DNA from: Streptomyces sp. V1I1
Lineage (GTDB): Bacteria; Actinomycetota; Actinomycetes; Streptomycetales; Streptomycetaceae
Reading direction: 5' to 3'
NCBI RefSeq assembly: GCF_030817355.1
Contig: NZ_JAUSZH010000001.1
Location: 7,787,001-7,851,000, forward strand
DNA: 64,000 nucleotides
Shown one piece after another: positions 1-64,000 of the stretch. Numbering within the stretch: position 1 is the stretch's first letter; each line of letters begins with the position of its first letter. The notes under the pieces are model-generated. The model saw only the letters and a program-made list of their open reading frames with translations. It searched no databases and had not been told where the DNA came from. Position numbers and translations under genes: made by a program.

Positions 1-275
1 TGACCCGACACGAGCGTCTGGCGCACGGACGGGGACTCGTGAGGGTGCTGCTGGTGGAATCTGCGCCACCGCCCGTTGCCGGCGGACAACGCGCGCAGCG
101 CCTCGTCCGGGGTGAGTTGCTGTGCGCGCGCGGCCGGTATTCGGGGTCCCGCCGTGGCGGGTCTGGTGCCGAGTGTGAGGCCCGCTCCGACAGTGGCGGT
201 TCCCGCGAGGGCGGCACGGAGCAGAGCGCGGCGTCCCGTACCGGCAGGAACGGGCTGGTGTCGGTTCAGAATCAT
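1..275 (-). CDS. Secreted beta-carbonic anhydrase, N-terminal part (cut by window edge)
   Basis: This minus-strand frame has no stop and runs off the left end of the window, so only the first 91 residues are visible. It starts at ATG 275 with a twin-arginine export signal (GRRALLRAALAG followed by a hydrophobic Ala/Gly/Thr stretch). The start of the mature region matches exported Streptomyces carbonic anhydrases: a Thr-Pro-Asp-Glu-Ala helix, then GNGRW and HPHES. The zinc-binding Cys/His residues would lie outside the window. The expected activity is interconversion of CO2 and bicarbonate outside the membrane. The family call rests on the N-terminal region only. Confidence 0.7.
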   Translation of the reverse strand, partial: MILNRHQPVPAGTGRRALLRAALAGTATVGAGLTLGTRPATAGPRIPAARAQQLTPDEALRALSAGNGRWRRFHQQHPHESPSVRQTLVSG

Positions 276-337
276 GCGGTGAACCCAACCACCGTCGGAG
301 GGCTCGCGATTCGTGTTTGTGATCTGTTGGCGCATTT

Positions 338-403
338 ATGAACCGATCATGGCGGGGGCCGGTCTCAGATATGAACCGATCACGGCGGGGGCCGGTCTCA
401 GAT
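338..403. repeat. 33-bp tandem duplication, two copies
   Basis: Two adjacent 33-bp units (338-370 and 371-403) differ at a single base. The second copy contains the stop codon and last codon of the minus-strand membrane protein, so the 3' end of that gene was copied just beyond itself. The duplication does not change the protein because the stop lies in the gene-proximal copy. Confidence 0.9.
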
Positions 404-1351
404 CACCTTCGAGCGGACCAGGACACCGAGCACCAGGGCGCCGGGAACCAGTGGCAGCCACACCGTGATGATCCGGTACCCGAGGACCACGGACGTGGCC
501 ACCGCGATCGAAACCCCGGTGGTGACAAGGGCGATGACGAGCCCCGCGTCCACCGAGCCGATGCCGCCAGGCGTCGGTACGACAGCGGCCAGGGTGCTTC
601 CGGCAAGGTAGGCGATCCCGATGTGGACCATCGGCACGGACACGTCCAGTGCCATCGCCACGGCGACCAGTCCCGCAGCCTGAATGGTGGGATAGGCCAG
701 CGCACCGCCCCACAGGGCCAGCACTCTCGTGGGCCTGCTGTGCACCGAGCGCGCGTCGCTCAGCGCGGTGCCGACGAACGCGCGGACGGCCCTGCGCAGC
801 GGCCGTACCGTCCCAAGCGTCACCGCCACCGCGCAGACCAGGCATCCCGCCACGAGCAGCAGCGGGCCTGCCGCGTCCGGCATGAGGCCCTCCAGTCGCA
901 GCGCGTTCGGAGAGGCGGCGAGCAGCACGAGCAGCAGAGCGATGCGGCCAGTGCCCGCCGCCAGCATGTGCAGGGCCAGAGCGGCTGAGGACCGCGACAG
1001 CGAGAGCCCGCAGCGCTGGAGAAAACGCAGATTGACCGTGCCCGCGCCGAGGCCCGCCGGGAGGAGATGGTTGGCGGCTCCGGCGGCGAACTGCGTCACG
1101 AAGAGCCGCACCGCGGGGAGCGGTTCGAGGGTCGCTCCCTGCCGTGTGAAGGAGACGGCGACCCAGCCGAGCACGGTGAGTGCGGCGGCCACCAGCAGCC
1201 AGCGCTGGTTGGCCGAGAGGAGTTCGCTGCCGCCGGCCGCGATGAGAGGCCAGTGCTGGGCCGCCCAGAGGCCGACGGCAGCGATCGGCACCATGCAGGC
1301 GATCTGTCGCAGTGGCAGTCCCCGAAGGGGGTTTGCACGGGGGGTGGCCAT
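398..1351 (-). CDS. UPF0104/AglD-like polytopic membrane protein (paralogue 1)
   Basis: About 317 residues with roughly eight hydrophobic segments, of the YbhN/UPF0104 family (the membrane domain of lysylphosphatidylglycerol synthases and AglD-like proteins), whose members flip or modify lipid-linked substrates. Family motifs visible are QFAAGAANH-LLPAGLGA near residue 90 and PTPGGIGSVDA near residue 260. ATG 1351 is preferred over GTG 1381 because it aligns with the start of the paralogue at 22542-23501, with which it shares PLRQIAC, the two motifs above and the RIITVWLPL C-terminus. It faces away from the flavodoxin gene across a 237-bp divergent gap. The substrate is unknown; a role in lipid handling for the adjacent synthase is inference. 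Confidence 0.85.
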   Translation of the reverse strand: MATPRANPLRGLPLRQIACMVPIAAVGLWAAQHWPLIAAGGSELLSANQRWLLVAAALTVLGWVAVSFTRQGATLEPLPAVRLFVTQFAAGAANHLLPAGLGAGTVNLRFLQRCGLSLSRSSAALALHMLAAGTGRIALLLVLLAASPNALRLEGLMPDAAGPLLLVAGCLVCAVAVTLGTVRPLRRAVRAFVGTALSDARSVHSRPTRVLALWGGALAYPTIQAAGLVAVAMALDVSVPMVHIGIAYLAGSTLAAVVPTPGGIGSVDAGLVIALVTTGVSIAVATSVVLGYRIITVWLPLVPGALVLGVLVRSKVI

Positions 1352-1588
1352 GGCCTCGGTTCGTCTCCGCTCCGCACACACCGCCAGGACAACGTCGCGT
1401 CACCAGGCTGCCCACGGTGTGCGACGCGCAGGTGCCGTACGGCCGACCGGCGGGGGGCGCGCCGATTGCCGGAAGACGACGCCGTCACCTGGCGTACCGC
1501 CGTGAGCACCTGGCGCGCGCCTGCGTGCGCTCGTACCCCGAGGGCAGCAGGCTGGTGCTGGTGTCCCACCCCTACGAGGAGACGGCCG

Positions 1589-2305
1589 ATGCCCGCGACG
1601 ACGTACCGCTACGACGGGCTGCGCGCCCTGTTCGTCAACTGCACGCTCAAGCGCTCCCCGGAGACCAGCAACACCGAGGGCCTGATCGAAAAGAGCCGCG
1701 CCGTCCTGGACCAGAACGGCGTCGCGACCGAGGTGATCCGCGCTGTGGACCACGACATCGCGACCGGTGTCTGGCCCGATATGACCGAGCACGGCTGGGA
1801 GAGTGACTCCTGGCCACAGCTGTACGAAAAGGTCATGGCCGCTGACATGCTCATCCTCTGCGGGCCCATCTGGCTCGGCGACAACAGTTCCGTGATGAAG
1901 CAGGTCGTCGAGCGCCTCTACGCCTGCTCCAGCATCCTCAACGACCGTGGGCAGTACGCGTATTACGGCCGAGTCGGCGGCTGTCTGATCACCGGCAACG
2001 AGGACGGCGTCAAACACTGCGCAATGAACGTCCTCTACAGCCTCCAGCACCTCGGCTACACGATTCCGCCGCAGGCCGACGCCGGCTGGATCGGCGAAGC
2101 CGGTCCGGGCCCGTCCTACCTGGACCCGGGTTCGGGCGGCCCGGAGAACGACTTCACCAATCGCAACACGACCTTCATGACGTGGAACCTCATGCATCTC
2201 GGCGCAATGCTGAAGCAGGCGGGCGGCATCCCGGCCCACGGCAACCAGCGCTCCGAATGGGACGCCGGCTGCCGCGAGGACTATCCCAACCCCGAACACC
2301 GCTGA
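1589..2305 (+). CDS. Flavodoxin-like NAD(P)H-dependent FMN oxidoreductase
   Basis: 238 residues. ATG 1589 is preceded by GAGGAGA at a normal distance. The N-terminus (ALFVNCTLKRSPETSNTEGL) is the phosphate-binding loop of the NADPH-dependent FMN reductase/WrbA-like flavodoxin fold, and ILCGPIWLGDNSSVMKQ near residue 90 is the second flavin-binding loop. Such enzymes reduce quinones, azo compounds or free flavin using NAD(P)H in the cytosol. It stands alone on the plus strand, ends 16 bp before the convergent LysR gene and shares a terminator hairpin with it. A link to the polyketide cluster is possible but not shown. Confidence 0.85.
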   Translation: MPATTYRYDGLRALFVNCTLKRSPETSNTEGLIEKSRAVLDQNGVATEVIRAVDHDIATGVWPDMTEHGWESDSWPQLYEKVMAADMLILCGPIWLGDNSSVMKQVVERLYACSSILNDRGQYAYYGRVGGCLITGNEDGVKHCAMNVLYSLQHLGYTIPPQADAGWIGEAGPGPSYLDPGSGGPENDFTNRNTTFMTWNLMHLGAMLKQAGGIPAHGNQRSEWDAGCREDYPNPEHR

Positions 2306-2306
2306 C

Positions 2307-2333
2307 CCCGCCGGCCCGGCTTCAGCCGGCGGG
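2307..2333. terminator. Bidirectional terminator hairpin
   Basis: A 9-bp perfect GC stem (CCCGCCGGC / GCCGGCGGG) with a 9-base loop lies 1 bp after the flavodoxin stop and overlaps the last codons of the convergent LysR gene. There is no T-run, as is usual in Streptomyces. Confidence 0.6.
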
Positions 2334-3215
2334 TTCCCGTACGGGTGCGTTGTGCCTGGCGTGCGACAGGAAGGCACGGGCGGTGCGGCTGAGCGGGCCG
2401 CGCGGGTGCACGATGCCGACGGCGCGCAGCAGCGGCGGGGTGAAGGAGCGGACTTCGACGCGGTGGCCGAAGGCCCGTAACACCATGTCCCGGTACCAGA
2501 TCAGCGAGCCACGCCCGTCAAGGACGCTCGTCACCCAGGCCAGCCGCTCGTCCGCCTCCACCACCGCCACAGGACGCACCCCGAGCCGGCCGAACATCGC
2601 CTCGAGCTCAGTGCGCCGGCCCGTGCCGGGAGTGGGCAGCACCATCCGCAGGCCGCCCAGCATCCGGAACGGCAGCGGGTCGGGCAGTCCGGAGCCCCGT
2701 GGCGAGATCAGGACGACCTCGCGGTCCTGGAGATGGTGCGTGGACAACTCCTTGCCGACCGGCAGATCGACCAGGCCCAGTTCCGCCACACCGTCGGTCA
2801 GGGCGCGCACGAGTGCCTCGCGGCTGTCGTGCGGGAGCAGGCGTACTTCGATGCCGGGGTGGCGTTCGGCGAAGGAAGGCACCAGGTCGGCGGCGAGGTC
2901 GAGGGAGAGGGTGGGTGTGGCGGCCACGATCAGTTTGGCGTGCGCTCTGCCGCCGTGTGCCGGGCCGATGTCCTCGATCGCCGCCACGGCGTCGAGGACT
3001 GTGCGAGCCAGGCGTACGACACGCGCGCCCTCGGGTGTGAGGGTCGCCCCCCGGCCCCCGCGGTCCAGGAGCTCCACGCCCACTTCGCGTTCCAGGGCCT
3101 GGATGGAGCGGGAGAGGGCGGGCTGGGCGACGTAGACGGAGCTCGCCGCGGCTGTGATGGAGCGGCAGTCCGCGACGGCGACGAGGTAGCGCAGCTGTTG
3201 CAGTGTGGGGGTCAT
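2322..3215 (-). CDS. LysR-family transcriptional regulator with a TTA codon
   Basis: 297 residues. Residues 1-60 are the LysR winged helix-turn-helix (QLRYLVAVADCRSITAAA, then QPALSRSIQALEREVGVELL). Residues about 90-290 are the periplasmic-binding-protein-like effector domain. It is divergent from the large synthase operon, the usual position of a LysR pathway regulator, and the 315-bp gap holds two palindromes and a promoter. Leu246 is encoded by TTA (2478-2480), the rare codon read by bldA tRNA in Streptomyces, so production of this regulator may be tied to development. The effector is unknown. Control of the cluster is inferred from position. Confidence 0.9.
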   Translation of the reverse strand: MTPTLQQLRYLVAVADCRSITAAASSVYVAQPALSRSIQALEREVGVELLDRGGRGATLTPEGARVVRLARTVLDAVAAIEDIGPAHGGRAHAKLIVAATPTLSLDLAADLVPSFAERHPGIEVRLLPHDSREALVRALTDGVAELGLVDLPVGKELSTHHLQDREVVLISPRGSGLPDPLPFRMLGGLRMVLPTPGTGRRTELEAMFGRLGVRPVAVVEADERLAWVTSVLDGRGSLIWYRDMVLRAFGHRVEVRSFTPPLLRAVGIVHPRGPLSRTARAFLSHARHNAPVREPAG

Positions 3216-3290
3216 GGGCGGACGTTAGCCGCCGGGCAGTGCGGGGTGTAAGGGGCACGGTGCTATCAAGTGCCCAGCTCTGCAAGGAAG

Positions 3291-3337
3291 TTGATATCAA
3301 GTCAGGTTGCCATCCATACCGCTGCGGCATGGATGGC
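3291..3337. promoter_or_regulatory. Candidate LysR operator region
   Basis: Two palindromes lie between the LysR gene and the synthase operon. One is a perfect 10-bp palindrome TTGATATCAA (3291-3300), with a related CTATCAAG upstream at 3263. The other is a 9-bp inverted repeat GCCATCCAT / ATGGATGGC (3309-3317 and 3329-3337), which ends 9 bp before the -35 box. Palindromes just upstream of -35 suit LysR activators. Binding itself is inference. Confidence 0.5.
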
Positions 3338-3346
3338 GGATGTGCG

Positions 3347-3375
3347 TTGACAGTGCGGCCCCCTCGCCGCAGGAT
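3347..3375 (+). promoter_or_regulatory. Sigma-70 (HrdB)-type promoter of the synthase operon
   Basis: TTGACA (3347-3352), a 17-bp spacer and CAGGAT (3370-3375) match the vegetative promoter consensus closely. The implied leader before GTG 3531 is about 150 nt. A ribosome binding site AAGGAG (3520-3525) sits 5 bp before that start. Confidence 0.6.
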
Positions 3376-3530
3376 GCAACGCGGCATGACACGTTACCCG
3401 CCGGTTACTTCTCGCCGGGTGTCCGTACACGTCCTCTGCCTGCCGCGATCCGACCGTCGCACGGCCTGAACACCGCTCCCTCGCTCCCTCGCCCGGCCCC
3501 GCTGGGAACCCCGGAACCCAAGGAGAGCCC

Positions 3531-6500
3531 GTGATCTCTCAGCCCGCCCGGCAAGCAGGCCGGGACCTCGTCGTCGTGGTCAGCCCGTTCGAGGAGCCCA
3601 ACGCCCCGATGGTCGCGGCCGCCGGACGGGCCGGCGCGCTGGGCCTGCTCGACCTCGGCAGGGATCGTGACCGGGCACGCACCGCGATGGCCGAGCTGAG
3701 GGGCCGCTACGGCGTCCGCCTACCGGCCGGATGCCCGCTCACCCCGGACGAACTGCCCGCCGCCGTGGACACCGTGCTGCTCACCGAGCCCTGGTGGCGC
3801 ACCGGCACGGAGGTCTGGGCGGCCGGTGGCAGGCGCCAGGTATGGGCCGAGGTCATCAGCCCCGCCGAGGCCGCGGCCGCCGTCGCCGCCGGCGCGGCCG
3901 GCCTCGTCGCCAAGGGACACGAGGCCGGCGGCCGGGTCGGCGAACTGACCACTTCCGTACTGCTGCAACGGCTCCTGGCCGACCCCGAGTTGACGGTGCC
4001 GGTCCTGGCGGCAGGAGGCATCGGCCTGCACACGGCGGCCGCGGCCGTCGCGGGCGGAGCCGCCGGCGTCGTACTCGACACGCAGCTCGCGCTGACCACC
4101 GAAGGCGCGGCCCAACTTCCCGCCGCGGTCGAGGCCGCGATCCGGGCCATGGACGGCAGCGAAACCGCCGTCGTCGCGGGCCACCGTGTGTACACCCGTC
4201 CCGACCTGGCACCGCCGCAGGGGAACATCGCCGAACTCCTCGGCGCCCGCGGCCTGCACACGCAGCCACTGCCCATCGGACAGGACGGGCCGATCGCCGC
4301 CCGGCTTGCCTCGCGCCACCGCACCACCGGCTCCGTCGTACAGGCCGTCAGGGCGGCCATCACCGACCACCTCGAAGCGGCCGTACGAGCCCGCCCCCTC
4401 CAGCCGCGCCCCGGCGAACGCCACCTGCCCGTGGTCCAAGGGCCCATGACCCGCGTCAGCGACCGGCCCGCCTTCGCCTCCGCCGTGGCCGAAGCAGGCG
4501 GGCTGCCCTTTCTGGCCCTGGCCGTGATGGACGGCCATGACGTGCGCGAGCTGCTCGGCGAGACCGCCGAGCGCCTGGCCGGCCGGGACTGGGGCGTCGG
4601 ACTGCTCGGCTTCGCCCCCGACGAACTGCGCCGCGAACAGCTGGCCGCCGTCGCTGAGACACGGCCCCCGTACGCGATCATCGCCGGCGGCCGGCCCGCG
4701 CAGGCCGCCCCACTCGAAGCCGCCGGGACCCGGACATATCTGCACGTACCCTCCCCGGGTCTGCTGGAGCAGTTTCTCGCCGAGGGAGCGCGCAGGTTCG
4801 TCTTCGAAGGGCTCGAATGCGGCGGCCACATCGGCCCGCGCGCCGCCTTCCCGCTCTGGGAGGAGCAGATCGAGCGGCTGCTCGCGTGCCCGTACGCCGC
4901 CGAACTCGACGTGCTCTTCGCCGGTGGCATCCACGACGAGCGATCCGCGGCGATGGCGATGGCCGCCGCCGGTCCGCTCGCCGAGCGCGGGGCCCGGACC
5001 GGCGTCCTCATGGGCACCGCCTATCTGTTCACCGAGGAGGCCGTCGCCGCCGGAGCCGTGCTGCCCGGCTTCCAGCGGACGGCGATCGAGTGCGAGGCAA
5101 CCGCGCTGCTGCGCACCGCCCCAGGCCACGCCACACGCTGCGCGGCAACGCCGTACGCCGATGCCTTCACCGCCACCGCCCAGCGGCTTCGGCAGGACGG
5201 CGCGAGCCCTCATGAAGTCTGGGAGGAGCTGGAGAAACTCAACCTCGGGCGGCTGCGGATCGCCAGCAAGGGCCTGCGCCACACCGTCGCGGGCCCCGTC
5301 CCGGTGGACGAGAGGGAGCAGCGCCGCGAGGGCCTCTACATGCTCGGCCAGATCGCCACCGCCCGCACCGCCACCACCACGGTCGCGGCCTTGCACGCCC
5401 AGGTGACCGAGGGAGCGACGGCCCTGCTCGCCCAGCGGGCGGAGCAGCTCCGCGGTCTGCCGGCCATGGACGACCGGCACGATGAGGCCCCGCTCGACAT
5501 CGCCGTCGTCGGCATGGCCTGCCGCTACCCCGGCGCGGACGACCTCGCGGGGTACTGGTCGAACGTCGTCGCCGGGACCGACTCCGTCACCGAAGTGCCC
5601 GCCGGCCGCTGGGACACCGCCGCCTACCACGATCCCGACCCGGCGCGGGCCGGAGAGCGGACCCCGTCCCGGTGGGGCGGCTTCCTGCCGCCCGCGCCGT
5701 TCGACGCGCTCGCCCACGGCATCGCCCCGGCCTCGCTCGGCAGCATCGAACCGGTGCAGCTGCTCGCACTCGACATCGCCGCCCGCGCCCTCGCCGACGC
5801 CGGTTACGCGGGGGAGCGGCACTTCGACCGCTCCCGCACCTCGGTCGTCTTCGGCGCCGAGGCGGGCACCGATCTCGCCGGCGCCTACGGCTTCCGCGCC
5901 CTGCACCCCGGCTACCTCGGTGAGCTGCCGCCGGAGCTGGACGCCCAACTGCCCCGGCTGACCGAGGACTCCTTCCCCGGCGTCCTCGCGAACGTCATCG
6001 CGGGCCGGGTCGCCAACCGCCTCGACCTCGGCGGCGCCAACTGCACGATCGACGCCGCCTGCGCATCCTCGCTCGCCGCCCTCGACCTGGCCTGCAGGCA
6101 ACTGCGCGACCGGGACAGCGACATGGTGCTGTGCGGCGGCGCCGATGTGCACAACGGCATCAACGACTACTTGATGTTCGCATCCGTACGCGCCCTGTCG
6201 CCCACCGGCCGCTGCCGCCCCTTCGACGCCGCCGCCGACGGCATCGCCCTCGGCGAAGGCGTCGCCTGCCTCGTACTCAAACGACTGGCGGACGCCGAAC
6301 GCGACGGCGACCGCATCTACGCCGTCGTCAAGGCCGTCGGCGCCTCCAGCGACGGACGCTCCCTCGGCCTCACCGCACCCCGCCCCGAAGGCCAGCGTCG
6401 CGCACTGGAACGCGCCTACCGGCGAGCCGGAGTCACGCCCGCCGAGATCGGCCTCGTGGAGGCACACGGCACGGGCACCGTCGTCGGCGACAGCACCGAA

Positions 6501-9500
6501 CTGGCCGTTCTCACCGAGGTGTTCGCAGAGGGTGACACGGGCTCCTGCTCGCTCGGCTCGGTCAAGTCGCAGCTCGGCCATACGAAATGCGCGGCGGGCC
6601 TGGCCGGGCTCGTCAAGGCGGCTCGGGCCGTGCACTCCGGCGTACGGCCGCCGACCCTGCACCTGACCAGCCCCAACCCCGCCTGGCAGCCGGATACCAG
6701 CCCCTTCTGCTTCGACACCGAGGCCAGGCCGTGGGCCGCGCCCGCCGGGCAACGGCTCGCCGCGGTCAGCGCCTTCGGCTTCGGCGGCACCAACTACCAC
6801 GCGGTCCTCGCCGGTTACGGGGATGCGGGCGAGCCCGCACACGGGCTGGATGCCTGGCCCGCCGAGCTGTTCTGCTTCCGGGGCGCCGACCGCGTGGCCG
6901 CACTCCGTGCGATCGACCGCCTCGCCGCCAGGCTGGAGCAGAACGACGTGGCGGGACGCCCATGGCCGCTGCGCGACCTCGCCGCCGAGACCTCGGCCGG
7001 TGAGACCTCGGCCAGTGAGACCTCGGCCGGTGAGGGCGAGATCCAGGTCGCGGTCGTCGCCACCGGCCTCGACGACCTGGCCGCCAAGCTGGACCGGGCC
7101 CGGAAGTTGGGCGCGGGCCCCGGCGACGGCGTGTATGTACGCGACGAGAGAGATCCTGGGCGGGTCGCCTTCCTCTTCCCGGGGCAGGGCAGCCAGCGCC
7201 CGGGCATGCTCGGCGACCTCTTCATCGCCTTCCCCCGGCTGCGGACACTGCTGCACGACGCGGACCGGCACCAGGCAGCGACGATGTTCCCGCCCGCAGC
7301 CTTCACGCCCGCGGAGCGAGCCGCCCAGCGCGCAGCCGTGACCGACACCCGGGTCGCCCAGCCCGCCCTCGGCCTCACCGGCGCCGCCGCGCACCTCCTG
7401 CTCACGACGCTCGGCATACGTCCCGACTGCACGGCCGGCCACTCCTACGGCGAACTGGTCGCCCTCTGGGCCGCCGGTGTCTATGACACCGCGACCCTCC
7501 TCCGGCTCAGCGACCGCAGGGCCGACGCGATCCTCGCCGCCGCCGGTGACGACCCCGGAGCGATGGCCGCGGTGCCCTCGGCGCCCGAGGACCTGCCGGA
7601 ACTGCCGCCCGGATGCGTCGTCGCCAACCACAACGCACCGACGCAGTGCGTCATCTCGGGACCGACCCCCGCGGTCGACGCCGCCATCGGCGCACTGCGC
7701 GACGCGGGCATCGACGCCGAACGCATCCCGGTCGCCTGCGCCTTCCACAGCGGCGTCGTCGCGGGCGCCGCCGACGCGCTGGCCACGGAACTGGCCGGTT
7801 CGGCCGTGGCCGAGCCCGCGGTCCCGGTCTGGTCGACCACCACCGCTCGCCCCTACCCGGCCGACGCGGTGGCCGTACGGGAGTTGCTGGCCCGCCAGCT
7901 TGCCGAACCCGTGCGCTTCGCCGAGCAGATCGAGGCCATGTACGCCTCCGGGGTACGGACCTTCCTGGAGGCCGGGCCTGGCCGGGTGCTCACCGGGCTC
8001 GTCGGCCGCATCCTGGGCGACCGGCCGCACACCGCTGTCCCGCTCGACGTCCCGGGCGAACACGGGCTGAGCCGCCTGGTGACCATGCTGGCCGAACTCG
8101 CCGCGGCGGGCGTCCCGTTCGACCCGGAGCCTCTGTTCAGGGGCCGTACCGCGGCGCTGCCCGCCGAGACACCCCGACGCGCCGGCTGGCTGGTGGACGG
8201 CCATCTCGTGCGGACGGCGGACGGCGAACCCGTGGCGGGCGGACTGCGCCCGGCCCGGCGAGTGGCGGCGGCCCCTGCCCCGGCGGCCGCGGACCGGCGG
8301 GAGGACGCCGTACTGGAGTACCTGCGCGGAGCCCGGGAGCTGGTCGCCGCGCAACGGGATGTCCTGCTGGGCTACTTGGGGGCCGACCGCGTGCCGCAAG
8401 CGTCGGCCGCACCCGTGTGGGAGCCAGAACCCCTGGCGCCCCAACCGGCCGCCGACGACGCCCAAGCCGGTCCCCTGACGCACGATCAGCTCATGGACGC
8501 CGTACTGGAGATCGTCCATGTCCGCACCGGTTACCCGAGGGAGATGCTCGATCCCGCGCTCGACCTGGAAGCCGACCTCTCGGTGGACTCCATCAAGCGG
8601 GTGGAGATCATCGGTGCGCTGGCCGACCGCATCGGGCTGCCGCGCGGTCAGGACGGTCCGGCGGAATCGGCCGTCGAGGAACTCTCCCGGCTGAAGACCA
8701 TCAGCGGCATCGTCGACTGGATTGTCGCGCGAGGAGCTGTCACCGAGCCGGAAGCGCCCCCGGCCGCAGAGGCGCCCAAGCACGAGGACGCGCCTCGCCC
8801 GACGCTGCCCGCGCGACTTCTGGTCGAGGTCGCTCCTGTGGGGCCGCCCACCACCCGGGCCCCGGCCGATGTGCTACCCGGCCTGCGGTTCGCCGTCGTC
8901 GACGACGGCCTAGGGGTCGCCCTCGCCCTCGCCGCCGCGCTGGAGTCGCACGGCGCCGAGGTGCGCACCCTCCACCCGGACCGCCTGGCGGACGCCGCCG
9001 GGGCCGACGGCGTCGTGGACCTCAGCGCCCTGCGCCCCGCCCCGGACCCCGTGCTTCCGGGGGCCTTCGGCGCATTGCGCGCGACCTTGACGGCGGGCAC
9101 ACGCCGACTGCTGCTCGTCACCGGACGCGGCGGAGCGTTCGGCCGGACCGCGCCGTCACACGAATCGCCGTTCCCCGCCGACCCGATCCCCGGCGCGGGA
9201 CTGTACGGCTTCGCCCGTACCGCGGCGATCGAACACCCCGGCACCGTCGTACGCGCCGTGGACATCGACCCCAAGGACCGCCCCGAGCGGATCGCCGCCC
9301 ATCTGATCGCCGAACTGTGCGCCCCCGAGGAGCCAGTGGTCATCGGCTACACCAACGGCACCCGCAACACTCTGCGCACCGCCGCCGTGCCCCTTCCCGT
9401 CACCGAAGCGGCGCCACCGCTTGCGATCGGCCGCGACGCGGTGGTGCTGCTCACCGGCGGGGCTCGCGGCATCACGGCTCGTACGGCCATCGCCATCGCC

Positions 9501-10295
9501 GAAGCCACCGGCTGCCACATCGAACTCATCGGCCGCACCCCACCCCCCGACGACGCCGAGGACCCGGCCGTCGCCCACGCCCATGACCGGGTCGCCCTGC
9601 GTGCGGCCCTCGTGCGGCAAGGCCTGCGCACCCCCGCAGAGATCGAGACGGCCGCGACCCGCATCCTCGCCGCGCGCGAGATCCGCACCACCCTAGCCGT
9701 CCTCACCTCCACCGCCGCCTCAGTGCGCTATCACGCGGCGGACGTCACCGACGCCGATGCCGTACGCGCTCTCATCCGTGACGTACGCACGCGCCACGGT
9801 CGGCTCGACGGCATCGTGCACGGCGCCGGAACCATCGAGGACAGGCTGTTGCGTGACAAGGATCCGGCGTCCTTCGCGCGGGTGTTCACCACCAAGGTCG
9901 ACGGCGCCCGCCACCTCGCCGACGCCGCCGCGGACCACGGTGACGGCCCCGCCCCCACCTTCCTCGTCCTCTTCGGCAGCGTCGCAGGCGTCCTCGGCAA
10001 CCGCGGCCAGGCCGACTACGCGGCAGCCAACGACGCCCTGGACACCCTCGCGGCCACCCCCGCCTGGTCGCGCCGCTTCCCCGGCCGGGTCCTCGCCGTC
10101 GACTGGGGCCCGTGGGCGGCCGAGGCAGGCGGCATGGTCACCCCGGAGCTGGAGCGGATGTACGCGAGCCGCGGCATCCCGCTCCTCGATCCGGCCGCGG
10201 GCACGGCCGCGTTCCTCGCGGAGCTGGCGCACGGCACCACCGGCCAGGTCGTACTCCTCGCGGAAGAGGCTTCGGGGGCGAGCTCCCATGCCTGA
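3531..10295 (+). CDS. Type I iterative polyketide/PUFA-like synthase: ER(NMO)x2-KS-AT-ACP-KR
   Basis: 2254 residues, GTG start after AAGGAG. Residues about 1-300 form a degenerate nitronate monooxygenase-like TIM barrel. Residues about 300-560 form a second, fuller barrel with the flavin motif ECGGHIGP (429-436), related to PfaD enoyl reductases. A ketosynthase spans about 655-1080, with Cys844 in DAACASS, His979 in EAHGTGT and His1017 in GHTK. A glycine-proline-free Thr/Ser/Glu linker repeat follows. The acyltransferase has Ser1305 in GHSYG and a CAFHS motif suggesting malonyl use. One ACP carries Ser1687 in DLSVDSIKR. The C-terminal ketoreductase has TGGARG (1975-1980), Ser2150 and Tyr2163. 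No dehydratase or thioesterase is present; the next genes supply those. The domain set looks like PfaA fused to PfaD, or HglE-type synthases. The product is not known. Confidence 0.9.
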   Translation: MISQPARQAGRDLVVVVSPFEEPNAPMVAAAGRAGALGLLDLGRDRDRARTAMAELRGRYGVRLPAGCPLTPDELPAAVDTVLLTEPWWRTGTEVWAAGGRRQVWAEVISPAEAAAAVAAGAAGLVAKGHEAGGRVGELTTSVLLQRLLADPELTVPVLAAGGIGLHTAAAAVAGGAAGVVLDTQLALTTEGAAQLPAAVEAAIRAMDGSETAVVAGHRVYTRPDLAPPQGNIAELLGARGLHTQPLPIGQDGPIAARLASRHRTTGSVVQAVRAAITDHLEAAVRARPLQPRPGERHLPVVQGPMTRVSDRPAFASAVAEAGGLPFLALAVMDGHDVRELLGETAERLAGRDWGVGLLGFAPDELRREQLAAVAETRPPYAIIAGGRPAQAAPLEAAGTRTYLHVPSPGLLEQFLAEGARRFVFEGLECGGHIGPRAAFPLWEEQIERLLACPYAAELDVLFAGGIHDERSAAMAMAAAGPLAERGARTGVLMGTAYLFTEEAVAAGAVLPGFQRTAIECEATALLRTAPGHATRCAATPYADAFTATAQRLRQDGASPHEVWEELEKLNLGRLRIASKGLRHTVAGPVPVDEREQRREGLYMLGQIATARTATTTVAALHAQVTEGATALLAQRAEQLRGLPAMDDRHDEAPLDIAVVGMACRYPGADDLAGYWSNVVAGTDSVTEVPAGRWDTAAYHDPDPARAGERTPSRWGGFLPPAPFDALAHGIAPASLGSIEPVQLLALDIAARALADAGYAGERHFDRSRTSVVFGAEAGTDLAGAYGFRALHPGYLGELPPELDAQLPRLTEDSFPGVLANVIAGRVANRLDLGGANCTIDAACASSLAALDLACRQLRDRDSDMVLCGGADVHNGINDYLMFASVRALSPTGRCRPFDAAADGIALGEGVACLVLKRLADAERDGDRIYAVVKAVGASSDGRSLGLTAPRPEGQRRALERAYRRAGVTPAEIGLVEAHGTGTVVGDSTELAVLTEVFAEGDTGSCSLGSVKSQLGHTKCAAGLAGLVKAARAVHSGVRPPTLHLTSPNPAWQPDTSPFCFDTEARPWAAPAGQRLAAVSAFGFGGTNYHAVLAGYGDAGEPAHGLDAWPAELFCFRGADRVAALRAIDRLAARLEQNDVAGRPWPLRDLAAETSAGETSASETSAGEGEIQVAVVATGLDDLAAKLDRARKLGAGPGDGVYVRDERDPGRVAFLFPGQGSQRPGMLGDLFIAFPRLRTLLHDADRHQAATMFPPAAFTPAERAAQRAAVTDTRVAQPALGLTGAAAHLLLTTLGIRPDCTAGHSYGELVALWAAGVYDTATLLRLSDRRADAILAAAGDDPGAMAAVPSAPEDLPELPPGCVVANHNAPTQCVISGPTPAVDAAIGALRDAGIDAERIPVACAFHSGVVAGAADALATELAGSAVAEPAVPVWSTTTARPYPADAVAVRELLARQLAEPVRFAEQIEAMYASGVRTFLEAGPGRVLTGLVGRILGDRPHTAVPLDVPGEHGLSRLVTMLAELAAAGVPFDPEPLFRGRTAALPAETPRRAGWLVDGHLVRTADGEPVAGGLRPARRVAAAPAPAAADRREDAVLEYLRGARELVAAQRDVLLGYLGADRVPQASAAPVWEPEPLAPQPAADDAQAGPLTHDQLMDAVLEIVHVRTGYPREMLDPALDLEADLSVDSIKRVEIIGALADRIGLPRGQDGPAESAVEELSRLKTISGIVDWIVARGAVTEPEAPPAAEAPKHEDAPRPTLPARLLVEVAPVGPPTTRAPADVLPGLRFAVVDDGLGVALALAAALESHGAEVRTLHPDRLADAAGADGVVDLSALRPAPDPVLPGAFGALRATLTAGTRRLLLVTGRGGAFGRTAPSHESPFPADPIPGAGLYGFARTAAIEHPGTVVRAVDIDPKDRPERIAAHLIAELCAPEEPVVIGYTNGTRNTLRTAAVPLPVTEAAPPLAIGRDAVVLLTGGARGITARTAIAIAEATGCHIELIGRTPPPDDAEDPAVAHAHDRVALRAALVRQGLRTPAEIETAATRILAAREIRTTLAVLTSTAASVRYHAADVTDADAVRALIRDVRTRHGRLDGIVHGAGTIEDRLLRDKDPASFARVFTTKVDGARHLADAAADHGDGPAPTFLVLFGSVAGVLGNRGQADYAAANDALDTLAATPAWSRRFPGRVLAVDWGPWAAEAGGMVTPELERMYASRGIPLLDPAAGTAAFLAELAHGTTGQVVLLAEEASGASSHA
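6987..7031 (+). repeat. Three in-frame 15-bp tandem repeats (ETSAG linker)
   Basis: Three 15-bp units encode Glu-Thr-Ser-Ala-Gly/Ser from residue 1153 of the synthase, in the linker between KS and AT. The units are nearly identical in DNA, which points to recent slippage. A similar 15-bp triplet occurs in the kinase gene of the same operon. Confidence 0.9.
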
Positions 10296-13200
10296 CCGCG
10301 GCCCCCGCCCGGCCGACGCCGCCATCATCGGCATGGGCGCCGTCTTCCCCGGAGCAGCCGGCCTGGCCGCGTACCGTCGCAACCTCTTCGCGGGCACGGA
10401 CGCCATCAGCGAAGTACCACCCGGCCGCTGGGACCCCCAGGTCTACTACGACGCGAACCGCACCGAAGGACCTGCCCGTAGCGACCACTTCTACTGCCGG
10501 CGCGGCGGTTTCATCGACGACCTCGCCGCTTTCGATCCGACCCGCTTCGGCATCATGCCCGCGGCCGTGGCCGGTGCGGAGCCCGACCAACTGCTCGCCC
10601 TGCGGGTCATCGCCGAGGCCGTGGCCGATGCCGGAGGCGAGGAGCGGCTGCCCGCAGACCGCTCCCGGATCGGCGTCATCCTCGGCCGTGGCGGATTCAT
10701 GGGCGTTGCCACCGCCCGCCTCGACCAGCGCGTACGCACCGCCCACCAGCTGTCCGCGACCCTGCGCGAACTCGCCCCCGAACTGGGCGAGGAGCGGATC
10801 AAGGAGGTCCGCGAAGCCTTCCAGGCGGGACTCGGTCCGGAACGGCCGGAGGCATCGATCGGCCTCGTACCCAGCTTCACCGCCGCCAGGGCCGCCAACC
10901 GCCTCGACTTCCGCGGCCCCGCCTACACCCTCGACGCCGCCTGTGCCTCCTCGCTGCTCGCCGTCGAGCAGGCGGCCGGCCTGCTGGCGTCCGGCAGCTG
11001 CGACCTGATGGTCGCCGGAGCTGTCCACCACTGCCATATCGCCACACTCTGGAGCGTCTTCACCCAGCTGCGGGCGCTCAGCCCGAGCCAGCAGATCCGC
11101 CCCTTCGACCGCCGCGCCGACGGAACCCTGCTCTCCGAAGGCACGGGTGTCGTCCTCCTCAAGCGCCTCGCCGACGCCGAACGCGACGGCGACCGCGTCT
11201 ACGCCGTCGTACGAGGCGTCGGCGTGGCCGGCGACGGCCGGGCCGCGAGCCTGATGAGCCCCCTGGTGGACGGCCAGGTACGCGCCCTGCAGCAGGCCTG
11301 GGCGCAGGCCTGCCTGGACCCGGCAGCGCCTGGCGCGCTCGGTCTGCTGGAGGCGCACGGCACCGGAACGCCGGTCGGTGACGAGGCCGAACTCACCACC
11401 TTGGCCCGCGTCTTCGGTCCGCGCACGGCGGGCGCCGAGCCGGTCGCGATGGGCTCCGTGAAGTCGATGCTCGGTCACACCATGCAGGCTTCCGGGATGG
11501 CCGGGCTGATCAAGGCCGTACTCGCGGTGCACGACGGGACGCTGCCGCCGACGCTCCATCTCGAAGAGCCCCACGAGGGCTTCGCCAGGACGCGTATGCG
11601 CCCGGTGACGGTGGCGGAACCCTGGGACCGCGGGAGCGCGCCGCGACGGGCGGGCGTGAACGCCTTCGGCTTCGGCGGGATCAACGCGCATGTGGTGCTG
11701 GAGGAGGCACCGCGGGCCTTCGCCTCGGGCCACCGGCCGGGGCCGGGCCGACCGGCAGCGGCAGCGCGCGCCTCAGCGCCGACCGACGATCCCGCGGTGA
11801 CGCTGCTGGCCGCCAGGACTCCCGGCGAACTCGGCCGTCTGGTAGAGGAGTTGCGTATTGCGGAGCGCGCCGCGCAGTCGCCCACCTCCGACGGTCCCTG
11901 CCGCCTCGCCGTGCTCGGCCTTACCCCGAAGCGCCGGGCTCTGGCCGCGGCGGTCGTTGCCCGGGGACGGCCGTGGCGGGGGCGCGGCGGCGTGTGGTTC
12001 ACACCGCGCACGCTGCTCGCGCACGATGCCCGACCGGCCTTCCTCTTCCCCGGCCTCGAGCCCGACTTCGCGCCGCAGGTCGACGATGTCGCCGACCGCT
12101 TCGGGCTACCGCGGCCCGCCCTGACCGGCGGCGCCACGCTGGTGGAACGGGCGGTGGACGCCATCGCTGTCGGCCGCCTCTTCGCCCGCGTACTTCCCGA
12201 ACTGGGCATCCGGCCAGGCTTGTTGGCGGGGCACAGCCTGGGCGAGTGGACTGCGATGGTCGTCGCCGGGATGTACCCGCAGCACGCCGTCGACACCTTT
12301 CTCGACTCGCTGCGGCCGGGCGATCTCGACGTTCCCGATCTGGTCTACGCGGCACTCGGCTGCGGGGCGGAGCAGGCCACCGACGCGCTGCACGGACTTG
12401 ACCGCGTCGCGGTGAGCCACGACAACTGCCCCCACCAGTCGGTCCTGTGCGGCGAACCCGGCCCCGTGGCCGCAGCGCTGACCCGGCTCGCCGACCAGGG
12501 CGTACTCACCCAGGAGCTGCCCTTCCGGTCGGGCTTCCACACACCCATGTGGGCGCCCTACCTCGACCAAGTGCGCGCCGCCTTCGCCCGGCTGCCGCTC
12601 CGGCCGCCGACCGTCCCTGTCTGGTCGGCGACCACGGTCGCCGCGTATCCGGGTACGGAGCAGGACGTACGGGACGTGGTGCTGCGCCATCTGCTGGAGC
12701 CGGTGCGCTTCCGGGAGTTGACGACACGGTTGTACGCCGAGGGCGTGAGGGCCTTCGTACAGATGGGCCCGGGCAGCCTCCCGGGTTTCGTGTCGGACAC
12801 TCTGCACGGCCGGGACCACCTCACGGTCTCCGCGGGCGCGGCCCGGGGCGGCAGCGGGCTGGACCAACTGCGCCGGCTGGCGGCGGCGTTGTGGACGGAG
12901 GGGCTGAACCCCCGCTGGGACCGGTTGACGGAGCGCGCGTCTTCGGTGCTGGGGCAGGGCGTTGCGCGGCTCGGTCCGGGGTCGAACGCCACACCGCCCG
13001 TCGAATCGGCGGCGCCTGTCGCAACGGCCGCGCCCGCTGCCCCCGAACCGAGCCTGGTGCGGCTCGATCTCGGATCTCCGCTGGTGAGCCTGGGTGGCGC
13101 CGCTTCCCCGCTCCGCCTGGCTCGTCCGTCCGGGAAGGCCCGGACAGTCGCCACTGACCAACCCCCCGTACTGCTCTCGGCCCTCGACGCAGTACTCGAC

Positions 13201-14856
13201 GAGACGGAAGACGCGGCGCGCGCCGTCGCGGAAGCCTGGCGCGCGGCACCCGCCCCGCAGTCGCCGAGGCGACCCGTCCCCAACGCCCCGGACGAAACGC
13301 CACCCGCCGACCGCGCCCGGCGGCGGCTCTCCCTCGAGACCATGCCGTACGTCCGCGACCACTGCGTCTATCTCCAGCCCGACAGCTGGCCCGAGGACTC
13401 GGACCGCTTCCCCGTCGTCCCCATGACCACGCTGCTGGAGCTCGCAGCGGACGCCGCGCGCCGCGCGGTGCCCGGAGGAGTGGTGACCGGTTTCGGCGAC
13501 GTACGGGCATTGCGCTGGCTGCCCGTCGCCCCGCCCGTCGACGCGGAGTTCAACGTGACCCCCGCCCCCACCGGCGGCCAGGTACGCGTGGAGATCGGCG
13601 GGTGCGCGAGCGTCACTGTCATCCTTGCCGACCGCCACCCCGTACGTCCCGCGCCCGATCTCTCGGCGCTGACCCGGGAAGGACCGCCTCCCGTCAGCGC
13701 CGAGGCCCTCTACCGCGACCGGTGGATGTTCCACGGTCCTCAGTTCGCCGGCGTCCACGAGGTGACCGCCGTCGCCGACGACGGCATTCGCGGGGTGCTG
13801 CGCGCCCTGCCCGCGCCGGGTGCGCTGCTGGACGCCGCCGGGCAACTCCTGGGCCACTGGATGCAGTTGCGCCTGCCCGCCGACCGGCTGGTCTTCCCCG
13901 CGTCCCTGGACCGGGTCATCCTGTACGGGCCCGCCCCACGTGACGGCGCGCTGCTGCACGCCACCGCCCGCATTCGCGCCGTACGGCCGGGCTCCGTACA
14001 CGGCGACGTGGAACTCGTCGCCGACGACGGCACCGTGTGGGCCCGCCTGGAAGGCTGGACGTACCGGCGTTTCGCGGCCGACGAGCGGGTGTGGCCGATG
14101 AAGTTCACCCCCGAGGTCTGCGGCATCGGCGAGCCGCAGCCCGGCGGCTGGTGCCTGGCCCGGCGCCGCTGGACCGACCCCGCCTCGCAGGAGCTGGTGA
14201 TGCGGCGCTATCTGGGGGCCGCCGAGCGGGCGGCGTACGAGCAGCGCCCGCCGCGGGCCCGCACGGCTTGGCTGCTCGGGCGGATCGCCGCGAAGGACGC
14301 CGTACGCCAACTGCTGTGGGACGGGGGCGCGGGGCCGCTCTTCCCCGCCGAGGTCCCGGTCGGCAACGACGACGAGGGCCGCCCCAATGCGCAGGGCCCG
14401 CTCGCCGCCGGACTGCGGCTCTCACTCGCCCACAAGGACCCGCTGGCCGTGGCGTACGCCCACCCCAGCCACGCGGTCGGCATCGACGTCGAGGCCGTCA
14501 CCGAGGACCCCGCGGCGCTGAGCCGTATCGCGCTCACCGCAGACGAGCGGCGGCTGGCCGGCCAACTCGCCGCGCGTGAGGGGTTCGACCGGGCCCAGGC
14601 ACTGACCGCAATCTGGTCCGCCAAGGAAGCCGCCGCCAAGGCCGAGGGCACCGGTCTGGGCGGCCACCTGAAGCAGTGGACCGTCACCGAGGGCCCCACC
14701 GGGCTCCGCGTGTTCTCTCCGCAGGGCCGCACCCACACCGTACGGATCAGCACCGTCCACGATCTGCCCGGCCCTGACGCTCGGCCCACCGCCCATGTCG
14801 TCGCCTGGACCCAACCCCCCACCCCGAACCCCATGGAGGCCAGCCATGGCATCTGA
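10288..14856 (+). CDS. Type I synthase partner: KS-AT-dehydratase-like-4'-phosphopantetheinyl transferase
   Basis: 1522 residues. ATG 10288 overlaps the end of the upstream synthase by 8 bp, indicating translational coupling. The ketosynthase (residues about 10-440) has Cys219 in DAACASS, His357 in EAHGTGT and His397 in GHTM, so it is catalytic rather than a chain-length-factor type. The acyltransferase has Ser650 in GHSLG and SGFHT. Residues about 1010-1280 look like a hotdog dehydratase, with His1025 after PYVRD and a conserved Pro-Met-rich follow-up. Residues about 1330-1510 are a Sfp-like phosphopantetheinyl transferase, with GIDVEAV (1398-1404) and WSAKEAAAK (1443-1451). The protein would therefore supply dehydration and activate the ACPs of its own pathway. 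There is no ACP inside it; a free ACP follows. Confidence 0.9.
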   Translation: MPDRGPRPADAAIIGMGAVFPGAAGLAAYRRNLFAGTDAISEVPPGRWDPQVYYDANRTEGPARSDHFYCRRGGFIDDLAAFDPTRFGIMPAAVAGAEPDQLLALRVIAEAVADAGGEERLPADRSRIGVILGRGGFMGVATARLDQRVRTAHQLSATLRELAPELGEERIKEVREAFQAGLGPERPEASIGLVPSFTAARAANRLDFRGPAYTLDAACASSLLAVEQAAGLLASGSCDLMVAGAVHHCHIATLWSVFTQLRALSPSQQIRPFDRRADGTLLSEGTGVVLLKRLADAERDGDRVYAVVRGVGVAGDGRAASLMSPLVDGQVRALQQAWAQACLDPAAPGALGLLEAHGTGTPVGDEAELTTLARVFGPRTAGAEPVAMGSVKSMLGHTMQASGMAGLIKAVLAVHDGTLPPTLHLEEPHEGFARTRMRPVTVAEPWDRGSAPRRAGVNAFGFGGINAHVVLEEAPRAFASGHRPGPGRPAAAARASAPTDDPAVTLLAARTPGELGRLVEELRIAERAAQSPTSDGPCRLAVLGLTPKRRALAAAVVARGRPWRGRGGVWFTPRTLLAHDARPAFLFPGLEPDFAPQVDDVADRFGLPRPALTGGATLVERAVDAIAVGRLFARVLPELGIRPGLLAGHSLGEWTAMVVAGMYPQHAVDTFLDSLRPGDLDVPDLVYAALGCGAEQATDALHGLDRVAVSHDNCPHQSVLCGEPGPVAAALTRLADQGVLTQELPFRSGFHTPMWAPYLDQVRAAFARLPLRPPTVPVWSATTVAAYPGTEQDVRDVVLRHLLEPVRFRELTTRLYAEGVRAFVQMGPGSLPGFVSDTLHGRDHLTVSAGAARGGSGLDQLRRLAAALWTEGLNPRWDRLTERASSVLGQGVARLGPGSNATPPVESAAPVATAAPAAPEPSLVRLDLGSPLVSLGGAASPLRLARPSGKARTVATDQPPVLLSALDAVLDETEDAARAVAEAWRAAPAPQSPRRPVPNAPDETPPADRARRRLSLETMPYVRDHCVYLQPDSWPEDSDRFPVVPMTTLLELAADAARRAVPGGVVTGFGDVRALRWLPVAPPVDAEFNVTPAPTGGQVRVEIGGCASVTVILADRHPVRPAPDLSALTREGPPPVSAEALYRDRWMFHGPQFAGVHEVTAVADDGIRGVLRALPAPGALLDAAGQLLGHWMQLRLPADRLVFPASLDRVILYGPAPRDGALLHATARIRAVRPGSVHGDVELVADDGTVWARLEGWTYRRFAADERVWPMKFTPEVCGIGEPQPGGWCLARRRWTDPASQELVMRRYLGAAERAAYEQRPPRARTAWLLGRIAAKDAVRQLLWDGGAGPLFPAEVPVGNDDEGRPNAQGPLAAGLRLSLAHKDPLAVAYAHPSHAVGIDVEAVTEDPAALSRIALTADERRLAGQLAAREGFDRAQALTAIWSAKEAAAKAEGTGLGGHLKQWTVTEGPTGLRVFSPQGRTHTVRISTVHDLPGPDARPTAHVVAWTQPPTPNPMEASHGI

Positions 14857-15166
14857 CCCCACCGCCGAACAGATACTCGCCGAGATCACCGCCATGCTCG
14901 TCGAGACAGTCGGCGACGAGTTCCTGCTCGCCGACGAGGTGACCCTGGCGACGACCTTCAACGAGGACCTGGCGCTGGAGAGCATCGAGTTCGTCGCACT
15001 CGCGGAACTGCTCCAGCAGCGGTACGGGTCAGCCGTGGACCTGATCGCCTTCCTGGCCGAGAAGGACATGGAGGAGATCCTGGCGATGACGGTCGGCGAT
15101 CTCGTGTCCCATATCGCCGGCCCGCCCGCTCCGGCCGGCGTTGTCGCCACCGCCCCGGCCGGCTGA
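14846..15166 (+). CDS. Acyl carrier protein
   Basis: 106 residues, ATG 14846 with GGAGG just upstream, overlapping the preceding synthase by 11 bp. It has a four-helix carrier-protein pattern with DLALESIEF; Ser46 is the expected phosphopantetheine attachment site (LxS in place of the usual DSL). The C-terminal tail is Pro/Ala rich. It lies directly after a protein containing its own phosphopantetheinyl transferase, so the partners are probably the KS/AT/DH protein and the downstream hydrolase. A type II ACP in a type I operon suggests loading or transfer to a separate enzyme. Confidence 0.88.
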   Translation: MASDPTAEQILAEITAMLVETVGDEFLLADEVTLATTFNEDLALESIEFVALAELLQQRYGSAVDLIAFLAEKDMEEILAMTVGDLVSHIAGPPAPAGVVATAPAG

Positions 15167-15174
15167 GCCCGGCC

Positions 15175-15990
15175 ATGGCCGAGATTCTCGCCAACTCCCT
15201 CCGCTTCCACGTCCACCGGCTGCCCGCCGCCGACTCGGGCAGTGGCGCGGGCGCGACCGCAGTCTTCCTGCACGGTCTGGTCGTCGACAACCTCTCCAGC
15301 TTCTACTGCACCCTCGCCGTCCCTGCCGCCCAGGCCGGGCACGATGTCGTCCTGTACGACCAGCGCGGCCACGGCCGCACCGAACGCCCGCCCACCGGCT
15401 ACGACATCGACACGTCAGTACGTGACCTGACCGCCCTGCTCGCCGCCCTGGGTCTCGAGGAACGCCCCGTCCATCTCGTCGGCAACAGCTACGGCGGCAC
15501 GCTCGCCCTGCACACCGCGCTTGCGCGCCCCGACCTCGTCGCCGGGCTCATCCTGATCGAGCCCCCGCTGAGCGGCCCCTGGATCGAGAACATGCTCGAC
15601 ACGCTCTCCGTCGCCGCCCTCGGCCTCGAAGGCAGCCAAGTGCCGCAGGAACTCGCCTCGCTCGGCGCGCGTAAGGCCGCCCGGCTGACCGCCACCGCCG
15701 ACGAACTCCTCAACCGCACCACCCTGATCGACGACATCACGACAGCGCGGCCGTTCACGGCCGAGGACTTCGCCCGGGTGCGCTGTCCGGTGCTGGCCGT
15801 CTGCGGGGAGCACTCCGAACTCGCTCCCGGCGCCCGGCAATTGGCCCGTTACGCCCCCCAGTGCACCGTCCGCGTCCTGCCGGGTCTCGGCCACGACGTG
15901 CTCCAGGGCGGCACCGGCGAGCTGCGCCGGGCAGTCCTCGACCGACTGGCCGGGGCCGCGCGCCGGCAGCCCGAGGCGGTGACGGTGTGA
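15175..15990 (+). CDS. Alpha/beta-hydrolase, thioesterase or acyltransferase-like
   Basis: 271 residues of the alpha/beta-hydrolase fold. It shows VFLHGL (oxyanion loop, residue about 30), DQRGHGRT near residue 62, the nucleophile elbow GNSYGG with Ser105, an acidic loop GEHSE near 207 and the catalytic His240 in GLGHD. The gene begins 8 bp after the ACP stop and ends with a GTGA overlap into the glycosyltransferase. In this operon, hydrolytic or transesterifying release of the chain from the ACP is the natural role, because neither synthase has a thioesterase. It is also a generic hydrolase family, so the release function is inference. Confidence 0.85.
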   Translation: MAEILANSLRFHVHRLPAADSGSGAGATAVFLHGLVVDNLSSFYCTLAVPAAQAGHDVVLYDQRGHGRTERPPTGYDIDTSVRDLTALLAALGLEERPVHLVGNSYGGTLALHTALARPDLVAGLILIEPPLSGPWIENMLDTLSVAALGLEGSQVPQELASLGARKAARLTATADELLNRTTLIDDITTARPFTAEDFARVRCPVLAVCGEHSELAPGARQLARYAPQCTVRVLPGLGHDVLQGGTGELRRAVLDRLAGAARRQPEAVTV

Positions 15991-17156
15991 AGGTGCTGTT
16001 CGTCGTCCCGCCGCTCGCCGGGCACGTCAACCCCACGGTCGCCGTCGCCGCCGAACTGGCCGCGCGCGGACACCAGGTCGCCTGGACCGGGCCGGCCGAA
16101 GTGCTCTCCGGTCTGCTCCCCGCACGTGCCGCCCTCCTCCCGTCCGGCGACCGCACCGGGCCTGGAGGCTACGGCGCGCTGCACGGCCGCTGGCGCGATC
16201 TGCGCGGCGTCGCCGCTCTGCGCTTCCTGTGGGAGGAGGCGCTCATCCCGCTCGCCCACGGGATGATGCCCGGAGTCGAGGCAGCGGTCGACGCATACGG
16301 CCCCGACGTGCTGGTCGCCGACCAACAGGCCATCGCCGGAGCCGTGATCGCCCAGCGGCGCGGACTGCCGTGGGTGACATCCGCGACGACAACGGCCGAG
16401 TTCACCAGGCCCTTCGCCGGTTTCCCCAAGGTGGGGGAGTGGGTGGCGGACAAGATCGCCGGATTCCTCGCCGCATACGGCGCACCCGCCGGCTGGGACC
16501 CGCGCTTCTCGGACCGTCTGGTTCTGGTCTTCTCCACCCCCGAACTCCTCGGCGAGGGCGAGGCCGGTCCCGATCACCACGCCTTCGTCGGACCCGCGCT
16601 CGGCTCCCGCCCGGCCGACGCCTCGCCCTTCCCGTGGCGGCGACTGGATCCCGTACGCAGCCGGGTGCTGGTCTCGCTCGGCACGCTCAACCGCGAGGCG
16701 GGCGGCCGCTTCTACACCGCGGTCCTGCGGGCCGCGAAGCGTCTGGCCGACCATGTGCAACTCATTGTGGCCGCACCCGCCGACTTGGTCGGAGAGGTAT
16801 GGGAGGACCATGTCCTGCTTCAGGAGTATGTCCCGCAACTCCCGTTGCTGCCGCATCTCGACGCCGTGGTCTGCCACGGCGGGCACAACACCGTCTGCGA
16901 GGCACTGGCCCACGGCCTGCCCCTCGTCGTCGCGCCGGTCCGCGACGACCAGCCGATCGTCGCCCAGCAGGTCGCGGCGGCCGGGGCAGGGATCCGGGTG
17001 CGCTTCGGCCGTCCTCGCGCGGACGAGATCCACGCCGCCATGAGCGCTGTCCTCGACGCCCCGCACCACCGCCGGGCCGCTCGCCGCATCCAGACGTCCT
17101 TCGCCGCGGCCGGCGGTGCCGCGGCCGCGGCCGACAGGTTGGAGAAGCTGCTATGA
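15987..17156 (+). CDS. UGT/MGT-type glycosyltransferase (GT1 fold)
   Basis: 389 residues, GTG 15987 overlapping the previous stop by 4 bp. The N-terminus MKVLFVVPPLAGHVNPTVAV is the acceptor-side loop of macrolide-type glycosyltransferases. HGGHNTVCEALAHGLPLV (residues about 295-312) is the nucleotide-sugar-binding motif, followed by the QP..AQQ region. These cytosolic enzymes move a sugar from an activated nucleotide donor to a small hydrophobic acceptor. Here the acceptor would be the lipid or polyketide made by the two synthases. The sugar cannot be read from sequence. The gene is coupled to the methyltransferase by an ATGA overlap. Confidence 0.9.
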   Translation: MKVLFVVPPLAGHVNPTVAVAAELAARGHQVAWTGPAEVLSGLLPARAALLPSGDRTGPGGYGALHGRWRDLRGVAALRFLWEEALIPLAHGMMPGVEAAVDAYGPDVLVADQQAIAGAVIAQRRGLPWVTSATTTAEFTRPFAGFPKVGEWVADKIAGFLAAYGAPAGWDPRFSDRLVLVFSTPELLGEGEAGPDHHAFVGPALGSRPADASPFPWRRLDPVRSRVLVSLGTLNREAGGRFYTAVLRAAKRLADHVQLIVAAPADLVGEVWEDHVLLQEYVPQLPLLPHLDAVVCHGGHNTVCEALAHGLPLVVAPVRDDQPIVAQQVAAAGAGIRVRFGRPRADEIHAAMSAVLDAPHHRRAARRIQTSFAAAGGAAAAADRLEKLL

Positions 17157-19018
17157 CACAGTCTCGTACTCGCGTCCCCTGGGTGGCGGTCGCCGCCCTG
17201 GCCGGGCTCACCGCAGGCACGGTGCGCGCCCGCCGCCGACTGGCGGCCGTACCCGTGCTGGACACGGACGCCCCTGCGGACAGTGTGCCCGCCGACGGCT
17301 GGCAACTGATCACCGCCCGCGGCGTCGAGGTCGACAAAGCCACCCTGGCCGCAGCGGTCGCCTACGCGGAACGGACCGGTCTGCAACTCCTCGACCTGGT
17401 CCCGGGCCAACTCGACACAGAACACGCACTGGGCATGCTCCGTGATCTCGACCTCAAGGACTCCCGCTTCGCCCGCACGGGCAAGGTGCGCGGCGCAGGA
17501 CACGCCCTGCTGGTGGCCGACCACGTCCGGGACCGGTCGGGGGCCGAGGTGGAGACCGACCTCGACACCGTGGAACTGCACACCCTGCTCGGCCGTTTGA
17601 AGGAGTACGCCACCGCCGCGACCGGTATCGCGATCGCCCCCGGAGTAACCGCCCCGGCGCCCGACCTCGCCGGGAGGGCCGCGGAGCTGCGCGCCCAGGG
17701 ACTGCCCCCGCGCCTGGTGGCCGCCGTTCAACTGGCAGGCCTGGCACTGCTCGTCCGTGCGGCCGCCACGGACCGCCGCTGGGGTGCAGCGGCACTCGCC
17801 CTCTACTGGCTGCAGCCCGCCCTGGTCCTCGGCCGCCGGGGCAGCAGCCCGCTGCGCCCGGCAGACCTGACGCGCGTCGCCGTCGCCCGGCCGCTGCACT
17901 GTGTCGGCACCGCCCTGCGTACCGCCGCGGGCGACGACCCCGGATTGGCAGGCACGCTGTCCGAGCTGGAAGCGCTGCGGCCCGGCTACGCCGCCGACCT
18001 CAAGGAGGGCACCGACAGGTTCCTCGAGCCCCGCCGCCCCGACTGCCCCTGGTGCGGCTCCACCGAGCTGACCGTACGCGCCCACATGCCCGACCTGTTC
18101 CAGGGCAAGCCGGGCCACTTCACCCTCGAACAGTGCGGGGGCTGCGGGCACACCTTCCAGAACCCCCGCCTCTCCCTCGTCGGCCTCGACTTCTACTACC
18201 GCGACTTCTACGACGGCCTCGGCGTCGGCGGCGCCGCCCATGTCTTCGGCACGATGGGCCCCTCGTACCGCGGCCGCGCGGCCATGCTCAAGCCCTTCGG
18301 CAAGCCCGCCGCCTGGCTGGACGTGGGCACCGGGCACGGCCACTTCTGCGACAGCGCCCGCGACATCTGGCCAGACACCCGCTTCGACGGCCTGGACATG
18401 GCCGCCACGGTGCGCGAGGCGGAGGCCCGCGGCTGGATCGGCACCGCCCACTGCGGTCAGTTCCCCGAGCTCGCCGCCGGGCTCGTCGACCGCTACGACA
18501 CCGTCAGCATGTACCACTACCTGGAACACACCCGGGACCCGCTCGCCGAGCTCGACGCGGCCGCCGAGGTGCTGCCTGCCGGCGGGCATCTGCTCATCGA
18601 GCTGCCCGACCCCGAGTCCCGGCTCGGCCGACTGCTGGGCGCACACTGGCTGCCCTGGTTCCAGCCCCAGCACCAGCACTTCATCCCGGTCGCCAATCTC
18701 CGCCAGGCGCTGGCCGAACGCGGGTTCACGGTCCTGGCCGAGGAACACGGCGCCGCCCACCAGTCCTGTGACTTCATCGGCGCCGTCCTCCTCACCGCGA
18801 ACCGGCTCGCCCCCAATCCGTACGCCCCCTGGGGACCGGGCGGCGCCTCCGTGGCCCGGCGGGCGTTCCGCACAGCCGTACAGACCGCGGCGCTGCCGTG
18901 CTACGCAGCCGCCGCGGCCCTGGACACAGCGCGCGCGGCAGTGGCCCGCGCCACCGATGGCGGCAACGCCTACCGCCTACTCGCCCGCAAGTCGCCACCG
19001 GCCCCTGGAGCGAGGTGA
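17153..19018 (+). CDS. Two-part protein: uncharacterised membrane-associated N-half plus zinc-ribbon SAM methyltransferase
   Basis: 621 residues, ATG 17153 in an ATGA overlap. Residues 1-290 begin with a hydrophobic segment and an Arg cluster, and contain a second hydrophobic region near 195-235. I do not recognise this half. Residues about 298-331 form a zinc ribbon (CPWCGS and CGGCGHTF), as in several sugar or lipid methyltransferases. Residues about 380-540 are a class I SAM methyltransferase with WLDVGTGHGHF as motif I, D of GLDMA as the ribose-binding acidic position and YHYLEHTRDP. The C-terminus resembles DUF-type tails of C-methyltransferases. It may modify the sugar or the lipid. The fusion with the N-half is unusual in length. 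Confidence 0.75.
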   Translation: MTQSRTRVPWVAVAALAGLTAGTVRARRRLAAVPVLDTDAPADSVPADGWQLITARGVEVDKATLAAAVAYAERTGLQLLDLVPGQLDTEHALGMLRDLDLKDSRFARTGKVRGAGHALLVADHVRDRSGAEVETDLDTVELHTLLGRLKEYATAATGIAIAPGVTAPAPDLAGRAAELRAQGLPPRLVAAVQLAGLALLVRAAATDRRWGAAALALYWLQPALVLGRRGSSPLRPADLTRVAVARPLHCVGTALRTAAGDDPGLAGTLSELEALRPGYAADLKEGTDRFLEPRRPDCPWCGSTELTVRAHMPDLFQGKPGHFTLEQCGGCGHTFQNPRLSLVGLDFYYRDFYDGLGVGGAAHVFGTMGPSYRGRAAMLKPFGKPAAWLDVGTGHGHFCDSARDIWPDTRFDGLDMAATVREAEARGWIGTAHCGQFPELAAGLVDRYDTVSMYHYLEHTRDPLAELDAAAEVLPAGGHLLIELPDPESRLGRLLGAHWLPWFQPQHQHFIPVANLRQALAERGFTVLAEEHGAAHQSCDFIGAVLLTANRLAPNPYAPWGPGGASVARRAFRTAVQTAALPCYAAAAALDTARAAVARATDGGNAYRLLARKSPPAPGAR

Positions 19019-19022
19019 CGGA

Positions 19023-19934
19023 GTGAGCACCCTGGACATCGCCCGCCGCCATACGGCCGACCCGCTCTTCCGGCTGGTCGCCTACGCTCTCGAATCGGCA
19101 CACGACCGGCCCCCGGCCACGGTGTGGAGCGCTCCGCACGCCTTCCACATCGGCTCGACGCGCCTCGTCGCCGCCGCCGGCTGGCCGGTGGCCGCGGCCG
19201 CCGCACCCCGCGACGACGGTCTCGTACGACTGAGTTCGCTCGCCCACCCGGCACAGAGCTGCGAACTCCCGCTCACCGGCCCGCCACCGCCCCACCCCGA
19301 CTGGGCGGCCCGCACCTACGCCCTGCTGCGCACCATGGCCGACGTCGGATACTGCCGCGGCGGCATCGACCTGCACATCCACTCCACGCTGACCGCCGCG
19401 GCCGGTCTTTCGAGCGCCGAACCGCTGGAGTGTGCCGTGGCGCTCGCGGTCGCCGACGTGCACGCCGGACGCACAAGGCCGCGCCCGCCGCGCGACAGGC
19501 TGGCCGGCTTTGCGCGGGCCGCTGCGCCCGACGGCGACGAAGCGCTGCGCGAGGCCGTGCTGTTCGCCCGCCCCGGCCGGGCCCTGCTGCTCGGCGGCCA
19601 CAGCAGGCGCCGCATCCGCTTCGACCCGGCCGAGCACGGCGCGCGGCTGACGCTGCTGGTGACCCGCAAGGAAGGCTCCGGCAAGGAAGGCTCCGGCAAG
19701 GAAGGCCATGGCGCAGGCGACATCCAGCGCGCTGTGGAGAGCGCGCGGCGTGCGGGTGCGACGGCCGCCTGGTGGCCCGGACTGCGGCCGGAGCGCAGCG
19801 CCCTGGTGCTGCTGCCGCAGGACCGGGTGACCCATGTCCGTACCACGGTGGCCGAGGAGTTCCGCACGAGCGGACGGCGCGTGCCGCGCTTCGTGAACAT
19901 CACCGTGGCGGGCGCGGCCCGCCGCGAGGAGTGA
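19023..19934 (+). CDS. Galactokinase-like GHMP-fold kinase
   Basis: 303 residues, GTG 19023, 4 bp after the methyltransferase stop. The segment TAAAGLSSAEPLECAVALAV (residues about 120-140) is the GHMP phosphate-binding motif of galactokinases, preceded by a sheet reading DLHIHST. The usual N-terminal GRVNLIGEH signature is only weakly present (GPHAFHIG-like) and the length is short for galactokinase (about 380), so substrate range is uncertain. It could phosphorylate the sugar used by the glycosyltransferase two genes upstream, or the product itself. Residues 216-230 are three Lys-Glu-Gly-Ser-Gly repeats, a flexible insertion. It ends in a GTGA overlap with a chimeric ORF. Confidence 0.7.
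   Translation: MSTLDIARRHTADPLFRLVAYALESAHDRPPATVWSAPHAFHIGSTRLVAAAGWPVAAAAAPRDDGLVRLSSLAHPAQSCELPLTGPPPPHPDWAARTYALLRTMADVGYCRGGIDLHIHSTLTAAAGLSSAEPLECAVALAVADVHAGRTRPRPPRDRLAGFARAAAPDGDEALREAVLFARPGRALLLGGHSRRRIRFDPAEHGARLTLLVTRKEGSGKEGSGKEGHGAGDIQRAVESARRAGATAAWWPGLRPERSALVLLPQDRVTHVRTTVAEEFRTSGRRVPRFVNITVAGAARREE
19668..19712 (+). repeat. Three in-frame 15-bp tandem repeats (KEGSG linker)
   Basis: Two identical 15-bp units and a third with two changes encode KEGSG-KEGSG-KEGHG from residue 216 of the kinase. Unit length and copy number match the ETSAG repeat in the first synthase gene. Confidence 0.9.
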
Positions 19935-20869
19935 GAGCAACGAGGGAGGGATCCACCGCCTGCACCAGCGGGCAGTACGCGCAGAAGCACAACCCCTGGT
20001 TCGCCTTCAAGAACGTGCCTCTCACCACCGGAAAGACCTGGGCGCAGTTCCCGAAGGGCGACTTCACCGCGCTGCCGCACCTGTCGTTCGTCGTTCCGAA
20101 CCAGTGCAACGACATGCACTCGTGCGCGGTCGCCACGGGCGACACCTGGCTCAGGAACAATCTCGATGCCTACGCCCAGTGGGCCAAGGCCAACAACAGC
20201 CTGCTGGTGCTGCTGCTCGTGCTGTTCGTACGAGACACCTCCGTGGGAAAGGCCGAGCGCGCGGCAGCGAGCCGAACACGCCATCCCCGCAGGGCACTTC
20301 GCACTCTCGCCCGCACCCGCGGTCTGCCGCGGCTGTGTCTGATCGCCGCGCTGCTCGGCGTGGTCACGGTGAGCGACTCGTTCCTCTATCTGCTGCTCCA
20401 GCGCCGCATCGACCTGCCCGCCCCCTACTTCCCGCTGCTGCCCGTCGGCGCCGCCGCCGGATTCCTGCTGCTTGCCGTGCCGCTGGGACGGATCGCCGAC
20501 CGGATCGGCCGCCGGCAGGTCTTCCTCGCGGGTCACGGGGCGCTGCTCAGCGCCTACCTGCTGCTTCTCGCGCCATGGGGCGGCGGGCTGGTGGCTGCCG
20601 GGTGCGTACTCGTGCTGCTCGGCGCGTTCTACGCGGCCACCGACGGCGTACTGATGGCCGCCGCGGGTCCGCTGCTGCCGCCGCATCTGAAGGCGAGTGG
20701 CCTTGCGCTGGTGCAGTCGGCGCAAGCCTTCGCCCGATTCGGCGGCTCGCTGCTCTTCGGCGCGGGCTGGATGTATTTCGGCCCCCACGGCGCTCTGACC
20801 GTGGCCGCCGCCGGTCTGGTCGTCGCCCTTGCCGCAGTCGCCACCCTCCACCGGGGCAGGCGCGCATGA
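19931..20869 (+). pseudogene. Chimeric ORF: internal phosphoesterase fragment joined to the C-terminal half of an MFS transporter
   Basis: An open frame from GTG 19931 (GTGA overlap with the kinase) to 20869. Residues about 7-90 match the interior of secreted phosphoesterase/phospholipase C family proteins (YAQKHNPWFAF, FVVPNQCNDMHSC, GDTWLRNNLDAYAQW). The sequence changes near 20200-20215, within a CTGCTGGTGCTGCTGCTC stretch, to the second half of a major facilitator transporter. That part has about six membrane segments, including GRIADRIGRR. Both parents lack their other halves, so this looks like a deletion fusion at repeated CTG bases. The frame is intact and coupled to the operon, so a hybrid protein could still be made, but neither activity should survive. 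Confidence 0.75.
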
Positions 20870-21897
20870 CACCTGCCGGCTCAACATTCCGGGCCAGGCT
20901 GCTCGTACTCGTGCTCACCACCGCGCTGCTGGCCGGGATTGCCGCAGTCGTCACTCTGCGCGCCGCCGACCGTGCTACCGAACGCGAGCGGGCCAGGCCC
21001 GGCGAACCGGTCGCCCGAGCCGGTCCGGTGACGCTGCGTCAGCAGGGCACACTCCTCTTCCGCAACCTCGCCTGGGGACCGCAACGCGATCACGTCTCAT
21101 CCGTCCCACTGACGACTCCGGCCGGGCCCCGCACCTCCGCGCCCCGCGACTGTCTGCGCTTTTACGCGGCCGCCGGCACAGGCATCTGCCTCCGGTCCAC
21201 GGGCGGGGTGGTCCCGGGCCACGAAGCCGTGCTGCTGGATGCTCGGCTGCGGCCCGTCCGTACATTCCCGGTGCCCGGAATTCCCACGCGTGCCCGGGTG
21301 TCGCCGAGCGGACGGCTGGTGGCGTGGACGGTGTTCGTCAGCGGAGACTCGTACGCGGGCGGCGCCTTCTCCACCCGTACCGCCATCTACGACACCCGCA
21401 CCGGCATCCTGCGGCCCAACCTCGAGAAGTTCACCGTCCTCAAGGACGGACGCCGCCACCGGGCCGCCGACGACAACCTCTGGGGCGTCACCTTCGCCGC
21501 CGACGACAACCGCTTCTACGCGACCCTCGCCACCGGCGGCCGTACCCATCTCGTCGAAGGTGACCTGACCCGGCGCACGCTGCGGACCCTGCACAGCAAC
21601 GTCGAGTGCCCCTCCCTGTCCCCGGACGGCACCCGCGTCGCCTTCAAGAAGCGCGTCCCCGGCGCCTCGGCCGCCACCCCTTGGCGGCTGCACGTCCTGG
21701 ACCTGCGCACGGGCCGGGACACGGCGGTTTCCGAGCGCAGAAGCGTCGACGACCAGGCCCTGTGGCTGGACGGCCGCACGCTCCTGTACGCGCTGCCCGG
21801 TGACTTCGGATCCGATCTCTGGTCCGTGCCTGCGGTCGGGGGAGGCACACCACGGATGCTCTTGAAGTCTGCCGTGTCCCCGGCCGTGATCACCTGA
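20866..21897 (+). CDS. Membrane-anchored TolB-like beta-propeller protein
   Basis: 343 residues, ATG 20866 overlapping the preceding stop by 4 bp. An N-terminal Arg plus a hydrophobic helix (LLVLVLTTALLAGIAAVV, residues 12-29) acts as a signal anchor. The remainder has repeated beta-propeller blades of the TolB/WD40-like type (SPDGTRVAFKKR, RLHVLDLRTGRD, DLWSVPAVGGGTPR). It is expected outside the membrane. No catalytic motif is seen. The gene was probably in a pair with the now truncated MFS transporter. A hairpin follows 16 bp after the stop. Confidence 0.8.
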   Translation: MTPAGSTFRARLLVLVLTTALLAGIAAVVTLRAADRATERERARPGEPVARAGPVTLRQQGTLLFRNLAWGPQRDHVSSVPLTTPAGPRTSAPRDCLRFYAAAGTGICLRSTGGVVPGHEAVLLDARLRPVRTFPVPGIPTRARVSPSGRLVAWTVFVSGDSYAGGAFSTRTAIYDTRTGILRPNLEKFTVLKDGRRHRAADDNLWGVTFAADDNRFYATLATGGRTHLVEGDLTRRTLRTLHSNVECPSLSPDGTRVAFKKRVPGASAATPWRLHVLDLRTGRDTAVSERRSVDDQALWLDGRTLLYALPGDFGSDLWSVPAVGGGTPRMLLKSAVSPAVIT

Positions 21898-21913
21898 GCC
21901 CGCGGCGGTGAGC

Positions 21914-21932
21914 TGCTGGAGGTGCTCCAGCA
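21914..21932 (+). terminator. Hairpin after the cluster operon
   Basis: A perfect 8-bp stem TGCTGGAG-GTG-CTCCAGCA lies 16 bp after the stop at 21897. A 15-bp direct repeat (GGTGAGCTGCTGGAG at 21907 and 21936) overlaps it. It would end the plus-strand operon before the convergent cupin gene. Confidence 0.5.
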
Positions 21933-21977
21933 CACGGTGAGCTGCTGGAGGGCCGCCGGGAGAGCGCCGTACGGGCT

Positions 21978-22358
21978 TCAGAGGCTGATGTGGTACGCCT
22001 TGCGCAGCGTCTCGTGCACCGTCCAGGTCGTACGGTCGCCCTCTCGCAGCACGCACGCAGTCCCGGGCCCGACGTCGAGGGTGTCACCGCCCTCGACGTC
22101 GATCGTGGCGCGCCCGCTGACCACGACGAACAGCTCGTTTGCCTCGGTGTCGGTGACCACTCCCGGAGTGATCTGCCAGATCCCGCGCAGCTGCTTGCCG
22201 TCGGCGGACTCCCACAGCACTTTCCCGGTCACGACGGGTTCGCCGGAGATGACCTGGGCCGGGTCGAGGGGCTCCGGCTCCAGTTCGGCGTCGGGAATGT
22301 GCACGGCGAAGGACGCGGGAGCCGGATCCGGAGCGGCGGCGTGATCAAGGTTCGTCAT
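21978..22358 (-). CDS. Cupin-domain protein (DUF861-like)
   Basis: 126 residues, ATG 22358 with AAGGTG upstream. It is a single cupin barrel of the cupin_3/DUF861 type, with GIWQITPGVVTDTEANELFV and VVSGRATIDVEGG forming the two cupin motifs. Metal-binding histidines are largely replaced, as in this subfamily. Members are small sugar- or ureidoglycine-related proteins, and function here is unknown. It is convergent with the biosynthetic operon and divergent from the second UPF0104 gene. Confidence 0.85.
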   Translation of the reverse strand: MTNLDHAAAPDPAPASFAVHIPDAELEPEPLDPAQVISGEPVVTGKVLWESADGKQLRGIWQITPGVVTDTEANELFVVVSGRATIDVEGGDTLDVGPGTACVLREGDRTTWTVHETLRKAYHISL

Positions 22359-22541
22359 GGCGGGTCACCTTAGCCGGGAGCCTGCCCACATCGACCTCCG
22401 GCCCGGGCGCCGTTTCAGTCATGTGTGCCTTGCCCTTTCGTCGGCTGCTGGACACCGGTGCGTTGCACACGGCGGGCAGTGTCCTTACGTGCCCGGCGCC
22501 TCGCCGTCGCGCGGCCTGTGAATGTGGAAGGACGGCTGGCT

Positions 22542-23501
22542 GTGGCTTTGTCCGGGACGCCGGTCTTGTGGAGGGTGCCGCTGCGTCAGATCGCGTGCCT
22601 GATCCCTCTGGTGCTGATCACCCTCTGGGTGGTGACGCACTGGTCGGTGATCGCCGAGGGGGCGGGGAAGTTGCGCGGTGCGGATCCCGTCTGGCTCCTG
22701 ATCGCGGTGGCGGTGACGGGATTGTGCTGGGTGGCGGCTTCCTGCGTACGGCAGGGAGCGATCCTCGAGCGGCTGCCCGCCGGGCGGCTGCTTGCCTCGC
22801 AGTTCGCCGCGGGCGCCGCCAACCATGTGCTGCCCGCCGGCCTCGGCGCGCATGCGGTGACGCTGCGTTTCCTACGTAACTGCGGCATTCCACTGTCCCG
22901 GGGCACGGCCTCACTCGCCCTGTACTCCCTGGTCGAGCCGATCGCCCGCGTCGTGCTGCTGTTCGCCCTGCTGGCTGCCGTCCCCGGCGCCCTCCCACTG
23001 GACGAGATAACCCCGGATGGACGCACGCTGCTGGTCCTGCTCCTGGTGGTGGCCGCGGTCCTCGCCGTGCTGGCACTGGCTCTGTTCGCCATACGCCCGC
23101 TGCGCCGCACCGTCCGCGGCTTCCTGCGCACAGCACTGACCGACGCCCGCGCCCTGCACACCCGGCCCTCCCGGGTGCTGGCACTGTGGGGCGGCGCGCT
23201 GGCGTTTCCCGCGCTGCAGGGCTGTGTTCTGGCGTCGGTGGCGGTGGCTCTCGAGGTGCCGCTGCCCTGGCTCCACGTCGCCATCGCGTACCTGGCGGCG
23301 AGCATCGCGGCAGGGATGGTGCCCACCCCGGGAGGTATCGGCTCCGTCGACGCGGCCCTGGTCCTGACGCTCGTGGCGTCAGGCGTGCCGCTCACTGTGG
23401 CCACGGCCACGGTACTCGGCTTCCGGATCATCACGGTGTGGCTGCCGCTGCTTCCCGGGGCCCTGGTGCTGGGGGCGCTGGTTCGCTGGAAGGTGCTCTG
23501 A
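22542..23501 (+). CDS. UPF0104/AglD-like polytopic membrane protein (paralogue 2)
   Basis: 319 residues. GTG 22542 is chosen because GGAAGGA lies about 10 bp upstream and because the start then aligns with the paralogue at 398-1351. It shares PLRQIAC, QFAAGAANHVLPAGLGA, PTPGGIGSVDA and the GFRIITVWLPL C-terminus with that protein, and has about eight membrane segments. The two copies lie on outer edges of the synthase cluster in opposite orientation. The family moves or modifies lipid-linked compounds across the cytoplasmic membrane. The substrate here is unknown. Confidence 0.85.
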   Translation: MALSGTPVLWRVPLRQIACLIPLVLITLWVVTHWSVIAEGAGKLRGADPVWLLIAVAVTGLCWVAASCVRQGAILERLPAGRLLASQFAAGAANHVLPAGLGAHAVTLRFLRNCGIPLSRGTASLALYSLVEPIARVVLLFALLAAVPGALPLDEITPDGRTLLVLLLVVAAVLAVLALALFAIRPLRRTVRGFLRTALTDARALHTRPSRVLALWGGALAFPALQGCVLASVAVALEVPLPWLHVAIAYLAASIAAGMVPTPGGIGSVDAALVLTLVASGVPLTVATATVLGFRIITVWLPLLPGALVLGALVRWKVL

Positions 23502-23552
23502 ATCGGGCGCGCTCCCCGAGCGGATGCACGCGGCTGCCCCGATGCTGAAGGA

Positions 23553-23945
23553 ATGCGCCATCGAGTGAGCGGTGAGATATCTGTGGGCAGCCGCCAGCCG
23601 GGAACGGTCGGGGTGCACATGGACGGGAGCACAGCGGCCTCAGTCGTGTACGAGACGCTTGCCGCGATCTTCACCCCTGCGCTGCCTGGGACCGGCGCCA
23701 TTGTGTCCCCTCCGGACGGGCGCCCGGTGGTGTCGACCAGGTCCTTCGACGTGCGGACCAGCCGCCCTGTGAGCACTCTCGTCCCGCTGCCCGAAGTTGT
23801 CCGCGCGCGTGTCTACGGCCGCCCGGACGACATCCAGCGCCTCATCCGCGGTCTTCAGATGTACTTCGACGTGACCGACGAGGGTCACCGCGACGTCGGC
23901 TCCGGCGAGGAGGAGCACGAGCTGCGGATTGGCCCGAACGGCTGA
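23553..23945 (+). CDS. Hypothetical protein, about 130 residues
   Basis: ATG 23553 follows GAAGGA at a suitable distance, and codon use is typical for the genome. I do not recognise the family. The sequence has no membrane segment, contains a Pro/Gly/Thr-rich middle, and ends with an amphipathic helix (DDIQRLIRGLQMYFDVTD) and an acidic tail. A strong hairpin follows at 23977. Internal methionines at 23604 are possible alternative starts. Confidence 0.55.
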   Translation: MRHRVSGEISVGSRQPGTVGVHMDGSTAASVVYETLAAIFTPALPGTGAIVSPPDGRPVVSTRSFDVRTSRPVSTLVPLPEVVRARVYGRPDDIQRLIRGLQMYFDVTDEGHRDVGSGEEEHELRIGPNG

Positions 23946-23976
23946 CGGCGGCGTGCCCCAAGTGCAGCGGGATGAA

Positions 23977-24008
23977 GCCGGCGGACCGCCCGAAGGGGGT
24001 CCGCCGGC
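23977..24008. terminator. Strong bidirectional terminator
   Basis: A perfect 11-bp GC stem (GCCGGCGGACC / GGTCCGCCGGC) with a 10-base loop sits between the plus-strand hypothetical gene and the convergent protease gene. Confidence 0.75.
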
Positions 24009-24014
24009 TCCGTT

Positions 24015-24038
24015 CAGTGCGTCAGTGCGTCAGTGCGT
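24015..24038. repeat. Three 8-bp tandem repeats
   Basis: CAGTGCGT is repeated three times between the terminator and the protease stop codon, followed by a degenerate fourth unit. Confidence 0.8.
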
Positions 24039-24045
24039 CGGGGCG

Positions 24046-24963
24046 TCAGAAGATGCTCACCCCGTAGGCGCTCAGCGCCTCAGTGACGGGCTGGAAGAAC
24101 GTGGTGCCGCCGGAGGAGCAGTTGCCGCTGCCGCCCGAGGTCAGACCTAGCGCGGTGCTGCCGGAGAACAGGGAGCCGCCGCTGTCGCCGGGCTCGGCGC
24201 AGACGTTGGTCTGGATCAGGCCGTAGACGACGTCCCCGCCGCCGTAGTTGACGGTCGCGTTGAGTCCGGTGACGGTGCCGCCGTGGAGGCCGGTGGTGCT
24301 GCCACTGCGCTGTACGGACTGACCGACCGAGGCGTTGCCGGCAGCCGTGATGTCACGATAGGAGCCGTTGTAGAGGTAGACCCGGCCGTCCGCGGCCGAG
24401 GCGTTGGAGTGCCGGATGATGCCGTAGTCGTTGCCGGGGAAGCTGGAGCCGGCGGTGGACCCCAGCACCGTCGTCTGGGCCGAATTGGTGTACCAGGTGC
24501 TGCCGATGTTGGTGCAGTGGCCCGCGGTGAGGGCGTAGTACGTGCTACCGCTGCGGACGTTGAAGCCGAGCGAGCAGCGTCCGCCGCCCGTGTAGATGGC
24601 CTGGCCGCCCGCGATGAGCTTGTCGAACGTACCGGGCGTGCGCTTGATCTCAAGGGCGCCGGCCCGCGCGCCCGCGGCCTTCTTGATCTTGGCTATCTCG
24701 GCGGCCGAGACAGTGTCGTCCGCGGTGACGACGACCTTGCCCGAAGCGGTGTCCGTGTACCAGGCGGTGCCGGCCACGTCCGTGTCGAGTACGGCGTCGC
24801 TCGCCTGCGCGAGCTGGGCGGTGGTGGCCCGTACGCCGTCGTCCGATTCGGCCACGGCGGCCGGGGCGGCAAGCGCGGAGACGGTCAGCAGAGTTGATGC
24901 GACGGCGATCAGCCGCGCACGTCTCGCGACGCCGCCGAGGGGGGAGAAGCGCTTGAATTTCAC
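24046..24963 (-). CDS. Streptogrisin-like secreted serine protease (S1 family)
   Basis: 305-residue pre-pro-protease. GTG 24963 is preferred because GGAGG lies 5-9 bp upstream. Residues 1-39 are the signal peptide, about 40-117 a short propeptide as in streptogrisins A/B, and the mature enzyme begins near AGGQAIY (118). The triad is His149 (TAGHC), Asp179 (NDYGI) and Ser261 (GDSGG). Cysteines 130/150 and 255/282 form the two expected disulfides. The C-terminus [17 protein letters not shown] is nearly that of streptogrisin B. The enzyme is secreted and matures itself by cutting the propeptide. One difference is Ser in GDSGGS where Pro is usual. Confidence 0.95.
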
Positions 24964-25666
24964 TACATCCTCCGGTGGGGGAATCCGGGGTCCGCTGGGT
25001 GGGCGGACCCGTCGGCGCGCGGAAGCCGGGACATGACCATTGGTCTCGGTCATGATCCTGACAACCTGCGCCCGGTAGGAATCCTGTGCTCCGGTTGCAT
25101 CGGCGGCAAGAGCGCCTTTCGGCCGCTCTACGCGCGTCCATCGGTGGCAACTGCCGGATGGCGGCGCGAGGTTCGCCCTGCCGGTCAGGGTGTGCGGAGG
25201 CTGCGGTGGCGTGGGTGCCGGTGCGGGTGAGTGCTTTGGGAACGCGGCAAACCCTCAGTCGTTTGCTGACGCGCTGTCAACTGACTCATGAGTCAGGCGA
25301 TGGGGAGAGGTATGCACCGTGGCTCTCATTCCGGTACCCGGAATGGCCCTCACCCTTTCCGCTGCTCAGAGTCGACGAGCCCGACGGGAGGGATCCCTGA
25401 ACGGGCGCGGCACTTGCCTTGGTTCGCTTCGGCGGGCGCCGTGGCGGACTCCGTACCGCCGTGGTGGCTCCTGCACACGCGCGCCTCCGGGACTTGACCG
25501 TCGGGCGGATGGCCAGCGTCCGCTGCGGTCCCGCCTCGCGACGTGAAGGCACACAAGGCGACGGCCACCCCACCAGCACCACCTGACTGCGGCGGGCCGC
25601 GACGCGCAGCGCTATGCGTCAATCGCCACCGTTCGTACACGGAGGCTCAGTGTCCGGTTCTGCGCG
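24964..25666. other. 700-bp intergenic region with two palindromes
   Basis: No reading frame here has convincing codon bias or a recognisable product. The left end carries the protease leader. Two palindromes stand out: the perfect 16-bp CTGACTCATGAGTCAG (25281-25296) and ATTCCGG-TAC-CCGGAAT (25328-25344). They could be operators for an unseen regulator. Confidence 0.5.
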
Positions 25667-26464
25667 TCAGGGGGTCGATGCCGGGCCGACGGGTCGCGAC
25701 TGGAGGCGGGCGGCGCGGTCGCGGATCTGGGGGAGGAGCGTGTAGAGCGCGGCGCCGGGACACCGCGTCCAGTACCCGTCGCGGTGCCCGGAGATCGTAT
25801 GGAACACGACCCGGCTTCCCTCCGGATACTTGCTGGCGTCGTTGGTGGAGACCAGGACCGTGCTGCCGCGTGGATCGACCCCGTACAAGCCGAGCTTCCA
25901 CGCGGAGAGTTGGGCTATCGCCTCCAGCATGGGCGCCGGCACGGTCGAGCCTGCGCCGAAACTCCCAATCGCCGCGATGCCGACGGTGCCGACGTTGAAG
26001 CCCATGGTGTGCGCGCCGACGACAGGGTTGGCGATGCCCCCGGCACGCCCTTCGTAGATGGTGCCGGTCCGGTCGACGAAGAAGTTGTAGCCCACATCGT
26101 CCCAGTCACGGTTCTCGGTGTGGTCGCCGGAGAGGTACCGGATGAGATCGGGGACCTCTCGTCGGGTGTAGTCGTTACCGCTATTGGTGTGATGGATGAA
26201 GACCGCCTTGACCGCGCTCGCGGTGAGATCAGGCTTCCTGCGACCCACCGGGGCGGCCTGCCAGACCGTGCGCGGTACGACGGCCGGTCGAGCCGCGGCC
26301 CACGGGGCGGCGGGCTCGGCCCGCAGGTGGGTGGGACGGGCCTGGCGGGCCGTCGTAGCCCGCCTGCCCGCGTCACCCGCGGCCAGTGCGGCACCGATCA
26401 GGCCTGCCGTGGCCGCCCTGCCCATGCCGCGCAGCAGCATGCGCCGGTCGATGGTCATGACCAT
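25667..26464 (-). CDS. Tat-exported N-acetylmuramoyl-L-alanine amidase (PGRP-like)
   Basis: 265 residues from ATG 26464 (ATG 26458 is equally possible). The N-terminus has RRMLLRGMGRAATAGLIGAA, a twin-arginine signal. The rest is an amidase_2/peptidoglycan-recognition domain. FIHHTNSGNDY holds the first zinc His, GYNFFVDRTGTIYEGR and GAHTMGFNVGTVGIA are core motifs, and ISGHRDGYWTRCPG carries the second His and the Cys zinc ligands. It cleaves the bond between MurNAc and the stem peptide outside the cell. It lies 56 bp after the FUSC gene in the same direction, so they may be co-transcribed. Confidence 0.9.
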   Translation of the reverse strand: MVMTIDRRMLLRGMGRAATAGLIGAALAAGDAGRRATTARQARPTHLRAEPAAPWAAARPAVVPRTVWQAAPVGRRKPDLTASAVKAVFIHHTNSGNDYTRREVPDLIRYLSGDHTENRDWDDVGYNFFVDRTGTIYEGRAGGIANPVVGAHTMGFNVGTVGIAAIGSFGAGSTVPAPMLEAIAQLSAWKLGLYGVDPRGSTVLVSTNDASKYPEGSRVVFHTISGHRDGYWTRCPGAALYTLLPQIRDRAARLQSRPVGPASTP

Positions 26465-26520
26465 GAGCGTAAGGCGGCACCCCTGGGTGCGCCTCCGCTG
26501 CTCGCGGACGGTCGCGCGTT

Positions 26521-28731
26521 CTACCAGCGGGACTTTCCGGGTGCGCCGCTCCTGAGCGGTGGCACCGATCGCTCGATATGGCCGAGTTCCGCGGTGAGGC
26601 TGCTCAGCCACTGTTCGAGGTCGATCAGCATGGGCAGCGGCGGGCTGCCCGGTACCTCGGCGGGCGTGTGGGGCGCCGGTGGGGGAGAAGGGTCCGACGG
26701 CGGTCCGTTGCCCGCGCAGAGGGCGGCGAGACGAGCCGTGGTCAGAGCGAGCCGGTCCGCGTTCGTACGGGCCCAGGCGGCGGCGTCAGGGGTGACGGTG
26801 GCCGGGGGCAGATCGAAGCGGGGGAGCCAGCGGGAACCGACCAGGATGTGGTTCGCGGTGATGAGCACGGCTTGCCAGTCGGCATGCGCGACCGAGTGAT
26901 CGCCCGGTTCGCTCCGGTACTGCGCGTACGCGGTCTCCGCGAGGCGCAGTCTGTGCAGCGTGGGGTATGTGGACGGCAGGGGCGCCGCTCCCGGCGGGTT
27001 GGCCAGCAGCGCGCCGACGGTGCCGGTGATCAGAGGCCCGTAGGAGTCCAGTAGGCCGGCCACGGTTCTTCGCACCTCCCGCCGGGCACCGGCCGGCCAG
27101 GCGAGCAGCCCGCACAACAGGCCGATCGCGCTGCCTGTGACCACATCCACGATTCTGGCCTCGGCGAGCTGCCAGGAGGCGGGGGCGAGTTGGGCGAACG
27201 CGGCGGACACCACCAGGGTGAACAGCGCCTGTGCCCAGGCGATCCCGAGCAGCGGCCCGAGCGCGAAAGCGGCCAGCATGCCGGGCGCGAGCACGGCCGC
27301 ATAGGCGTCGGTGTGCTGCCCCAGGACGAGCAGCAGCGTGCCCGCCGCCACCGCGCCCGCGAGCGTGCCGACCAGCGCCGAACGCACTGCCGCCCAGGTT
27401 TCCCCCGCGGTGGTGCGGCCCAGCGTCAGTACGGCGAGGAGGACCCAGAAGCCGTGGGAGAGGTCCAGGGAACCGGCCACCAGCCGGGCAGCGCCCAGGC
27501 CCAGCGCCGTACGGGCGGCGTTCTGGAACTGGACCGAGTGCAGCGTCATATTGCCGACGAGGCGCCGCCACCACAGGCGGGCGGTGCCGGTGTCGGCGTA
27601 CCAGAAGAGCTCCCGCGGAGGGAGCGGCCGGGTGCGCCGGCCGTCGAGCCCGACGCGTACGGCGGTCTCCAGCATCCTGGCCGACTCGGCCATGCCCAGG
27701 ACCGCGGCCTGGCGACGTAGCTCCGGAACGGACGGCACGGCTTCCGGTGGGCCGGTCGCCTGCCGGATGCGCAGTGCCTGAAAGTCCCGTATCGCCTGTT
27801 CCATGGACCCAGGCAGCGCGTTTGGCCGTCCCGTGCGCAGGGCTGCCGCAGTGGCGGCGCAGAGCGCCGCGATACGGCTGAGGAGATCGGCCGAAGCGGC
27901 GGCCGCGTCCGTGCCTCGGCGGGCCGTGGCGGTCGGCTGGTTGTCGCTCAGCCGTGCCAACTGGTCCAGAAGTGTGCGGGCCGCGACACCGGCCTGCGCC
28001 ATGGCACGGTCCATGCGCCCGGCCCCGGCGGGCCGCTCGGCGGGCGGAAGACGCGAGAAGCGCAGTTGGTGCCCGATCGCGCGCAACCGGTCGGCCGAGC
28101 TGTCGACCGGGCCGGCGGGCGTGCCGTCTCGAGGGCCGGCGTCCGGCGCCGCGGTGCCCGCTGAAAACGCCGCAGCGCCGGTGGCGGCCCGGCCCGCGGC
28201 CTCGACGGCATCCGCCAGGCTCTCCCTGTACGAGACGGTCGGCGGGGCAGGCAACAGGAACACTTCGCAGGCCGCGAGCAGCAGCACGCCCAGGGCGAGG
28301 CCCGTCAGCCTGGCCCCCAGGGTTTCCGGGGCGTAGGGCGGGAAGCAGGCCAGGATGTAGAAGAGTTGCAGGCCGGGTGCCGCCCCGGCCGGGCGGGGAC
28401 CCGCCACCGCCGCAAAGGCGAGCGCGAATCCGACGACCAGCATCCCGAGAACCGCCGCCCAGGTCCGTACGGCCAGCGCCGTCCCCAGGGCGACCAGCAC
28501 CAGGCCGACCGGCAGCGCCCGCAGCATGACGGCGGCCCGCTGCCGCCCGGACCCGGGAATCGGCGACAGCATTCCGAGCGCCACCGGTCCGAACAGGGCG
28601 TAGATCGCCATATGGGGCTGGTGCAGCCCGTACACGAGCGGATAGAACCCGGCGGACGCGGCGACGGTGACCCGGATCGCCCGGTGCACGATCTCCGTAC
28701 GCTCCGGCTTTCGCGTATCCGGCAAGGGCAC
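26521..28731 (-). CDS. FUSC-family inner-membrane transporter/efflux protein
   Basis: 736 residues. GTG 28731 is preferred because GAGAGGA lies just upstream; ATG 28788 is an alternative without a good site. There are two blocks of membrane helices (about 25-170 and 430-590), with a cytoplasmic Ala-rich helical region between, the architecture of FUSC/aromatic-acid exporter proteins. Motifs include LALGVLLLAACEVFLLPAP and GFWVLLAVLTLGRTTAGETW. It probably exports organic acids or related small molecules; substrates are not predictable. The amidase gene follows. Confidence 0.85.
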   Translation of the reverse strand: MPLPDTRKPERTEIVHRAIRVTVAASAGFYPLVYGLHQPHMAIYALFGPVALGMLSPIPGSGRQRAAVMLRALPVGLVLVALGTALAVRTWAAVLGMLVVGFALAFAAVAGPRPAGAAPGLQLFYILACFPPYAPETLGARLTGLALGVLLLAACEVFLLPAPPTVSYRESLADAVEAAGRAATGAAAFSAGTAAPDAGPRDGTPAGPVDSSADRLRAIGHQLRFSRLPPAERPAGAGRMDRAMAQAGVAARTLLDQLARLSDNQPTATARRGTDAAAASADLLSRIAALCAATAAALRTGRPNALPGSMEQAIRDFQALRIRQATGPPEAVPSVPELRRQAAVLGMAESARMLETAVRVGLDGRRTRPLPPRELFWYADTGTARLWWRRLVGNMTLHSVQFQNAARTALGLGAARLVAGSLDLSHGFWVLLAVLTLGRTTAGETWAAVRSALVGTLAGAVAAGTLLLVLGQHTDAYAAVLAPGMLAAFALGPLLGIAWAQALFTLVVSAAFAQLAPASWQLAEARIVDVVTGSAIGLLCGLLAWPAGARREVRRTVAGLLDSYGPLITGTVGALLANPPGAAPLPSTYPTLHRLRLAETAYAQYRSEPGDHSVAHADWQAVLITANHILVGSRWLPRFDLPPATVTPDAAAWARTNADRLALTTARLAALCAGNGPPSDPSPPPAPHTPAEVPGSPPLPMLIDLEQWLSSLTAELGHIERSVPPLRSGAPGKSRW

Positions 28732-28952
28732 ATTCCTCTCAGCCGTTGCCCGCCGTAGCGGAGCTGTCGGGCGTGCGTCCTCGTCCATTGTCGGCGCGCG
28801 ACCGACGGCCCGCAGCCCGGACTGTGGCCCTCCGCGCGGGTCGGTCCGGATCGCGGGGTACCGCGGGCCGGGGCCGCCAGGGGTGCCGTTAACGAGCGGC
28901 GAACCAGGTGACAAGTAACCCGCCAGTAGCTTTCGGATCGAAGGCGCCCTGC

Positions 28953-29677
28953 TCACTCGTCGGTGTCGTCGGACGCTTTGGCTTCGGCGAGGAGGCGGTA
29001 GACGGTGGCGACTGAGGGGTGCTCGCCCTTGTTCTTGCCCGAGGGGATGACGAGCTTGCGGGCGATCTGCGGGACAGTGACGCCCTGGGTGCGCAGGGCG
29101 CGGGCGTAGTCGGCCATATCGTCGTCGACGACCTTGGGGTGCCCTCCGTGACGGCCGCGCTCGCGGGCGGACGCCTGGCCTTCCAGGGACTTTTCCCGGA
29201 TGTACTCGCGCTCGGACTCGGCCATGCCGGCGAAGAACGCGAACAGGGCGGCGCCGTGCCCGGACGGGTCGTAGACCCCCTGGAGGGGGCCGGTGAGGAG
29301 TTCGAGCTCGATGTCGTGGTGACGCAGGTCCTCCGCGATGGCCAGGAACTCGGCGGCGCCGCGGCCCAGCCGCTTCATCTCAGCACCGTGAAAATCACCC
29401 GCTGATGAGGGACGGCCTTCTTGATGGTGCGGGCGAAGTCCATCGCCTTGACGAACTCCGGCCCGACCTTGATCCGGGTGCTGATCTTCTCCGAGAAGAC
29501 CGGATCGCACCCGGCGTCGGCGAGGGCGCCGAGCTGGCTCTGGAGCTCTTGCTGGGCAGTACTGCACCTCGCGTACCCCACTCTCGTGGGCTTCGTCGCG
29601 GCCTCCGGCACTGCGGCATCGACGGCCAGGCCCCTCTCCCACGCGCGGCCGGGGCCGCGGTCGGAGGGGGTCTTCAC
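28953..29677 (-). pseudogene. Serine recombinase (resolvase/invertase), frameshifted
   Basis: Two overlapping frames together make one resolvase. The first (from GTG 29677) has VGYARCSTAQQELQSQLGAL with the catalytic serine and runs to IFTV. The second continues from EMKRLGRGAAEF through FAFFAGMAESEREYIREKS to a C-terminal HTH (VTVPQIARKL, then PSVATVYRLL). The join needs one extra base near 29384, where a His codon between V and E appears to have lost a base. The enzyme would have cut and rejoined DNA for a mobile element. The small zinc-finger gene upstream belongs with it. Confidence 0.85.
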
Positions 29678-29860
29678 CTAAAGCTCGGCGCGGAGCTGGG
29701 GCACCAGCATGAAGCGCGGGGTGTGGTACTTCGGGGCGACCTTGCCGCCGCGGGTGCGGCAGGTGCTTCCGGCGGGCACTTCACAGGTGGGGCAGTCGAA
29801 CTGTTCGACGATGGCGGCCGGTTCGGCGAGCTCTGGCATGTCGCGGGGCAAACCGGACAC
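29678..29860 (-). CDS. Phage-type zinc-finger protein, 60 residues
   Basis: A small protein with CPTCEVPAGSTCRTRGGKV followed by YHTPRF, the pattern of short zinc-binding proteins that precede recombinases in Streptomyces mobile elements. Zinc ligands are the three Cys and the following His. Its stop codon directly abuts the GTG of the frameshifted recombinase, so the two formed an operon. A role in the mobility of the element is inferred. Confidence 0.7.
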   Translation of the reverse strand: MSGLPRDMPELAEPAAIVEQFDCPTCEVPAGSTCRTRGGKVAPKYHTPRFMLVPQLRAEL

Positions 29861-30073
29861 GGTTCGCCGGGGTCCGCGATCCCTCAGAACTACTCATTTC
29901 TGCGAACACGAAGCGTGACGGTTTCCGCCTGGACTAGGTCAGTCGCGCCGATCACCGGGACCTGTCATCGCTCGGTTTCCGCAGCCGCTGACAAGGGTCA
30001 CGATCGTCATCTGACAAGACCCGCCTGATTCCTCCGGCTTGACGCATGCCGATATCGGAATATGATGGAACCC

Positions 30074-30415
30074 ATGGCACGAGCAGCGACGACGTCGGAC
30101 GTCTTCAACGCGATCGCCGAGCCGCAGCGCCGGGAGATCCTGCTGCTGCTGCGGGCGGGTGAGCGGCCGGTGACCGAGTTGGCCCAGGAGTTGGGGATGA
30201 CCCAGCCGGGGGCGTCCAAACACCTGCGGGTGCTCCGGGAGGTCGGGCTGGTGCGGGACCGCAAGGCAGGCAAGCAGCGCCTGTACGGCCTTGACGCCCG
30301 CGGGCTGCGACCGGTCCACGAGTGGACCGGCGGGTTCGAGCGGTTCTGGAACGAGAGCTTCGACCGGCTGGACGAGTACGTGCAGGACCTCAAGCAGGCA
30401 AGGCAGGAGGAGTGA
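30074..30415 (+). CDS. ArsR-family transcriptional regulator
   Basis: 113 residues. ATG 30074 (MARAATT) is preferred to ATG 30062 or 30065 by comparison with the family, though neither has a strong binding site. It is a winged helix-turn-helix of the SRPBCC-linked ArsR group (VFNAIAEPQRREILLLL and GMTQPGASKHLRVL, then QRLYGLDARGL). Metal-binding cysteines are absent, so a non-metal signal is likely. It is the first gene of a three-gene operon with the SRPBCC and RibD-like genes, a frequent arrangement in actinomycetes. A GATATCGGAATATGATGG stretch around the start could hold the operator. Confidence 0.9.
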   Translation: MARAATTSDVFNAIAEPQRREILLLLRAGERPVTELAQELGMTQPGASKHLRVLREVGLVRDRKAGKQRLYGLDARGLRPVHEWTGGFERFWNESFDRLDEYVQDLKQARQEE

Positions 30416-30418
30416 CCG

Positions 30419-30925
30419 ATGGCAGCGACAGGACGGGACGCGCCGGCGCAGTCAGCGACGGCCGACCGCGAGATCGTTATCTCCCGGGTCATCAGTGCCC
30501 CACGGGAGCTGGTGTTCGAGGCGTTCACCGAGGTGCGGCACCTGTCGCGGTGGTGGGGACCGGAGGGGTTCACCACCACCACGCGGGCGTTCGAGTTCCG
30601 CGTAGGCGGGGAGTGGGACTTCGTGATGCACGGACCGGACGGGACGGACTACCAGGAGTGGATCTCCTGGACCGAGATCGCCCCGCCGGAGCGGATCGCG
30701 TTGCTCCACGGTGAGTCCCGCGGCGACCCGAACGCCTTCGAGTCGGTCCTCACGTTCGCGCCCGACGGCGCGGCGACCCGGATCGAGATGCGCACGGTGT
30801 TCCCCACCAAGGAGCTGCGCGACGAGGCGGTCGAGAAGTACCACGCGATCGAGGGCGGCCGGCAGACCCTGAGCAACCTGGCGGCCTACGTCACCGAGAT
30901 CGTTCGGAAGGGAGCGGAAGGCTGA
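30419..30925 (+). CDS. SRPBCC-domain (AHSA1/START-like) protein
   Basis: 168 residues, ATG 30419 with GGAGG before it and 3 bp after the ArsR stop. The AHSA1 signature is present: VISAPRELVFEAFTEVRHL, RWWGPEGFTTTT, VGGEWDFVMHGPDG, and a C-terminal helix ending in LAAYV. The fold has a deep hydrophobic ligand pocket. Such proteins are usually partners of the ArsR regulator next door, and no enzymatic residues can be named. It overlaps the next gene by one base (TGATG). Confidence 0.9.
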   Translation: MAATGRDAPAQSATADREIVISRVISAPRELVFEAFTEVRHLSRWWGPEGFTTTTRAFEFRVGGEWDFVMHGPDGTDYQEWISWTEIAPPERIALLHGESRGDPNAFESVLTFAPDGAATRIEMRTVFPTKELRDEAVEKYHAIEGGRQTLSNLAAYVTEIVRKGAEG

Positions 30926-31545
30926 TGGCCGGAAAGGTGTTCTTCAGCGTGACGATGTCGCTGGACGGGTTCATCGCGCCCGAGTCCCTCGAGGACTTGA
31001 TGGGGCAGCAGTGGATGGAACTGCAGCAGTGGATATTCCCGCAGCGGTTCCTCCGGGAGAACCTGAAGCTTGGCGAGGGCGGCGAGGAAGGGCGCGACAA
31101 CGACATCGTGCGGGAGACGTTCGAGCGCACCGGCGCGAGCGTGATGGGCAAGCGCATGTTCGACGCCGGCGAGCAGGCGTGGCCGGAGGAGGCGCCGTTC
31201 CACACGCCGGTCTTCGTCGTGACGCACGAGAAGCGTGACCCCTGGGAGCGGCCGGGTGGAACCACCTTCCATTTCGTCAACGACGGCATCGAGCCCGCGC
31301 TCGACCAGGCCCGCGAGGCCGCCCGCGACCGGGACGTCCGCATCGCGGGCGGCGGCGCGACGATCTTGGAGTACGTGAACGCGGGCCTGATCGACGAGTT
31401 CTCGATCGCGCTGTCACCCGTGCTGTTCGGCTCCGGAATCCGCCTGTTCGAGGGCGTGGACGCGGGCCGCGTGGCCCTGGAGCCGGTCCGCGCGGAGCCC
31501 TCCCCAAGGGTGACGCACCTGACCTACACCGTCCGGGAACGGTAA
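30925..31545 (+). CDS. Dihydrofolate reductase/RibD C-terminal domain protein
   Basis: 206 residues, ATG 30925 coupled to the previous stop by TGATG. It has the RibD-C/DHFR-like fold of general reductases: FFSVTMSLDGFIAPESL at the start, GASVMGKRMFD, IAGGGATILEYVNAGLIDEF and SPVLFGSGIRLFE, a nucleotide (NADPH) binding pattern. Members reduce pyrimidine or pteridine-like compounds or are resistance-type proteins. It completes the ArsR-SRPBCC operon. The gene lies 90 bp before a broken Tn3 transposase, so this operon may have been moved with it. Confidence 0.85.
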   Translation: MAGKVFFSVTMSLDGFIAPESLEDLMGQQWMELQQWIFPQRFLRENLKLGEGGEEGRDNDIVRETFERTGASVMGKRMFDAGEQAWPEEAPFHTPVFVVTHEKRDPWERPGGTTFHFVNDGIEPALDQAREAARDRDVRIAGGGATILEYVNAGLIDEFSIALSPVLFGSGIRLFEGVDAGRVALEPVRAEPSPRVTHLTYTVRER

Positions 31546-31639
31546 CTGCCCCGAACTCAGCGCTCTCCCGCCGAGGTCAGCTGCCCGCGGACGGCCCGGC
31601 CCGCCCTGGCGGCGACGACGGGCCGCGAAGGTGGCATTC

Positions 31640-31870
31640 GCTATCTCGACGCCGACGGCCTTCAGCCCGACGGCGGTCATGATTCGGCACGCCACCACCA
31701 TGCAGGCCGAGGGCAACTACGTCGATTCGCATGGCCAGTCGGAAATCGGGTTCGGACTGACCCGGCTCCTGGGCTACGACCTGCTGCCGCGCATCAAGCA
31801 GATCAACAAGGTCAAGCTGTACCGGCCCGGCCGCGAGGACGAGGACAACTACGAGCGACGCGTCGGGTGA
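31640..31870 (+). pseudogene. Tn3-family transposase remnant
   Basis: An internal piece of a Tn3-type transposase: YVDSHGQSEIGFGLTRLLGY then DLLPRIKQINKVKLYRP, the conserved region with the active-site His/Glu neighbourhood. Upstream the frame is degenerate (a short deletion after VMIR), and downstream it ends by frameshift at 31870. No terminal inverted repeats are visible. It is clearly inactive. Confidence 0.8.
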
Positions 31871-31871
31871 C

Positions 31872-31901
31872 GGGCGACCAGGTGATGGGCGATCAGGTGA
31901 T
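31872..31901. repeat. 15-bp tandem duplication
   Basis: GGGCGACCAGGTGAT is repeated once with one base changed, directly after the transposase remnant. An unidentified frame downstream (residues reading EDHWRVAAQLVEGFAALDEH, stop at 32019) could be the end of another lost gene. Confidence 0.7.
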
Positions 31902-32040
31902 GAGCCGGAGGACCACTGGAGGGTGGCGGCCCAACTGGTCGAGGGATTCGCCGCCCTCGACGAGCACGCCCGACAGCTGTTCTCCCGGCCCGCGTCCGGC
32001 CTGAATCCCCGCGACCGCTGAGCCCTGGAGGCCGTCCACG

Positions 32041-32937
32041 GTGCATACCCTGCTGCCGGTCCTCTTCGCGCTCCGCGCGGCGCTCAGCAACAGCGTCGCC
32101 ACCGTGCTGCGACGCAAGGCCGCCCTGAGCGTGCCGCGTTCCGACGGCCTGCGCGCGGGCCTGATGCTCGATCTGCTGCGGCGCCCCGTCTGGCTGGCCG
32201 GAATCCTCGCCGTCATCGCCGCGGCCGTCTGCCAGGCGCTGGCTCTGGCGACCGGACCACTGACGGTCGTACAGCCCCTGTTCGTCCTCGAACTTCCCCT
32301 CACGCTGATTGTCGCTTCACTCCTGCTGCGCCGACGGCTCCCGCGCGTCGGCTGGGCGGCGGTGGCCTTCGTCGTGACGGGTCTTGGTGTCGCCCTCGCC
32401 GCCGCGTCGCCCACGGGCAACCGCACGCATGTACCGCTGGACCGCTGGGGCCCTGCCCTCGCGGTCTGTGTGTGCGCGGTCGTCGTTCTCGCCGTCACTG
32501 CGCTGAGTCGCAGCGAAGGCCGGGCCCGCGCGGCCTGTCTGGGCACGGCCACCGCCATCAGCTACGCGCTGACCGCGGCACTGATGAAGGCGTCGATGCA
32601 CATCCTGGACGATCAGGGGACCGCAGCCTTCTTCGCCGCCTGGCAGACCTATGCCTTCGCGCTGGCCGGCGTGGCCGCACTCTTCCTCCTGGAGAACGCG
32701 ATGCAGGCCGGCCCGCTGGTCGCCTCCCAGCCCGCCATCACTCTGGGCGACGCGCTGGTGAGTCTGGCCCTCGGCGTCACCCTCTACGAGGAACACGTCC
32801 GCTCCGGCTTGTGGCTGATGCCGCAACTGCTCGGCCTCGCATTGATCGCCTTGGGCGCCGTCGTACTCTCCCGGATCCCGCTGACACAGTCCGTGGTCGC
32901 GCCCGACGAGACACGGAAGAGTACGGAAGCGCCTTAA
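32041..32937 (+). CDS. DMT-family (EamA-like) transporter
   Basis: 298 residues, GTG 32041 with GGAGG upstream. Nine or ten hydrophobic segments are visible in two halves, with PLFVLELPLTLIVASLLLRR and SQPAITLGDALVSLALGV being the typical EamA-related motifs at the ends of the halves. This sub-type is the drug/metabolite exporter group common as single genes in Streptomyces. The substrate is unknown. It ends 28 bp before the convergent small gene at 32966. Confidence 0.85.
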   Translation: MHTLLPVLFALRAALSNSVATVLRRKAALSVPRSDGLRAGLMLDLLRRPVWLAGILAVIAAAVCQALALATGPLTVVQPLFVLELPLTLIVASLLLRRRLPRVGWAAVAFVVTGLGVALAAASPTGNRTHVPLDRWGPALAVCVCAVVVLAVTALSRSEGRARAACLGTATAISYALTAALMKASMHILDDQGTAAFFAAWQTYAFALAGVAALFLLENAMQAGPLVASQPAITLGDALVSLALGVTLYEEHVRSGLWLMPQLLGLALIALGAVVLSRIPLTQSVVAPDETRKSTEAP

Positions 32938-32965
32938 GCGAGCACGTTCGAACCCGGACCGCGCA

Positions 32966-33211
32966 TCAAGCCGCCCGGCTGTCCTGCCCTCTGTCCTCGG
33001 GCGGGACGGTCCGAAGCCGGGCTACCAGACCGAAGAAGGAGGCCTCGTTCCCGGCCAGACCGATGGCGCGCAACGCCTCGTCGGCCTCTGCGATCGGGAC
33101 AGTCAGCAGCGGAAGGGCGAGCGGGGCCTGTCGCGGGTCGCCGAGGACAGCCTGGGTGGTCTCCAGCAGCCGTACGTACGCCTGTGCCGCGGCGAGCTCG
33201 GGATCGGTCAT
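32966..33211 (-). CDS. Small conserved hypothetical protein, 81 residues
   Basis: ATG 33211 is preceded by AAAGGAGG with good spacing, strongly favouring this start over longer frames. The sequence starts MTDPELAAAQAYVRLLETT and is mostly helical, ending in a charged tail. I do not know the function. Confidence 0.7.
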   Translation of the reverse strand: MTDPELAAAQAYVRLLETTQAVLGDPRQAPLALPLLTVPIAEADEALRAIGLAGNEASFFGLVARLRTVPPEDRGQDSRAA

Positions 33212-33526
33212 CTCGGTTGCCTCCTTTGGAAGGTGTCGGACCGTCAAGCATCTCGCACGGCACTGACATTTAGCGTTGACGGTGGCTTCCCGGGATCTTC
33301 GGGGGCTGCGTAGGGTGCGTCGGGTCCGGTTCCTCCGGCATGGCTGGATCACTGACCGAAGCGTCTGCTCACAGGCGACTTCTCCACGTTGATTGTTCAG
33401 CTGGTCGAACCGCCCGACGCACGTGCGTCCCTGTTGGGAACCCGTGGCCGCGCCCGGCGTGGACCACCGCTACCGAATGTCCGGTCAGCACAGCCCTGCG
33501 GAACACGCGCTCAAGGGCCATGACGG
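33212..33526. other. Intergenic region before IS110
   Basis: About 315 bp hold the promoter of the minus-strand small gene and the left flank of the IS110 remnant. I see no gene or clear repeat. Confidence 0.4.
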
Positions 33527-34510
33527 ATGTCCCGGGCGGCAACAGCACTACGCACAGACGGGACGCGGCCGTTGAGAATCCACCTGGGCATCGACGTGGC
33601 CTGCCGGGCCTCGCATCGTGCCACCTGCACCGACGCCACCGGAGAAGTCCTCATCTCCGCACGGCGTTTCACCACCACCGCCGACGACCTCGAACGGTTA
33701 TGGGCCGCCCTGCCCGCCACCGACGACGTCATCGTGATCATGGAACCCACCCGCAACGCCTGGGTCCCGTTGGCCGCCTGGTTCCAGAACCAAGGCGCCA
33801 CGGTCGTGCTGGTACCTCCCGAACAGTCCTCCGACCTGCGCGACCACTACAACAAGCACACCAAGAATGACCGCCTGGACTCCCGCGTCCTGGCCCGGCT
33901 GTCGCTGCTGCACCCCGAGGGCCTGCGCCCGCTGTCCGACACCGGCCCCGCCCACCCCCTGCGCCGCGCTGTCCGCCGACGCAGCTCGCTGGTCGAACGC
34001 CGCACCGCATCGTTCTACCGGCTCGATGCGCTGCTGGAACTGATGGGGCCCGGCTGGGGCGACGCCCTCGGCTCCGGCGCCTACTGCAAGGCCGCCCTCG
34101 CGGTCCTTCAGCGCACCGGCGCCGACCCCCATGCTCTTCGCCGCCTGGGCCCCAAACGGCTGGCGGCACTGCTCATCCGGCACAGCCGCGGGCAGTGGCG
34201 CGAAGACCGCGCCGAGAAGATCATGGAAGCGGCCCGCGAAACCCTCCGGCTCTGGCCCGACGGCCTGCTCGACTACGCCGAGCTGGCCGAGGACATCGCC
34301 GCGTGCTGGGACGGGCACTCGCCCGCTGGCAGCTGTCGACCGGCATCGCCCGGTCCATGGCGCCGGCGGCGCTCACTGGGCTACTCGAGGTCGGTCCGGG
34401 ACTGCTGTGGGTGTCCTGGCGGGCACCACCCTGCTGGCGGCTGTCGCCATACGCCGCGGAACCCCTGCCGACCACCGCACCCAACGCAGGTACGGGGACT
34501 GAGAGGCATC
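33527..34510 (+). pseudogene. IS110-family transposase, frameshifted and 3'-degenerate
   Basis: Residues about 20-260 are a normal IS110/DEDD transposase N-half: HLGIDVACRASHRATCTDAT with the first catalytic Asp, VIVIMEPTRNAWVPLA, then LVPPEQSSDLRDHYNKHTKND. After ELAEDIAA the frame breaks. Pieces of the C-half can be read in two other frames, for example VLAGTTLLAAVA around 34415, where the family has its G-V-G-P region. At least two frameshifts are needed. No flanking target repeats are evident, which is normal for IS110. A TTA codon occurs at 33698. Confidence 0.85.
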
Positions 34511-34567
34511 GTCCACACGCCTGGACTGCACCGAGCTCCAACTCTGATTCCGTGCACCTCCGCCGCC

Positions 34568-34685
34568 TTCCCTGCATATCCGTGAAGGCCGGGACTACGG
34601 TATCGATCTCCCCGGAGTCGATGAGCCTGCGCACTTCTTCGACGGAAAGCGGGGGATGCGCGGTCAGCCACAGGATGAGCGGCAT
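34568..34685 (-). pseudogene. Glutamine-synthetase-like N-terminal fragment
   Basis: About 39 codons from ATG 34685 on the minus strand read LSVEEVRRLIDSGEIDTVVP then AFTDMQGR, the N-terminus of GlnA-like (gamma-glutamylpolyamine synthetase type) proteins. Homology stops near 34568, close to the end of the IS110 remnant. The rest of the gene is missing, suggesting loss by insertion and deletion. Confidence 0.5.
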
Positions 34686-34880
34686 CCGGACCTGAACGGG
34701 CGGCTGACCCCGCCCCCGCGCTGCTGCGCCACCCCGCCCCGTCTCAAGACCCAGCAGGCGGGCGGCTGACCCGTATAGCAGCCCGGCCCCGTCCGGCCGG
34801 GCTCCGGTACAGGCCAACCGGCCGCCTCCGCTCCGGGGTCTGAGAGTCTTGGGTATCCGGCTACTGACGAGGAGCAGGCT

Positions 34881-35798
34881 GTGGCTGTTGAAGTACCGGC
34901 GGACATACAGGAGCGCTGCAAAGAGCTGGGGAAGGGCGTTGGATACGCCCTGAAGGTGCTGTGCAGGCAGCTTGAGGACAACCCCCTGCTGGGCAGTCCC
35001 CTGGGGGTCCCGTCCCTCTACATCGCACAGATCGACGGCGAAACCTTCGAAGACTGCCCGGAACTGAACGTGCACTACGCCTACGGCCCTCCCCTGCTGG
35101 AGGAGGGACAAGTACAGATCAAGGGCATCGAAGAGACCCATCCGGCTGCCGTCGAGCCGAAAGAGGAGGCCGTCGCGGCTCCAGACCCACATCAGGAGGA
35201 GATCGAAGCGCGGCAGGTGACGGACGCCTGGCGGCGCATCGAGGCGTGGCTGTGTGAGCATGCTTCCGCCTCATTCGATCTGCTCAAGCCGGGCGCCTCG
35301 GAGGGTGAGATAGCCGCGCTGGAAGAAGCAATCGGCGTGCGCGCACCGGCGTCCTTGAGGGCACTGTGGCGGCTTCGCGCAGGTCTCCGCCACGCGCCCG
35401 GGGCCGGATTCCTCACGGAGTACAACTGGGCGCTGATGGATCTCGACGCGGTGGTCCTGGTCTACCGGGAGCGCATGGAACTCCAGCGGGACTGGGGAAG
35501 TGACGAGCCCTACCTGTGGAAGCCCTCCTGGTTGCCCTTCTGCTCGTGGGGCACGGACGACTACACCTCTGGTCTCTACCTCGATTCCGAGAGTGGAGAG
35601 GTCTGCCGCTGGTCTGAGTCGATCGACCGTCTTACCGAGTTCGAGTCGCTGACGGCCTTTCTGGAGGGGATGGCGGATGCTCTTGAGGTGCCCTCTCTTG
35701 TCACATGGCCTAAGCCCGGACTACTGAACGGCAGACTTGTGTGGGGGCCACCAGGTGATGCGAACGAAGAGGCGTTGTGGCGGCCGTGGAACGGATGA
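34881..35798 (+). CDS. SMI1/KNR4-family protein
   Basis: 305 residues, GTG 34881 preceded by GAGGAG. Residues about 110-270 form an SMI1/KNR4 domain: ASEGEIAALEEAIGVRAPAS, LRALWRLRAGLRH, then WLPFCSWGTDDYTSGLYLDS. The N-terminal 100 residues are a separate acidic helix-rich segment. SMI1/KNR4 proteins are often immunity proteins against secreted nuclease or other toxins. The gene ends 54 bp from the stop of the convergent NucA/NucB-like gene. A toxin-immunity relation is possible but the orientation is not the usual one, and there is no direct evidence. Confidence 0.85.
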   Translation: MAVEVPADIQERCKELGKGVGYALKVLCRQLEDNPLLGSPLGVPSLYIAQIDGETFEDCPELNVHYAYGPPLLEEGQVQIKGIEETHPAAVEPKEEAVAAPDPHQEEIEARQVTDAWRRIEAWLCEHASASFDLLKPGASEGEIAALEEAIGVRAPASLRALWRLRAGLRHAPGAGFLTEYNWALMDLDAVVLVYRERMELQRDWGSDEPYLWKPSWLPFCSWGTDDYTSGLYLDSESGEVCRWSESIDRLTEFESLTAFLEGMADALEVPSLVTWPKPGLLNGRLVWGPPGDANEEALWRPWNG

Positions 35799-35844
35799 CA
35801 TGAGTGAGGGGGACCCGCCGGTGCCGGTCCACCTCACTCATGTC
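35797..35844. terminator. Long bidirectional terminator
   Basis: A perfect 13-bp stem GACATGAGTGAGG / CCTCACTCATGTC with a 22-base GC-rich loop separates the convergent SMI1 and nuclease genes. Its left arm begins inside the SMI1 stop codon. Confidence 0.8.
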
Positions 35845-35852
35845 AGGTTGTG

Positions 35853-37838
35853 TCAGCCGACCTTGCGCCAGGCGCAGGTGGTGTCGGCATTCGCGCAGTG
35901 CTCGAAGCCGGGGTTGCTGACGAAGAATCCGTCATTGTCCAGTAGACGCCAGAGGGTGGGGTTGAGCTTGCTGAATGCCTTCCGGTTCTGGGTTGACTCG
36001 ATTCCGGCCCGTCCGCACCGCTCCTTCCAGGTGGGCCCGTTCGTGGCCGCCCGGGTGTCGGCGAGGAGGCCGAAGTTGGCGCTGCCGTCACCCAGCTTGT
36101 CCGTGAAGAGCTGGGCACACTGGTCCCCGGAGGACACCTGGTTGACGCCGCCGGGGAAGCCGCCGCTCTCGTGGGTGGAGGCCATGGCGTACTCGTCGCA
36201 GTCCATCGTGCCCACGGAGGTGTCGGCCAGGTGCGTCGTCCAGCTGCTCGGGCAGACCTTGCCACGGCTGTCATCCGAGGTCCACGGCTTGCCGTCGGGC
36301 CGGGTCACGGTGGTGTCCGGGCCGAGGTAGTGCAGCAGGGAGTCCCACTTCACCGAGCCGGCGTGGTCGGGCATCTTCTCCTGCATCAGCCAGTAGTACG
36401 CCCCGGCCGCGGGGTACAGGTTGGTGTCGACGGTGTACGTCGGCTTGAAGAACGGCAGCACACAGCCGGGCGCCACGCCCTTGAGAATGTCGTCGCAGCG
36501 CGGGGCGAGTTCCCTGACGCGCACGTCACCACTGGACCCGAAGTCAGCAGTCGCACGCGCGGTGGCGCTGGCATCGACGCTGCCGGTGATCGACCAGCCC
36601 AGATCGATGATCTCCTTGCCCGTACCGGACCAGGTCGTCTGCACGGTGCCCCAGCGCCCGCTGTACGGGCCCGCTTCCGAGGCGATCCAGTGCGCGTCAG
36701 ACGTGTTGTTCTGGTTGTCCGCCCACTTGGTGGACGACGTCACGCAGGAGCTGCACGCCGTGCCCACGTTCCACTTCAGGGTCACGCCCTTGAGCGCGGC
36801 GTCGATGTGATCCGGCACCAGCACGATCTGCTGATCGAACTCACCGAAGTCGGATCCGCTGTCGCCCTTCTTCGGATACGTCTTGATCCGCTGCTCGATG
36901 TCGAACGTCGCCGTGCCCAGCGCGGGCTGCTCCGGGTCGGTGTCGACAAAGATCAGCGTCGCGCTGCCGATGCTCTTCAGGCAGGCTTCGGTCCGGTTCA
37001 TGTAGTCCTTGCCCACCGGCTTGTCGTAACACCAGTCGACCAGCTCGACGGCAGGCGCGGCTGCCAAGGACCGCTTGACCTTGTTGGACTTCGGGCTGAT
37101 CTCGATGCACAGCTTGCGGCCCTGCACGTCGGCCTTGCCGCACGTCCGCTTCTGTCCGGCCTTAAGGGTCGTGCCGTCCTTGCGCAGCGTGGGCGGCGCC
37201 GGGCCCGGATCGGTACGCGTCACCTCGATCACCTTCTGCGCGATCGGATCGATCGACGACGAAGCCTGCGGCGCAGGGAACGTCACGTAAGGCTCGATAC
37301 GGAAGTTCGCCCACGGGGACCAGCTGGTCTCGTACAGGCTGCCGTCATAGGCGCTGGTGTGGAACGTGTACGTCACGCCCGGCTTCAGCTTCCCGTACGG
37401 GACGGTGACGGATGCGGTCTTGCCCGACGCCACATAGCCCGACACCAAAGTCCCGTACGGGTTGGCGTCTGTCAGCTTGACCTGGGTCTTGGGCTTGCCG
37501 TTGGCGTCAGTCGTCCACACCTCGAAGGTCAGGTTGCTCTTGTCGCCGTCGGCGTCGGTGACCGTGTTACGTAACACGGTCTCGGGTGCGATGACGCGCC
37601 AGGTGCTGCCGTTCTTCTTGAACTGCGGGCCGGCCGACGGGGACTTGCCCGATACGGGGCGCGAGCCGGCGGCTGCCGCCTCTTCCGGCCCGGCTGCTGG
37701 ACGCGACGCCGGAGCAGCGGAAGGGGTGGGACTCGGCGTGAAGCCGGCGGCTGACGCCGTTCCCACTCCCGCGAGCAGAGCGAGGACGGCGCCTGCGGCC
37801 ACGTGCCGCAGTGCCGACAGGGTGCGTATGCGTCTCAA
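35853..37838 (-). CDS. Large secreted protein with C-terminal NucA/NucB-type nuclease domain
   Basis: 661 residues, TTG start at 37838 after AAGGAGG (8 bp spacing). A signal peptide ends near residue 31, followed by a Pro/Ser/Ala linker. Residues about 75-190 resemble fibronectin-like beta domains (VTYTFHTSAYDGSLYETSWSP). The C-terminus carries DCDEYAMASTHESGGFPGG then SSGDQCAQLF, the NucA/NucB sporulation DNase motif with the catalytic Asp/Glu. Cysteines are many, as expected for an exported enzyme. Leu89 is a TTA codon, so bldA may limit expression. The nuclease activity is inferred from the motif. Confidence 0.7.
   Translation of the reverse strand: MRRIRTLSALRHVAAGAVLALLAGVGTASAAGFTPSPTPSAAPASRPAAGPEEAAAAGSRPVSGKSPSAGPQFKKNGSTWRVIAPETVLRNTVTDADGDKSNLTFEVWTTDANGKPKTQVKLTDANPYGTLVSGYVASGKTASVTVPYGKLKPGVTYTFHTSAYDGSLYETSWSPWANFRIEPYVTFPAPQASSSIDPIAQKVIEVTRTDPGPAPPTLRKDGTTLKAGQKRTCGKADVQGRKLCIEISPKSNKVKRSLAAAPAVELVDWCYDKPVGKDYMNRTEACLKSIGSATLIFVDTDPEQPALGTATFDIEQRIKTYPKKGDSGSDFGEFDQQIVLVPDHIDAALKGVTLKWNVGTACSSCVTSSTKWADNQNNTSDAHWIASEAGPYSGRWGTVQTTWSGTGKEIIDLGWSITGSVDASATARATADFGSSGDVRVRELAPRCDDILKGVAPGCVLPFFKPTYTVDTNLYPAAGAYYWLMQEKMPDHAGSVKWDSLLHYLGPDTTVTRPDGKPWTSDDSRGKVCPSSWTTHLADTSVGTMDCDEYAMASTHESGGFPGGVNQVSSGDQCAQLFTDKLGDGSANFGLLADTRAATNGPTWKERCGRAGIESTQNRKAFSKLNPTLWRLLDNDGFFVSNPGFEHCANADTTCAWRKVG
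37560..37581. repeat. 22-bp perfect palindrome inside the nuclease gene
   Basis: Bases 37560-37581 are a perfect 22-bp palindrome centred on TTACGTAA. It lies early in the coding sequence and includes the TTA codon. It could be a chance result of codon order, a regulator site or a hairpin near the start of the mRNA. Confidence 0.8.
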
Positions 37839-38053
37839 CTTCGAATCCTCCTTGAGGGTACGTATGTTCGAGCAAGCTCATCAGACGCACCCTCAAGGCC
37901 ATATGGCCGGGGTCATGGTTTGCCCCGCATCGAGAAAGTTCAGCCAACAATCCCAACCTCGCCCGAACTCCGCCGCGCCCGCGCACCGGTGACTGCCCGT
38001 CAGGACGGGCTCGGCGGTGGCTGACCGTCCCGTCCGGCAGTACGTTCAATAAC

Positions 38054-38106
38054 AGGGAGGCAGGTGCCACGCCCAACCCCCGGGGCGTGGCACCTGCCTC
38101 TCTTTT
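38054..38106 (+). terminator. Intrinsic terminator with U-run
   Basis: An 18-bp perfect stem (arms 38057-38074 and 38083-38100, GAGGCAGGTGCCACGCCC and complement) is followed by TCTTTTT on the plus strand. No plus-strand gene is visible to its left; the nearest genes are minus-strand. It may end the degenerate gene at 38127 from the other direction, or belong to an unseen small RNA. Confidence 0.75.
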
Positions 38107-38126
38107 TGCGATATCGGCCGCGCCGT

Positions 38127-38357
38127 CTACGGGTGCAGGACGGGGCACCCGGACGCGGTACCCGCTCCCGCCGCAGCCGTCTTGGTGAAGGCTGCCGTGC
38201 TGGCCGCAGCACCCCCGCCCAGCTGGGCCAGGATCTCCTTGGACGGCAGGTCTTCCTTGCCTTCAGGGCGTCGGCGACGTCCTGCGCGGACGAGAACAAG
38301 AACACCATCTGCGCGGCGATGTTGTCCTGAACGATCCGCGCGCCCACAACTCGTCAT
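38127..38357 (-). pseudogene. 3' fragment of a secreted protein gene, frameshifted
   Basis: Two minus-strand frames join near 38262. The first reads GARIVQDNIAAQMVFLFSSA then QDVADALK, and the second continues GKEDLPSKEILAQLGGGAAA to the terminal GCPVLHP. One base has been lost. No start or signal is present, so this is the tail of a larger gene. I cannot name the family. Confidence 0.45.
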
Positions 38358-38452
38358 CGACTTCCCACGGCTTCGGCCGAGTCACCCCGCACCCCCGGAT
38401 CATCGGTCCCGGAGCGACCCAACCACTTCGAAGATCATTTCGTTAGGAGTTC

Positions 38453-38995
38453 TTAGTAGTAGCCCTTTTCACCGTCCAGAAGCTCCCGGATTGTATCCAC
38501 GTGACCCGCGTGCCGGGCGGTCTCCTCGACCATGTGGATCAACATCCACCGCAGGGTCGCGGCAGCGGAGTCGAAGTCGGGGTGGCGGCCCACGTCATCC
38601 AGGGAATGGGCCGCAATGATCTCGTTCGACACCGCGCATTGCCGGTCGTACTCATCGAGGAGCTGCGCGAGGGGGATGCCTTCGACCATCATGTCGGCGT
38701 CCTCGGGCCCGTCCTCGAATTGGGGCCCCTTGGCGGGTCGGCCCAGGAAGAGGACCTCGAACCAGGCGTTCTCCACCCATCGCATGTGGGAGATGACACC
38801 GGCCATCGTCATCCGGGGCGAGGTCGGCAGGACGGATCGGTGGGCATCCGCGTCGGACAGCCCTTCGCACTTCCATTGGATGATCGCGCGCTGCATGTCG
38901 AGCCAGCCGACTAGCTGCGTCCGTTCGTCGGCTACGTAGGGAGGGCGAGTGCGGGGAGGCGTCATGGGTGCCGACGCTACGTCAGCGGTCGTCAT
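38453..38995 (-). CDS. DinB-family protein (DUF664)
   Basis: 180 residues from ATG 38995 (ATG 38965 is an alternative). It is a four-helix DinB-like protein: VGWLDMQRAIIQWKCEGLSD, MTMAGVISHMRWVENAWF with the first metal-binding His, and RWMLIHMVEETARHAGHVDT with the two C-terminal His ligands. The family includes mycothiol- and bacillithiol-dependent transferases and many proteins of unknown role. Confidence 0.9.
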   Translation of the reverse strand: MTTADVASAPMTPPRTRPPYVADERTQLVGWLDMQRAIIQWKCEGLSDADAHRSVLPTSPRMTMAGVISHMRWVENAWFEVLFLGRPAKGPQFEDGPEDADMMVEGIPLAQLLDEYDRQCAVSNEIIAAHSLDDVGRHPDFDSAAATLRWMLIHMVEETARHAGHVDTIRELLDGEKGYY

Positions 38996-39114
38996 GTCGC
39001 ACGAGGTTTTTCACGCCAGTGAGCGCAGCTGTCGCACCGTCAGATACCTTACCTGCTCGGCCGGTTGGAAACACGGCCTTGCTCAGGGGTCGCCTGCCCC
39101 AGGGTGTGTGTGTC

Positions 39115-39636
39115 CTACTCGGTGTCAGGCCCCTGTGCTCGCACCTCCTGGACGTGCTGGAGGGAGTCACGCAGGTCGCTCAGCCAGGTGTCCGCATTGC
39201 GCTGCACCAAGCGGACGCACCACGCCAGTGCGTCGCTGCGGCTTCGGGCGACTCCGCCGGCGATCAGGGTGTCGAGCACCTGGCGCTCGGGCTGGCGAAG
39301 GCGCGTCATCACCGGTGCGGAGACGGTGGTGTACATGGCCCGCTTGTCACCGCACTCCACACCCCACGAGACCTTGCGCCTGAACCGCCGCTCAGCTTCA
39401 CGCGCCACCTCGATGCGCTCTTCGCGTGTACGTTCCCGGAACTCCGACATACGTCCCTCCAGGGACGCGTCGCGTTCCGCCTCGGCCGCCTCGGCGCCGA
39501 GGTCAGGCTCCGGGATCCGGCCGACGACGGTGATCTCCTCACGATCCACGGTCACGTCCAGGAGCTCACTGAAGAGTCCTTCAGGTATCCGCCCGGCGAA
39601 CCAGCCGCGCAGCACCTGTTCCTCGGTTGTAATCAT
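39115..39636 (-). CDS. Conserved hypothetical protein, 173 residues
   Basis: ATG 39636, no obvious Shine-Dalgarno site. The middle is a highly charged coiled-coil-like region (EGRMSEFRERTREERIEVAR). The C-terminal part (APVMTRLRQPERQVLDTLIA, ARSRSDALAWCVRLV) has the pattern of a ribbon-helix-helix-type dimer domain, so a DNA-binding role is possible. It is divergent from the MarR-GNAT gene. GTAATC is repeated either side of AT at the start codon. Function unknown. Confidence 0.65.
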   Translation of the reverse strand: MITTEEQVLRGWFAGRIPEGLFSELLDVTVDREEITVVGRIPEPDLGAEAAEAERDASLEGRMSEFRERTREERIEVAREAERRFRRKVSWGVECGDKRAMYTTVSAPVMTRLRQPERQVLDTLIAGGVARSRSDALAWCVRLVQRNADTWLSDLRDSLQHVQEVRAQGPDTE

Positions 39637-39704
39637 GTAATCAAGATTAGGCAGCTGCGGCGATGGAAGGAAGGGTGTCCGCCCACGGCGTAGCGAGGCA
39701 CGGG

Positions 39705-39726
39705 ATCTCTGACTAGAGTCAGAGAT
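39705..39726. promoter_or_regulatory. MarR-type operator abutting the start codon
   Basis: Two perfect 10-bp arms (ATCTCTGACT and AGTCAGAGAT) are separated by AG and end at base 39726, directly before ATG 39727. No ribosome binding site fits, so the mRNA may be leaderless. Autorepression by the MarR half of the downstream protein is the likely function. Confidence 0.7.
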
Positions 39727-40629
39727 ATGAGTGAAACAGCGACCCAGCAGGTTCGGTCGTTCAACCGCACCGTGACCCAGCGGATCGGCGCGCTCTACGA
39801 CAAGTACCTCGCCCGGGACCGGCCGCTCGGTGCGTCCCGCGTGCTGTGGGAGATCGGCAACGACGGCGCCGAAGTCAGGTCTCTGCGTTTCCGTCTGGGA
39901 CTGGACTCCGGTTACCTGAGCCGTCTGCTCCGGTCCCTGGAAAGGGACGGTCTCGTGGCGACGGAGTCGGACCCTTCGGACAGGAGGGTCAGGATGATCC
40001 GCCTCACCGAGCGAGGCCGGGCCGAACACGCGGTGCTGAACGAGCGCAGCGACGATCTGGCCCGATCCCTGCTGGCCCCGCTGAGCACCACGCAGCGTGC
40101 CCAACTGGTGGAGGCGATGGGGGTCGTGGAGCGGCTGCTGACCGCGAGCCTGGTCGAGATCGTCGTCGAGGACCCGGCCACTGAGGCGGCCCAGACCTGC
40201 CTCCGGTCGTACTTCGCAGAACTCGACACCCGCTTTGCCGCCGGCTTCGATCCGAGCCTGAGTATTCCGGCTCAGACCGCAGAACTCACCGAACCCGCGG
40301 GCCTGCTCCTGGTCGCCCGCCTCCGGGACGAGCCCATCGGCTGTGGGGCCCTCAAGCTCCATGGCACAAGGCCCGCCGAGATCAAACGTATGTGGGTCTC
40401 GACGGCGGCCCGAGGTCTCGGCGTCGGCCGACGGCTCCTCGAAGAGCTGGAACAGCACGCCCGCCGACGGGGCGCGCACCTTGTGCGGCTCGAGACGAAC
40501 AAGACGCTGGGCGAGGCCATTCACCTCTACCGTTCCGCCGGCTACGTGGAGGTCGCCCCCTTCAACGACGAGCCGTATGCCCACCACTGGTTCGAGAGAC
40601 GACTCGACGACGTCAACTCGGGGTTGTGA
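39727..40629 (+). CDS. MarR-GNAT fusion: regulator with acetyltransferase domain
   Basis: 300 residues. Residues 1-145 are a MarR winged helix (LGLDSGYLSRLLRSLERDGL and ESDPSDRRVRMIRLTERGR). Residues about 150-300 are a GNAT acetyltransferase with the acetyl-CoA loop RGLGVGRRLLEELEQHA and LETNKTLGEAIHLYRSAGY. Fusions of this type are common in actinomycetes. The acceptor is unknown. The gene is probably autoregulated through the palindrome ending at its ATG. It is convergent with the beta-propeller gene 18 bp away. Confidence 0.92.
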   Translation: MSETATQQVRSFNRTVTQRIGALYDKYLARDRPLGASRVLWEIGNDGAEVRSLRFRLGLDSGYLSRLLRSLERDGLVATESDPSDRRVRMIRLTERGRAEHAVLNERSDDLARSLLAPLSTTQRAQLVEAMGVVERLLTASLVEIVVEDPATEAAQTCLRSYFAELDTRFAAGFDPSLSIPAQTAELTEPAGLLLVARLRDEPIGCGALKLHGTRPAEIKRMWVSTAARGLGVGRRLLEELEQHARRRGAHLVRLETNKTLGEAIHLYRSAGYVEVAPFNDEPYAHHWFERRLDDVNSGL

Positions 40630-40646
40630 GCAGCCGCTCCTCGGAA

Positions 40647-41951
40647 TCAGCCCGCGCCGGGGCGGGTCCAGTCGGCCGCCACATGGGCGATGCGTACGCG
40701 CTGCGGATGGTCGCCCACCGCCACGGACGCGACCTTCTTGCCGGTGGCGAAGTCGATCGCGGTGACGCGGTCCGCGCCGCTCTCCGAGATGACGCAGGAT
40801 GTGCCGTCGCCGCTCACGGTCGCCCAGTACGGCTTCGAGGCCGACACCAGCGGGCCCTCCTGGAGCGTTGCCCGGTCGACGATCGTCGCGTAGTCGTCCA
40901 TCGTCCCGGCGATGCACAGCTTGTCGCCCGCCGGGTTCATCGACATGCCGTGGTGGCGGGAGTCGTTGACCCAGGTGGTGCGGTCCTCGCTGGTCGCGGG
41001 GTTCTTCGGCAGCGTCTTCACCCGGGTGATCCGGTCGGAGGCGACGTCGTACTCGACGAAGCCGTTGAAGAAGGAGACCTGGAAGTACAGCTTCGACTCG
41101 TCCGGTGTGAAGGCGACGGGCCGGATCGCGTCGGACAGGTCCTTGCGGCCGAAGGCGTCGAGGCGCCCGCGCATGTCGATGACCTTGACTTCTTTGAAGG
41201 TCGTGGCGTCGACGACGGTGATGCGGCGGTCCCCCTTCGTCCAGTCCAGCGCGGGGTCGTCCAACGCGGTGTTGACCTCGCCGATCGACATGTTCCAGAG
41301 GTACTTGCCGCCGTTGGTGAAAACGTTCTCGTGCGGTTTGTCCCCGGTCTTGAAGGATCCGGCCTGTTTGCCGGTCCGGATGTCCAGCACATGCACGGTG
41401 TTGGACGTCGAGGCCGAGACGGCCACGCGTGTGCCGTCGGGGGAGACCGCCATATGGTCGGAGCGGTAACCGGACACGGGGAAGCGCCAGTTGATCCGGC
41501 CCGTGGCGAGGTCGATCGACACGACGTCGGCGAAGCTCGGGCGGGAGACGACCATGGCCGAGCCGTCGGGTGTGGAGTACATGTCGTCGACGAACTGGTC
41601 GTGCCCCTCGCCGGGGCCGTTGCGGATGCCGAGGAAGTAGATGAGCTTGACCGGGTTGAGGTAGATCTCCGCGAGCCGTTGGTCCTTGTCCGGAATGACG
41701 TTGATGCGGCCGATCTTGGAGAAGTCCCCTTTGGGCGCGATGACGTCGGCGGTGCCGTCCCAGTTGTTGCCCACGAACATCACCTCCTTGAGGCCCGAGG
41801 CGCCGTCACGCGGGGCTGCCGCCGTCGCGGAACCCGCGCCCGCCATGGTGAACGCTGCGGCGAAAGCGCTGAGTACGCGCAGGGACGCGCGGCGCTGGGG
41901 AACACGCACGGACACGATCCGCCGTGAACGCCGGCTTGTGGGCAAGGACAT
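40647..41951 (-). CDS. Secreted YVTN/YncE-like beta-propeller protein
   Basis: 434 residues, ATG 41951 with GGAAGGGA upstream. A long signal region (residues 1-46, Arg-rich then hydrophobic) precedes seven-blade propeller repeats such as VVSIDLATGRINWRFPVSGY, VHVLDIRTGKQAG and VTAIDFATGKKVASVAVG. It is exported. Such propellers bind ligands or partner proteins; no catalytic residues are seen. It is divergent from the TetR gene and shares the operator region at 42009. Confidence 0.85.
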   Translation of the reverse strand: MSLPTSRRSRRIVSVRVPQRRASLRVLSAFAAAFTMAGAGSATAAAPRDGASGLKEVMFVGNNWDGTADVIAPKGDFSKIGRINVIPDKDQRLAEIYLNPVKLIYFLGIRNGPGEGHDQFVDDMYSTPDGSAMVVSRPSFADVVSIDLATGRINWRFPVSGYRSDHMAVSPDGTRVAVSASTSNTVHVLDIRTGKQAGSFKTGDKPHENVFTNGGKYLWNMSIGEVNTALDDPALDWTKGDRRITVVDATTFKEVKVIDMRGRLDAFGRKDLSDAIRPVAFTPDESKLYFQVSFFNGFVEYDVASDRITRVKTLPKNPATSEDRTTWVNDSRHHGMSMNPAGDKLCIAGTMDDYATIVDRATLQEGPLVSASKPYWATVSGDGTSCVISESGADRVTAIDFATGKKVASVAVGDHPQRVRIAHVAADWTRPGAG

Positions 41952-42008
41952 CGTCGTCCCTTCCGTGGGGGAGTCGGGTGCGGCTTGTGCGAAGAGCGGT
42001 GCCAGCAG

Positions 42009-42040
42009 CCCAATCTGAAAACGCGTGCGTTCAGATTGGG
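42009..42040. promoter_or_regulatory. Inverted-repeat operator between TetR and beta-propeller genes
   Basis: Arms CCCAATCTGAA (42009-42019) and TTCAGATTGGG (42030-42040) are perfect complements around a 10-bp centre that itself contains AACGCGTGCGTT, another palindrome. It lies in the divergent gap and is a likely TetR site controlling both genes. Confidence 0.7.
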
Positions 42041-42125
42041 GCTACTGGAAAGTAGCCAGAGGCGAGACACTCCACAAGACTCACGACACGAGAAAATGCC
42101 AGGACCGACGAGGGAGGGAGGGCCA

Positions 42126-42788
42126 GTGGCGGGCAGGCTCAGACAACCCACCGGCCGCTACGCGGGCAGATCCGCCGAGGAGCGGCAGGCCGACCGGCGT
42201 CAGCGGTTCCTCGACGCCGGGCTCCAGCTCTTCGGCGACAGCCCCGGTTACCGTGCCACGACCGTGGCGGCGTTGAGCGAGGCCGCGGGACTGTCGACCC
42301 GTCAGTTCTACGAGGAGTTCCGCACCCTTGAAGACGTCCTGGCCGCGCTGCACCTACAGGTCAACGACTGGGCAGAGGAAGCCGCCCTGACCGCGCTCGC
42401 AGGCGCCGACGGTCTGCCGATCGCGGAACGCGCCACGGCGGCCTTCCGCGCCTACGCCGCCAACGTCGCCGGCGACCCGCGTCGTATCCGCATCACGTTC
42501 GTCGAGATCATCGGTGTCAGTCCGCGCCTGGAGGAGCAGCGCCTGGCCCGGCGCTCCCGCTGGGTGGACCTCATCCGCGCCGAGGCGGCAGCGGCGGTCG
42601 AGCGAGGTGAGGCGGCGCCTCGTGACTATCGCGTCGCCGCGGCGGCCTTCATCGGAAGCGTGAACGGTCTCCTGCACGACTGGAGGGCCGGCTGGGTGGA
42701 CGCGACGCTCGATCAGGTCGTCGACGAACTCGTGCAGTTGCTCCTGGGCATCCTGCGCCCGGTCGACCGGCGGCCGCCGAGCCCGTAG
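42126..42788 (+). CDS. TetR-family transcriptional regulator
   Basis: 220 residues. GTG 42126 is chosen because of GAGGGAGGGAGG just upstream; ATG 42096 would add ten residues. The N-terminal HTH reads FLDAGLQLFGDSPGYRATTV, then LSEAAGLSTRQFYEEFRTLE. The rest is the helical ligand domain. It probably represses the divergent secreted propeller gene and itself via the palindrome at 42009. The ligand is unknown. Confidence 0.92.
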   Translation: MAGRLRQPTGRYAGRSAEERQADRRQRFLDAGLQLFGDSPGYRATTVAALSEAAGLSTRQFYEEFRTLEDVLAALHLQVNDWAEEAALTALAGADGLPIAERATAAFRAYAANVAGDPRRIRITFVEIIGVSPRLEEQRLARRSRWVDLIRAEAAAAVERGEAAPRDYRVAAAAFIGSVNGLLHDWRAGWVDATLDQVVDELVQLLLGILRPVDRRPPSP

Positions 42789-42829
42789 CCCGCCCCTGTC
42801 CCCAGCCCGCCCCCGCGCGCAGCTCGCCC

Positions 42830-43825
42830 TCAGCGCAACGGTGAGGCCTGCCCGGCGACTCGCCGGCCCGCGCGATGGCGGAAGACATGGCGGTACGTCT
42901 GCGGGGACACCGTCGTGATCCGCCGGAAGTGGTGCCGCAGATTGGCCGCAGTGCCGAAGCCCGTACGCCCGGCGATGAGCTCCACCGGCTCGTCGGTGGT
43001 CTCCAGCAATTCCTGTGCCAGCCGCACTCGTTGCTGGAGGAGCCATTGCAGCGGAGTCGTCCCCAGGGTGTCGCGGAACCGGCGGGCGAAAGTGCGCTCG
43101 CTCAGCCGCGCCACGCGGGCCAGTTGCGGGACGGTGAGCGCCTCGTGGAGGTTCTCACGGGCCCACCGCAGCACCGGCTCGAGACCGTCGTCCTCCTCCG
43201 GCCGCACCAGGGGCGTGACGTACTGAGTCTGGCCGCCCTCACGGTGCGGCGGCACGACCATACGGCGGGCCACCTCGTTGGCGACCGCGGAGCCGTGGTC
43301 CCGGCGTACGAGGTGCAGGCACAGGTCGATGGCGGCCCCACTGCCGGCCGACGTCAGGATGTTGCCGTCCTCGGTGTAGAGCGCGGACGGGGTGAAGCCG
43401 ACGTCCGGGAACCGGTGCGCGAAATCGCCGATGTTCATCCAGTGCGTCGTCGCCGGCCGGCCCGTCAGCAGCCCGGCGTGGGCGAGGACGTACGCGCCGC
43501 TGCACAGCGAGACGATCCGGCGGCCCATCTCGTGCGCCTTGCGCACCGCGTCGACAAGGGGCTGCGGCGGGGCGAGCTGCACGGGGCGGGCGCACGCGGC
43601 CACGATGACCGTGTCCGCCTCGATCAGGTCGTCCATGCCGTACGGGGCGTCGACCGTCAGCCCGGTCGCGCTGCGCACAGGTCCGGGCTCCGCGGCGCAC
43701 ATCCGCAGCTCGTACCAGGGCGCCACGATGTCGCTGCGGTCGAGGCCGAAAACCTCGCACGGGATGGCCAATTCGAAGGCGGGGCTCCCGTCCGTGACGG
43801 CGACAGCCACGATGTGTCGGCTCAT
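42830..43825 (-). CDS. GlxA-type AraC-family regulator with DJ-1/PfpI domain
   Basis: 331 residues, ATG 43825. Residues about 1-180 form a DJ-1/PfpI amidase-like domain (VTDGSPAFELAIPCEVFGLD, IVSLCSGAYVLAHAGLLTGR). Residues about 220-325 are the AraC double HTH (LTVPQLARVARLSERTFARR and PVELIAGRTGFGTAANLRHH). It is divergent from the amino-acid permease, with an inverted repeat between the starts, so control of that permease is likely. Confidence 0.92.
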   Translation of the reverse strand: MSRHIVAVAVTDGSPAFELAIPCEVFGLDRSDIVAPWYELRMCAAEPGPVRSATGLTVDAPYGMDDLIEADTVIVAACARPVQLAPPQPLVDAVRKAHEMGRRIVSLCSGAYVLAHAGLLTGRPATTHWMNIGDFAHRFPDVGFTPSALYTEDGNILTSAGSGAAIDLCLHLVRRDHGSAVANEVARRMVVPPHREGGQTQYVTPLVRPEEDDGLEPVLRWARENLHEALTVPQLARVARLSERTFARRFRDTLGTTPLQWLLQQRVRLAQELLETTDEPVELIAGRTGFGTAANLRHHFRRITTVSPQTYRHVFRHRAGRRVAGQASPLR

Positions 43826-43858
43826 GGCAGAAATTTATCGCATCATGGCAATTCTGCC
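43826..43858. promoter_or_regulatory. Inverted repeat between GlxA regulator and permease
   Basis: GGCAGAAATT (43826-43835) and AATTCTGCC (43850-43858) are complementary apart from one extra A. The repeat touches the start codon of the regulator gene and lies 39 bp before the permease start. It is a likely shared operator. Confidence 0.6.
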
Positions 43859-43896
43859 GATGGTTCACAGCAGGCCAGGTCAGCCAGGGTGCAGCT

Positions 43897-45225
43897 ATGA
43901 GCCATACGAACATCCGGCCCGCACGTGGCCTGCTCAGCGCACCCCAGGGCGCGGCACTGTATATCGGCGCAGTGCTGGGGACCGGCGTCATCACCTTTCC
44001 CGCGCTCGCGGCCGAGGCCGCAGGCCCCGCCTCGCTGCTGGCATGGCTCGGACTGGTCATCCTGTCCGTGCCGCTCGCCGCGACCTTCGCCGCGCTCGGC
44101 GCCCGCTATCCGGACGCCGGCGGGGTGTCGACCTATGCGCGGCTGGCGTTCGGTGAGCGGACTGCGGCGGTGGTCGGCTGGTGCTTCTACTGTGCGGTGC
44201 CGCCGGGCGCGAGCGCCGCTGCGCTGTTCGGCGGCGCGTACGTCTCTTCGGCCCTCGGCGGCGGCAGGACGACCACCGCCGTGACTGCCATGGCGCTGAT
44301 GGCGGTCGTCACCGCCTTCAACGCCGTGGGCCTGCAGATGACGGGGCGGGTGCAACTCGCGCTCGCGGCGCTGCTCGTCCTGTTGCTGCTCGTGGCGGTC
44401 GGGCTTTCCCTGCCGCACGCACGGATGGACAACCTCCAGCCGTTCGCGCCGCACGGCTGGACTGCGATCGGATCGGCGTCGGTGCTGCTGGTATGGAGCT
44501 TCGCCGGGTGGGAGGCCATCACGCACCTGGCGGCGGAGTTCCGGCGCCCGACCCGGGACCTGCCGCGGGCCGCGGGGGCGGCGGTCGTGGTCGTGGGCGT
44601 GCTGTACCTCGCGGTGGCGTTCGCCGTAGTCGCCGTTCTCGGCTCCGCCGCGGCGGACACGGACGCGCCGCTGGGCGACCTCATGGCCAAGGGGCTCGGC
44701 GGCAACGCCCGGCTGCTGGCCGCCGCGGCCGCCGTGCTGCTGACGCTGGGCACCATGAACGCGTACTACGCCGGCGCGGCGAAGCTCGGTGCCGCCCTCG
44801 GCCGTGACGGTGCGCTGCCGTCTTGGCTGACCCGCGGCAGCATGGTCGGCGAGGCGCCCCGGCGCAGCCTGGGCGTCGTCTCCGGACTGGCGTTCGTGGT
44901 GCTGCTGGCCGTGGTCACGACGGATGCCGGAGTGGAGCCGCTGGTGCTGCTGGCCAATGGTTCGTTCGTGGCGGTGTACGCGATCGGGGTCGCCGCGGCC
45001 GTTCGCCTGCTGCCGCGACGCAGCAAGGGGCGCGCCGCCGCCCTGGCGGCACTTGTCGCGGTCGTGGCCCTGCTTGCGATGAGCGGCAGATACCTGGTCT
45101 GGCCCCTGGTGGTGACAGGAGCGGCGCTGGTCTACCTGCGGATCAGCAGACGCCGCGGGACGGCGGAGTCCACGCGTCGCGCGGACACGGCCGCCGACGT
45201 GGGCGAGCGGACCCTCTCACCGTGA
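43897..45225 (+). CDS. APC-superfamily amino-acid/polyamine permease
   Basis: 442 residues with about twelve membrane helices. The first helix contains GTGVITFPALAAEAAGPASL, typical of the substrate-binding unwound helix in APC transporters. FAGWEAITHLAAEFRRPTRD is the conserved segment around helix 6. The C-terminus is a short charged tail. It probably imports or exchanges an amino acid or amine. Regulation by the adjacent GlxA protein is suggested by the shared palindrome. Its last 9 bp overlap the convergent hydrolase gene. Confidence 0.88.
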   Translation: MSHTNIRPARGLLSAPQGAALYIGAVLGTGVITFPALAAEAAGPASLLAWLGLVILSVPLAATFAALGARYPDAGGVSTYARLAFGERTAAVVGWCFYCAVPPGASAAALFGGAYVSSALGGGRTTTAVTAMALMAVVTAFNAVGLQMTGRVQLALAALLVLLLLVAVGLSLPHARMDNLQPFAPHGWTAIGSASVLLVWSFAGWEAITHLAAEFRRPTRDLPRAAGAAVVVVGVLYLAVAFAVVAVLGSAAADTDAPLGDLMAKGLGGNARLLAAAAAVLLTLGTMNAYYAGAAKLGAALGRDGALPSWLTRGSMVGEAPRRSLGVVSGLAFVVLLAVVTTDAGVEPLVLLANGSFVAVYAIGVAAAVRLLPRRSKGRAAALAALVAVVALLAMSGRYLVWPLVVTGAALVYLRISRRRGTAESTRRADTAADVGERTLSP

Positions 45226-45978
45226 CGGCCGATTCCGCGGGGCGCGCGCCTTTGCAGCGGTGGCGATGACGCGAGCCACGTCCGCCCCCGCGTCGAGAGC
45301 GCGCGGGTCGGTCGTGGCCCGGCAGCGGCCGAGCGCGGGGTCGTACTCGGTCGCGATGACTCCGGCGTGATCCGTGTCCAGCTCCGCCAACTGCACCGGC
45401 CAGTGCCGTGCTTGCAGCTCGGTGTGGAGCGCGCGGGAGCGGTGGATGCTGACCGCCGAATCGGCCGAGCCGTGAACGAGCCGGACAGGCACGGGCGAAG
45501 CGGAGGTCTCGGCAAGATCGTGCAGGGGTACGGAGGCGGTGCTGCGGGCGGGCCGGTCGTAGTCACCGGCGATGCCGACCACCGCGGCAGGGCGCCAGCC
45601 CTCGGTCAGGTCGGGACGCAGTGCGATGGCAATCGCGGAGCCCGCTCCGGCCGACCAGCCCGCCAGGACGATGTGCTCCGGATCCGCCCCGTGGACCGAT
45701 GCGTTGTCCCGTACGTAGCGAAGCGACGCGATGAGGTGTGACCGGCCCCCGTCGGCAGCGTCCGAGCGCCAGTCCGGAACGAAGACCGTCCTGCCGTACG
45801 AGGCCGTCTCCTGGGCCAATGTGGCCAGGACGTCTCGCTCGTCGGGCCCGACACCGTGCCAGAGCAGTACGCAGGGCGCGGACGTCTGGTGCCGAGCAGG
45901 TCGGTACACATCGAGGAGCCGACTCGCCGTCCGGTCGGCGAGGACATACGGCACGGTGTGCGCTTCGGTCGTGAGCAT
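45217..45978 (-). CDS. Alpha/beta-hydrolase (esterase/lipase-like)
   Basis: 253 residues from ATG 45978; an upstream in-frame start at 46056 lacks family similarity. Motifs: CVLLWHGVGP (oxyanion HG), HIVLAGWSAGAGSAIAIALR with the nucleophile Ser in GWSAG, VRLVHGSADSAVS with the acidic residue, and DTDHAGVI with the His. It resembles the BD-FAE/carboxylesterase group. The substrate is unknown. Confidence 0.85.
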   Translation of the reverse strand: MLTTEAHTVPYVLADRTASRLLDVYRPARHQTSAPCVLLWHGVGPDERDVLATLAQETASYGRTVFVPDWRSDAADGGRSHLIASLRYVRDNASVHGADPEHIVLAGWSAGAGSAIAIALRPDLTEGWRPAAVVGIAGDYDRPARSTASVPLHDLAETSASPVPVRLVHGSADSAVSIHRSRALHTELQARHWPVQLAELDTDHAGVIATEYDPALGRCRATTDPRALDAGADVARVIATAAKARAPRNRPSR

Positions 45979-46153
45979 CGCTACCCCCAGGACTCCCCAG
46001 GGAGCGTAACGAAGGGCAGCACGCGGGTGGGTAGGCAGACCACCGCCTCTCGTCAAGACCCCGCATGCTGCGCCGTAGTGGCGGTCCGTTTGGCCGGCGA
46101 ATTACTGGCAACTCGCCTTGAGAAATGCCCCATCGTGAACCGGGAAGGCAGTC

Positions 46154-46771
46154 ATGTCCACAGTCCTGATCATCGTCGCTCTGGTCGCGGTGCTCGTGAT
46201 CGTCGCCGCCGCGGTGCTCTACCTCGGACCGGGTAAGGGAGGTGGCCGACGGGGGCTCAAGCGGCGGTTCGGGCCCGAGTACGACCGGGCCGTCGCCGGC
46301 CACGACGGCGACACCAAGGCCGCGGAGCGCGAACTGAACGAGCGCGTCAAGCGTCACGGCTCTCTGAAGGAGCACCCGCTGTCGAACGAGACGCGTGAGC
46401 TGTACGTCGCCCAATGGACCGTTCTCCAGGAGCGCTTCGTCGACTCCCCGGACGGGGCGGTCGCCGCGGCGGACCAACTGCTGGCCCGGCTCGCGGGGGA
46501 GCGGGGCTTCCCCGAGGCCGCGCGGTACGAGGAGCAGCTCGCCGCCCTGTCCGTCCACCACGCGGAACTGGTCGGAGGCTACCGCCGCGTGCACCGCGCG
46601 GCACACGGGCAGGCGAGCACGGAGGAACTGCGCGAGGCGATGGTCGACGGCCGCGCTCTGTTCGAGGCCCTGGTCACAGCCCGTCCCGAGGACACCCGCG
46701 GGCACAGTGCAGGTGAGGCGGGGCTCGGTCGGCGCGTACATCTGCTGAAGCCGAAGGGGAGTGGCGCCTGA
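46154..46771 (+). CDS. Conserved membrane-anchored hypothetical protein
   Basis: 205 residues, ATG 46154. One N-terminal membrane helix (residues 3-26, Val/Ala/Ile rich) is followed by a basic stretch, then a soluble helical domain containing RRFGPEYDRAVAGHDGDTKA. The pair with the next gene, linked by TGATG, is common in actinomycetes. Function is not known; membrane orientation suggests the bulk is cytoplasmic. Confidence 0.8.
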   Translation: MSTVLIIVALVAVLVIVAAAVLYLGPGKGGGRRGLKRRFGPEYDRAVAGHDGDTKAAERELNERVKRHGSLKEHPLSNETRELYVAQWTVLQERFVDSPDGAVAAADQLLARLAGERGFPEAARYEEQLAALSVHHAELVGGYRRVHRAAHGQASTEELREAMVDGRALFEALVTARPEDTRGHSAGEAGLGRRVHLLKPKGSGA

Positions 46772-47127
46772 TGGCGTACGAAACGGAGCGGACCGAGTCG
46801 CCCGGGCGCCCCGAGCCCTCGCGGCCGCAGGACCGGCGCCCGGCGGTGCAGCTCATCCCGCCGGACGAGCGCGACAAGCTGGCCCTGCGCCTGCAGCAGT
46901 CTCTCACCGGCTTTGTCGACGGACCGCGGCACGCGGTTGAGGAGGCGGCGGCGTTACTGGACGAAACCGCCAAGCGCGTCACGGCCGCCCTCACAGAACG
47001 GCGTCACTCCCTCCGCGCCGACTGGCAGAGCGCGAGCGAGGGCAGCTCGGCGGAGGCGGACACGGAGGAGCTGCGTGTCGCCCTGCGCGCGTACCGCGAG
47101 GTGACGGAACGGCTGCTGCGGTTGTAG
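46771..47127 (+). CDS. Conserved hypothetical protein with a TTA codon
   Basis: 118 residues, ATG 46771 coupled to the previous gene by TGATG. Soluble and helical: RLQQSLTGFVDGPRHAVEEA followed by AALLDETAKRVTAAL. A TTA codon at 46954-46956 suggests bldA dependence. It probably acts with the upstream membrane protein. No function is recognised. Confidence 0.8.
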   Translation: MAYETERTESPGRPEPSRPQDRRPAVQLIPPDERDKLALRLQQSLTGFVDGPRHAVEEAAALLDETAKRVTAALTERRHSLRADWQSASEGSSAEADTEELRVALRAYREVTERLLRL

Positions 47128-47146
47128 ACCGGGGACTGTCGGCGGT

Positions 47147-47540
47147 TCAGTGAGAGCAGGACTCCCTCGCCACCTTGCCGGGGTTGCTGTCGGCGCTCCC
47201 CCAAGCGGCCGCGTTCGCCTCGAACTTCTGGTGCAGTGGACCGTCCTTCACAACCTCCACGAGCCCGCCGCCCTGGTCGGCCCAGACCGGGTAGTCGGCA
47301 TGGCGGTGCTCGTCGGTGTACGCGGAGATGACGTCTTTCCTGCCGCCTTGGTTGTTGTACATCGAGTGGCTGCCGTACCCGACGAAGATCCGCGGGTGTT
47401 CCATGCCCCGTGCCGCGTGCCCGCGGTCGTTGTTCCAGCTCTCCGCGTCACGCCAGGCGACGACCCGGTGGCCGCCGTGGGCGCTCAGCAGCAGTCGGTC
47501 CCGGGCCCAGTCGTTGCCCGGTGCTGCGGCTTTCCCGCTA
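47147..47540 (-). pseudogene. C-terminal fragment of an exported protein (NPP1/Vps62-like?)
   Basis: About 130 codons read with good coding character up to the stop at 47147: HPRIFVGYGSHSMYNNQGG, AYTDEHRHADYPVWADQGGG, and a terminal Cys region. Upstream of about 47540 similarity and codon quality vanish, and no start or signal peptide is present. The sequence resembles secreted proteins with NPP1 or Vps62-type folds only vaguely. I cannot name it. Confidence 0.5.
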
Positions 47541-47941
47541 CAGGGTAGGGGTGGTGAGGGAGCCGGGCCAGGACGAGTTTCGGAGCACCGTTTTGGTGAA
47601 TTCCGGCCTCTGGCAGGCACGTTGGGGGCTGATCATGCCCGCCGTGGCGGCAAGGCCTGTTCTCGACCTTGCCGCCGCCGCGGCGGCCGCGCCGTCGTCG
47701 GTGCGGTCGATGACGGCGTTGCAGTCGTTGGGGGCGCGGCCGGCTTGCCCACCACTCGGGAGGGCGCCGTGGCGGTCGTCGCAGAGCCTTGGCGCCTGTA
47801 CGCCGGCTCGGCAGTACTGGGCGAGCCATCGTCACTCGGATGGTCGGCCGTTTTCACTCGCATGCTTCTCGGGTCGCGCCATGTCGGCCGTGCTCGGAAA
47901 CGCTGAGGTCCAGCCGCCTCTCCTCCAGAAATGGGAACAGC
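47541..47941. other. Region without a recognised gene
   Basis: About 400 bp between two damaged genes. All frames have poor codon bias for this genome. It probably consists of remnants left after deletions. Confidence 0.4.
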
Positions 47942-48526
47942 ATGGCCATGTCGTCCGTCCTTGGCCCGTGGATACGTTCGCGTCACGGGTATGCGATCGC
48001 AGTGGTGCTCACAGCGACGGCGTTCGCCGCCGCCAGGCCCGCCGCGGCCGACGCAACGCCCACCAGCCCTGGTGGCGGTGACGGCCGTGCCGGATCCAAG
48101 CCCACCCTGGTGCTGGTGCACGGCGGTGCGGTGATCAGCAGCGCCGCCGCCGGCAACCCACAGGCGCAGTCGCTGGTCTACATATCCGCGTTCATGCCGG
48201 ACAAGGGCGAAGTCCCCGGGATCAGTGCCGCTGCGTTCGTGAACAAGGCCATCGCCCCCGACGTGGAGCGATTCGAGGCCAAACGCGCCCGCTCACACCC
48301 CGTGGAGGTCAACTCCTCCCGCGTCGCAATGATCTCGCACCCCGACGCCGTCACCGATCTCATCCTCAACGCCGCCGGTGCCCAGTCGCCCGCGAAGCCG
48401 ACCCTGGCCGAGACAGGCTCCAGGACCCGGGACCTCACAGCCGTCGGCGGTGTCGCAGTGGCCACGGTGCTCGCGGGCGCTGGTCTCTTCGCGGTTACCC
48501 GCAAGCGGCGGAATTCGAAGCGCTGA
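47942..48526 (+). CDS. Internally deleted alpha/beta-hydrolase with LAETG sortase anchor
   Basis: 194 residues from ATG 47942 (ATG 47948 also possible). A signal peptide (to about residue 37) is followed by PTLVLVHGG, the hydrolase oxyanion segment, but this runs straight into AVISSAAAGNPQAQSLVYIS, which in the family comes after the GHSYGGA nucleophile elbow. About 60-70 residues including the catalytic Ser are missing; a shared GGxGG-coding stretch may have promoted the deletion. A second gap precedes HPVEVNSS. The C-terminus is LAETG, a membrane helix and RKRRNSKR, a sortase cell-wall anchor. The protein could be displayed but should be inactive. Confidence 0.65.
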   Translation: MAMSSVLGPWIRSRHGYAIAVVLTATAFAAARPAAADATPTSPGGGDGRAGSKPTLVLVHGGAVISSAAAGNPQAQSLVYISAFMPDKGEVPGISAAAFVNKAIAPDVERFEAKRARSHPVEVNSSRVAMISHPDAVTDLILNAAGAQSPAKPTLAETGSRTRDLTAVGGVAVATVLAGAGLFAVTRKRRNSKR

Positions 48527-48653
48527 CGACTGAGTACTGACGCCCGCCGTCGGCCGATTGATCACCAGCAGTTGCCGCAGACGGCACCGGCGTCCCGAAA
48601 GATGGCTTGTCCTGTAGCCGCCGCACATTGGGCGTCTCGATAGCATTGGCCTT

Positions 48654-51239
48654 GTGACGACGCCGTTACCCAGGCCCGGAACGGTCCGGACAGCCGCTGA
48701 GTTCGTTGCCCTGCTGCGCGCCGTGAAAACCCAGTCCGGTCTCTCCTACCGGGCTTTGGAGCGCAAGGCCCGAAGGGTCGGCGACTATCTGCCGGTGAGC
48801 ACTGTTGCGAGCGCACTCAACCGGGTCTCGCTGCCGAGTGAGGAAATGGTGGTGGCACTGGTCCGGGCGTGCGGCGGTGACCTGCCGACCGTGGCGGAAT
48901 GGGTCGAGGCGCGCCGCGCACTGGCGTTGCGAGAAGGTTCCGCACCAGTGGCAGACCCGCCCGGGGCGGCTCCGGACCGGCCGAAAGACACCACCGGGGG
49001 CGATCACGAGGACCGGAACGGGGCGAAGGAACGGCAGCTCGTCCCTTGTCTGCTCCCGCCGGACCTGCCCCTGTTCGTCGGCCGGGAAGGTGAGGTGACC
49101 GAAGCCTGTCGGCTGCTCGACCAGGAAAAACCCGGGCCGGTGACCTTATTGGTCACCGGCCCTGCCGGTGTTGGCAAGACCGCCTTCGCGGTGCGCACGG
49201 GACATCTGCTCGCTTCCCGGTTCCCGGACGGTCAGCTCTACGTGGACCTGCGGGGCTTCGGTGACGAGCCGGCCGAGCCGTTCATGGTCTTGGGCGCCTT
49301 CCTGCGCGTGCTCGGCGTACGCGGCGGTGCGGTGCCCCCGGATCTGACCAGCCGGATCCATCTCTACCGCACCCTGCTGGCGCAGCGGCAGATGCTCGTC
49401 GTCCTGGACAACGCGGCCGATGCACTGCAGGTGAGCGACCTCCTGCCCAACGGCCCACGCTGCGCCGCCATCGTCACCAGCCGAACCACGTTGGCAGACC
49501 TGGGCGGTCGCCGAATCCCTCTGAGGGTCCTGGACTCCGCAGCAGGGCTTGCCCTGCTGCGCACGATGCTGGGCCCGGACCGGACCGCCGCAGAGTCCGA
49601 CTCGGCCCGGTCCATCGTGGAAACTTGCGGTGGCCTTCCCCTCGCAGTATGGGTCGCCGGGGCACGACTGGCCGCACGACCGCATTGGCCATTGGCCAAA
49701 GTGGCCCGCGCGCTCACCGACGAGCAGCGCAAGCTCGACGAGTTGGCCGTCGGCCACATTGCCGTACGGGCCAGCCTCGAACTGACCTACCAAGGGATGG
49801 CGTCGACAACAAAGCACGCCCTGCGGATGCTCGCCCTGCTACCTGGACCGAACTTCGCTGCCTGGGCCCTGGCCGCGCTACTCGACGTAGGCCTGTCCCA
49901 CGCGGAGACCGTGCTCGACGACCTGGTCGAGGTACACCTTGTGGAGATCGGGTCCGTCGGCGCCACCGGATTCCGCTACCAGCTGCACGACCTGGTGCGG
50001 CTGCTCGGCCGGGAGCGGGCGGAGCAGGAGGTCTCGCGACAGGATCGCACGGCCGCGCTCACCCGGTTGCTCGGCGCGAGCCTGCACCTCGCCGACCTCG
50101 CCGCAGACACCCTCAGCGTTGACTTCCAAGGGATCTCACAGACCGACCTGGCATCCTGGCGGCTGTCCCCGACGGACACCGACCAGCTGCTCGCCGACCC
50201 GCTGGCCTGGTTCAACGACGAGCGTCAGTTCCTCATCGACGTGGTAGAGCAGGCGCTTGACAGAACAGAAGTCGCGCCGGCCGCCGGGCTGGCCACCGCG
50301 CTGACGACACTCTTCCAGGTCGGCAGCCACTTCGACGACTGGGAGCGGCTCCAGGGCCGGGCACTCAAAGCAGCGCTGCACGTCGGCGACAAGCGAAGCG
50401 CCACCAAACTCCACCGGTGCCTCGGCGAACTCACCACCATCCTCGACCGGTATCCGGAGGCGCTGGAGCACTTCGAGCAGGCCCTGCTGCTCGCCGAGGG
50501 GCAGGGCCCGGCTTACCGGGCCAGTGCCACCGCCGGGCTGGCGTACGTGCACCGACTGCTCGGCCAGTACACCTCAGCCGTGTGTCATTTCGGGCAGGCC
50601 GCCGAGCTGGCCCGATCGGCGGGAAACGTCAACTGTCTCGTCTACGCAACCAACGGCATTGGCGTCATCGACCTCGAGCAGGGGCGTGTCGAGGCGGCCA
50701 CGGAGCGGTTCACGGAGTGTCTTCAGGCGAGCCGACTCGCGGGCTACCGGCCAGGTGAGGCTCAGGCCTTGCGATGCCTGGGACAGAGCCACCGCGCACT
50801 CGGCGCCTACCCGGCCGCCGCCGACTGCTTCCGGCAGGCCGCCTCGATCAGTGAGGACCTCGGCGACCTGCTCGGCGCCACACACGCGACCTGCTGGCTC
50901 GGGGACGTCCTGGTGCGACAGGGTGCGCATTGGGAGGGGCGCCGATTGCTGGCCCGGAGCCTTTGGAGCTACAGGGAATTCGGCAACCTCTGGGGCGAGG
51001 CGGCGACGCTGTACGCGCTCGCGGAGGCGCAACTCGTAGCCGGCCGTCCGGTGCCGGCCCGCCGACGAGCTGAAGCCGCCGTCAGGCTGTGGCGGCAGAT
51101 CGGCTCCCGAACCTGGCTGGCCGTCGGCCTCGAGACCCTGGCCAAGGCACACACTCTGGCCGGCGACCTCGAGGCCGCGACCCGGGCTCGGGACGCGGCC
51201 ACAGCGGCGCGGACAGCGTTGGACAGCGCTGGTCGCTGA
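48654..51239 (+). CDS. NB-ARC/TPR regulator with N-terminal HTH and a TTA codon
   Basis: 861 residues, GTG 48654. Residues 10-85 are a helix-turn-helix of the XRE-like type found in these regulators (SYRALERKARRVGDYLPVST). Residues about 135-420 are an NB-ARC ATPase: Walker A GPAGVGKT (169-176), MLVVLDNAAD as Walker B and CGGLPLAVWVAGARLA as the GLPLA motif. Residues about 560-860 are tetratricopeptide repeats (YPEALEHFEQALLLAE). Similar proteins resemble AfsR without the SARP domain and act as signalling ATPases. Leu165, four residues before the P-loop, is TTA. Partners are unknown. Confidence 0.92.
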   Translation: MTTPLPRPGTVRTAAEFVALLRAVKTQSGLSYRALERKARRVGDYLPVSTVASALNRVSLPSEEMVVALVRACGGDLPTVAEWVEARRALALREGSAPVADPPGAAPDRPKDTTGGDHEDRNGAKERQLVPCLLPPDLPLFVGREGEVTEACRLLDQEKPGPVTLLVTGPAGVGKTAFAVRTGHLLASRFPDGQLYVDLRGFGDEPAEPFMVLGAFLRVLGVRGGAVPPDLTSRIHLYRTLLAQRQMLVVLDNAADALQVSDLLPNGPRCAAIVTSRTTLADLGGRRIPLRVLDSAAGLALLRTMLGPDRTAAESDSARSIVETCGGLPLAVWVAGARLAARPHWPLAKVARALTDEQRKLDELAVGHIAVRASLELTYQGMASTTKHALRMLALLPGPNFAAWALAALLDVGLSHAETVLDDLVEVHLVEIGSVGATGFRYQLHDLVRLLGRERAEQEVSRQDRTAALTRLLGASLHLADLAADTLSVDFQGISQTDLASWRLSPTDTDQLLADPLAWFNDERQFLIDVVEQALDRTEVAPAAGLATALTTLFQVGSHFDDWERLQGRALKAALHVGDKRSATKLHRCLGELTTILDRYPEALEHFEQALLLAEGQGPAYRASATAGLAYVHRLLGQYTSAVCHFGQAAELARSAGNVNCLVYATNGIGVIDLEQGRVEAATERFTECLQASRLAGYRPGEAQALRCLGQSHRALGAYPAAADCFRQAASISEDLGDLLGATHATCWLGDVLVRQGAHWEGRRLLARSLWSYREFGNLWGEAATLYALAEAQLVAGRPVPARRRAEAAVRLWRQIGSRTWLAVGLETLAKAHTLAGDLEAATRARDAATAARTALDSAGR

Positions 51240-51746
51240 CCGGTCGTCCAGCTCGTTCTGACAGGGCTCAACGACGACGGCACACCGGCACGTGCGGACG
51301 AGCGCGGGCGCCCCCTCCCCCCGGGCGGATGCCAGGGCGAGGCCACAGCCGCCCTGTCGGGTGACCCACAGAAGATCGGGAACCGGGAGCTCGTCGGCGC
51401 GATCAACATCGGCGGTTACCGTGATTCACAGACCGATCCTCGCGTGGTCGAGGTCTTCCGCGCGTGGTCGCTGTGTATGCGGCGGCACGGCTATGACTAC
51501 GCCGACCCCACCCGCGCGCCCGGCAAGGACCCGAGGTTCACCGGTCCGACGGCAGGCCGGGCAGAGATCGCCCTGGCCGGCACGGACGTGGCCTGCAAAC
51601 GGGAGGCGAACGTCATCGGCGTCTGGTCCTCGGTCGACGCTGCCTACCAGCGGCGGGCGATGGCGGAGAAGTCGGAGGAACTCGCCGCAGTCAAGCGGGA
51701 CATCCGCATCCAGCTGGCCAACGCGGACCGGGTGCTGAGCCGCTGA
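51240..51746 (+). pseudogene. C-terminal part of a secreted/lipoprotein gene
   Basis: An open frame directly follows the NB-ARC stop in the same frame and ends at 51746. It reads RPLPPGGCQGEATAALSGDP then VVEVFRAWSLCMRRHGYDYA, and ends in a charged helix. It looks like the mature half of a family of exported Streptomyces proteins with conserved Cys, but it has no signal peptide or start region. It may still be translated from GTG 51444 as 100 residues. Confidence 0.5.
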
Positions 51747-51838
51747 CGCCTGCTGACGGGCCGCTGACATGTGCTGACGGGGCGCTGCCGGAGCACGGGC
51801 ACACTGAACGCAGGCGTGGCCACGGACGAGGCACACCG

Positions 51839-52615
51839 TCAGGGCGTTGGGATGCCACCGGGGCGGGCCGGGCGTCCGAAGCGTACGGGGACGCCGGGCG
51901 AGTACAGCACGCTCACCGGGTCGCCGACCGGCTCGGGGAGTCCCGCGGCCGTGATGAGGTCCTCTTCGCACTCGACCAGGTCCGCTCGGTGCAGGGGCCA
52001 GCGTGGGTGGGTGTTCGGCAGGTACATCTGCCGTCCGAGGAAGGTGTTGTGCATGCCCCAGCGGGCCGTCAGGAAGTGCTCGAGGTCGGTGGGATCCTGG
52101 ACGCTTTCCCTGATGCGTATGGTGATCCGGCTGTGCGCGCCGCGCGGCCCCGGCCAGCGCCTGGTGCTTGTGTAGGTGATGGTGTCGTCGCTGTGGCGGA
52201 TCGTCATCCGGGACCACAGGTACGGCAGCCGGAACGCCGTTCGTGCAACCGCTACCGGTATGAGGCGGGAGGCGTCGAGCGAGCGGAAGACGACGCCGCG
52301 CCGTCCGTGGGTGTCCACCGAGTAGAGGCGGACGTTGGTCTCGGGGAAGGTTCCCAGATAGGGGACGCCGGGGAGGCGGAACCAGCCGACGCGGTGCATG
52401 CGGAAGGCTACGAGGCCGACATAGGTGACCCCGTCCAGTGTGTCGGGGACGGTTCCAGCCGGCAGGAGGGGAGCCACGTCCGCGGGGTCGGCGGCCCAGT
52501 GCAGGAAGGCCAAGTCAAGCCACGACTGGGTGAGCAGCGGGTTCTCGGTGGTGCTGGGCGGGTCGGCAGTTATCGGTTCCAGGGCGAGCGGTGTGAGCGA
52601 CACGGCGCCCAGCAT
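51839..52615 (-). CDS. YqjF/DUF2071-family protein
   Basis: 258 residues from ATG 52615 (GTG 52633 is an alternative). The DUF2071 signature is clear: LTQSWLDLAFLHWAADPADV, VGLVAFRMHRVGW, YLGTFPETNVRLYSVD, and GVVFRSLDASRL. This family is related to acetoacetate decarboxylase-like folds; function is unknown. It is followed, upstream on the minus strand, by a methyltransferase gene 44 bp away, so the two may form an operon. Confidence 0.85.
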   Translation of the reverse strand: MLGAVSLTPLALEPITADPPSTTENPLLTQSWLDLAFLHWAADPADVAPLLPAGTVPDTLDGVTYVGLVAFRMHRVGWFRLPGVPYLGTFPETNVRLYSVDTHGRRGVVFRSLDASRLIPVAVARTAFRLPYLWSRMTIRHSDDTITYTSTRRWPGPRGAHSRITIRIRESVQDPTDLEHFLTARWGMHNTFLGRQMYLPNTHPRWPLHRADLVECEEDLITAAGLPEPVGDPVSVLYSPGVPVRFGRPARPGGIPTP

Positions 52616-52659
52616 CGCAGACGCCTTTGACACGGTTGGCCCCACCCTGCCCTCCTCGC

Positions 52660-53511
52660 TCAGTGGCCCGCGAGAAGCGCGTAGAGCAAGGGGATCCGCG
52701 GGGCGGTGTCGGGCAGCCGCCACCATCCGCCGGGGGTGGGGGTCATCCCTGGCCAGCGGGGCCAGGGGAGCTCGTCGCTTTCGCGCAGCTTCGCGATCCG
52801 CAGGCCGGCCGAGATCAGGGCGTTGATCACCTCGTCCAGGCCGTGCATCCATTCGAAGCTTTCGGTTGCGCCCTGCACGGCCTCCCCGTCGGTGTAGGTG
52901 TACGTCGAGTCCCGGCGGACGGCGCCGCGATTGCCGAGGTAGTCATGGCGCAGCAGAAGTTCCGGGCCGTCGCCGGGGGCCGGCTTGGGGCCGAGGGCGT
53001 TGAGGAGGGGGTGGAACTCGACGATGTACAGCCGTCCGCCCGGACGCAGCAGCCGTGAGATCGTTTCGGCCCAGCTGTCGAGGTCCGGCAGATAGCACAG
53101 GGCGCCCTTACCCGTATAGATCAGGTCGAACCTCCGCCCGCCCAAGGCGGCTGACGCGTCATAGACGTTGGCCTGGACGTAGTCGATGTCCAGACCCGCG
53201 GCCGCGGCGAGGTCTTTGGCCGCGGCCACCGACGCACCCGAGATGTCGAGACCGGCGGTGCGTGCCCCGCGTTGAGCGAACGCGATCGTCTCGGTGCCCA
53301 GGTGGCACTGCAGGTGAAGGACGTCGCTACCAGTGAGGTCCCCGAGGTCTTCCCACTCGAAGGCGGCGAACCAACGGGCCGGGTCGGCGGCCTGTCCCAC
53401 GTCGTAGAACTGGCTGGCGAGATGGACGGGCGTGCGCGCGTCCCAGTTGGCCTCGTTGGCCTCCATCATCTGCCGCAGGGACGGATCGAACTGCTTTGCC
53501 GCTTCGGTCAT
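52660..53511 (-). CDS. Class I SAM-dependent methyltransferase
   Basis: 283 residues from ATG 53511. SAM-binding motif I is VLHLQCHLGTETIAFAQRGA, motif II TAGLDISGASVAAAK and motif IV FDLIYTGKGALCYLPDLDSW. LLRPGGRLYIVEFHP is the usual post-motif strand. It belongs to the broad Methyltransf_25 group and the substrate is unknown. The gene lies between the TetR and DUF2071 genes, all on the minus strand. Confidence 0.88.
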   Translation of the reverse strand: MTEAAKQFDPSLRQMMEANEANWDARTPVHLASQFYDVGQAADPARWFAAFEWEDLGDLTGSDVLHLQCHLGTETIAFAQRGARTAGLDISGASVAAAKDLAAAAGLDIDYVQANVYDASAALGGRRFDLIYTGKGALCYLPDLDSWAETISRLLRPGGRLYIVEFHPLLNALGPKPAPGDGPELLLRHDYLGNRGAVRRDSTYTYTDGEAVQGATESFEWMHGLDEVINALISAGLRIAKLRESDELPWPRWPGMTPTPGGWWRLPDTAPRIPLLYALLAGH

Positions 53512-53573
53512 GAGGCCATCCAACCCTCCGGGCCGCGCCACGTCTGTACCCACAGCGCCACGCAAGATCGCGG

Positions 53574-54161
53574 CTAGGCGCCAATCGCCCTGAGGACCGT
53601 ATCGGCAAGTCTGTCCAGGTAGTCCGGTCCCGCCTCCTCGGCGCGAACGATGAGCCGCCAATAGACCGGCGCGGCAACCAGATCGAGCGCGAGTTCCAGA
53701 TCGGTGTCCGCCGGAAGTTCGCCGCGCTCGATCGCCCGCTGGAACATCACCGTCGCAAGCTCGCGCCTCGGTACGCCGATCATGGCCTTGCTGAACTCGC
53801 CCAGCTCCGGGTTGCGGGCCGTCTCGGCCACCAGGTCGGGCAGGATCCGCGCGAACCGGGGATGGGTCAGCCATTCCATCAGCGCGTCAAGGCTCGCGCG
53901 CAGGTCGCCCCGCAGTGAGCCGGTGTCCGGGACCACGGCCAGCGCCACGCTGAACTCGGAGATGACCGAGAGCGCCATCTCCTGCTTGGACGGCCAGCGG
54001 CGATAGAGCGCGCTCCTGCTGACTCTCGCCCGTTTGGCGACGGCTTCCATCGACAGCCGCGCATACCCCTGCTCGGCCAGCTCGTCGAGCACGGCTTCGG
54101 TGATGGCCTTGGTGATTCCTGGTTGCAGGACGGCTGCGCCGGTGGGCGTGCGAGGTGCCAT
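53574..54161 (-). CDS. TetR-family transcriptional regulator
   Basis: 195 residues, ATG 54161. HTH region: ITEAVLDELAEQGYARLSME, then AVAKRARVSRSALYRRWPSK. The C-terminal domain is helical (TetR_C_11-like). It is divergent from a SnoaL-like and an NmrA-like gene, with an inverted repeat in the 90-bp gap. It probably represses these genes. No Shine-Dalgarno sequence is visible, so the transcript may be leaderless. Confidence 0.9.
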   Translation of the reverse strand: MAPRTPTGAAVLQPGITKAITEAVLDELAEQGYARLSMEAVAKRARVSRSALYRRWPSKQEMALSVISEFSVALAVVPDTGSLRGDLRASLDALMEWLTHPRFARILPDLVAETARNPELGEFSKAMIGVPRRELATVMFQRAIERGELPADTDLELALDLVAAPVYWRLIVRAEEAGPDYLDRLADTVLRAIGA

Positions 54162-54180
54162 GTGGACGAGTCTAACAAGT

Positions 54181-54233
54181 GGACGGTACAGCCCCGTCCC
54201 GCGTAGTCTGGACGGGACAGAACTGTACTGTCC
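54181..54233. promoter_or_regulatory. TetR operator candidate
   Basis: GGACGGTACAG (54181-54191) and CTGTACTGTCC (54223-54233) are inverted copies with one mismatch, in the divergent gap between TetR and the SnoaL-like gene. A GGACGGGACAG copy at 54210 resembles the left arm. Confidence 0.6.
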
Positions 54234-54251
54234 AAACGTTGGGAGAACCCG

Positions 54252-54689
54252 ATGAACCCCCGTGAACTCGTAGAACACGCCTTGAAGCTCCTGATCGCCA
54301 AGGACATGTCCGCCTTCGCCGGGCTGTGGGCGAAGACCGGTGTGCTGGAGTTCCCCTTCGCGCCACCCGGCTACCCGCAACGGCTGGAAGGCCGCGCCGC
54401 GGTCCAGGAGTATCTGCGCGGCTATCCCGAGATCGTCGACGTGCGCGAGATCACCGAGCAGGCTGTGCACCAGAGCGTCGACCCCGAAGTGGTGATCGTC
54501 GAGTTCGAGGCCGCCGGGGTCGTGGTCGCCACGGGAGCGCCCTATCGTCTGCGCTACATCGCGGTGATCACCGCGCGGGACGGTGAGATCCAGCACTACC
54601 GCGACTACTGGAGTCCGCTTGCCGTGGCCGAGGCGATGGGCGGCGTGGACGAGTTGATGGCCGGGTTCGCGGGTGGTCCCCGTGGCTGA
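54252..54689 (+). CDS. SnoaL-like (NTF2-fold) protein
   Basis: 145 residues, ATG 54252 with GGGAGAA upstream. The NTF2-like cone fold is suggested by MSAFAGLWAKTGVLEFPFAP, GRAAVQEYLRGYPEI and HYRDYWSPLAVAEAMGG. It is of the small-molecule-binding or isomerase type. It is the first gene after the TetR operator and overlaps the NmrA-like gene by 8 bp. Confidence 0.88.
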   Translation: MNPRELVEHALKLLIAKDMSAFAGLWAKTGVLEFPFAPPGYPQRLEGRAAVQEYLRGYPEIVDVREITEQAVHQSVDPEVVIVEFEAAGVVVATGAPYRLRYIAVITARDGEIQHYRDYWSPLAVAEAMGGVDELMAGFAGGPRG

Positions 54690-55503
54690 CATCCTCGTCC
54701 TCGGCGCGACCGGCACGACGGGTTCCCGGGTCGCCGCCTTTCTGGGGGAGCGCGGCATCGTGGCCCGGCCGGCTACACGGAAGCCGGATTCCGCCGCGCA
54801 GGTGCGGTTCGACTGGGCGGACCGGGAAACCCACGCGCCCGCACTGCATCGGGTCTCCGCTGTCTATCTCGTCGCTCCTGTCGGAGTGACCGATCCCGTC
54901 CCGTTGGTGGAGCCGTTCCTCGAGGAGGCCGTCCGCCAGGGCGTGCGACGCGTCGTGCAGCTCAGCTCGTCCGCGGTGCCGGAGGGCGCGCCGGGCCTCG
55001 GCGCGCTGCACAGTCTCGTACGCGCGACCATGCCCGAGTGGGCGGTGCTGCGGCCGTCGTGGTTCATGCAGAACTTCACCCGTGAGCACTTCGTCGCGCA
55101 AGGCGTGCGGGGCGGCGAGATCGTCACCGCGACCGGGGACGGCAAGGTGGCTTTCATCGACGCGACGGACATCGCCGCCGTCGCCGTGCACGCGCTGATC
55201 GACGAGATCCCGCACAACGCCGCGCACATCCTGACCGGCCCCGAGGCGCTGAGTTACGCCGATGCCGCCGCGATCGTCGCTCAGCGGACAGGCACCCCGG
55301 TGCGCCACCGGTCGGTCACCGCCGACGAACTCGCCCGGCACTTCACCGGACATGGCGTCCCGGCGGATTTCGCCGCGCTGCTCGCCGCGCTCGACGACGA
55401 CATTCGCGCCGGAGCGGAAGACCGCGTCACCGACACCGTCGAACGCATCACCGGCCGCCCGGCCCGCGGCTTCCGCGACTTCGCCGAGAGCGAGATTCGG
55501 TGA
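54682..55503 (+). CDS. NmrA/SDR-type NAD(P)-binding protein
   Basis: 273 residues. GTG 54682 is preferred, placing ILVLGATGTTGSRVAAFL at the normal N-terminus; GTG 54673 is possible. The dinucleotide loop GATGTTG is followed by a typical NmrA pattern (VVQLSSSAV, PEWAVLRPSWFMQNFTREHF, and FIDATDIAAVAV). Such proteins are reductases or redox sensors. It is co-transcribed with the SnoaL-like gene. Its last 56 bp overlap the convergent monooxygenase gene. Confidence 0.9.
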   Translation: MADILVLGATGTTGSRVAAFLGERGIVARPATRKPDSAAQVRFDWADRETHAPALHRVSAVYLVAPVGVTDPVPLVEPFLEEAVRQGVRRVVQLSSSAVPEGAPGLGALHSLVRATMPEWAVLRPSWFMQNFTREHFVAQGVRGGEIVTATGDGKVAFIDATDIAAVAVHALIDEIPHNAAHILTGPEALSYADAAAIVAQRTGTPVRHRSVTADELARHFTGHGVPADFAALLAALDDDIRAGAEDRVTDTVERITGRPARGFRDFAESEIR

Positions 55504-57067
55504 CGCGGTCGCTGTGCGCCGCCTCATCGGCCCGTGGCAGCCACCGGTCGAGGTATCTGAGGAGACCGGTCAGGTCCGTGCCTCCGGCGCGGTATCCGAT
55601 GTAGGCGTCCGGCCGGACCAGGCAGTGGGTGATGCCCCGCCAAGGCCCGCTCGTACCGAGCGTGTGGACGTGGAGCAGGTGGTCCCGACCGCCGGTGGCG
55701 GCCGCGATCCCGTCGGTGTCCCACACCTCGTGGCGCCCGCACAGGAGCAGGTGGTACCCGGGAGCGGCCGTCATCGCCTGCAGGTCGCCGGGGGAGCCGG
55801 GGAGCCGGTCACCTGCCCGCGGGCCGTGCCTGGGCGAATGCGGGCCCTCGGTCGTGGCGAGGCTGCGCCGGTAGTGGATGGCCAGCTGCGAGACCGTACG
55901 GAAGGCCGCGGCGCGCAGGAAGGGAAGGCGTAGGGCCAGCGGTGCGAGGCGGGGTGCGACGTGGGCGCGGGCCAGCTTGAGCAGTGGATTGCGGCTGGTG
56001 GCGATGGTGAACGCGCGGTCCGTGAAGCGCAGCACGTTCCGGCCGACGGGGGCGCGTTCACTCTCGTACGTGTCCAACAGGGCGTCCGGTGCGGCGCCAC
56101 GGCAGACAAGGGCGAGCTTCCAGCCGAGATTGAGCGAATCCTGGATACCCGTGTTCATGCCCTGGGCACCGGCGGGGCTGTGGATGTGGGCGGCGTCACC
56201 GGCGAGGAAGGCGCGGCCGGCGCGGTAGTTCTTGGCTCCGCGGTTGTAGAGCCTGAAATCGGTCATCCATACGGGGTCCCGCAGGTGCAGCCGGCCGCTG
56301 ACGTAGCCGTCGACGATCGCCTCCAACTGCCCGATATCCACCGGGCTTTCGGCCTCAGTGTCTCCCGGCGGCCGCATCGCGATCATCCGCCAGCTCGCCG
56401 GCGAGACCAGCGGGAAGAAGAGCACAATCCCGGCCTCGGTCATGTACCCGTGCGCAGCGCCCTTCTCCAGACCGTCCACCTCCAGGTCCGCGAGCACGAA
56501 CGCCTGCGGGTAGGCGTAGCCCTCGAAGCCGATACCGGCCTGCTCGCGGACCGTGCTGTGCGCACCGTCGCAGCCGACGACGTAGCGGGCGGTCACCTCC
56601 TCCTCGCTCCCGCCCTGATGCCTCAACCGGCAGGCCGCATGGGCCTTTTCGGCCGTCGGATCCATATCAAGCAGCTCGGTGCCCCGCTCGACCGTCGTAC
56701 CGGCCGCGGCGAGATGAGCGCCGAGCACGCTCTCCGTCTCGGCCTGGGACAGGAAGAGCAGGAAGGGGTACGGGGTGTCGGCGACGCCGATGTCGAACAG
56801 CGGCAGCCGCACCGTACGACCCGGAAGATGCATCCGCAGCTGCACGCCCGGGTTCCCGCGCGCGACCAGCTCGTCCGTCACGCCGAACGGGGCGAGGGCT
56901 TCCAGGGTCCGGGGCTGGATGGCCAGCGCTCGTGATTCCCGGGCCCGGTCGAGGTGCCGGTCGATGATCCGGAAGCGCGCCCCGTACGCATGCAACTGCG
57001 CCGCAAGAGCCAACCCGGTCGGCCCGGCACCCACCACCAGTACATCAAGAGATTGACTCGCAGCCAT
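55448..57067 (-). CDS. FAD-dependent aromatic/polyketide-type monooxygenase
   Basis: 539 residues, ATG 57067. FAD motifs: VLVVGAGPTGLALAAQL (GxGxxG), GCDGAHSTVREQAGI (the DG motif) and AGDAAHIHSPAGAQGMNTGI (the GD motif). The last about 150 residues form the thioredoxin-like domain found in PgaE/RdmE/rifampin monooxygenase relatives, without its cysteines. The enzyme hydroxylates aromatic or polyketide substrates with NAD(P)H and oxygen. The native substrate is unknown. The 3' end overlaps the NmrA gene antisense by 56 bp. It lies 44 bp upstream of the convergently unrelated arsenite exporter on the same strand. Confidence 0.92.
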   Translation of the reverse strand: MAASQSLDVLVVGAGPTGLALAAQLHAYGARFRIIDRHLDRARESRALAIQPRTLEALAPFGVTDELVARGNPGVQLRMHLPGRTVRLPLFDIGVADTPYPFLLFLSQAETESVLGAHLAAAGTTVERGTELLDMDPTAEKAHAACRLRHQGGSEEEVTARYVVGCDGAHSTVREQAGIGFEGYAYPQAFVLADLEVDGLEKGAAHGYMTEAGIVLFFPLVSPASWRMIAMRPPGDTEAESPVDIGQLEAIVDGYVSGRLHLRDPVWMTDFRLYNRGAKNYRAGRAFLAGDAAHIHSPAGAQGMNTGIQDSLNLGWKLALVCRGAAPDALLDTYESERAPVGRNVLRFTDRAFTIATSRNPLLKLARAHVAPRLAPLALRLPFLRAAAFRTVSQLAIHYRRSLATTEGPHSPRHGPRAGDRLPGSPGDLQAMTAAPGYHLLLCGRHEVWDTDGIAAATGGRDHLLHVHTLGTSGPWRGITHCLVRPDAYIGYRAGGTDLTGLLRYLDRWLPRADEAAHSDRVTESRSRRSRGSRGPGGR

Positions 57068-57111
57068 GGCAGCAGTGTGCCGCCGAAGTGCTCACCGTGC
57101 TTGCCGTGGGA

Positions 57112-58209
57112 TCAGCCTGCGGCAGTGAACTTGTTGCGCCAGGCCAGCGATACGTACACGAGCGCGATCAGCACCGGCACTTCGATCAGCGGGCCGACGA
57201 CGCCCGACAGGGCCTGCCCGCTGGTGACGCCGAAGGTGGCGATGGCGACCGCGATGGCGAGTTCGAAGTTGTTGCCGGCCGCGGTGAAGGCGAGCGTCGC
57301 GGTGCGGTCGTAGGCCAGGCCGATCACCTTGCCGAGCAGGAAGGTGCCGAACCACATCAGTCCGAAGTACACCAGCAGCGGCAGCGCGATCCGGGCGACG
57401 TCCAGCGGCTGGGAGGTGATCGTCTTCCCCTGGAGGGCGAAGAGGATGACGATCGTGAAAAGCAGCCCGTACAGCGCCCACGGGCCGATCTTCGGCAGGA
57501 AGGTGGTCTCGTAGCTCTCCCGTCCCAGCTTCTTCTCGCCGATGCGGCGGGTGAGGAAGCCGGCCAGCAGCGGGACGCCGAGGAAGATGACGACGTTCAG
57601 TGCGATCTTCCACATGGAGATGTCGAGGTGCTCGCCCTCGCCCAGGCCGAGCCAGCCGGGCAACAGGTCGAGGTAGAACCAGCCCAGCACGCCGAATGCC
57701 AGCACCTGGAAGACGGAGTTCAGCGCGACGAGGACGGCTGCCGCCTCGCGGTCGCCGCAGGCCAGGTCGTTCCAGATGATGACCATCGCGATGCAGCGGG
57801 CGAGGCCGACGATGATCAGGCCGGTGCGGTACTCGGGTAGGTCGGCGAGGAAGATCCAGGCCAGCGCGAACATCACGGCCGGGCCGGCGATCCAGTTGAT
57901 GACCAGCGACGAGATCATGAGCCTGCGGTCGCCGGTGACGGCGTCGAGCTTGTCGTAGCGGACCTTGGCCAGCACCGGGTACATCATGATCAGCAGGCCG
58001 ACCGCGATGGGCAGCGAGATGCCGCCGATCTCGACCTCGGCGAGCGCGTCGTTCAGGCCCGGGATCAGCCGGCCGAGGCCCAGGCCGAGTCCCATCGCGA
58101 TCAGGATCCACACCGCAAGGAACCGGTCGAGTGTGGAGAGCCTGGCGACGATCGAGGCATCCTCGCCGCTCTGTGGCGGCGACGCGGTGCCGGGTTCGGT
58201 CGCGGTCAT
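57112..58209 (-). CDS. acr3: Arsenite efflux permease Acr3
   Basis: 365 residues, ten membrane helices, ATG 58209 overlapping the arsR stop by one base. The Acr3 signature is present: GLARCIAMVIIWNDLACGD with the essential Cys, and TAAGNNFELAIAVAIATFG. It extrudes arsenite across the cytoplasmic membrane using the proton gradient. It is transcribed with arsR, divergent from arsC-trxB, giving a complete arsenate-to-arsenite export route. Confidence 0.95.
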   Translation of the reverse strand: MTATEPGTASPPQSGEDASIVARLSTLDRFLAVWILIAMGLGLGLGRLIPGLNDALAEVEIGGISLPIAVGLLIMMYPVLAKVRYDKLDAVTGDRRLMISSLVINWIAGPAVMFALAWIFLADLPEYRTGLIIVGLARCIAMVIIWNDLACGDREAAAVLVALNSVFQVLAFGVLGWFYLDLLPGWLGLGEGEHLDISMWKIALNVVIFLGVPLLAGFLTRRIGEKKLGRESYETTFLPKIGPWALYGLLFTIVILFALQGKTITSQPLDVARIALPLLVYFGLMWFGTFLLGKVIGLAYDRTATLAFTAAGNNFELAIAVAIATFGVTSGQALSGVVGPLIEVPVLIALVYVSLAWRNKFTAAG

Positions 58210-58520
58210 CAGCAGGCTCGCTTTCGGTCGGTCTCGACGGTCGTACGAGCGGTGGTGGCGAGATCCCCGAACGAACCGGCGAGCGTCTCGATGACCTCGG
58301 GTCGCAGCTTGTAGTAGGTGAAGCGCCCGCACGGCTCGGTCTCCACCACTCCGGCCTCGCGCAGTACGCGCAGATGGTTGGAGAGGTTGGTCTGCCGGGC
58401 GCCGGTCTCCTCGACCAGGTGGGTGGTGCACAGGGTCTCGTGGGCGAGCAGGGTCACGATCCGGAGCCTGAGCGGGTCGGCCAGCACCCGGATCAGGTCA
58501 GTGTCGACTGACGTCATCAT
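58209..58520 (-). CDS. arsR: ArsR arsenic-responsive repressor
   Basis: 103 residues, ATG 58520 or 58517. Winged HTH: RVLADPLRLRIVTLLAHETL, then RQTNLSNHLRVLREAGVVET. Cysteines 31, 64 and 103 are candidate arsenite ligands, but the classical ELCVCDL box is altered to ETLCTTHL, so the metalloid site may be built differently. It is coupled to acr3 and probably represses both this operon and the divergent arsC-trxB. Confidence 0.9.
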   Translation of the reverse strand: MMTSVDTDLIRVLADPLRLRIVTLLAHETLCTTHLVEETGARQTNLSNHLRVLREAGVVETEPCGRFTYYKLRPEVIETLAGSFGDLATTARTTVETDRKRAC

Positions 58521-58522
58521 GG

Positions 58523-58554
58523 GCTGATACTGTCACATCATCTGGAGCTGATAC
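58523..58554. promoter_or_regulatory. Candidate ArsR operator: repeated GCTGATAC
   Basis: GCTGATAC occurs at 58523-58530 and again at 58547-58554 in the arsR-arsC gap, just before the arsR start. The 24-bp spacing places both copies on nearly the same DNA face. Binding is inferred. Confidence 0.45.
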
Positions 58555-58667
58555 CAGTCCGGACTGAGTGAAGGGCCCCTGCCGCTGCTCGACTCCTTGC
58601 CCAGCTGAACCACTCTTTCCGTACACCCGCGCTGAACAACTCCGCATACTCCGCAAAGGAAGAACCG

Positions 58668-59087
58668 ATGTCCTCCAGCCCGCTCGCCTCCGTGCTCTTC
58701 GTCTGCGTCCACAATGCGGGGCGCTCGCAGATGGCCGCCGGATTCCTCACCCACCTCGCGGGCGACCGGATCGAGGTCCGTTCCGCCGGTTCGCTGCCCG
58801 CCGACCAGGTCAACCCGGCCGCGGTCGAGGCGATGAAGGAGGTCGGCATCGACATCTCCGGCCAGCGGCCGAAGGTGCTGACGACCGAGGCCGTTCAGGC
58901 GTCGGACTACGTCATCACCATGGGCTGCGGGGACGCCTGCCCGATCTTCCCCGGCAAGAAGTACCTCGACTGGGCTCTGGAAGACCCGGCGGGCCAGGGC
59001 GTCGAGGCTGTCCGGCCCATCCGGGACGAGATCAGGACTCTGGTCGAGGGCCTCATCGCCGAAGCCGCGCCGGAGACCGCGAAGTGA
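58668..59087 (+). CDS. arsC: Arsenate reductase (LMW-phosphatase type, thioredoxin-coupled)
   Basis: 139 residues, ATG 58668 with AAAGGAAG upstream. The phosphatase loop CVHNAGRS begins at Cys13; Cys87 and Cys91 (MGCGDACP) are the redox pair of the thioredoxin-linked family. A DWALEDPAGQ motif carries the general acid. It reduces arsenate to arsenite in the cytosol for export by Acr3. The GTGA overlap with the thioredoxin reductase gene fits the need for electrons. Confidence 0.95.
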   Translation: MSSSPLASVLFVCVHNAGRSQMAAGFLTHLAGDRIEVRSAGSLPADQVNPAAVEAMKEVGIDISGQRPKVLTTEAVQASDYVITMGCGDACPIFPGKKYLDWALEDPAGQGVEAVRPIRDEIRTLVEGLIAEAAPETAK

Positions 59088-60040
59088 CCACCGGGAACGA
59101 GATCCGCAACGTCATCGTCGTCGGCTCCGGGCCGGCCGGCTACACCGCTGCCCTCTACACGGCTCGCGCCTCCCTGGGGCCGCTGGTGTTCGAGGGCTCG
59201 GTGACCGCGGGCGGTGCGCTGGCCCAGACGACCGAGGTGGAGAACTTCCCCGGCTTCCGCGACGGCATCATGGGCCCGGACCTCATGCAGAACATGCGCG
59301 CCCAGGCCGAGCGGTTCGGCGCCGAACTGATCCCCGACGACATCGTCACCCTCGACCTCACCGGCGAGACCAAGACCGCCACGGACACCGCAGGCACAGC
59401 CCACCGCGCCAAGGCCGTGATCGTCGCGACCGGCTCGCAGCACCGCAAGCTGAACCTGGAGGGCGAGGACGCGCTCTCGGGCCGCGGTGTCTCGTACTGC
59501 GCGACCTGCGACGGATTCTTCTTCCGAGAGCACGACATCGTGGTCGTCGGCGGCGGCGACACAGCGATGGAGGAGGCGACCTTCCTCTCCCGGTTCGCCA
59601 GCTCCGTCACCGTCGTCCACCGCCGCGACACGCTGCGTGCCTCCAAGGCCATGCAGGAGCGTGCCTTCGCCGACCCGAAGATCTCGTTCGTCTGGGACAG
59701 CGAAGTCGCCGCGATCCACGAGAGGGACGGCAGGCTGGCCGGCCTCACCCTGCGCAGCACCGTGACCGGCGAGACGTCCGAACTCGCGGCCACCGGCCTG
59801 TTCGTGGCCATCGGCAACGACCCGCGCACCGAACTGGTCAAGGGCCAGCTGGAGTTGGAAGAGGACGGCCACCTCAAAGTCGCCTCGCCCTCCACCCGTA
59901 CGAACATCCCGGGCGTCTTCGGCGCGGGTGACGTCGTGGACCACACCTACCGTCAGGCGATCACCGCCGCCGGCTCGGGCTGCGCCGCGGCTCTGGACGC
60001 CGAGCGCTACCTCGCCGCCCGCGCGGACAACGGCAAGTAG
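59084..60040 (+). CDS. trxB: Thioredoxin reductase of the arsenic operon
   Basis: 318 residues, GTG 59084 in a GTGA overlap with arsC. It has two dinucleotide folds: IVVGSGPAGYTAALYTARAS (FAD) and VVVGGGDTAMEEATFLSRFA (NADPH), the redox-active CATC at Cys139/Cys142, and GVFGAGDVVDHTYRQAITAA at the C-terminus. It passes NADPH electrons to thioredoxin, which recycles ArsC. No thioredoxin gene is adjacent, so a housekeeping one must serve. An equivalent gene is called arsT in other Streptomyces ars clusters. Confidence 0.93.
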   Translation: MTTGNEIRNVIVVGSGPAGYTAALYTARASLGPLVFEGSVTAGGALAQTTEVENFPGFRDGIMGPDLMQNMRAQAERFGAELIPDDIVTLDLTGETKTATDTAGTAHRAKAVIVATGSQHRKLNLEGEDALSGRGVSYCATCDGFFFREHDIVVVGGGDTAMEEATFLSRFASSVTVVHRRDTLRASKAMQERAFADPKISFVWDSEVAAIHERDGRLAGLTLRSTVTGETSELAATGLFVAIGNDPRTELVKGQLELEEDGHLKVASPSTRTNIPGVFGAGDVVDHTYRQAITAAGSGCAAALDAERYLAARADNGK

Positions 60041-60071
60041 ACGGCGGCGCCCAGCCGCCCGGTGGAGGTTC

Positions 60072-60112
60072 CGGCCCGCAGCAGCCGGCATCCCCCGTGC
60101 TGCCGCGGGCCG
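60072..60112. terminator. Bidirectional terminator after trxB
   Basis: A 14-bp stem with one mismatch (CGGCCCGCAGCAGC / GCTGCCGCGGGCCG) sits between the convergent trxB and phytase genes. Confidence 0.7.
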
Positions 60113-60131
60113 TCACCTCAAGTCCTGTGCG

Positions 60132-61448
60132 TCACATGTCGGCGGCGTCGACCACCGCGCCGAGATCGACGAACTTGAAATCGGTCGCTTCCCTGTCGCC
60201 GCCCGCACCGTCCGGCACCGCGGGCGTCTCATGCCCGTCCTGGACGACCAGAAGGCCGCGCGGATAGCGCGCGCCCAGCGGCTGGTTGAGCACAGCCGCG
60301 CCATCGCACTCCTCGCTGCCGTCGAGTGTGTCCGAGGCGGCACCGATCCGGAAGCCGCCCTCGTACTCGTTGCGCTCGGAGATCTCCCGGTCGTACAGCG
60401 CGAACGTGTCATCACCCTGGCTGGAGGCCATCAGGTAGCCGTCGCCGTCACGCTCCTGAAACAGCGTCAGGCCCTCGACGTCCGCCGCCAGTCGCTTGCC
60501 GCCGTACCCGGGATCGGCGCCCAGCGTGCACTCCTCGGTCTCTTCGTCGTAGACGCCGGGGACGCCGTACTCCCTGACCTTGTCGACCAGTACGGGCTCA
60601 GCGGTGAGGTCGGCGCGCATCCGCCAGATGCCGACGTCCTCCTGACCGGCGTAGAGCATCCCGTTGGCCGGGTCCACGACCATGCCCTCGACCTGCGGCA
60701 GTTCACCGGGCTCAGCGCACGGGCTCCAACTCGCGCCAGTGGGAAGGCGGAAGGACGACGGCAGTTCGAGCGTACGGATCTTGCGGTAGCCGACTGTGCC
60801 TGCCGCCGTCGGCTTCAGCTCCAGGAGCGCGACTGCCGTACTGTTGCGCCGGCTGACCAGGGCGTACGTTCGCCCGGTGCTCTTGTCCGTCCAGGTCGCC
60901 AGGCCGTAGGCGGTGCGCTGCTCGTTGATCTCGGACTGGCTCGCGGAGAACACCGGCGCGGCCGCCGGATCCGTGACGTCGGTCAGCGGGCGTCCCGGCC
61001 GCGACGGGTCGATGCGGTAGATGCGCAGCCGGTCATTGCCGCGGTCGCTCACCACCGCGACGTCTGCGCGGCCGACCGACGTCCGCAGTCCGGAGACGAG
61101 GTCGACGTTGTTGAACCGGCCGGGCGCGTCCCCCTCACCGGGCGGCGCGGGCGCGGGAATCGACTGCACCTGCCTGGCATCGAGGTCGTAGACCCGCAGG
61201 CCGCCCTCCTTCGCCGTGGCGACGACCAGACTGCGGGCCGGATCGGCGGCGTTACGCCAGATCGCGGGGTCGTCGGCGTTGGCGTTGCCGCCCGCCTCGT
61301 CGTCGTAGAGGGCCGGGGTCTCCGCGGTGGGGGTGATCGTGGGCAGAGCGGAGGAACCGGCCTGCGCGGGGGCCGGGGTGAGGAGGGCGACAAGCGCGGC
61401 GCCGAGAGCGGCGGCTGCCGCCGGTCGAGGGGAGCGGTGCAGTCTCAC
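60132..61448 (-). CDS. Secreted beta-propeller phytase (3-phytase)
   Basis: 438 residues, GTG 61448 preceded by AAGGAAG. The signal peptide spans about residues 1-29. The mature enzyme shows BPP-family motifs: NADDPAIWRN near 50 (the calcium-binding start), VDLVSGLRTSVGRADVAVVS and DRGNDRLRIYRID, EVEGMVVDPANGMLYAGQED-like text near 230, and ADVEGLTLFQERDGDGYLMA. It releases phosphate from phytate outside the cell in a calcium-dependent way. It may be phosphate regulated, but no PHO box was identified. Confidence 0.92.
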   Translation of the reverse strand: MRLHRSPRPAAAAALGAALVALLTPAPAQAGSSALPTITPTAETPALYDDEAGGNANADDPAIWRNAADPARSLVVATAKEGGLRVYDLDARQVQSIPAPAPPGEGDAPGRFNNVDLVSGLRTSVGRADVAVVSDRGNDRLRIYRIDPSRPGRPLTDVTDPAAAPVFSASQSEINEQRTAYGLATWTDKSTGRTYALVSRRNSTAVALLELKPTAAGTVGYRKIRTLELPSSFRLPTGASWSPCAEPGELPQVEGMVVDPANGMLYAGQEDVGIWRMRADLTAEPVLVDKVREYGVPGVYDEETEECTLGADPGYGGKRLAADVEGLTLFQERDGDGYLMASSQGDDTFALYDREISERNEYEGGFRIGAASDTLDGSEECDGAAVLNQPLGARYPRGLLVVQDGHETPAVPDGAGGDREATDFKFVDLGAVVDAADM

Positions 61449-61770
61449 TGGCGCTTCCTTAATGTCGGGGACATGCCGATGGTCCGTCAGGGAGCATCCG
61501 GCCAAAGGGCGGCGCCGAGCCGTCATCCAGGTGATGCGGCCGTGTTCGGATCGTGAATTCGCCCGGGCGGCGATGCGCCGCGGACCGGGCGACTGCCGGT
61601 TCGGGGGGCCACACCCTCATTCTGGGCGAGGAAGCTGAATCTCGCGCCCGCAGCAGCTCGCACCCGCCACGATGAAGGCCCGGACCGCACAGCGGTCCGG
61701 GCGATCACGTGCTTGACGTCGGCGACGGTGCCGGTCGCGGCTGCGGCTTCGGCCGCGACCATGCGCCGGG
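61449..61770. other. Intergenic region between phytase and ABC operon
   Basis: About 320 bp with the phytase promoter at the left and a terminator hairpin at 61678-61702 on the right. No gene is seen. Confidence 0.5.
61678..61702 (-). terminator. Terminator of the ABC transporter operon
   Basis: A perfect 11-bp stem GCCCGGACCGC-ACA-GCGGTCCGGGC lies 69 bp beyond the stop of the minus-strand permease. Confidence 0.75.
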
Positions 61771-62709
61771 CTATTTGACGGAGCCCGCCATCACCCCCTG
61801 GACGAAGTGCCGTTGGAAGGCGAAGAAGACGATCAGCGGCACCACCAGGGAGAGGAAGGCACCCGGCGCCAGTACTCCGATGTTGCTGCCGAACTGCCGC
61901 ATCTCGGACTGGAGGGCGACGGTGAGCGGCTGGGACTCGCTGTCGGCGAAGAGCAGCGCGACCAGCATGTCGTTCCATACCCAGAGGAACTGGAAGATGG
62001 CCAGGCTGGCCAGGGCCGGCCGGCCCAGTGGCAGGATCAGCCGGGAGAAGATCCGCCACTCCCCGCCGCCGTCCATCCGGGCGGCCTCCAGCATTTCGCG
62101 CGGGATCTCGGCGAAGTAGTTGCGGAGCAGGAAAATCGCGAATGGCAGCCCGTAGGCGACATGGAAGAGGATCACGCCGGGGATCGTGCCGAACAGCCCG
62201 ACGGCGCCGAACAGTTTGGCCACGGGCAGCAGCCCGATCTGTACGGGCACCACGAGCAGACCCACGACCACCAGGAAGATCGCATTGCGGCCGGGGAACT
62301 CCAGCCAGGCGAAGGCGTATCCGGCCAGCGCCGCGATACCGACGACGAGCGCCGTGGTGGGCACCGAGATCAGGACGGTGTTCCAGAAGGCCTGGGTGAT
62401 GCCGGAGTCCTGGAACAGGGCGGTGTAGTTGTCCAGGGACAGCTGCCCGGGATCGGTCAGCGCCGTCCACCAGCCCTCGGCCGCGTTGTCCTGCTCGGAG
62501 CGCATCGAGGACAGGAACAGCCCGGCCAGCGGGGTGATCCAGATGAGTGCGACGACGAGCAGGACTGCCTGGACCAGTCCGTTGCCGAGCCACTTGGACA
62601 GTACGCCCAGGGGCCGCGGGCGCGGCCGGTGTGAGTGGACAGGGACGCGGGCGGAGGCCTTGGCGACCGGCTGGGACGGATTGCGCTCGATGGTGCTGTG
62701 ACCGCTCAT
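61771..62709 (-). CDS. Sugar ABC transporter permease (MalG-type)
   Basis: 312 residues, ATG 62709 with AAGGAG upstream and a 4-bp ATGA overlap with the preceding permease. It has six membrane helices and the EAA loop EIPREMLEAARMDGGGEWRI, the coupling helix to the ATPase. The N-terminal 35 residues are a basic cytoplasmic tail. It is the second permease of a carbohydrate uptake transporter. The binding protein and other parts would lie to the right, outside the window. Confidence 0.92.
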   Translation of the reverse strand: MSGHSTIERNPSQPVAKASARVPVHSHRPRPRPLGVLSKWLGNGLVQAVLLVVALIWITPLAGLFLSSMRSEQDNAAEGWWTALTDPGQLSLDNYTALFQDSGITQAFWNTVLISVPTTALVVGIAALAGYAFAWLEFPGRNAIFLVVVGLLVVPVQIGLLPVAKLFGAVGLFGTIPGVILFHVAYGLPFAIFLLRNYFAEIPREMLEAARMDGGGEWRIFSRLILPLGRPALASLAIFQFLWVWNDMLVALLFADSESQPLTVALQSEMRQFGSNIGVLAPGAFLSLVVPLIVFFAFQRHFVQGVMAGSVK

Positions 62710-64000
62710 GCTCCGCTCCTTCGGAAGCGCCGGACGTTGAAGATCATGGCGGGTACGACCAGAAGCAGGAGCAGCACGCTGAGGGCGCTGCCGAGTCCCT
62801 GGTTGTTGCCGCCGCCGAAGGACACCAGCCACATCCGGGTCGCCAGGACATTGGCCTCTTCCTGGACCGGCCCTGGCGCGATGATCCAGACGAGGTCGAA
62901 GACCTTCATCACGTTGATCACCAGGGTCACGAAGACCACCGTCAGCACCGGAGCGAGCAGCGGCACCGTGATCTTCCGGAAGATCTGCCACTCATTGGCG
63001 CCGTCCATCCGGGCCGCCTCCAGCGCGTCCCGGGGGATGGCAGCCAGTCCTGCCCCGATCAGCACCATCGAGAAGCCGGTCCAGATCCACAGATAGGCAC
63101 CGATGATCGCCGGGGTGACCAGAGCGGGGCCGAGCCAGGAAATGCCCTGGTAGGGGGCTGCGAAGTTCTCCGCCGGGAGCCGGACGGTGTACGAACCGGC
63201 GTCCAGGCCGGGGAAGTTGAACGAGCCGTCCGCGGCGGTGGTGGCTTTCGCGGCCACCTTTCCGTCCCGTACCGCCTCGACCGACATCCCCGGCAGACCC
63301 TTCTCGGCCGGGTCGACCTTGCCCGGCCTGCCGCCTCCGCCAGGAGTGAAGTCCAGGTAGACCACGCCCCTCACCTCGTCCGCTGCGGGCGCGGCAGAGG
63401 ACGCGGCATGTGCGGGCCGGGCGTCGGACGGCATCTTGTCCGGTGCCACTCCGACGAAGCCGAGGCTGACGGACTTTCCGGGGCTGACCGCGTCGGTCGT
63501 ACGGTAGGCACCGCCCGGATCCCCGGTCAGTCCCTGGCCCTGACGGGCCCTGGCGGTGGGGTACGCGGAACGGTCGTCGAAGGCGTCGTGGACGCCCACG
63601 GCCACGGCGTTGAGCACACCCCGGTTCGGGTCCTCCTCGTACGCGAGCCGGAAGATGATGCCGGCGGCCAGGAACGACACCGCCATGGGCAGGAAGAGCA
63701 CCAGCTTGAAGGCAGTTGCCCAGCGCACCTTCTCGGTGAGTACGGCGAGCACCAGGCCGAGACCGGTCAGCAGGACCGGAGCGACGACAACCCAGATGGT
63801 GCTGTTGCGGATCGCCTTGAGCGTCGCGGGATCGCTGAATATCTCGGCGTAGTTCTCGCCGCCGACGAAGCGGTCGCCGCTCGCGTCGAAGAGGCTTCGT
63901 CCGGCGGAGAACAGGACGGGGTAGACGACCAGCGCGCCGAGCAGCAGCAGGGCGGGCAGGACGAACACCACCGCGATGTTCCGCCTCCTGCGGTGCGCCC
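62706..64000 (-). CDS. Sugar ABC transporter permease (MalF-type) with inserted beta-rich domain, 5' end beyond window
   Basis: Open to the right edge, so the start is not seen; about 432 residues are visible. The conserved permease parts are at both ends: FVLPALLLLGALVVYPVLFS near the start and the EAA loop AIPRDALEAARMDGANEWQI near the end. Between the third and fourth helices, about 165 residues (63145-63640) form an extracytoplasmic insertion. It contains VVYLDFTPGGGG, DGSFNFPGLDAGSYTVRLP and KGLPGMSVEAVRDGK, the pattern of a carboxypeptidase-regulatory or SdrD-B-like beta-sandwich. The position matches the large P2 loop of MalF, which contacts the binding protein. Confidence 0.88.
   Translation of the reverse strand, partial: AHRRRRNIAVVFVLPALLLLGALVVYPVLFSAGRSLFDASGDRFVGGENYAEIFSDPATLKAIRNSTIWVVVAPVLLTGLGLVLAVLTEKVRWATAFKLVLFLPMAVSFLAAGIIFRLAYEEDPNRGVLNAVAVGVHDAFDDRSAYPTARARQGQGLTGDPGGAYRTTDAVSPGKSVSLGFVGVAPDKMPSDARPAHAASSAAPAADEVRGVVYLDFTPGGGGRPGKVDPAEKGLPGMSVEAVRDGKVAAKATTAADGSFNFPGLDAGSYTVRLPAENFAAPYQGISWLGPALVTPAIIGAYLWIWTGFSMVLIGAGLAAIPRDALEAARMDGANEWQIFRKITVPLLAPVLTVVFVTLVINVMKVFDLVWIIAPGPVQEEANVLATRMWLVSFGGGNNQGLGSALSVLLLLLVVPAMIFNVRRFRRSGA

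Follow-up and report, generated by a model that had tools for sequence, protein, structure and literature searches.

A conserved actinomycete operon with Type M-like lipid synthases and a predicted glycolipid product

Seven plus-strand genes at positions 3531-19934 of the window, the 64,000-nt stretch of DNA analyzed here (7,787,001-7,851,000 of its contig, in a genome of 8.3 Mb), form a genuine, complete and conserved operon. Two large synthases are followed by an acyl carrier protein, a hydrolase, a glycosyltransferase, a methyltransferase and a galactokinase-derived protein, and since this order recurs in relatives it reflects more than chance. Its product may be a cyclic glycolipid of the type of the antiviral cycloviracins.

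Operon layout and the two synthases

Neighboring genes in the operon are coupled by overlaps or gaps of at most 11 bp. The synthases overlap each other by 8 bp, synthase 2 and the carrier protein by 11 bp, and the glycosyltransferase overlaps both the hydrolase and the methyltransferase by 4 bp; gaps of 8 bp and 4 bp separate the carrier protein from the hydrolase and the methyltransferase from the last gene. A sequence-only reading of this DNA had placed every junction at 8 bp or less, which holds for most of them but not for the synthase 2/carrier protein overlap. A mechanical ORF start for synthase 2 at 9757 was rejected, and its start is placed at 10288. Divergent from the operon lies a LysR-family regulator (2322-3215, minus strand; Pfam HTH_1 and LysR_substrate), whose family was found in at least 21 of the 56 gene sets clustered, the window included and many of the sets truncated. 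Flanking genes were called with a crude GC-by-codon-position script, and several ORFs were mis-called. Outside the core cassette, at 19941-20868 on the plus strand, a phosphoesterase piece of about 90 residues is fused in frame to the rear portion of an MFS-like protein. Many relatives carry a phosphoesterase at this place (whole in locus L009, 19579-20826), and in some of them MFS and propeller matches come next, which suggests a loss of DNA in the window. Beyond the methyltransferase, any one gene family was shared by at most 6 of 38 loci examined. The window also contains a tRNA-Cys gene at 50024-50113.

Synthase 1 (3531-10295, plus strand, 2254 aa) has an ER-like region (NMO/FabK-like) followed by KS, AT, ACP and KR domains in the Pfam scan. 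These are the domains read earlier as ER-KS-AT-ACP-KR; the ER region, however, consists of two FabK-like barrels in tandem. The first (residues ~1-285) is degenerate and lacks the usual His, a call based on sequence matches and a model's secondary structure, with the model's fold list spanning residues 206-620; the second (~287-620) is intact. Synthase 2 (10288-14856, plus strand, 1522 aa) had been described as KS-AT-DH-PPTase, and Pfam confirmed these domains (KS, AT, PS-DH and ACPS/PPTase); alignment places its DH dyad at H1025/D1182. Pfam also agrees with the earlier proposals that one reduction cycle is divided between the proteins, with KR and ER on synthase 1 and DH on synthase 2, and that the synthases bring their own PPTase, seen as the ACPS domain of synthase 2. 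Together, the two proteins comprise two KS and two AT domains and single ACP, KR, DH and PPTase domains, plus an enoyl reductase of FabK type; their catalytic motifs are present.

We used strict patterns to count these motifs in two sets, 64 long synthase 1 proteins and 69 synthase 2 proteins, both including the window and some duplicates; a motif missing from the counts can reflect a script mis-call, the strictness of the pattern or a real loss. Synthase 1 proteins carried KS EAHGTGT and AT GHSYGE in 64/64 cases, the KS cysteine in 61, the KR cofactor motif in 60, the ACP motif in 58, the KR Ser/Tyr in 52 and an LDD-like KR motif in 15. The window's synthase 1 has one ACP motif, as do most relatives; a few have two and some none. 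For synthase 2, the AT FH motif was found in 69/69, the KS cysteine in 66, AT GHS(L/V)GE in 64, the KS GH motif in 62, KS EAHGTGT in 36, two PPTase patterns in 59 and 60, and two DH patterns in 33 and 32. In an alignment of 26 synthase 2 proteins, DH His1025 and Asp1182/Gln1186 were present in all 26, and KS His357 was among the columns conserved in at least 24. The window's PPTase has the motifs EGRP (P1a) and LSLAH (P1b'), and P0 is absent from the window. Across the 69 proteins, P1a (a permissive pattern) was detected in 67, P1b' in 57, P0 in 2 and P1b in 0.

Tailoring genes and a galactokinase-derived pseudokinase

The carrier protein, hydrolase, glycosyltransferase and methyltransferase that had been read downstream of the synthases are all there on the same strand, and the glycosyltransferase is MGT-like. 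The free-standing acyl carrier protein (14846-15166, plus strand, 106 aa) scores 22.0 bits against PP-binding (cut-off 20.8), and its DLALESIEF motif is conserved in relatives. The alpha/beta hydrolase (15175-15990, plus strand), assigned by Pfam and an alignment of 37, has a GNSYGG nucleophile elbow and His240. The GT1 glycosyltransferase (15987-17156, plus strand) matches Pfam EryCIII-like_C and UDPGT and reaches 170 bits against the TIGR01426 MGT model, below the cut-off of 260. The methyltransferase (17153-19018, plus strand) combines an N-terminal extension (residues ~1-285) of long predicted helices with zinc-ribbon-like Cys pairs and a SAM methyltransferase domain; for residues 295-617 only, the model's fold list places it nearest to sugar C-methyltransferases acting on NDP-sugars. 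Pfam gave only a sub-threshold match for the extension, to an AsnC-type HTH (E 0.022). A degenerate GT2 domain as its origin found no support, with a profile comparison probability of 0.3% and no Pfam GT2 match; an HMM search gave no GT2 neighbor in a match list muddied by out-of-frame ORFs. At three loci (L131, L132 and L134) more than one zinc-ribbon methyltransferase match lies near the glycosyltransferase, with a GT2-like gene on the other strand. An ABC-exporter-like ORF, recognized by eye, follows the cassette by 0-40 bp in L027/L108, L044 and L125, all of which are without the methyltransferase.

The last gene (19023-19934, plus strand) had been taken for a GHMP sugar kinase. It proved instead to be a galactokinase relative that matches galactokinase models weakly and lacks all four kinase motifs. 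The protein resembles four galactokinases at 30-34% identity over the aligned part and has no Pfam match at E 0.01. We aligned 47 rows, four galactokinases and 43 for the window's gene and its relatives (several entered twice), and scored motifs typical of galactokinases and seen in the control sequences. EHTDY, GLSSSA, G(I/V/T)MDQ and TGG(G/A)(F/W)GG were each present in 4/4 controls and in 0/43 of the other rows. An active GHMP kinase is rejected on these missing motifs and, because all four are gone, the protein is by sequence a pseudokinase. Close relatives (E 1e-70 or better) occur in 11 of 150 genomes of the genus, its own included, with a contig-end fragment in one more; a distant relative (26%) is found in Thermomonospora. 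The fetched stretches of other genus loci, Frankiaceae and Allokutzneria albata gave no match, nor did the megaplasmid annotations, indicating that the pseudokinase is clade-restricted. In one genome (locus L118), a synthase 1 match near 8.10 Mb and a pseudokinase match at 4.15 Mb lie on the same contig, and the operon may be split there.

Distribution and synthase type

The cassette is not unique: the synthases with the carrier protein, hydrolase and glycosyltransferase, with or without the methyltransferase, recur in Streptomyces, Frankiaceae, Pseudonocardiaceae and megaplasmids. Among the best 120 of 7951 matches to synthase 2, identity was 64-98%, and the listed rows with an organism name were Streptomyces. 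A scan of genome contigs gave 45 loci; synthase 2, carrier protein, hydrolase and glycosyltransferase were together in 44/45. Across all loci retrieved in the analysis, L027/L108 and L035/L144 appear to be single loci obtained twice, and other duplicates were kept among the rows. The 44 span Streptomyces, Actinomadura, Thermomonospora, Amycolatopsis, Allokutzneria, Kribbella, Hoyosella, Williamsia, Actinokineospora and others, and include a Myxococcales MAG. The remaining locus, in a Lokiarchaeota MAG, has no more than a distant synthase; its contig (L053, 1320-12287) encodes a 3656-aa ORF, which may be truly archaeal or mis-binned, with a KS of Pfa type and weak matches to ER and KR.

In a first batch of 20 loci from the window's genus, picked by a PfaA match of the same class, both synthases, carrier protein, hydrolase and glycosyltransferase occurred in this order in 20/20, and the methyltransferase in 18. 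A second batch of 16, picked to include other synthase types, held the cassette in 6, its first part only in L118 and other types in 9. Across a class-wide sample, the glycosyltransferase was present in 41 of 296 genomes at E 1e-60, and in 19 of 20 class loci fetched by it the carrier protein and hydrolase lay beside it, L147 having the glycosyltransferase only. Frankiaceae loci carry the cassette as far as the sequence reaches, and the glycosyltransferase of one of them (L135) matches named Frankia, Parafrankia, Pseudofrankia and Protofrankia proteins. The cassette is also present on two Streptomyces megaplasmids, near IS3 transposases, a setting indicative of horizontal movement.

We built a KS tree in which the group labels were our own and which held neither KS of characterised pathways nor Shulse & Allen's Type M KS set. 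KS1 and KS2 each formed one clade (100/100). KS1 fell beside Pfa-like KS, with deeper forks at 92/78 and 93/89, and apart from modular, FabF-like and another iterative group; the fork joining KS2 with other KS groups was weak (76/11). TIGR02813 PfaA is the best NCBIfam model for synthase 1, at 872.5 bits against a cut-off of 1010.1. Like PfaA-PfaD, the window's synthases have a KS-AT-ACP-KR order and a flavin-type enoyl reductase. They differ in that a FabK-like tandem fused at the front serves as the reductase, multiple tandem ACPs are absent from synthase 1, which has a single one, a KS-AT-DH-PPTase protein stands in PfaC's place, and sugar and methyl tailoring genes are added.

Papers reportedly exist that name S. 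coelicolor SCO0126/0127 (Type L). Passages of the 2011 survey by Shulse & Allen (PMC3098273) place Type M secondary lipid synthases in 3/3 Frankia genomes, list Type M among types with uncharacterised products and give its PPTase signature as x(G/D)xP plus hShxH without the P0 motif hRxhLS. The window's PPTase likewise has P1a and P1b' and is without P0, and the cassette likewise occurs in Frankia. On the strength of its presence in Frankiaceae and this PPTase signature, that of Type M-T, the cassette is very probably a Type M secondary lipid synthase. The word glycosyltransferase appears 0 times in the main text of the survey (PMC3098273), whereas the window's cassette has one. A search of open-licence literature found no product of Type M.

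Candidate products and a weak Allokutzneria albata link

The earlier interpretation, which predicted a glycosylated long-chain lipid, is partly supported. We consider it an even bet that a Type M-like FAS/PKS makes a glycosylated hydroxyacyl chain that the hydrolase releases, probably as a macrodilactone and otherwise by hydrolysis. From the observed genes, domains, catalytic motifs and conservation we infer extender unit, step order, substrates, ring closure and product as follows. An iterative FAS/PKS would assemble a long acyl chain that is mostly saturated, with malonyl as the probable building unit. Synthase 1 would contribute KS, AT, KR and its second FabK barrel to the cycle and synthase 2 the DH, on carriers activated by the fused PPTase. 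Halting the reductive loop after KR would leave a beta-hydroxyacyl chain, which may then move to the free-standing carrier protein and be glycosylated at its hydroxyl by the inverting GT1 enzyme. The alpha/beta hydrolase would free the chain, probably through ester formation with a hydroxyl of the sugar and, failing that, by hydrolysis. Methylation of the sugar is the most likely role of the methyltransferase, and the pseudokinase may bind sugar or regulate.

GT1 enzymes are inverting. In passages of the literature, glucolipsin A and cycloviracin B1 have beta-glycosidic bonds only (PMC13047676), and glucolipsin, fattiviracin and cycloviracin are described as built from long hydroxy acids with glucose, with sugar on the hydroxyls of the chains, C6 of the glucolipsin sugar joined to the carboxyl, and outer sugars O-methylated in cycloviracins (PMC4365757). 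The window's cassette likewise predicts a hydroxyacyl glycoside, and a macrodilactone fits all core genes, the hydrolase included. Fattiviracin and cycloviracin, however, carry several sugars, whereas the window has one glycosyltransferase and one methyltransferase, and the fold of the latter is nearest to sugar C-methyltransferases, not to O-methyltransferases. The literature searched, all open-licence, yielded no gene cluster for cycloviracin, fattiviracin or glucolipsin. We propose only tentatively that the cassette is the locus of these compounds, in which an iterative FAS/PKS would pass beta-hydroxyacyl chains to a portable carrier protein-hydrolase-glycosyltransferase-methyltransferase unit that would glycosylate and methylate them and close the ring, satellites would add sugars and the pseudokinase would assist in the window's clade.

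Text in PMC4365757 names Kibdelosporangium albatum as the cycloviracin producer, and NCBI taxonomy equates this species with Allokutzneria albata. The macrodilactone idea predates the finding of the cassette in A. albata, whose locus has the full gene order plus a second fused methyltransferase. A. albata, A. multivorans and A. oryzae were among the best 120 of 7979 matches to an Allokutzneria synthase 2; no other macrodilactone producer is named among these 120, which in so short an excerpt counts neither for nor against the idea. A. albata also has a carrier protein-hydrolase-glycosyltransferase-methyltransferase unit 1.3 Mb from the cassette, where the 20 kb retrieved contain no match to a synthase, and a congener (G437) likewise has such a unit without a synthase; these units lie at 4386-8452 of L172 and 3988 to ~7950 of L173, far from the main cassette. 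Their occurrence suggests that the four proteins work together. Relatives of the glycosyltransferase are present in 3/3 genomes of the genus and in 38/100 of the family. Besides the cassette, the A. albata genome encodes two Pfa-like synthases, at 1.756 and 3.745 Mb, which score 860 and 884 bits with the PfaA model (cassette, 682 bits). Both lie away from the genome's two matches to the cassette glycosyltransferase, although other glycosyltransferases may be near them. One of these synthases (L175) adjoins genes that by eye are OleA- and OleB-like (olefin synthesis). Because of the 38/100 family genomes and the two further synthases the link is weak, and the presence of the cassette in A. albata is suggestive only of a tie to cycloviracin.

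The same enzymes, needing no cyclase, could instead yield a linear glycosylated, possibly methylated, hydroxy fatty acid or ester as a membrane or cell-surface glycolipid. The hydrolase may then be merely a thioesterase, and the glycosyltransferase matches in four named Frankiaceae genera would suit a structural lipid. We regard this as somewhat unlikely, as it leaves unexplained why the hydrolase is kept between carrier protein and glycosyltransferase in the observed loci, and the patchy distribution and megaplasmid copies look like specialised metabolism. Glycosides of long-chain alcohols or diols like heterocyst glycolipids share the pairing of an FAS/PKS with a glycosyltransferase, and passages of the 2011 survey assign heterocyst synthases to Type F in the same broad set (PMC3098273); the operon's Pfam matches, however, include no thioester reductase, the release domain, leaving the operon without an enzyme to make a free alcohol end, and such products are improbable. 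A polyunsaturated fatty acid synthase, despite PfaA being the best model, is the least credible product type and was rejected on the score below the PfaA cut-off, the single ACP motif in place of a tandem series and the PPTase motifs without P0, alongside one DH of PKS type and the glycosyltransferase and methyltransferase.

A glycosylated hydroxyacyl product, closed as a macrodilactone or freed by hydrolysis, is a refutable product class predicted from anatomy, and A. albata is one species in which the hypothesis can be decided. The half-degenerate reductase tandem and the pseudokinase are structural oddities of interest to enzymologists. The cassette would be a variant of a known synthase type, one named in 2011, spread through many actinomycetes including Frankia, and chemically blank.
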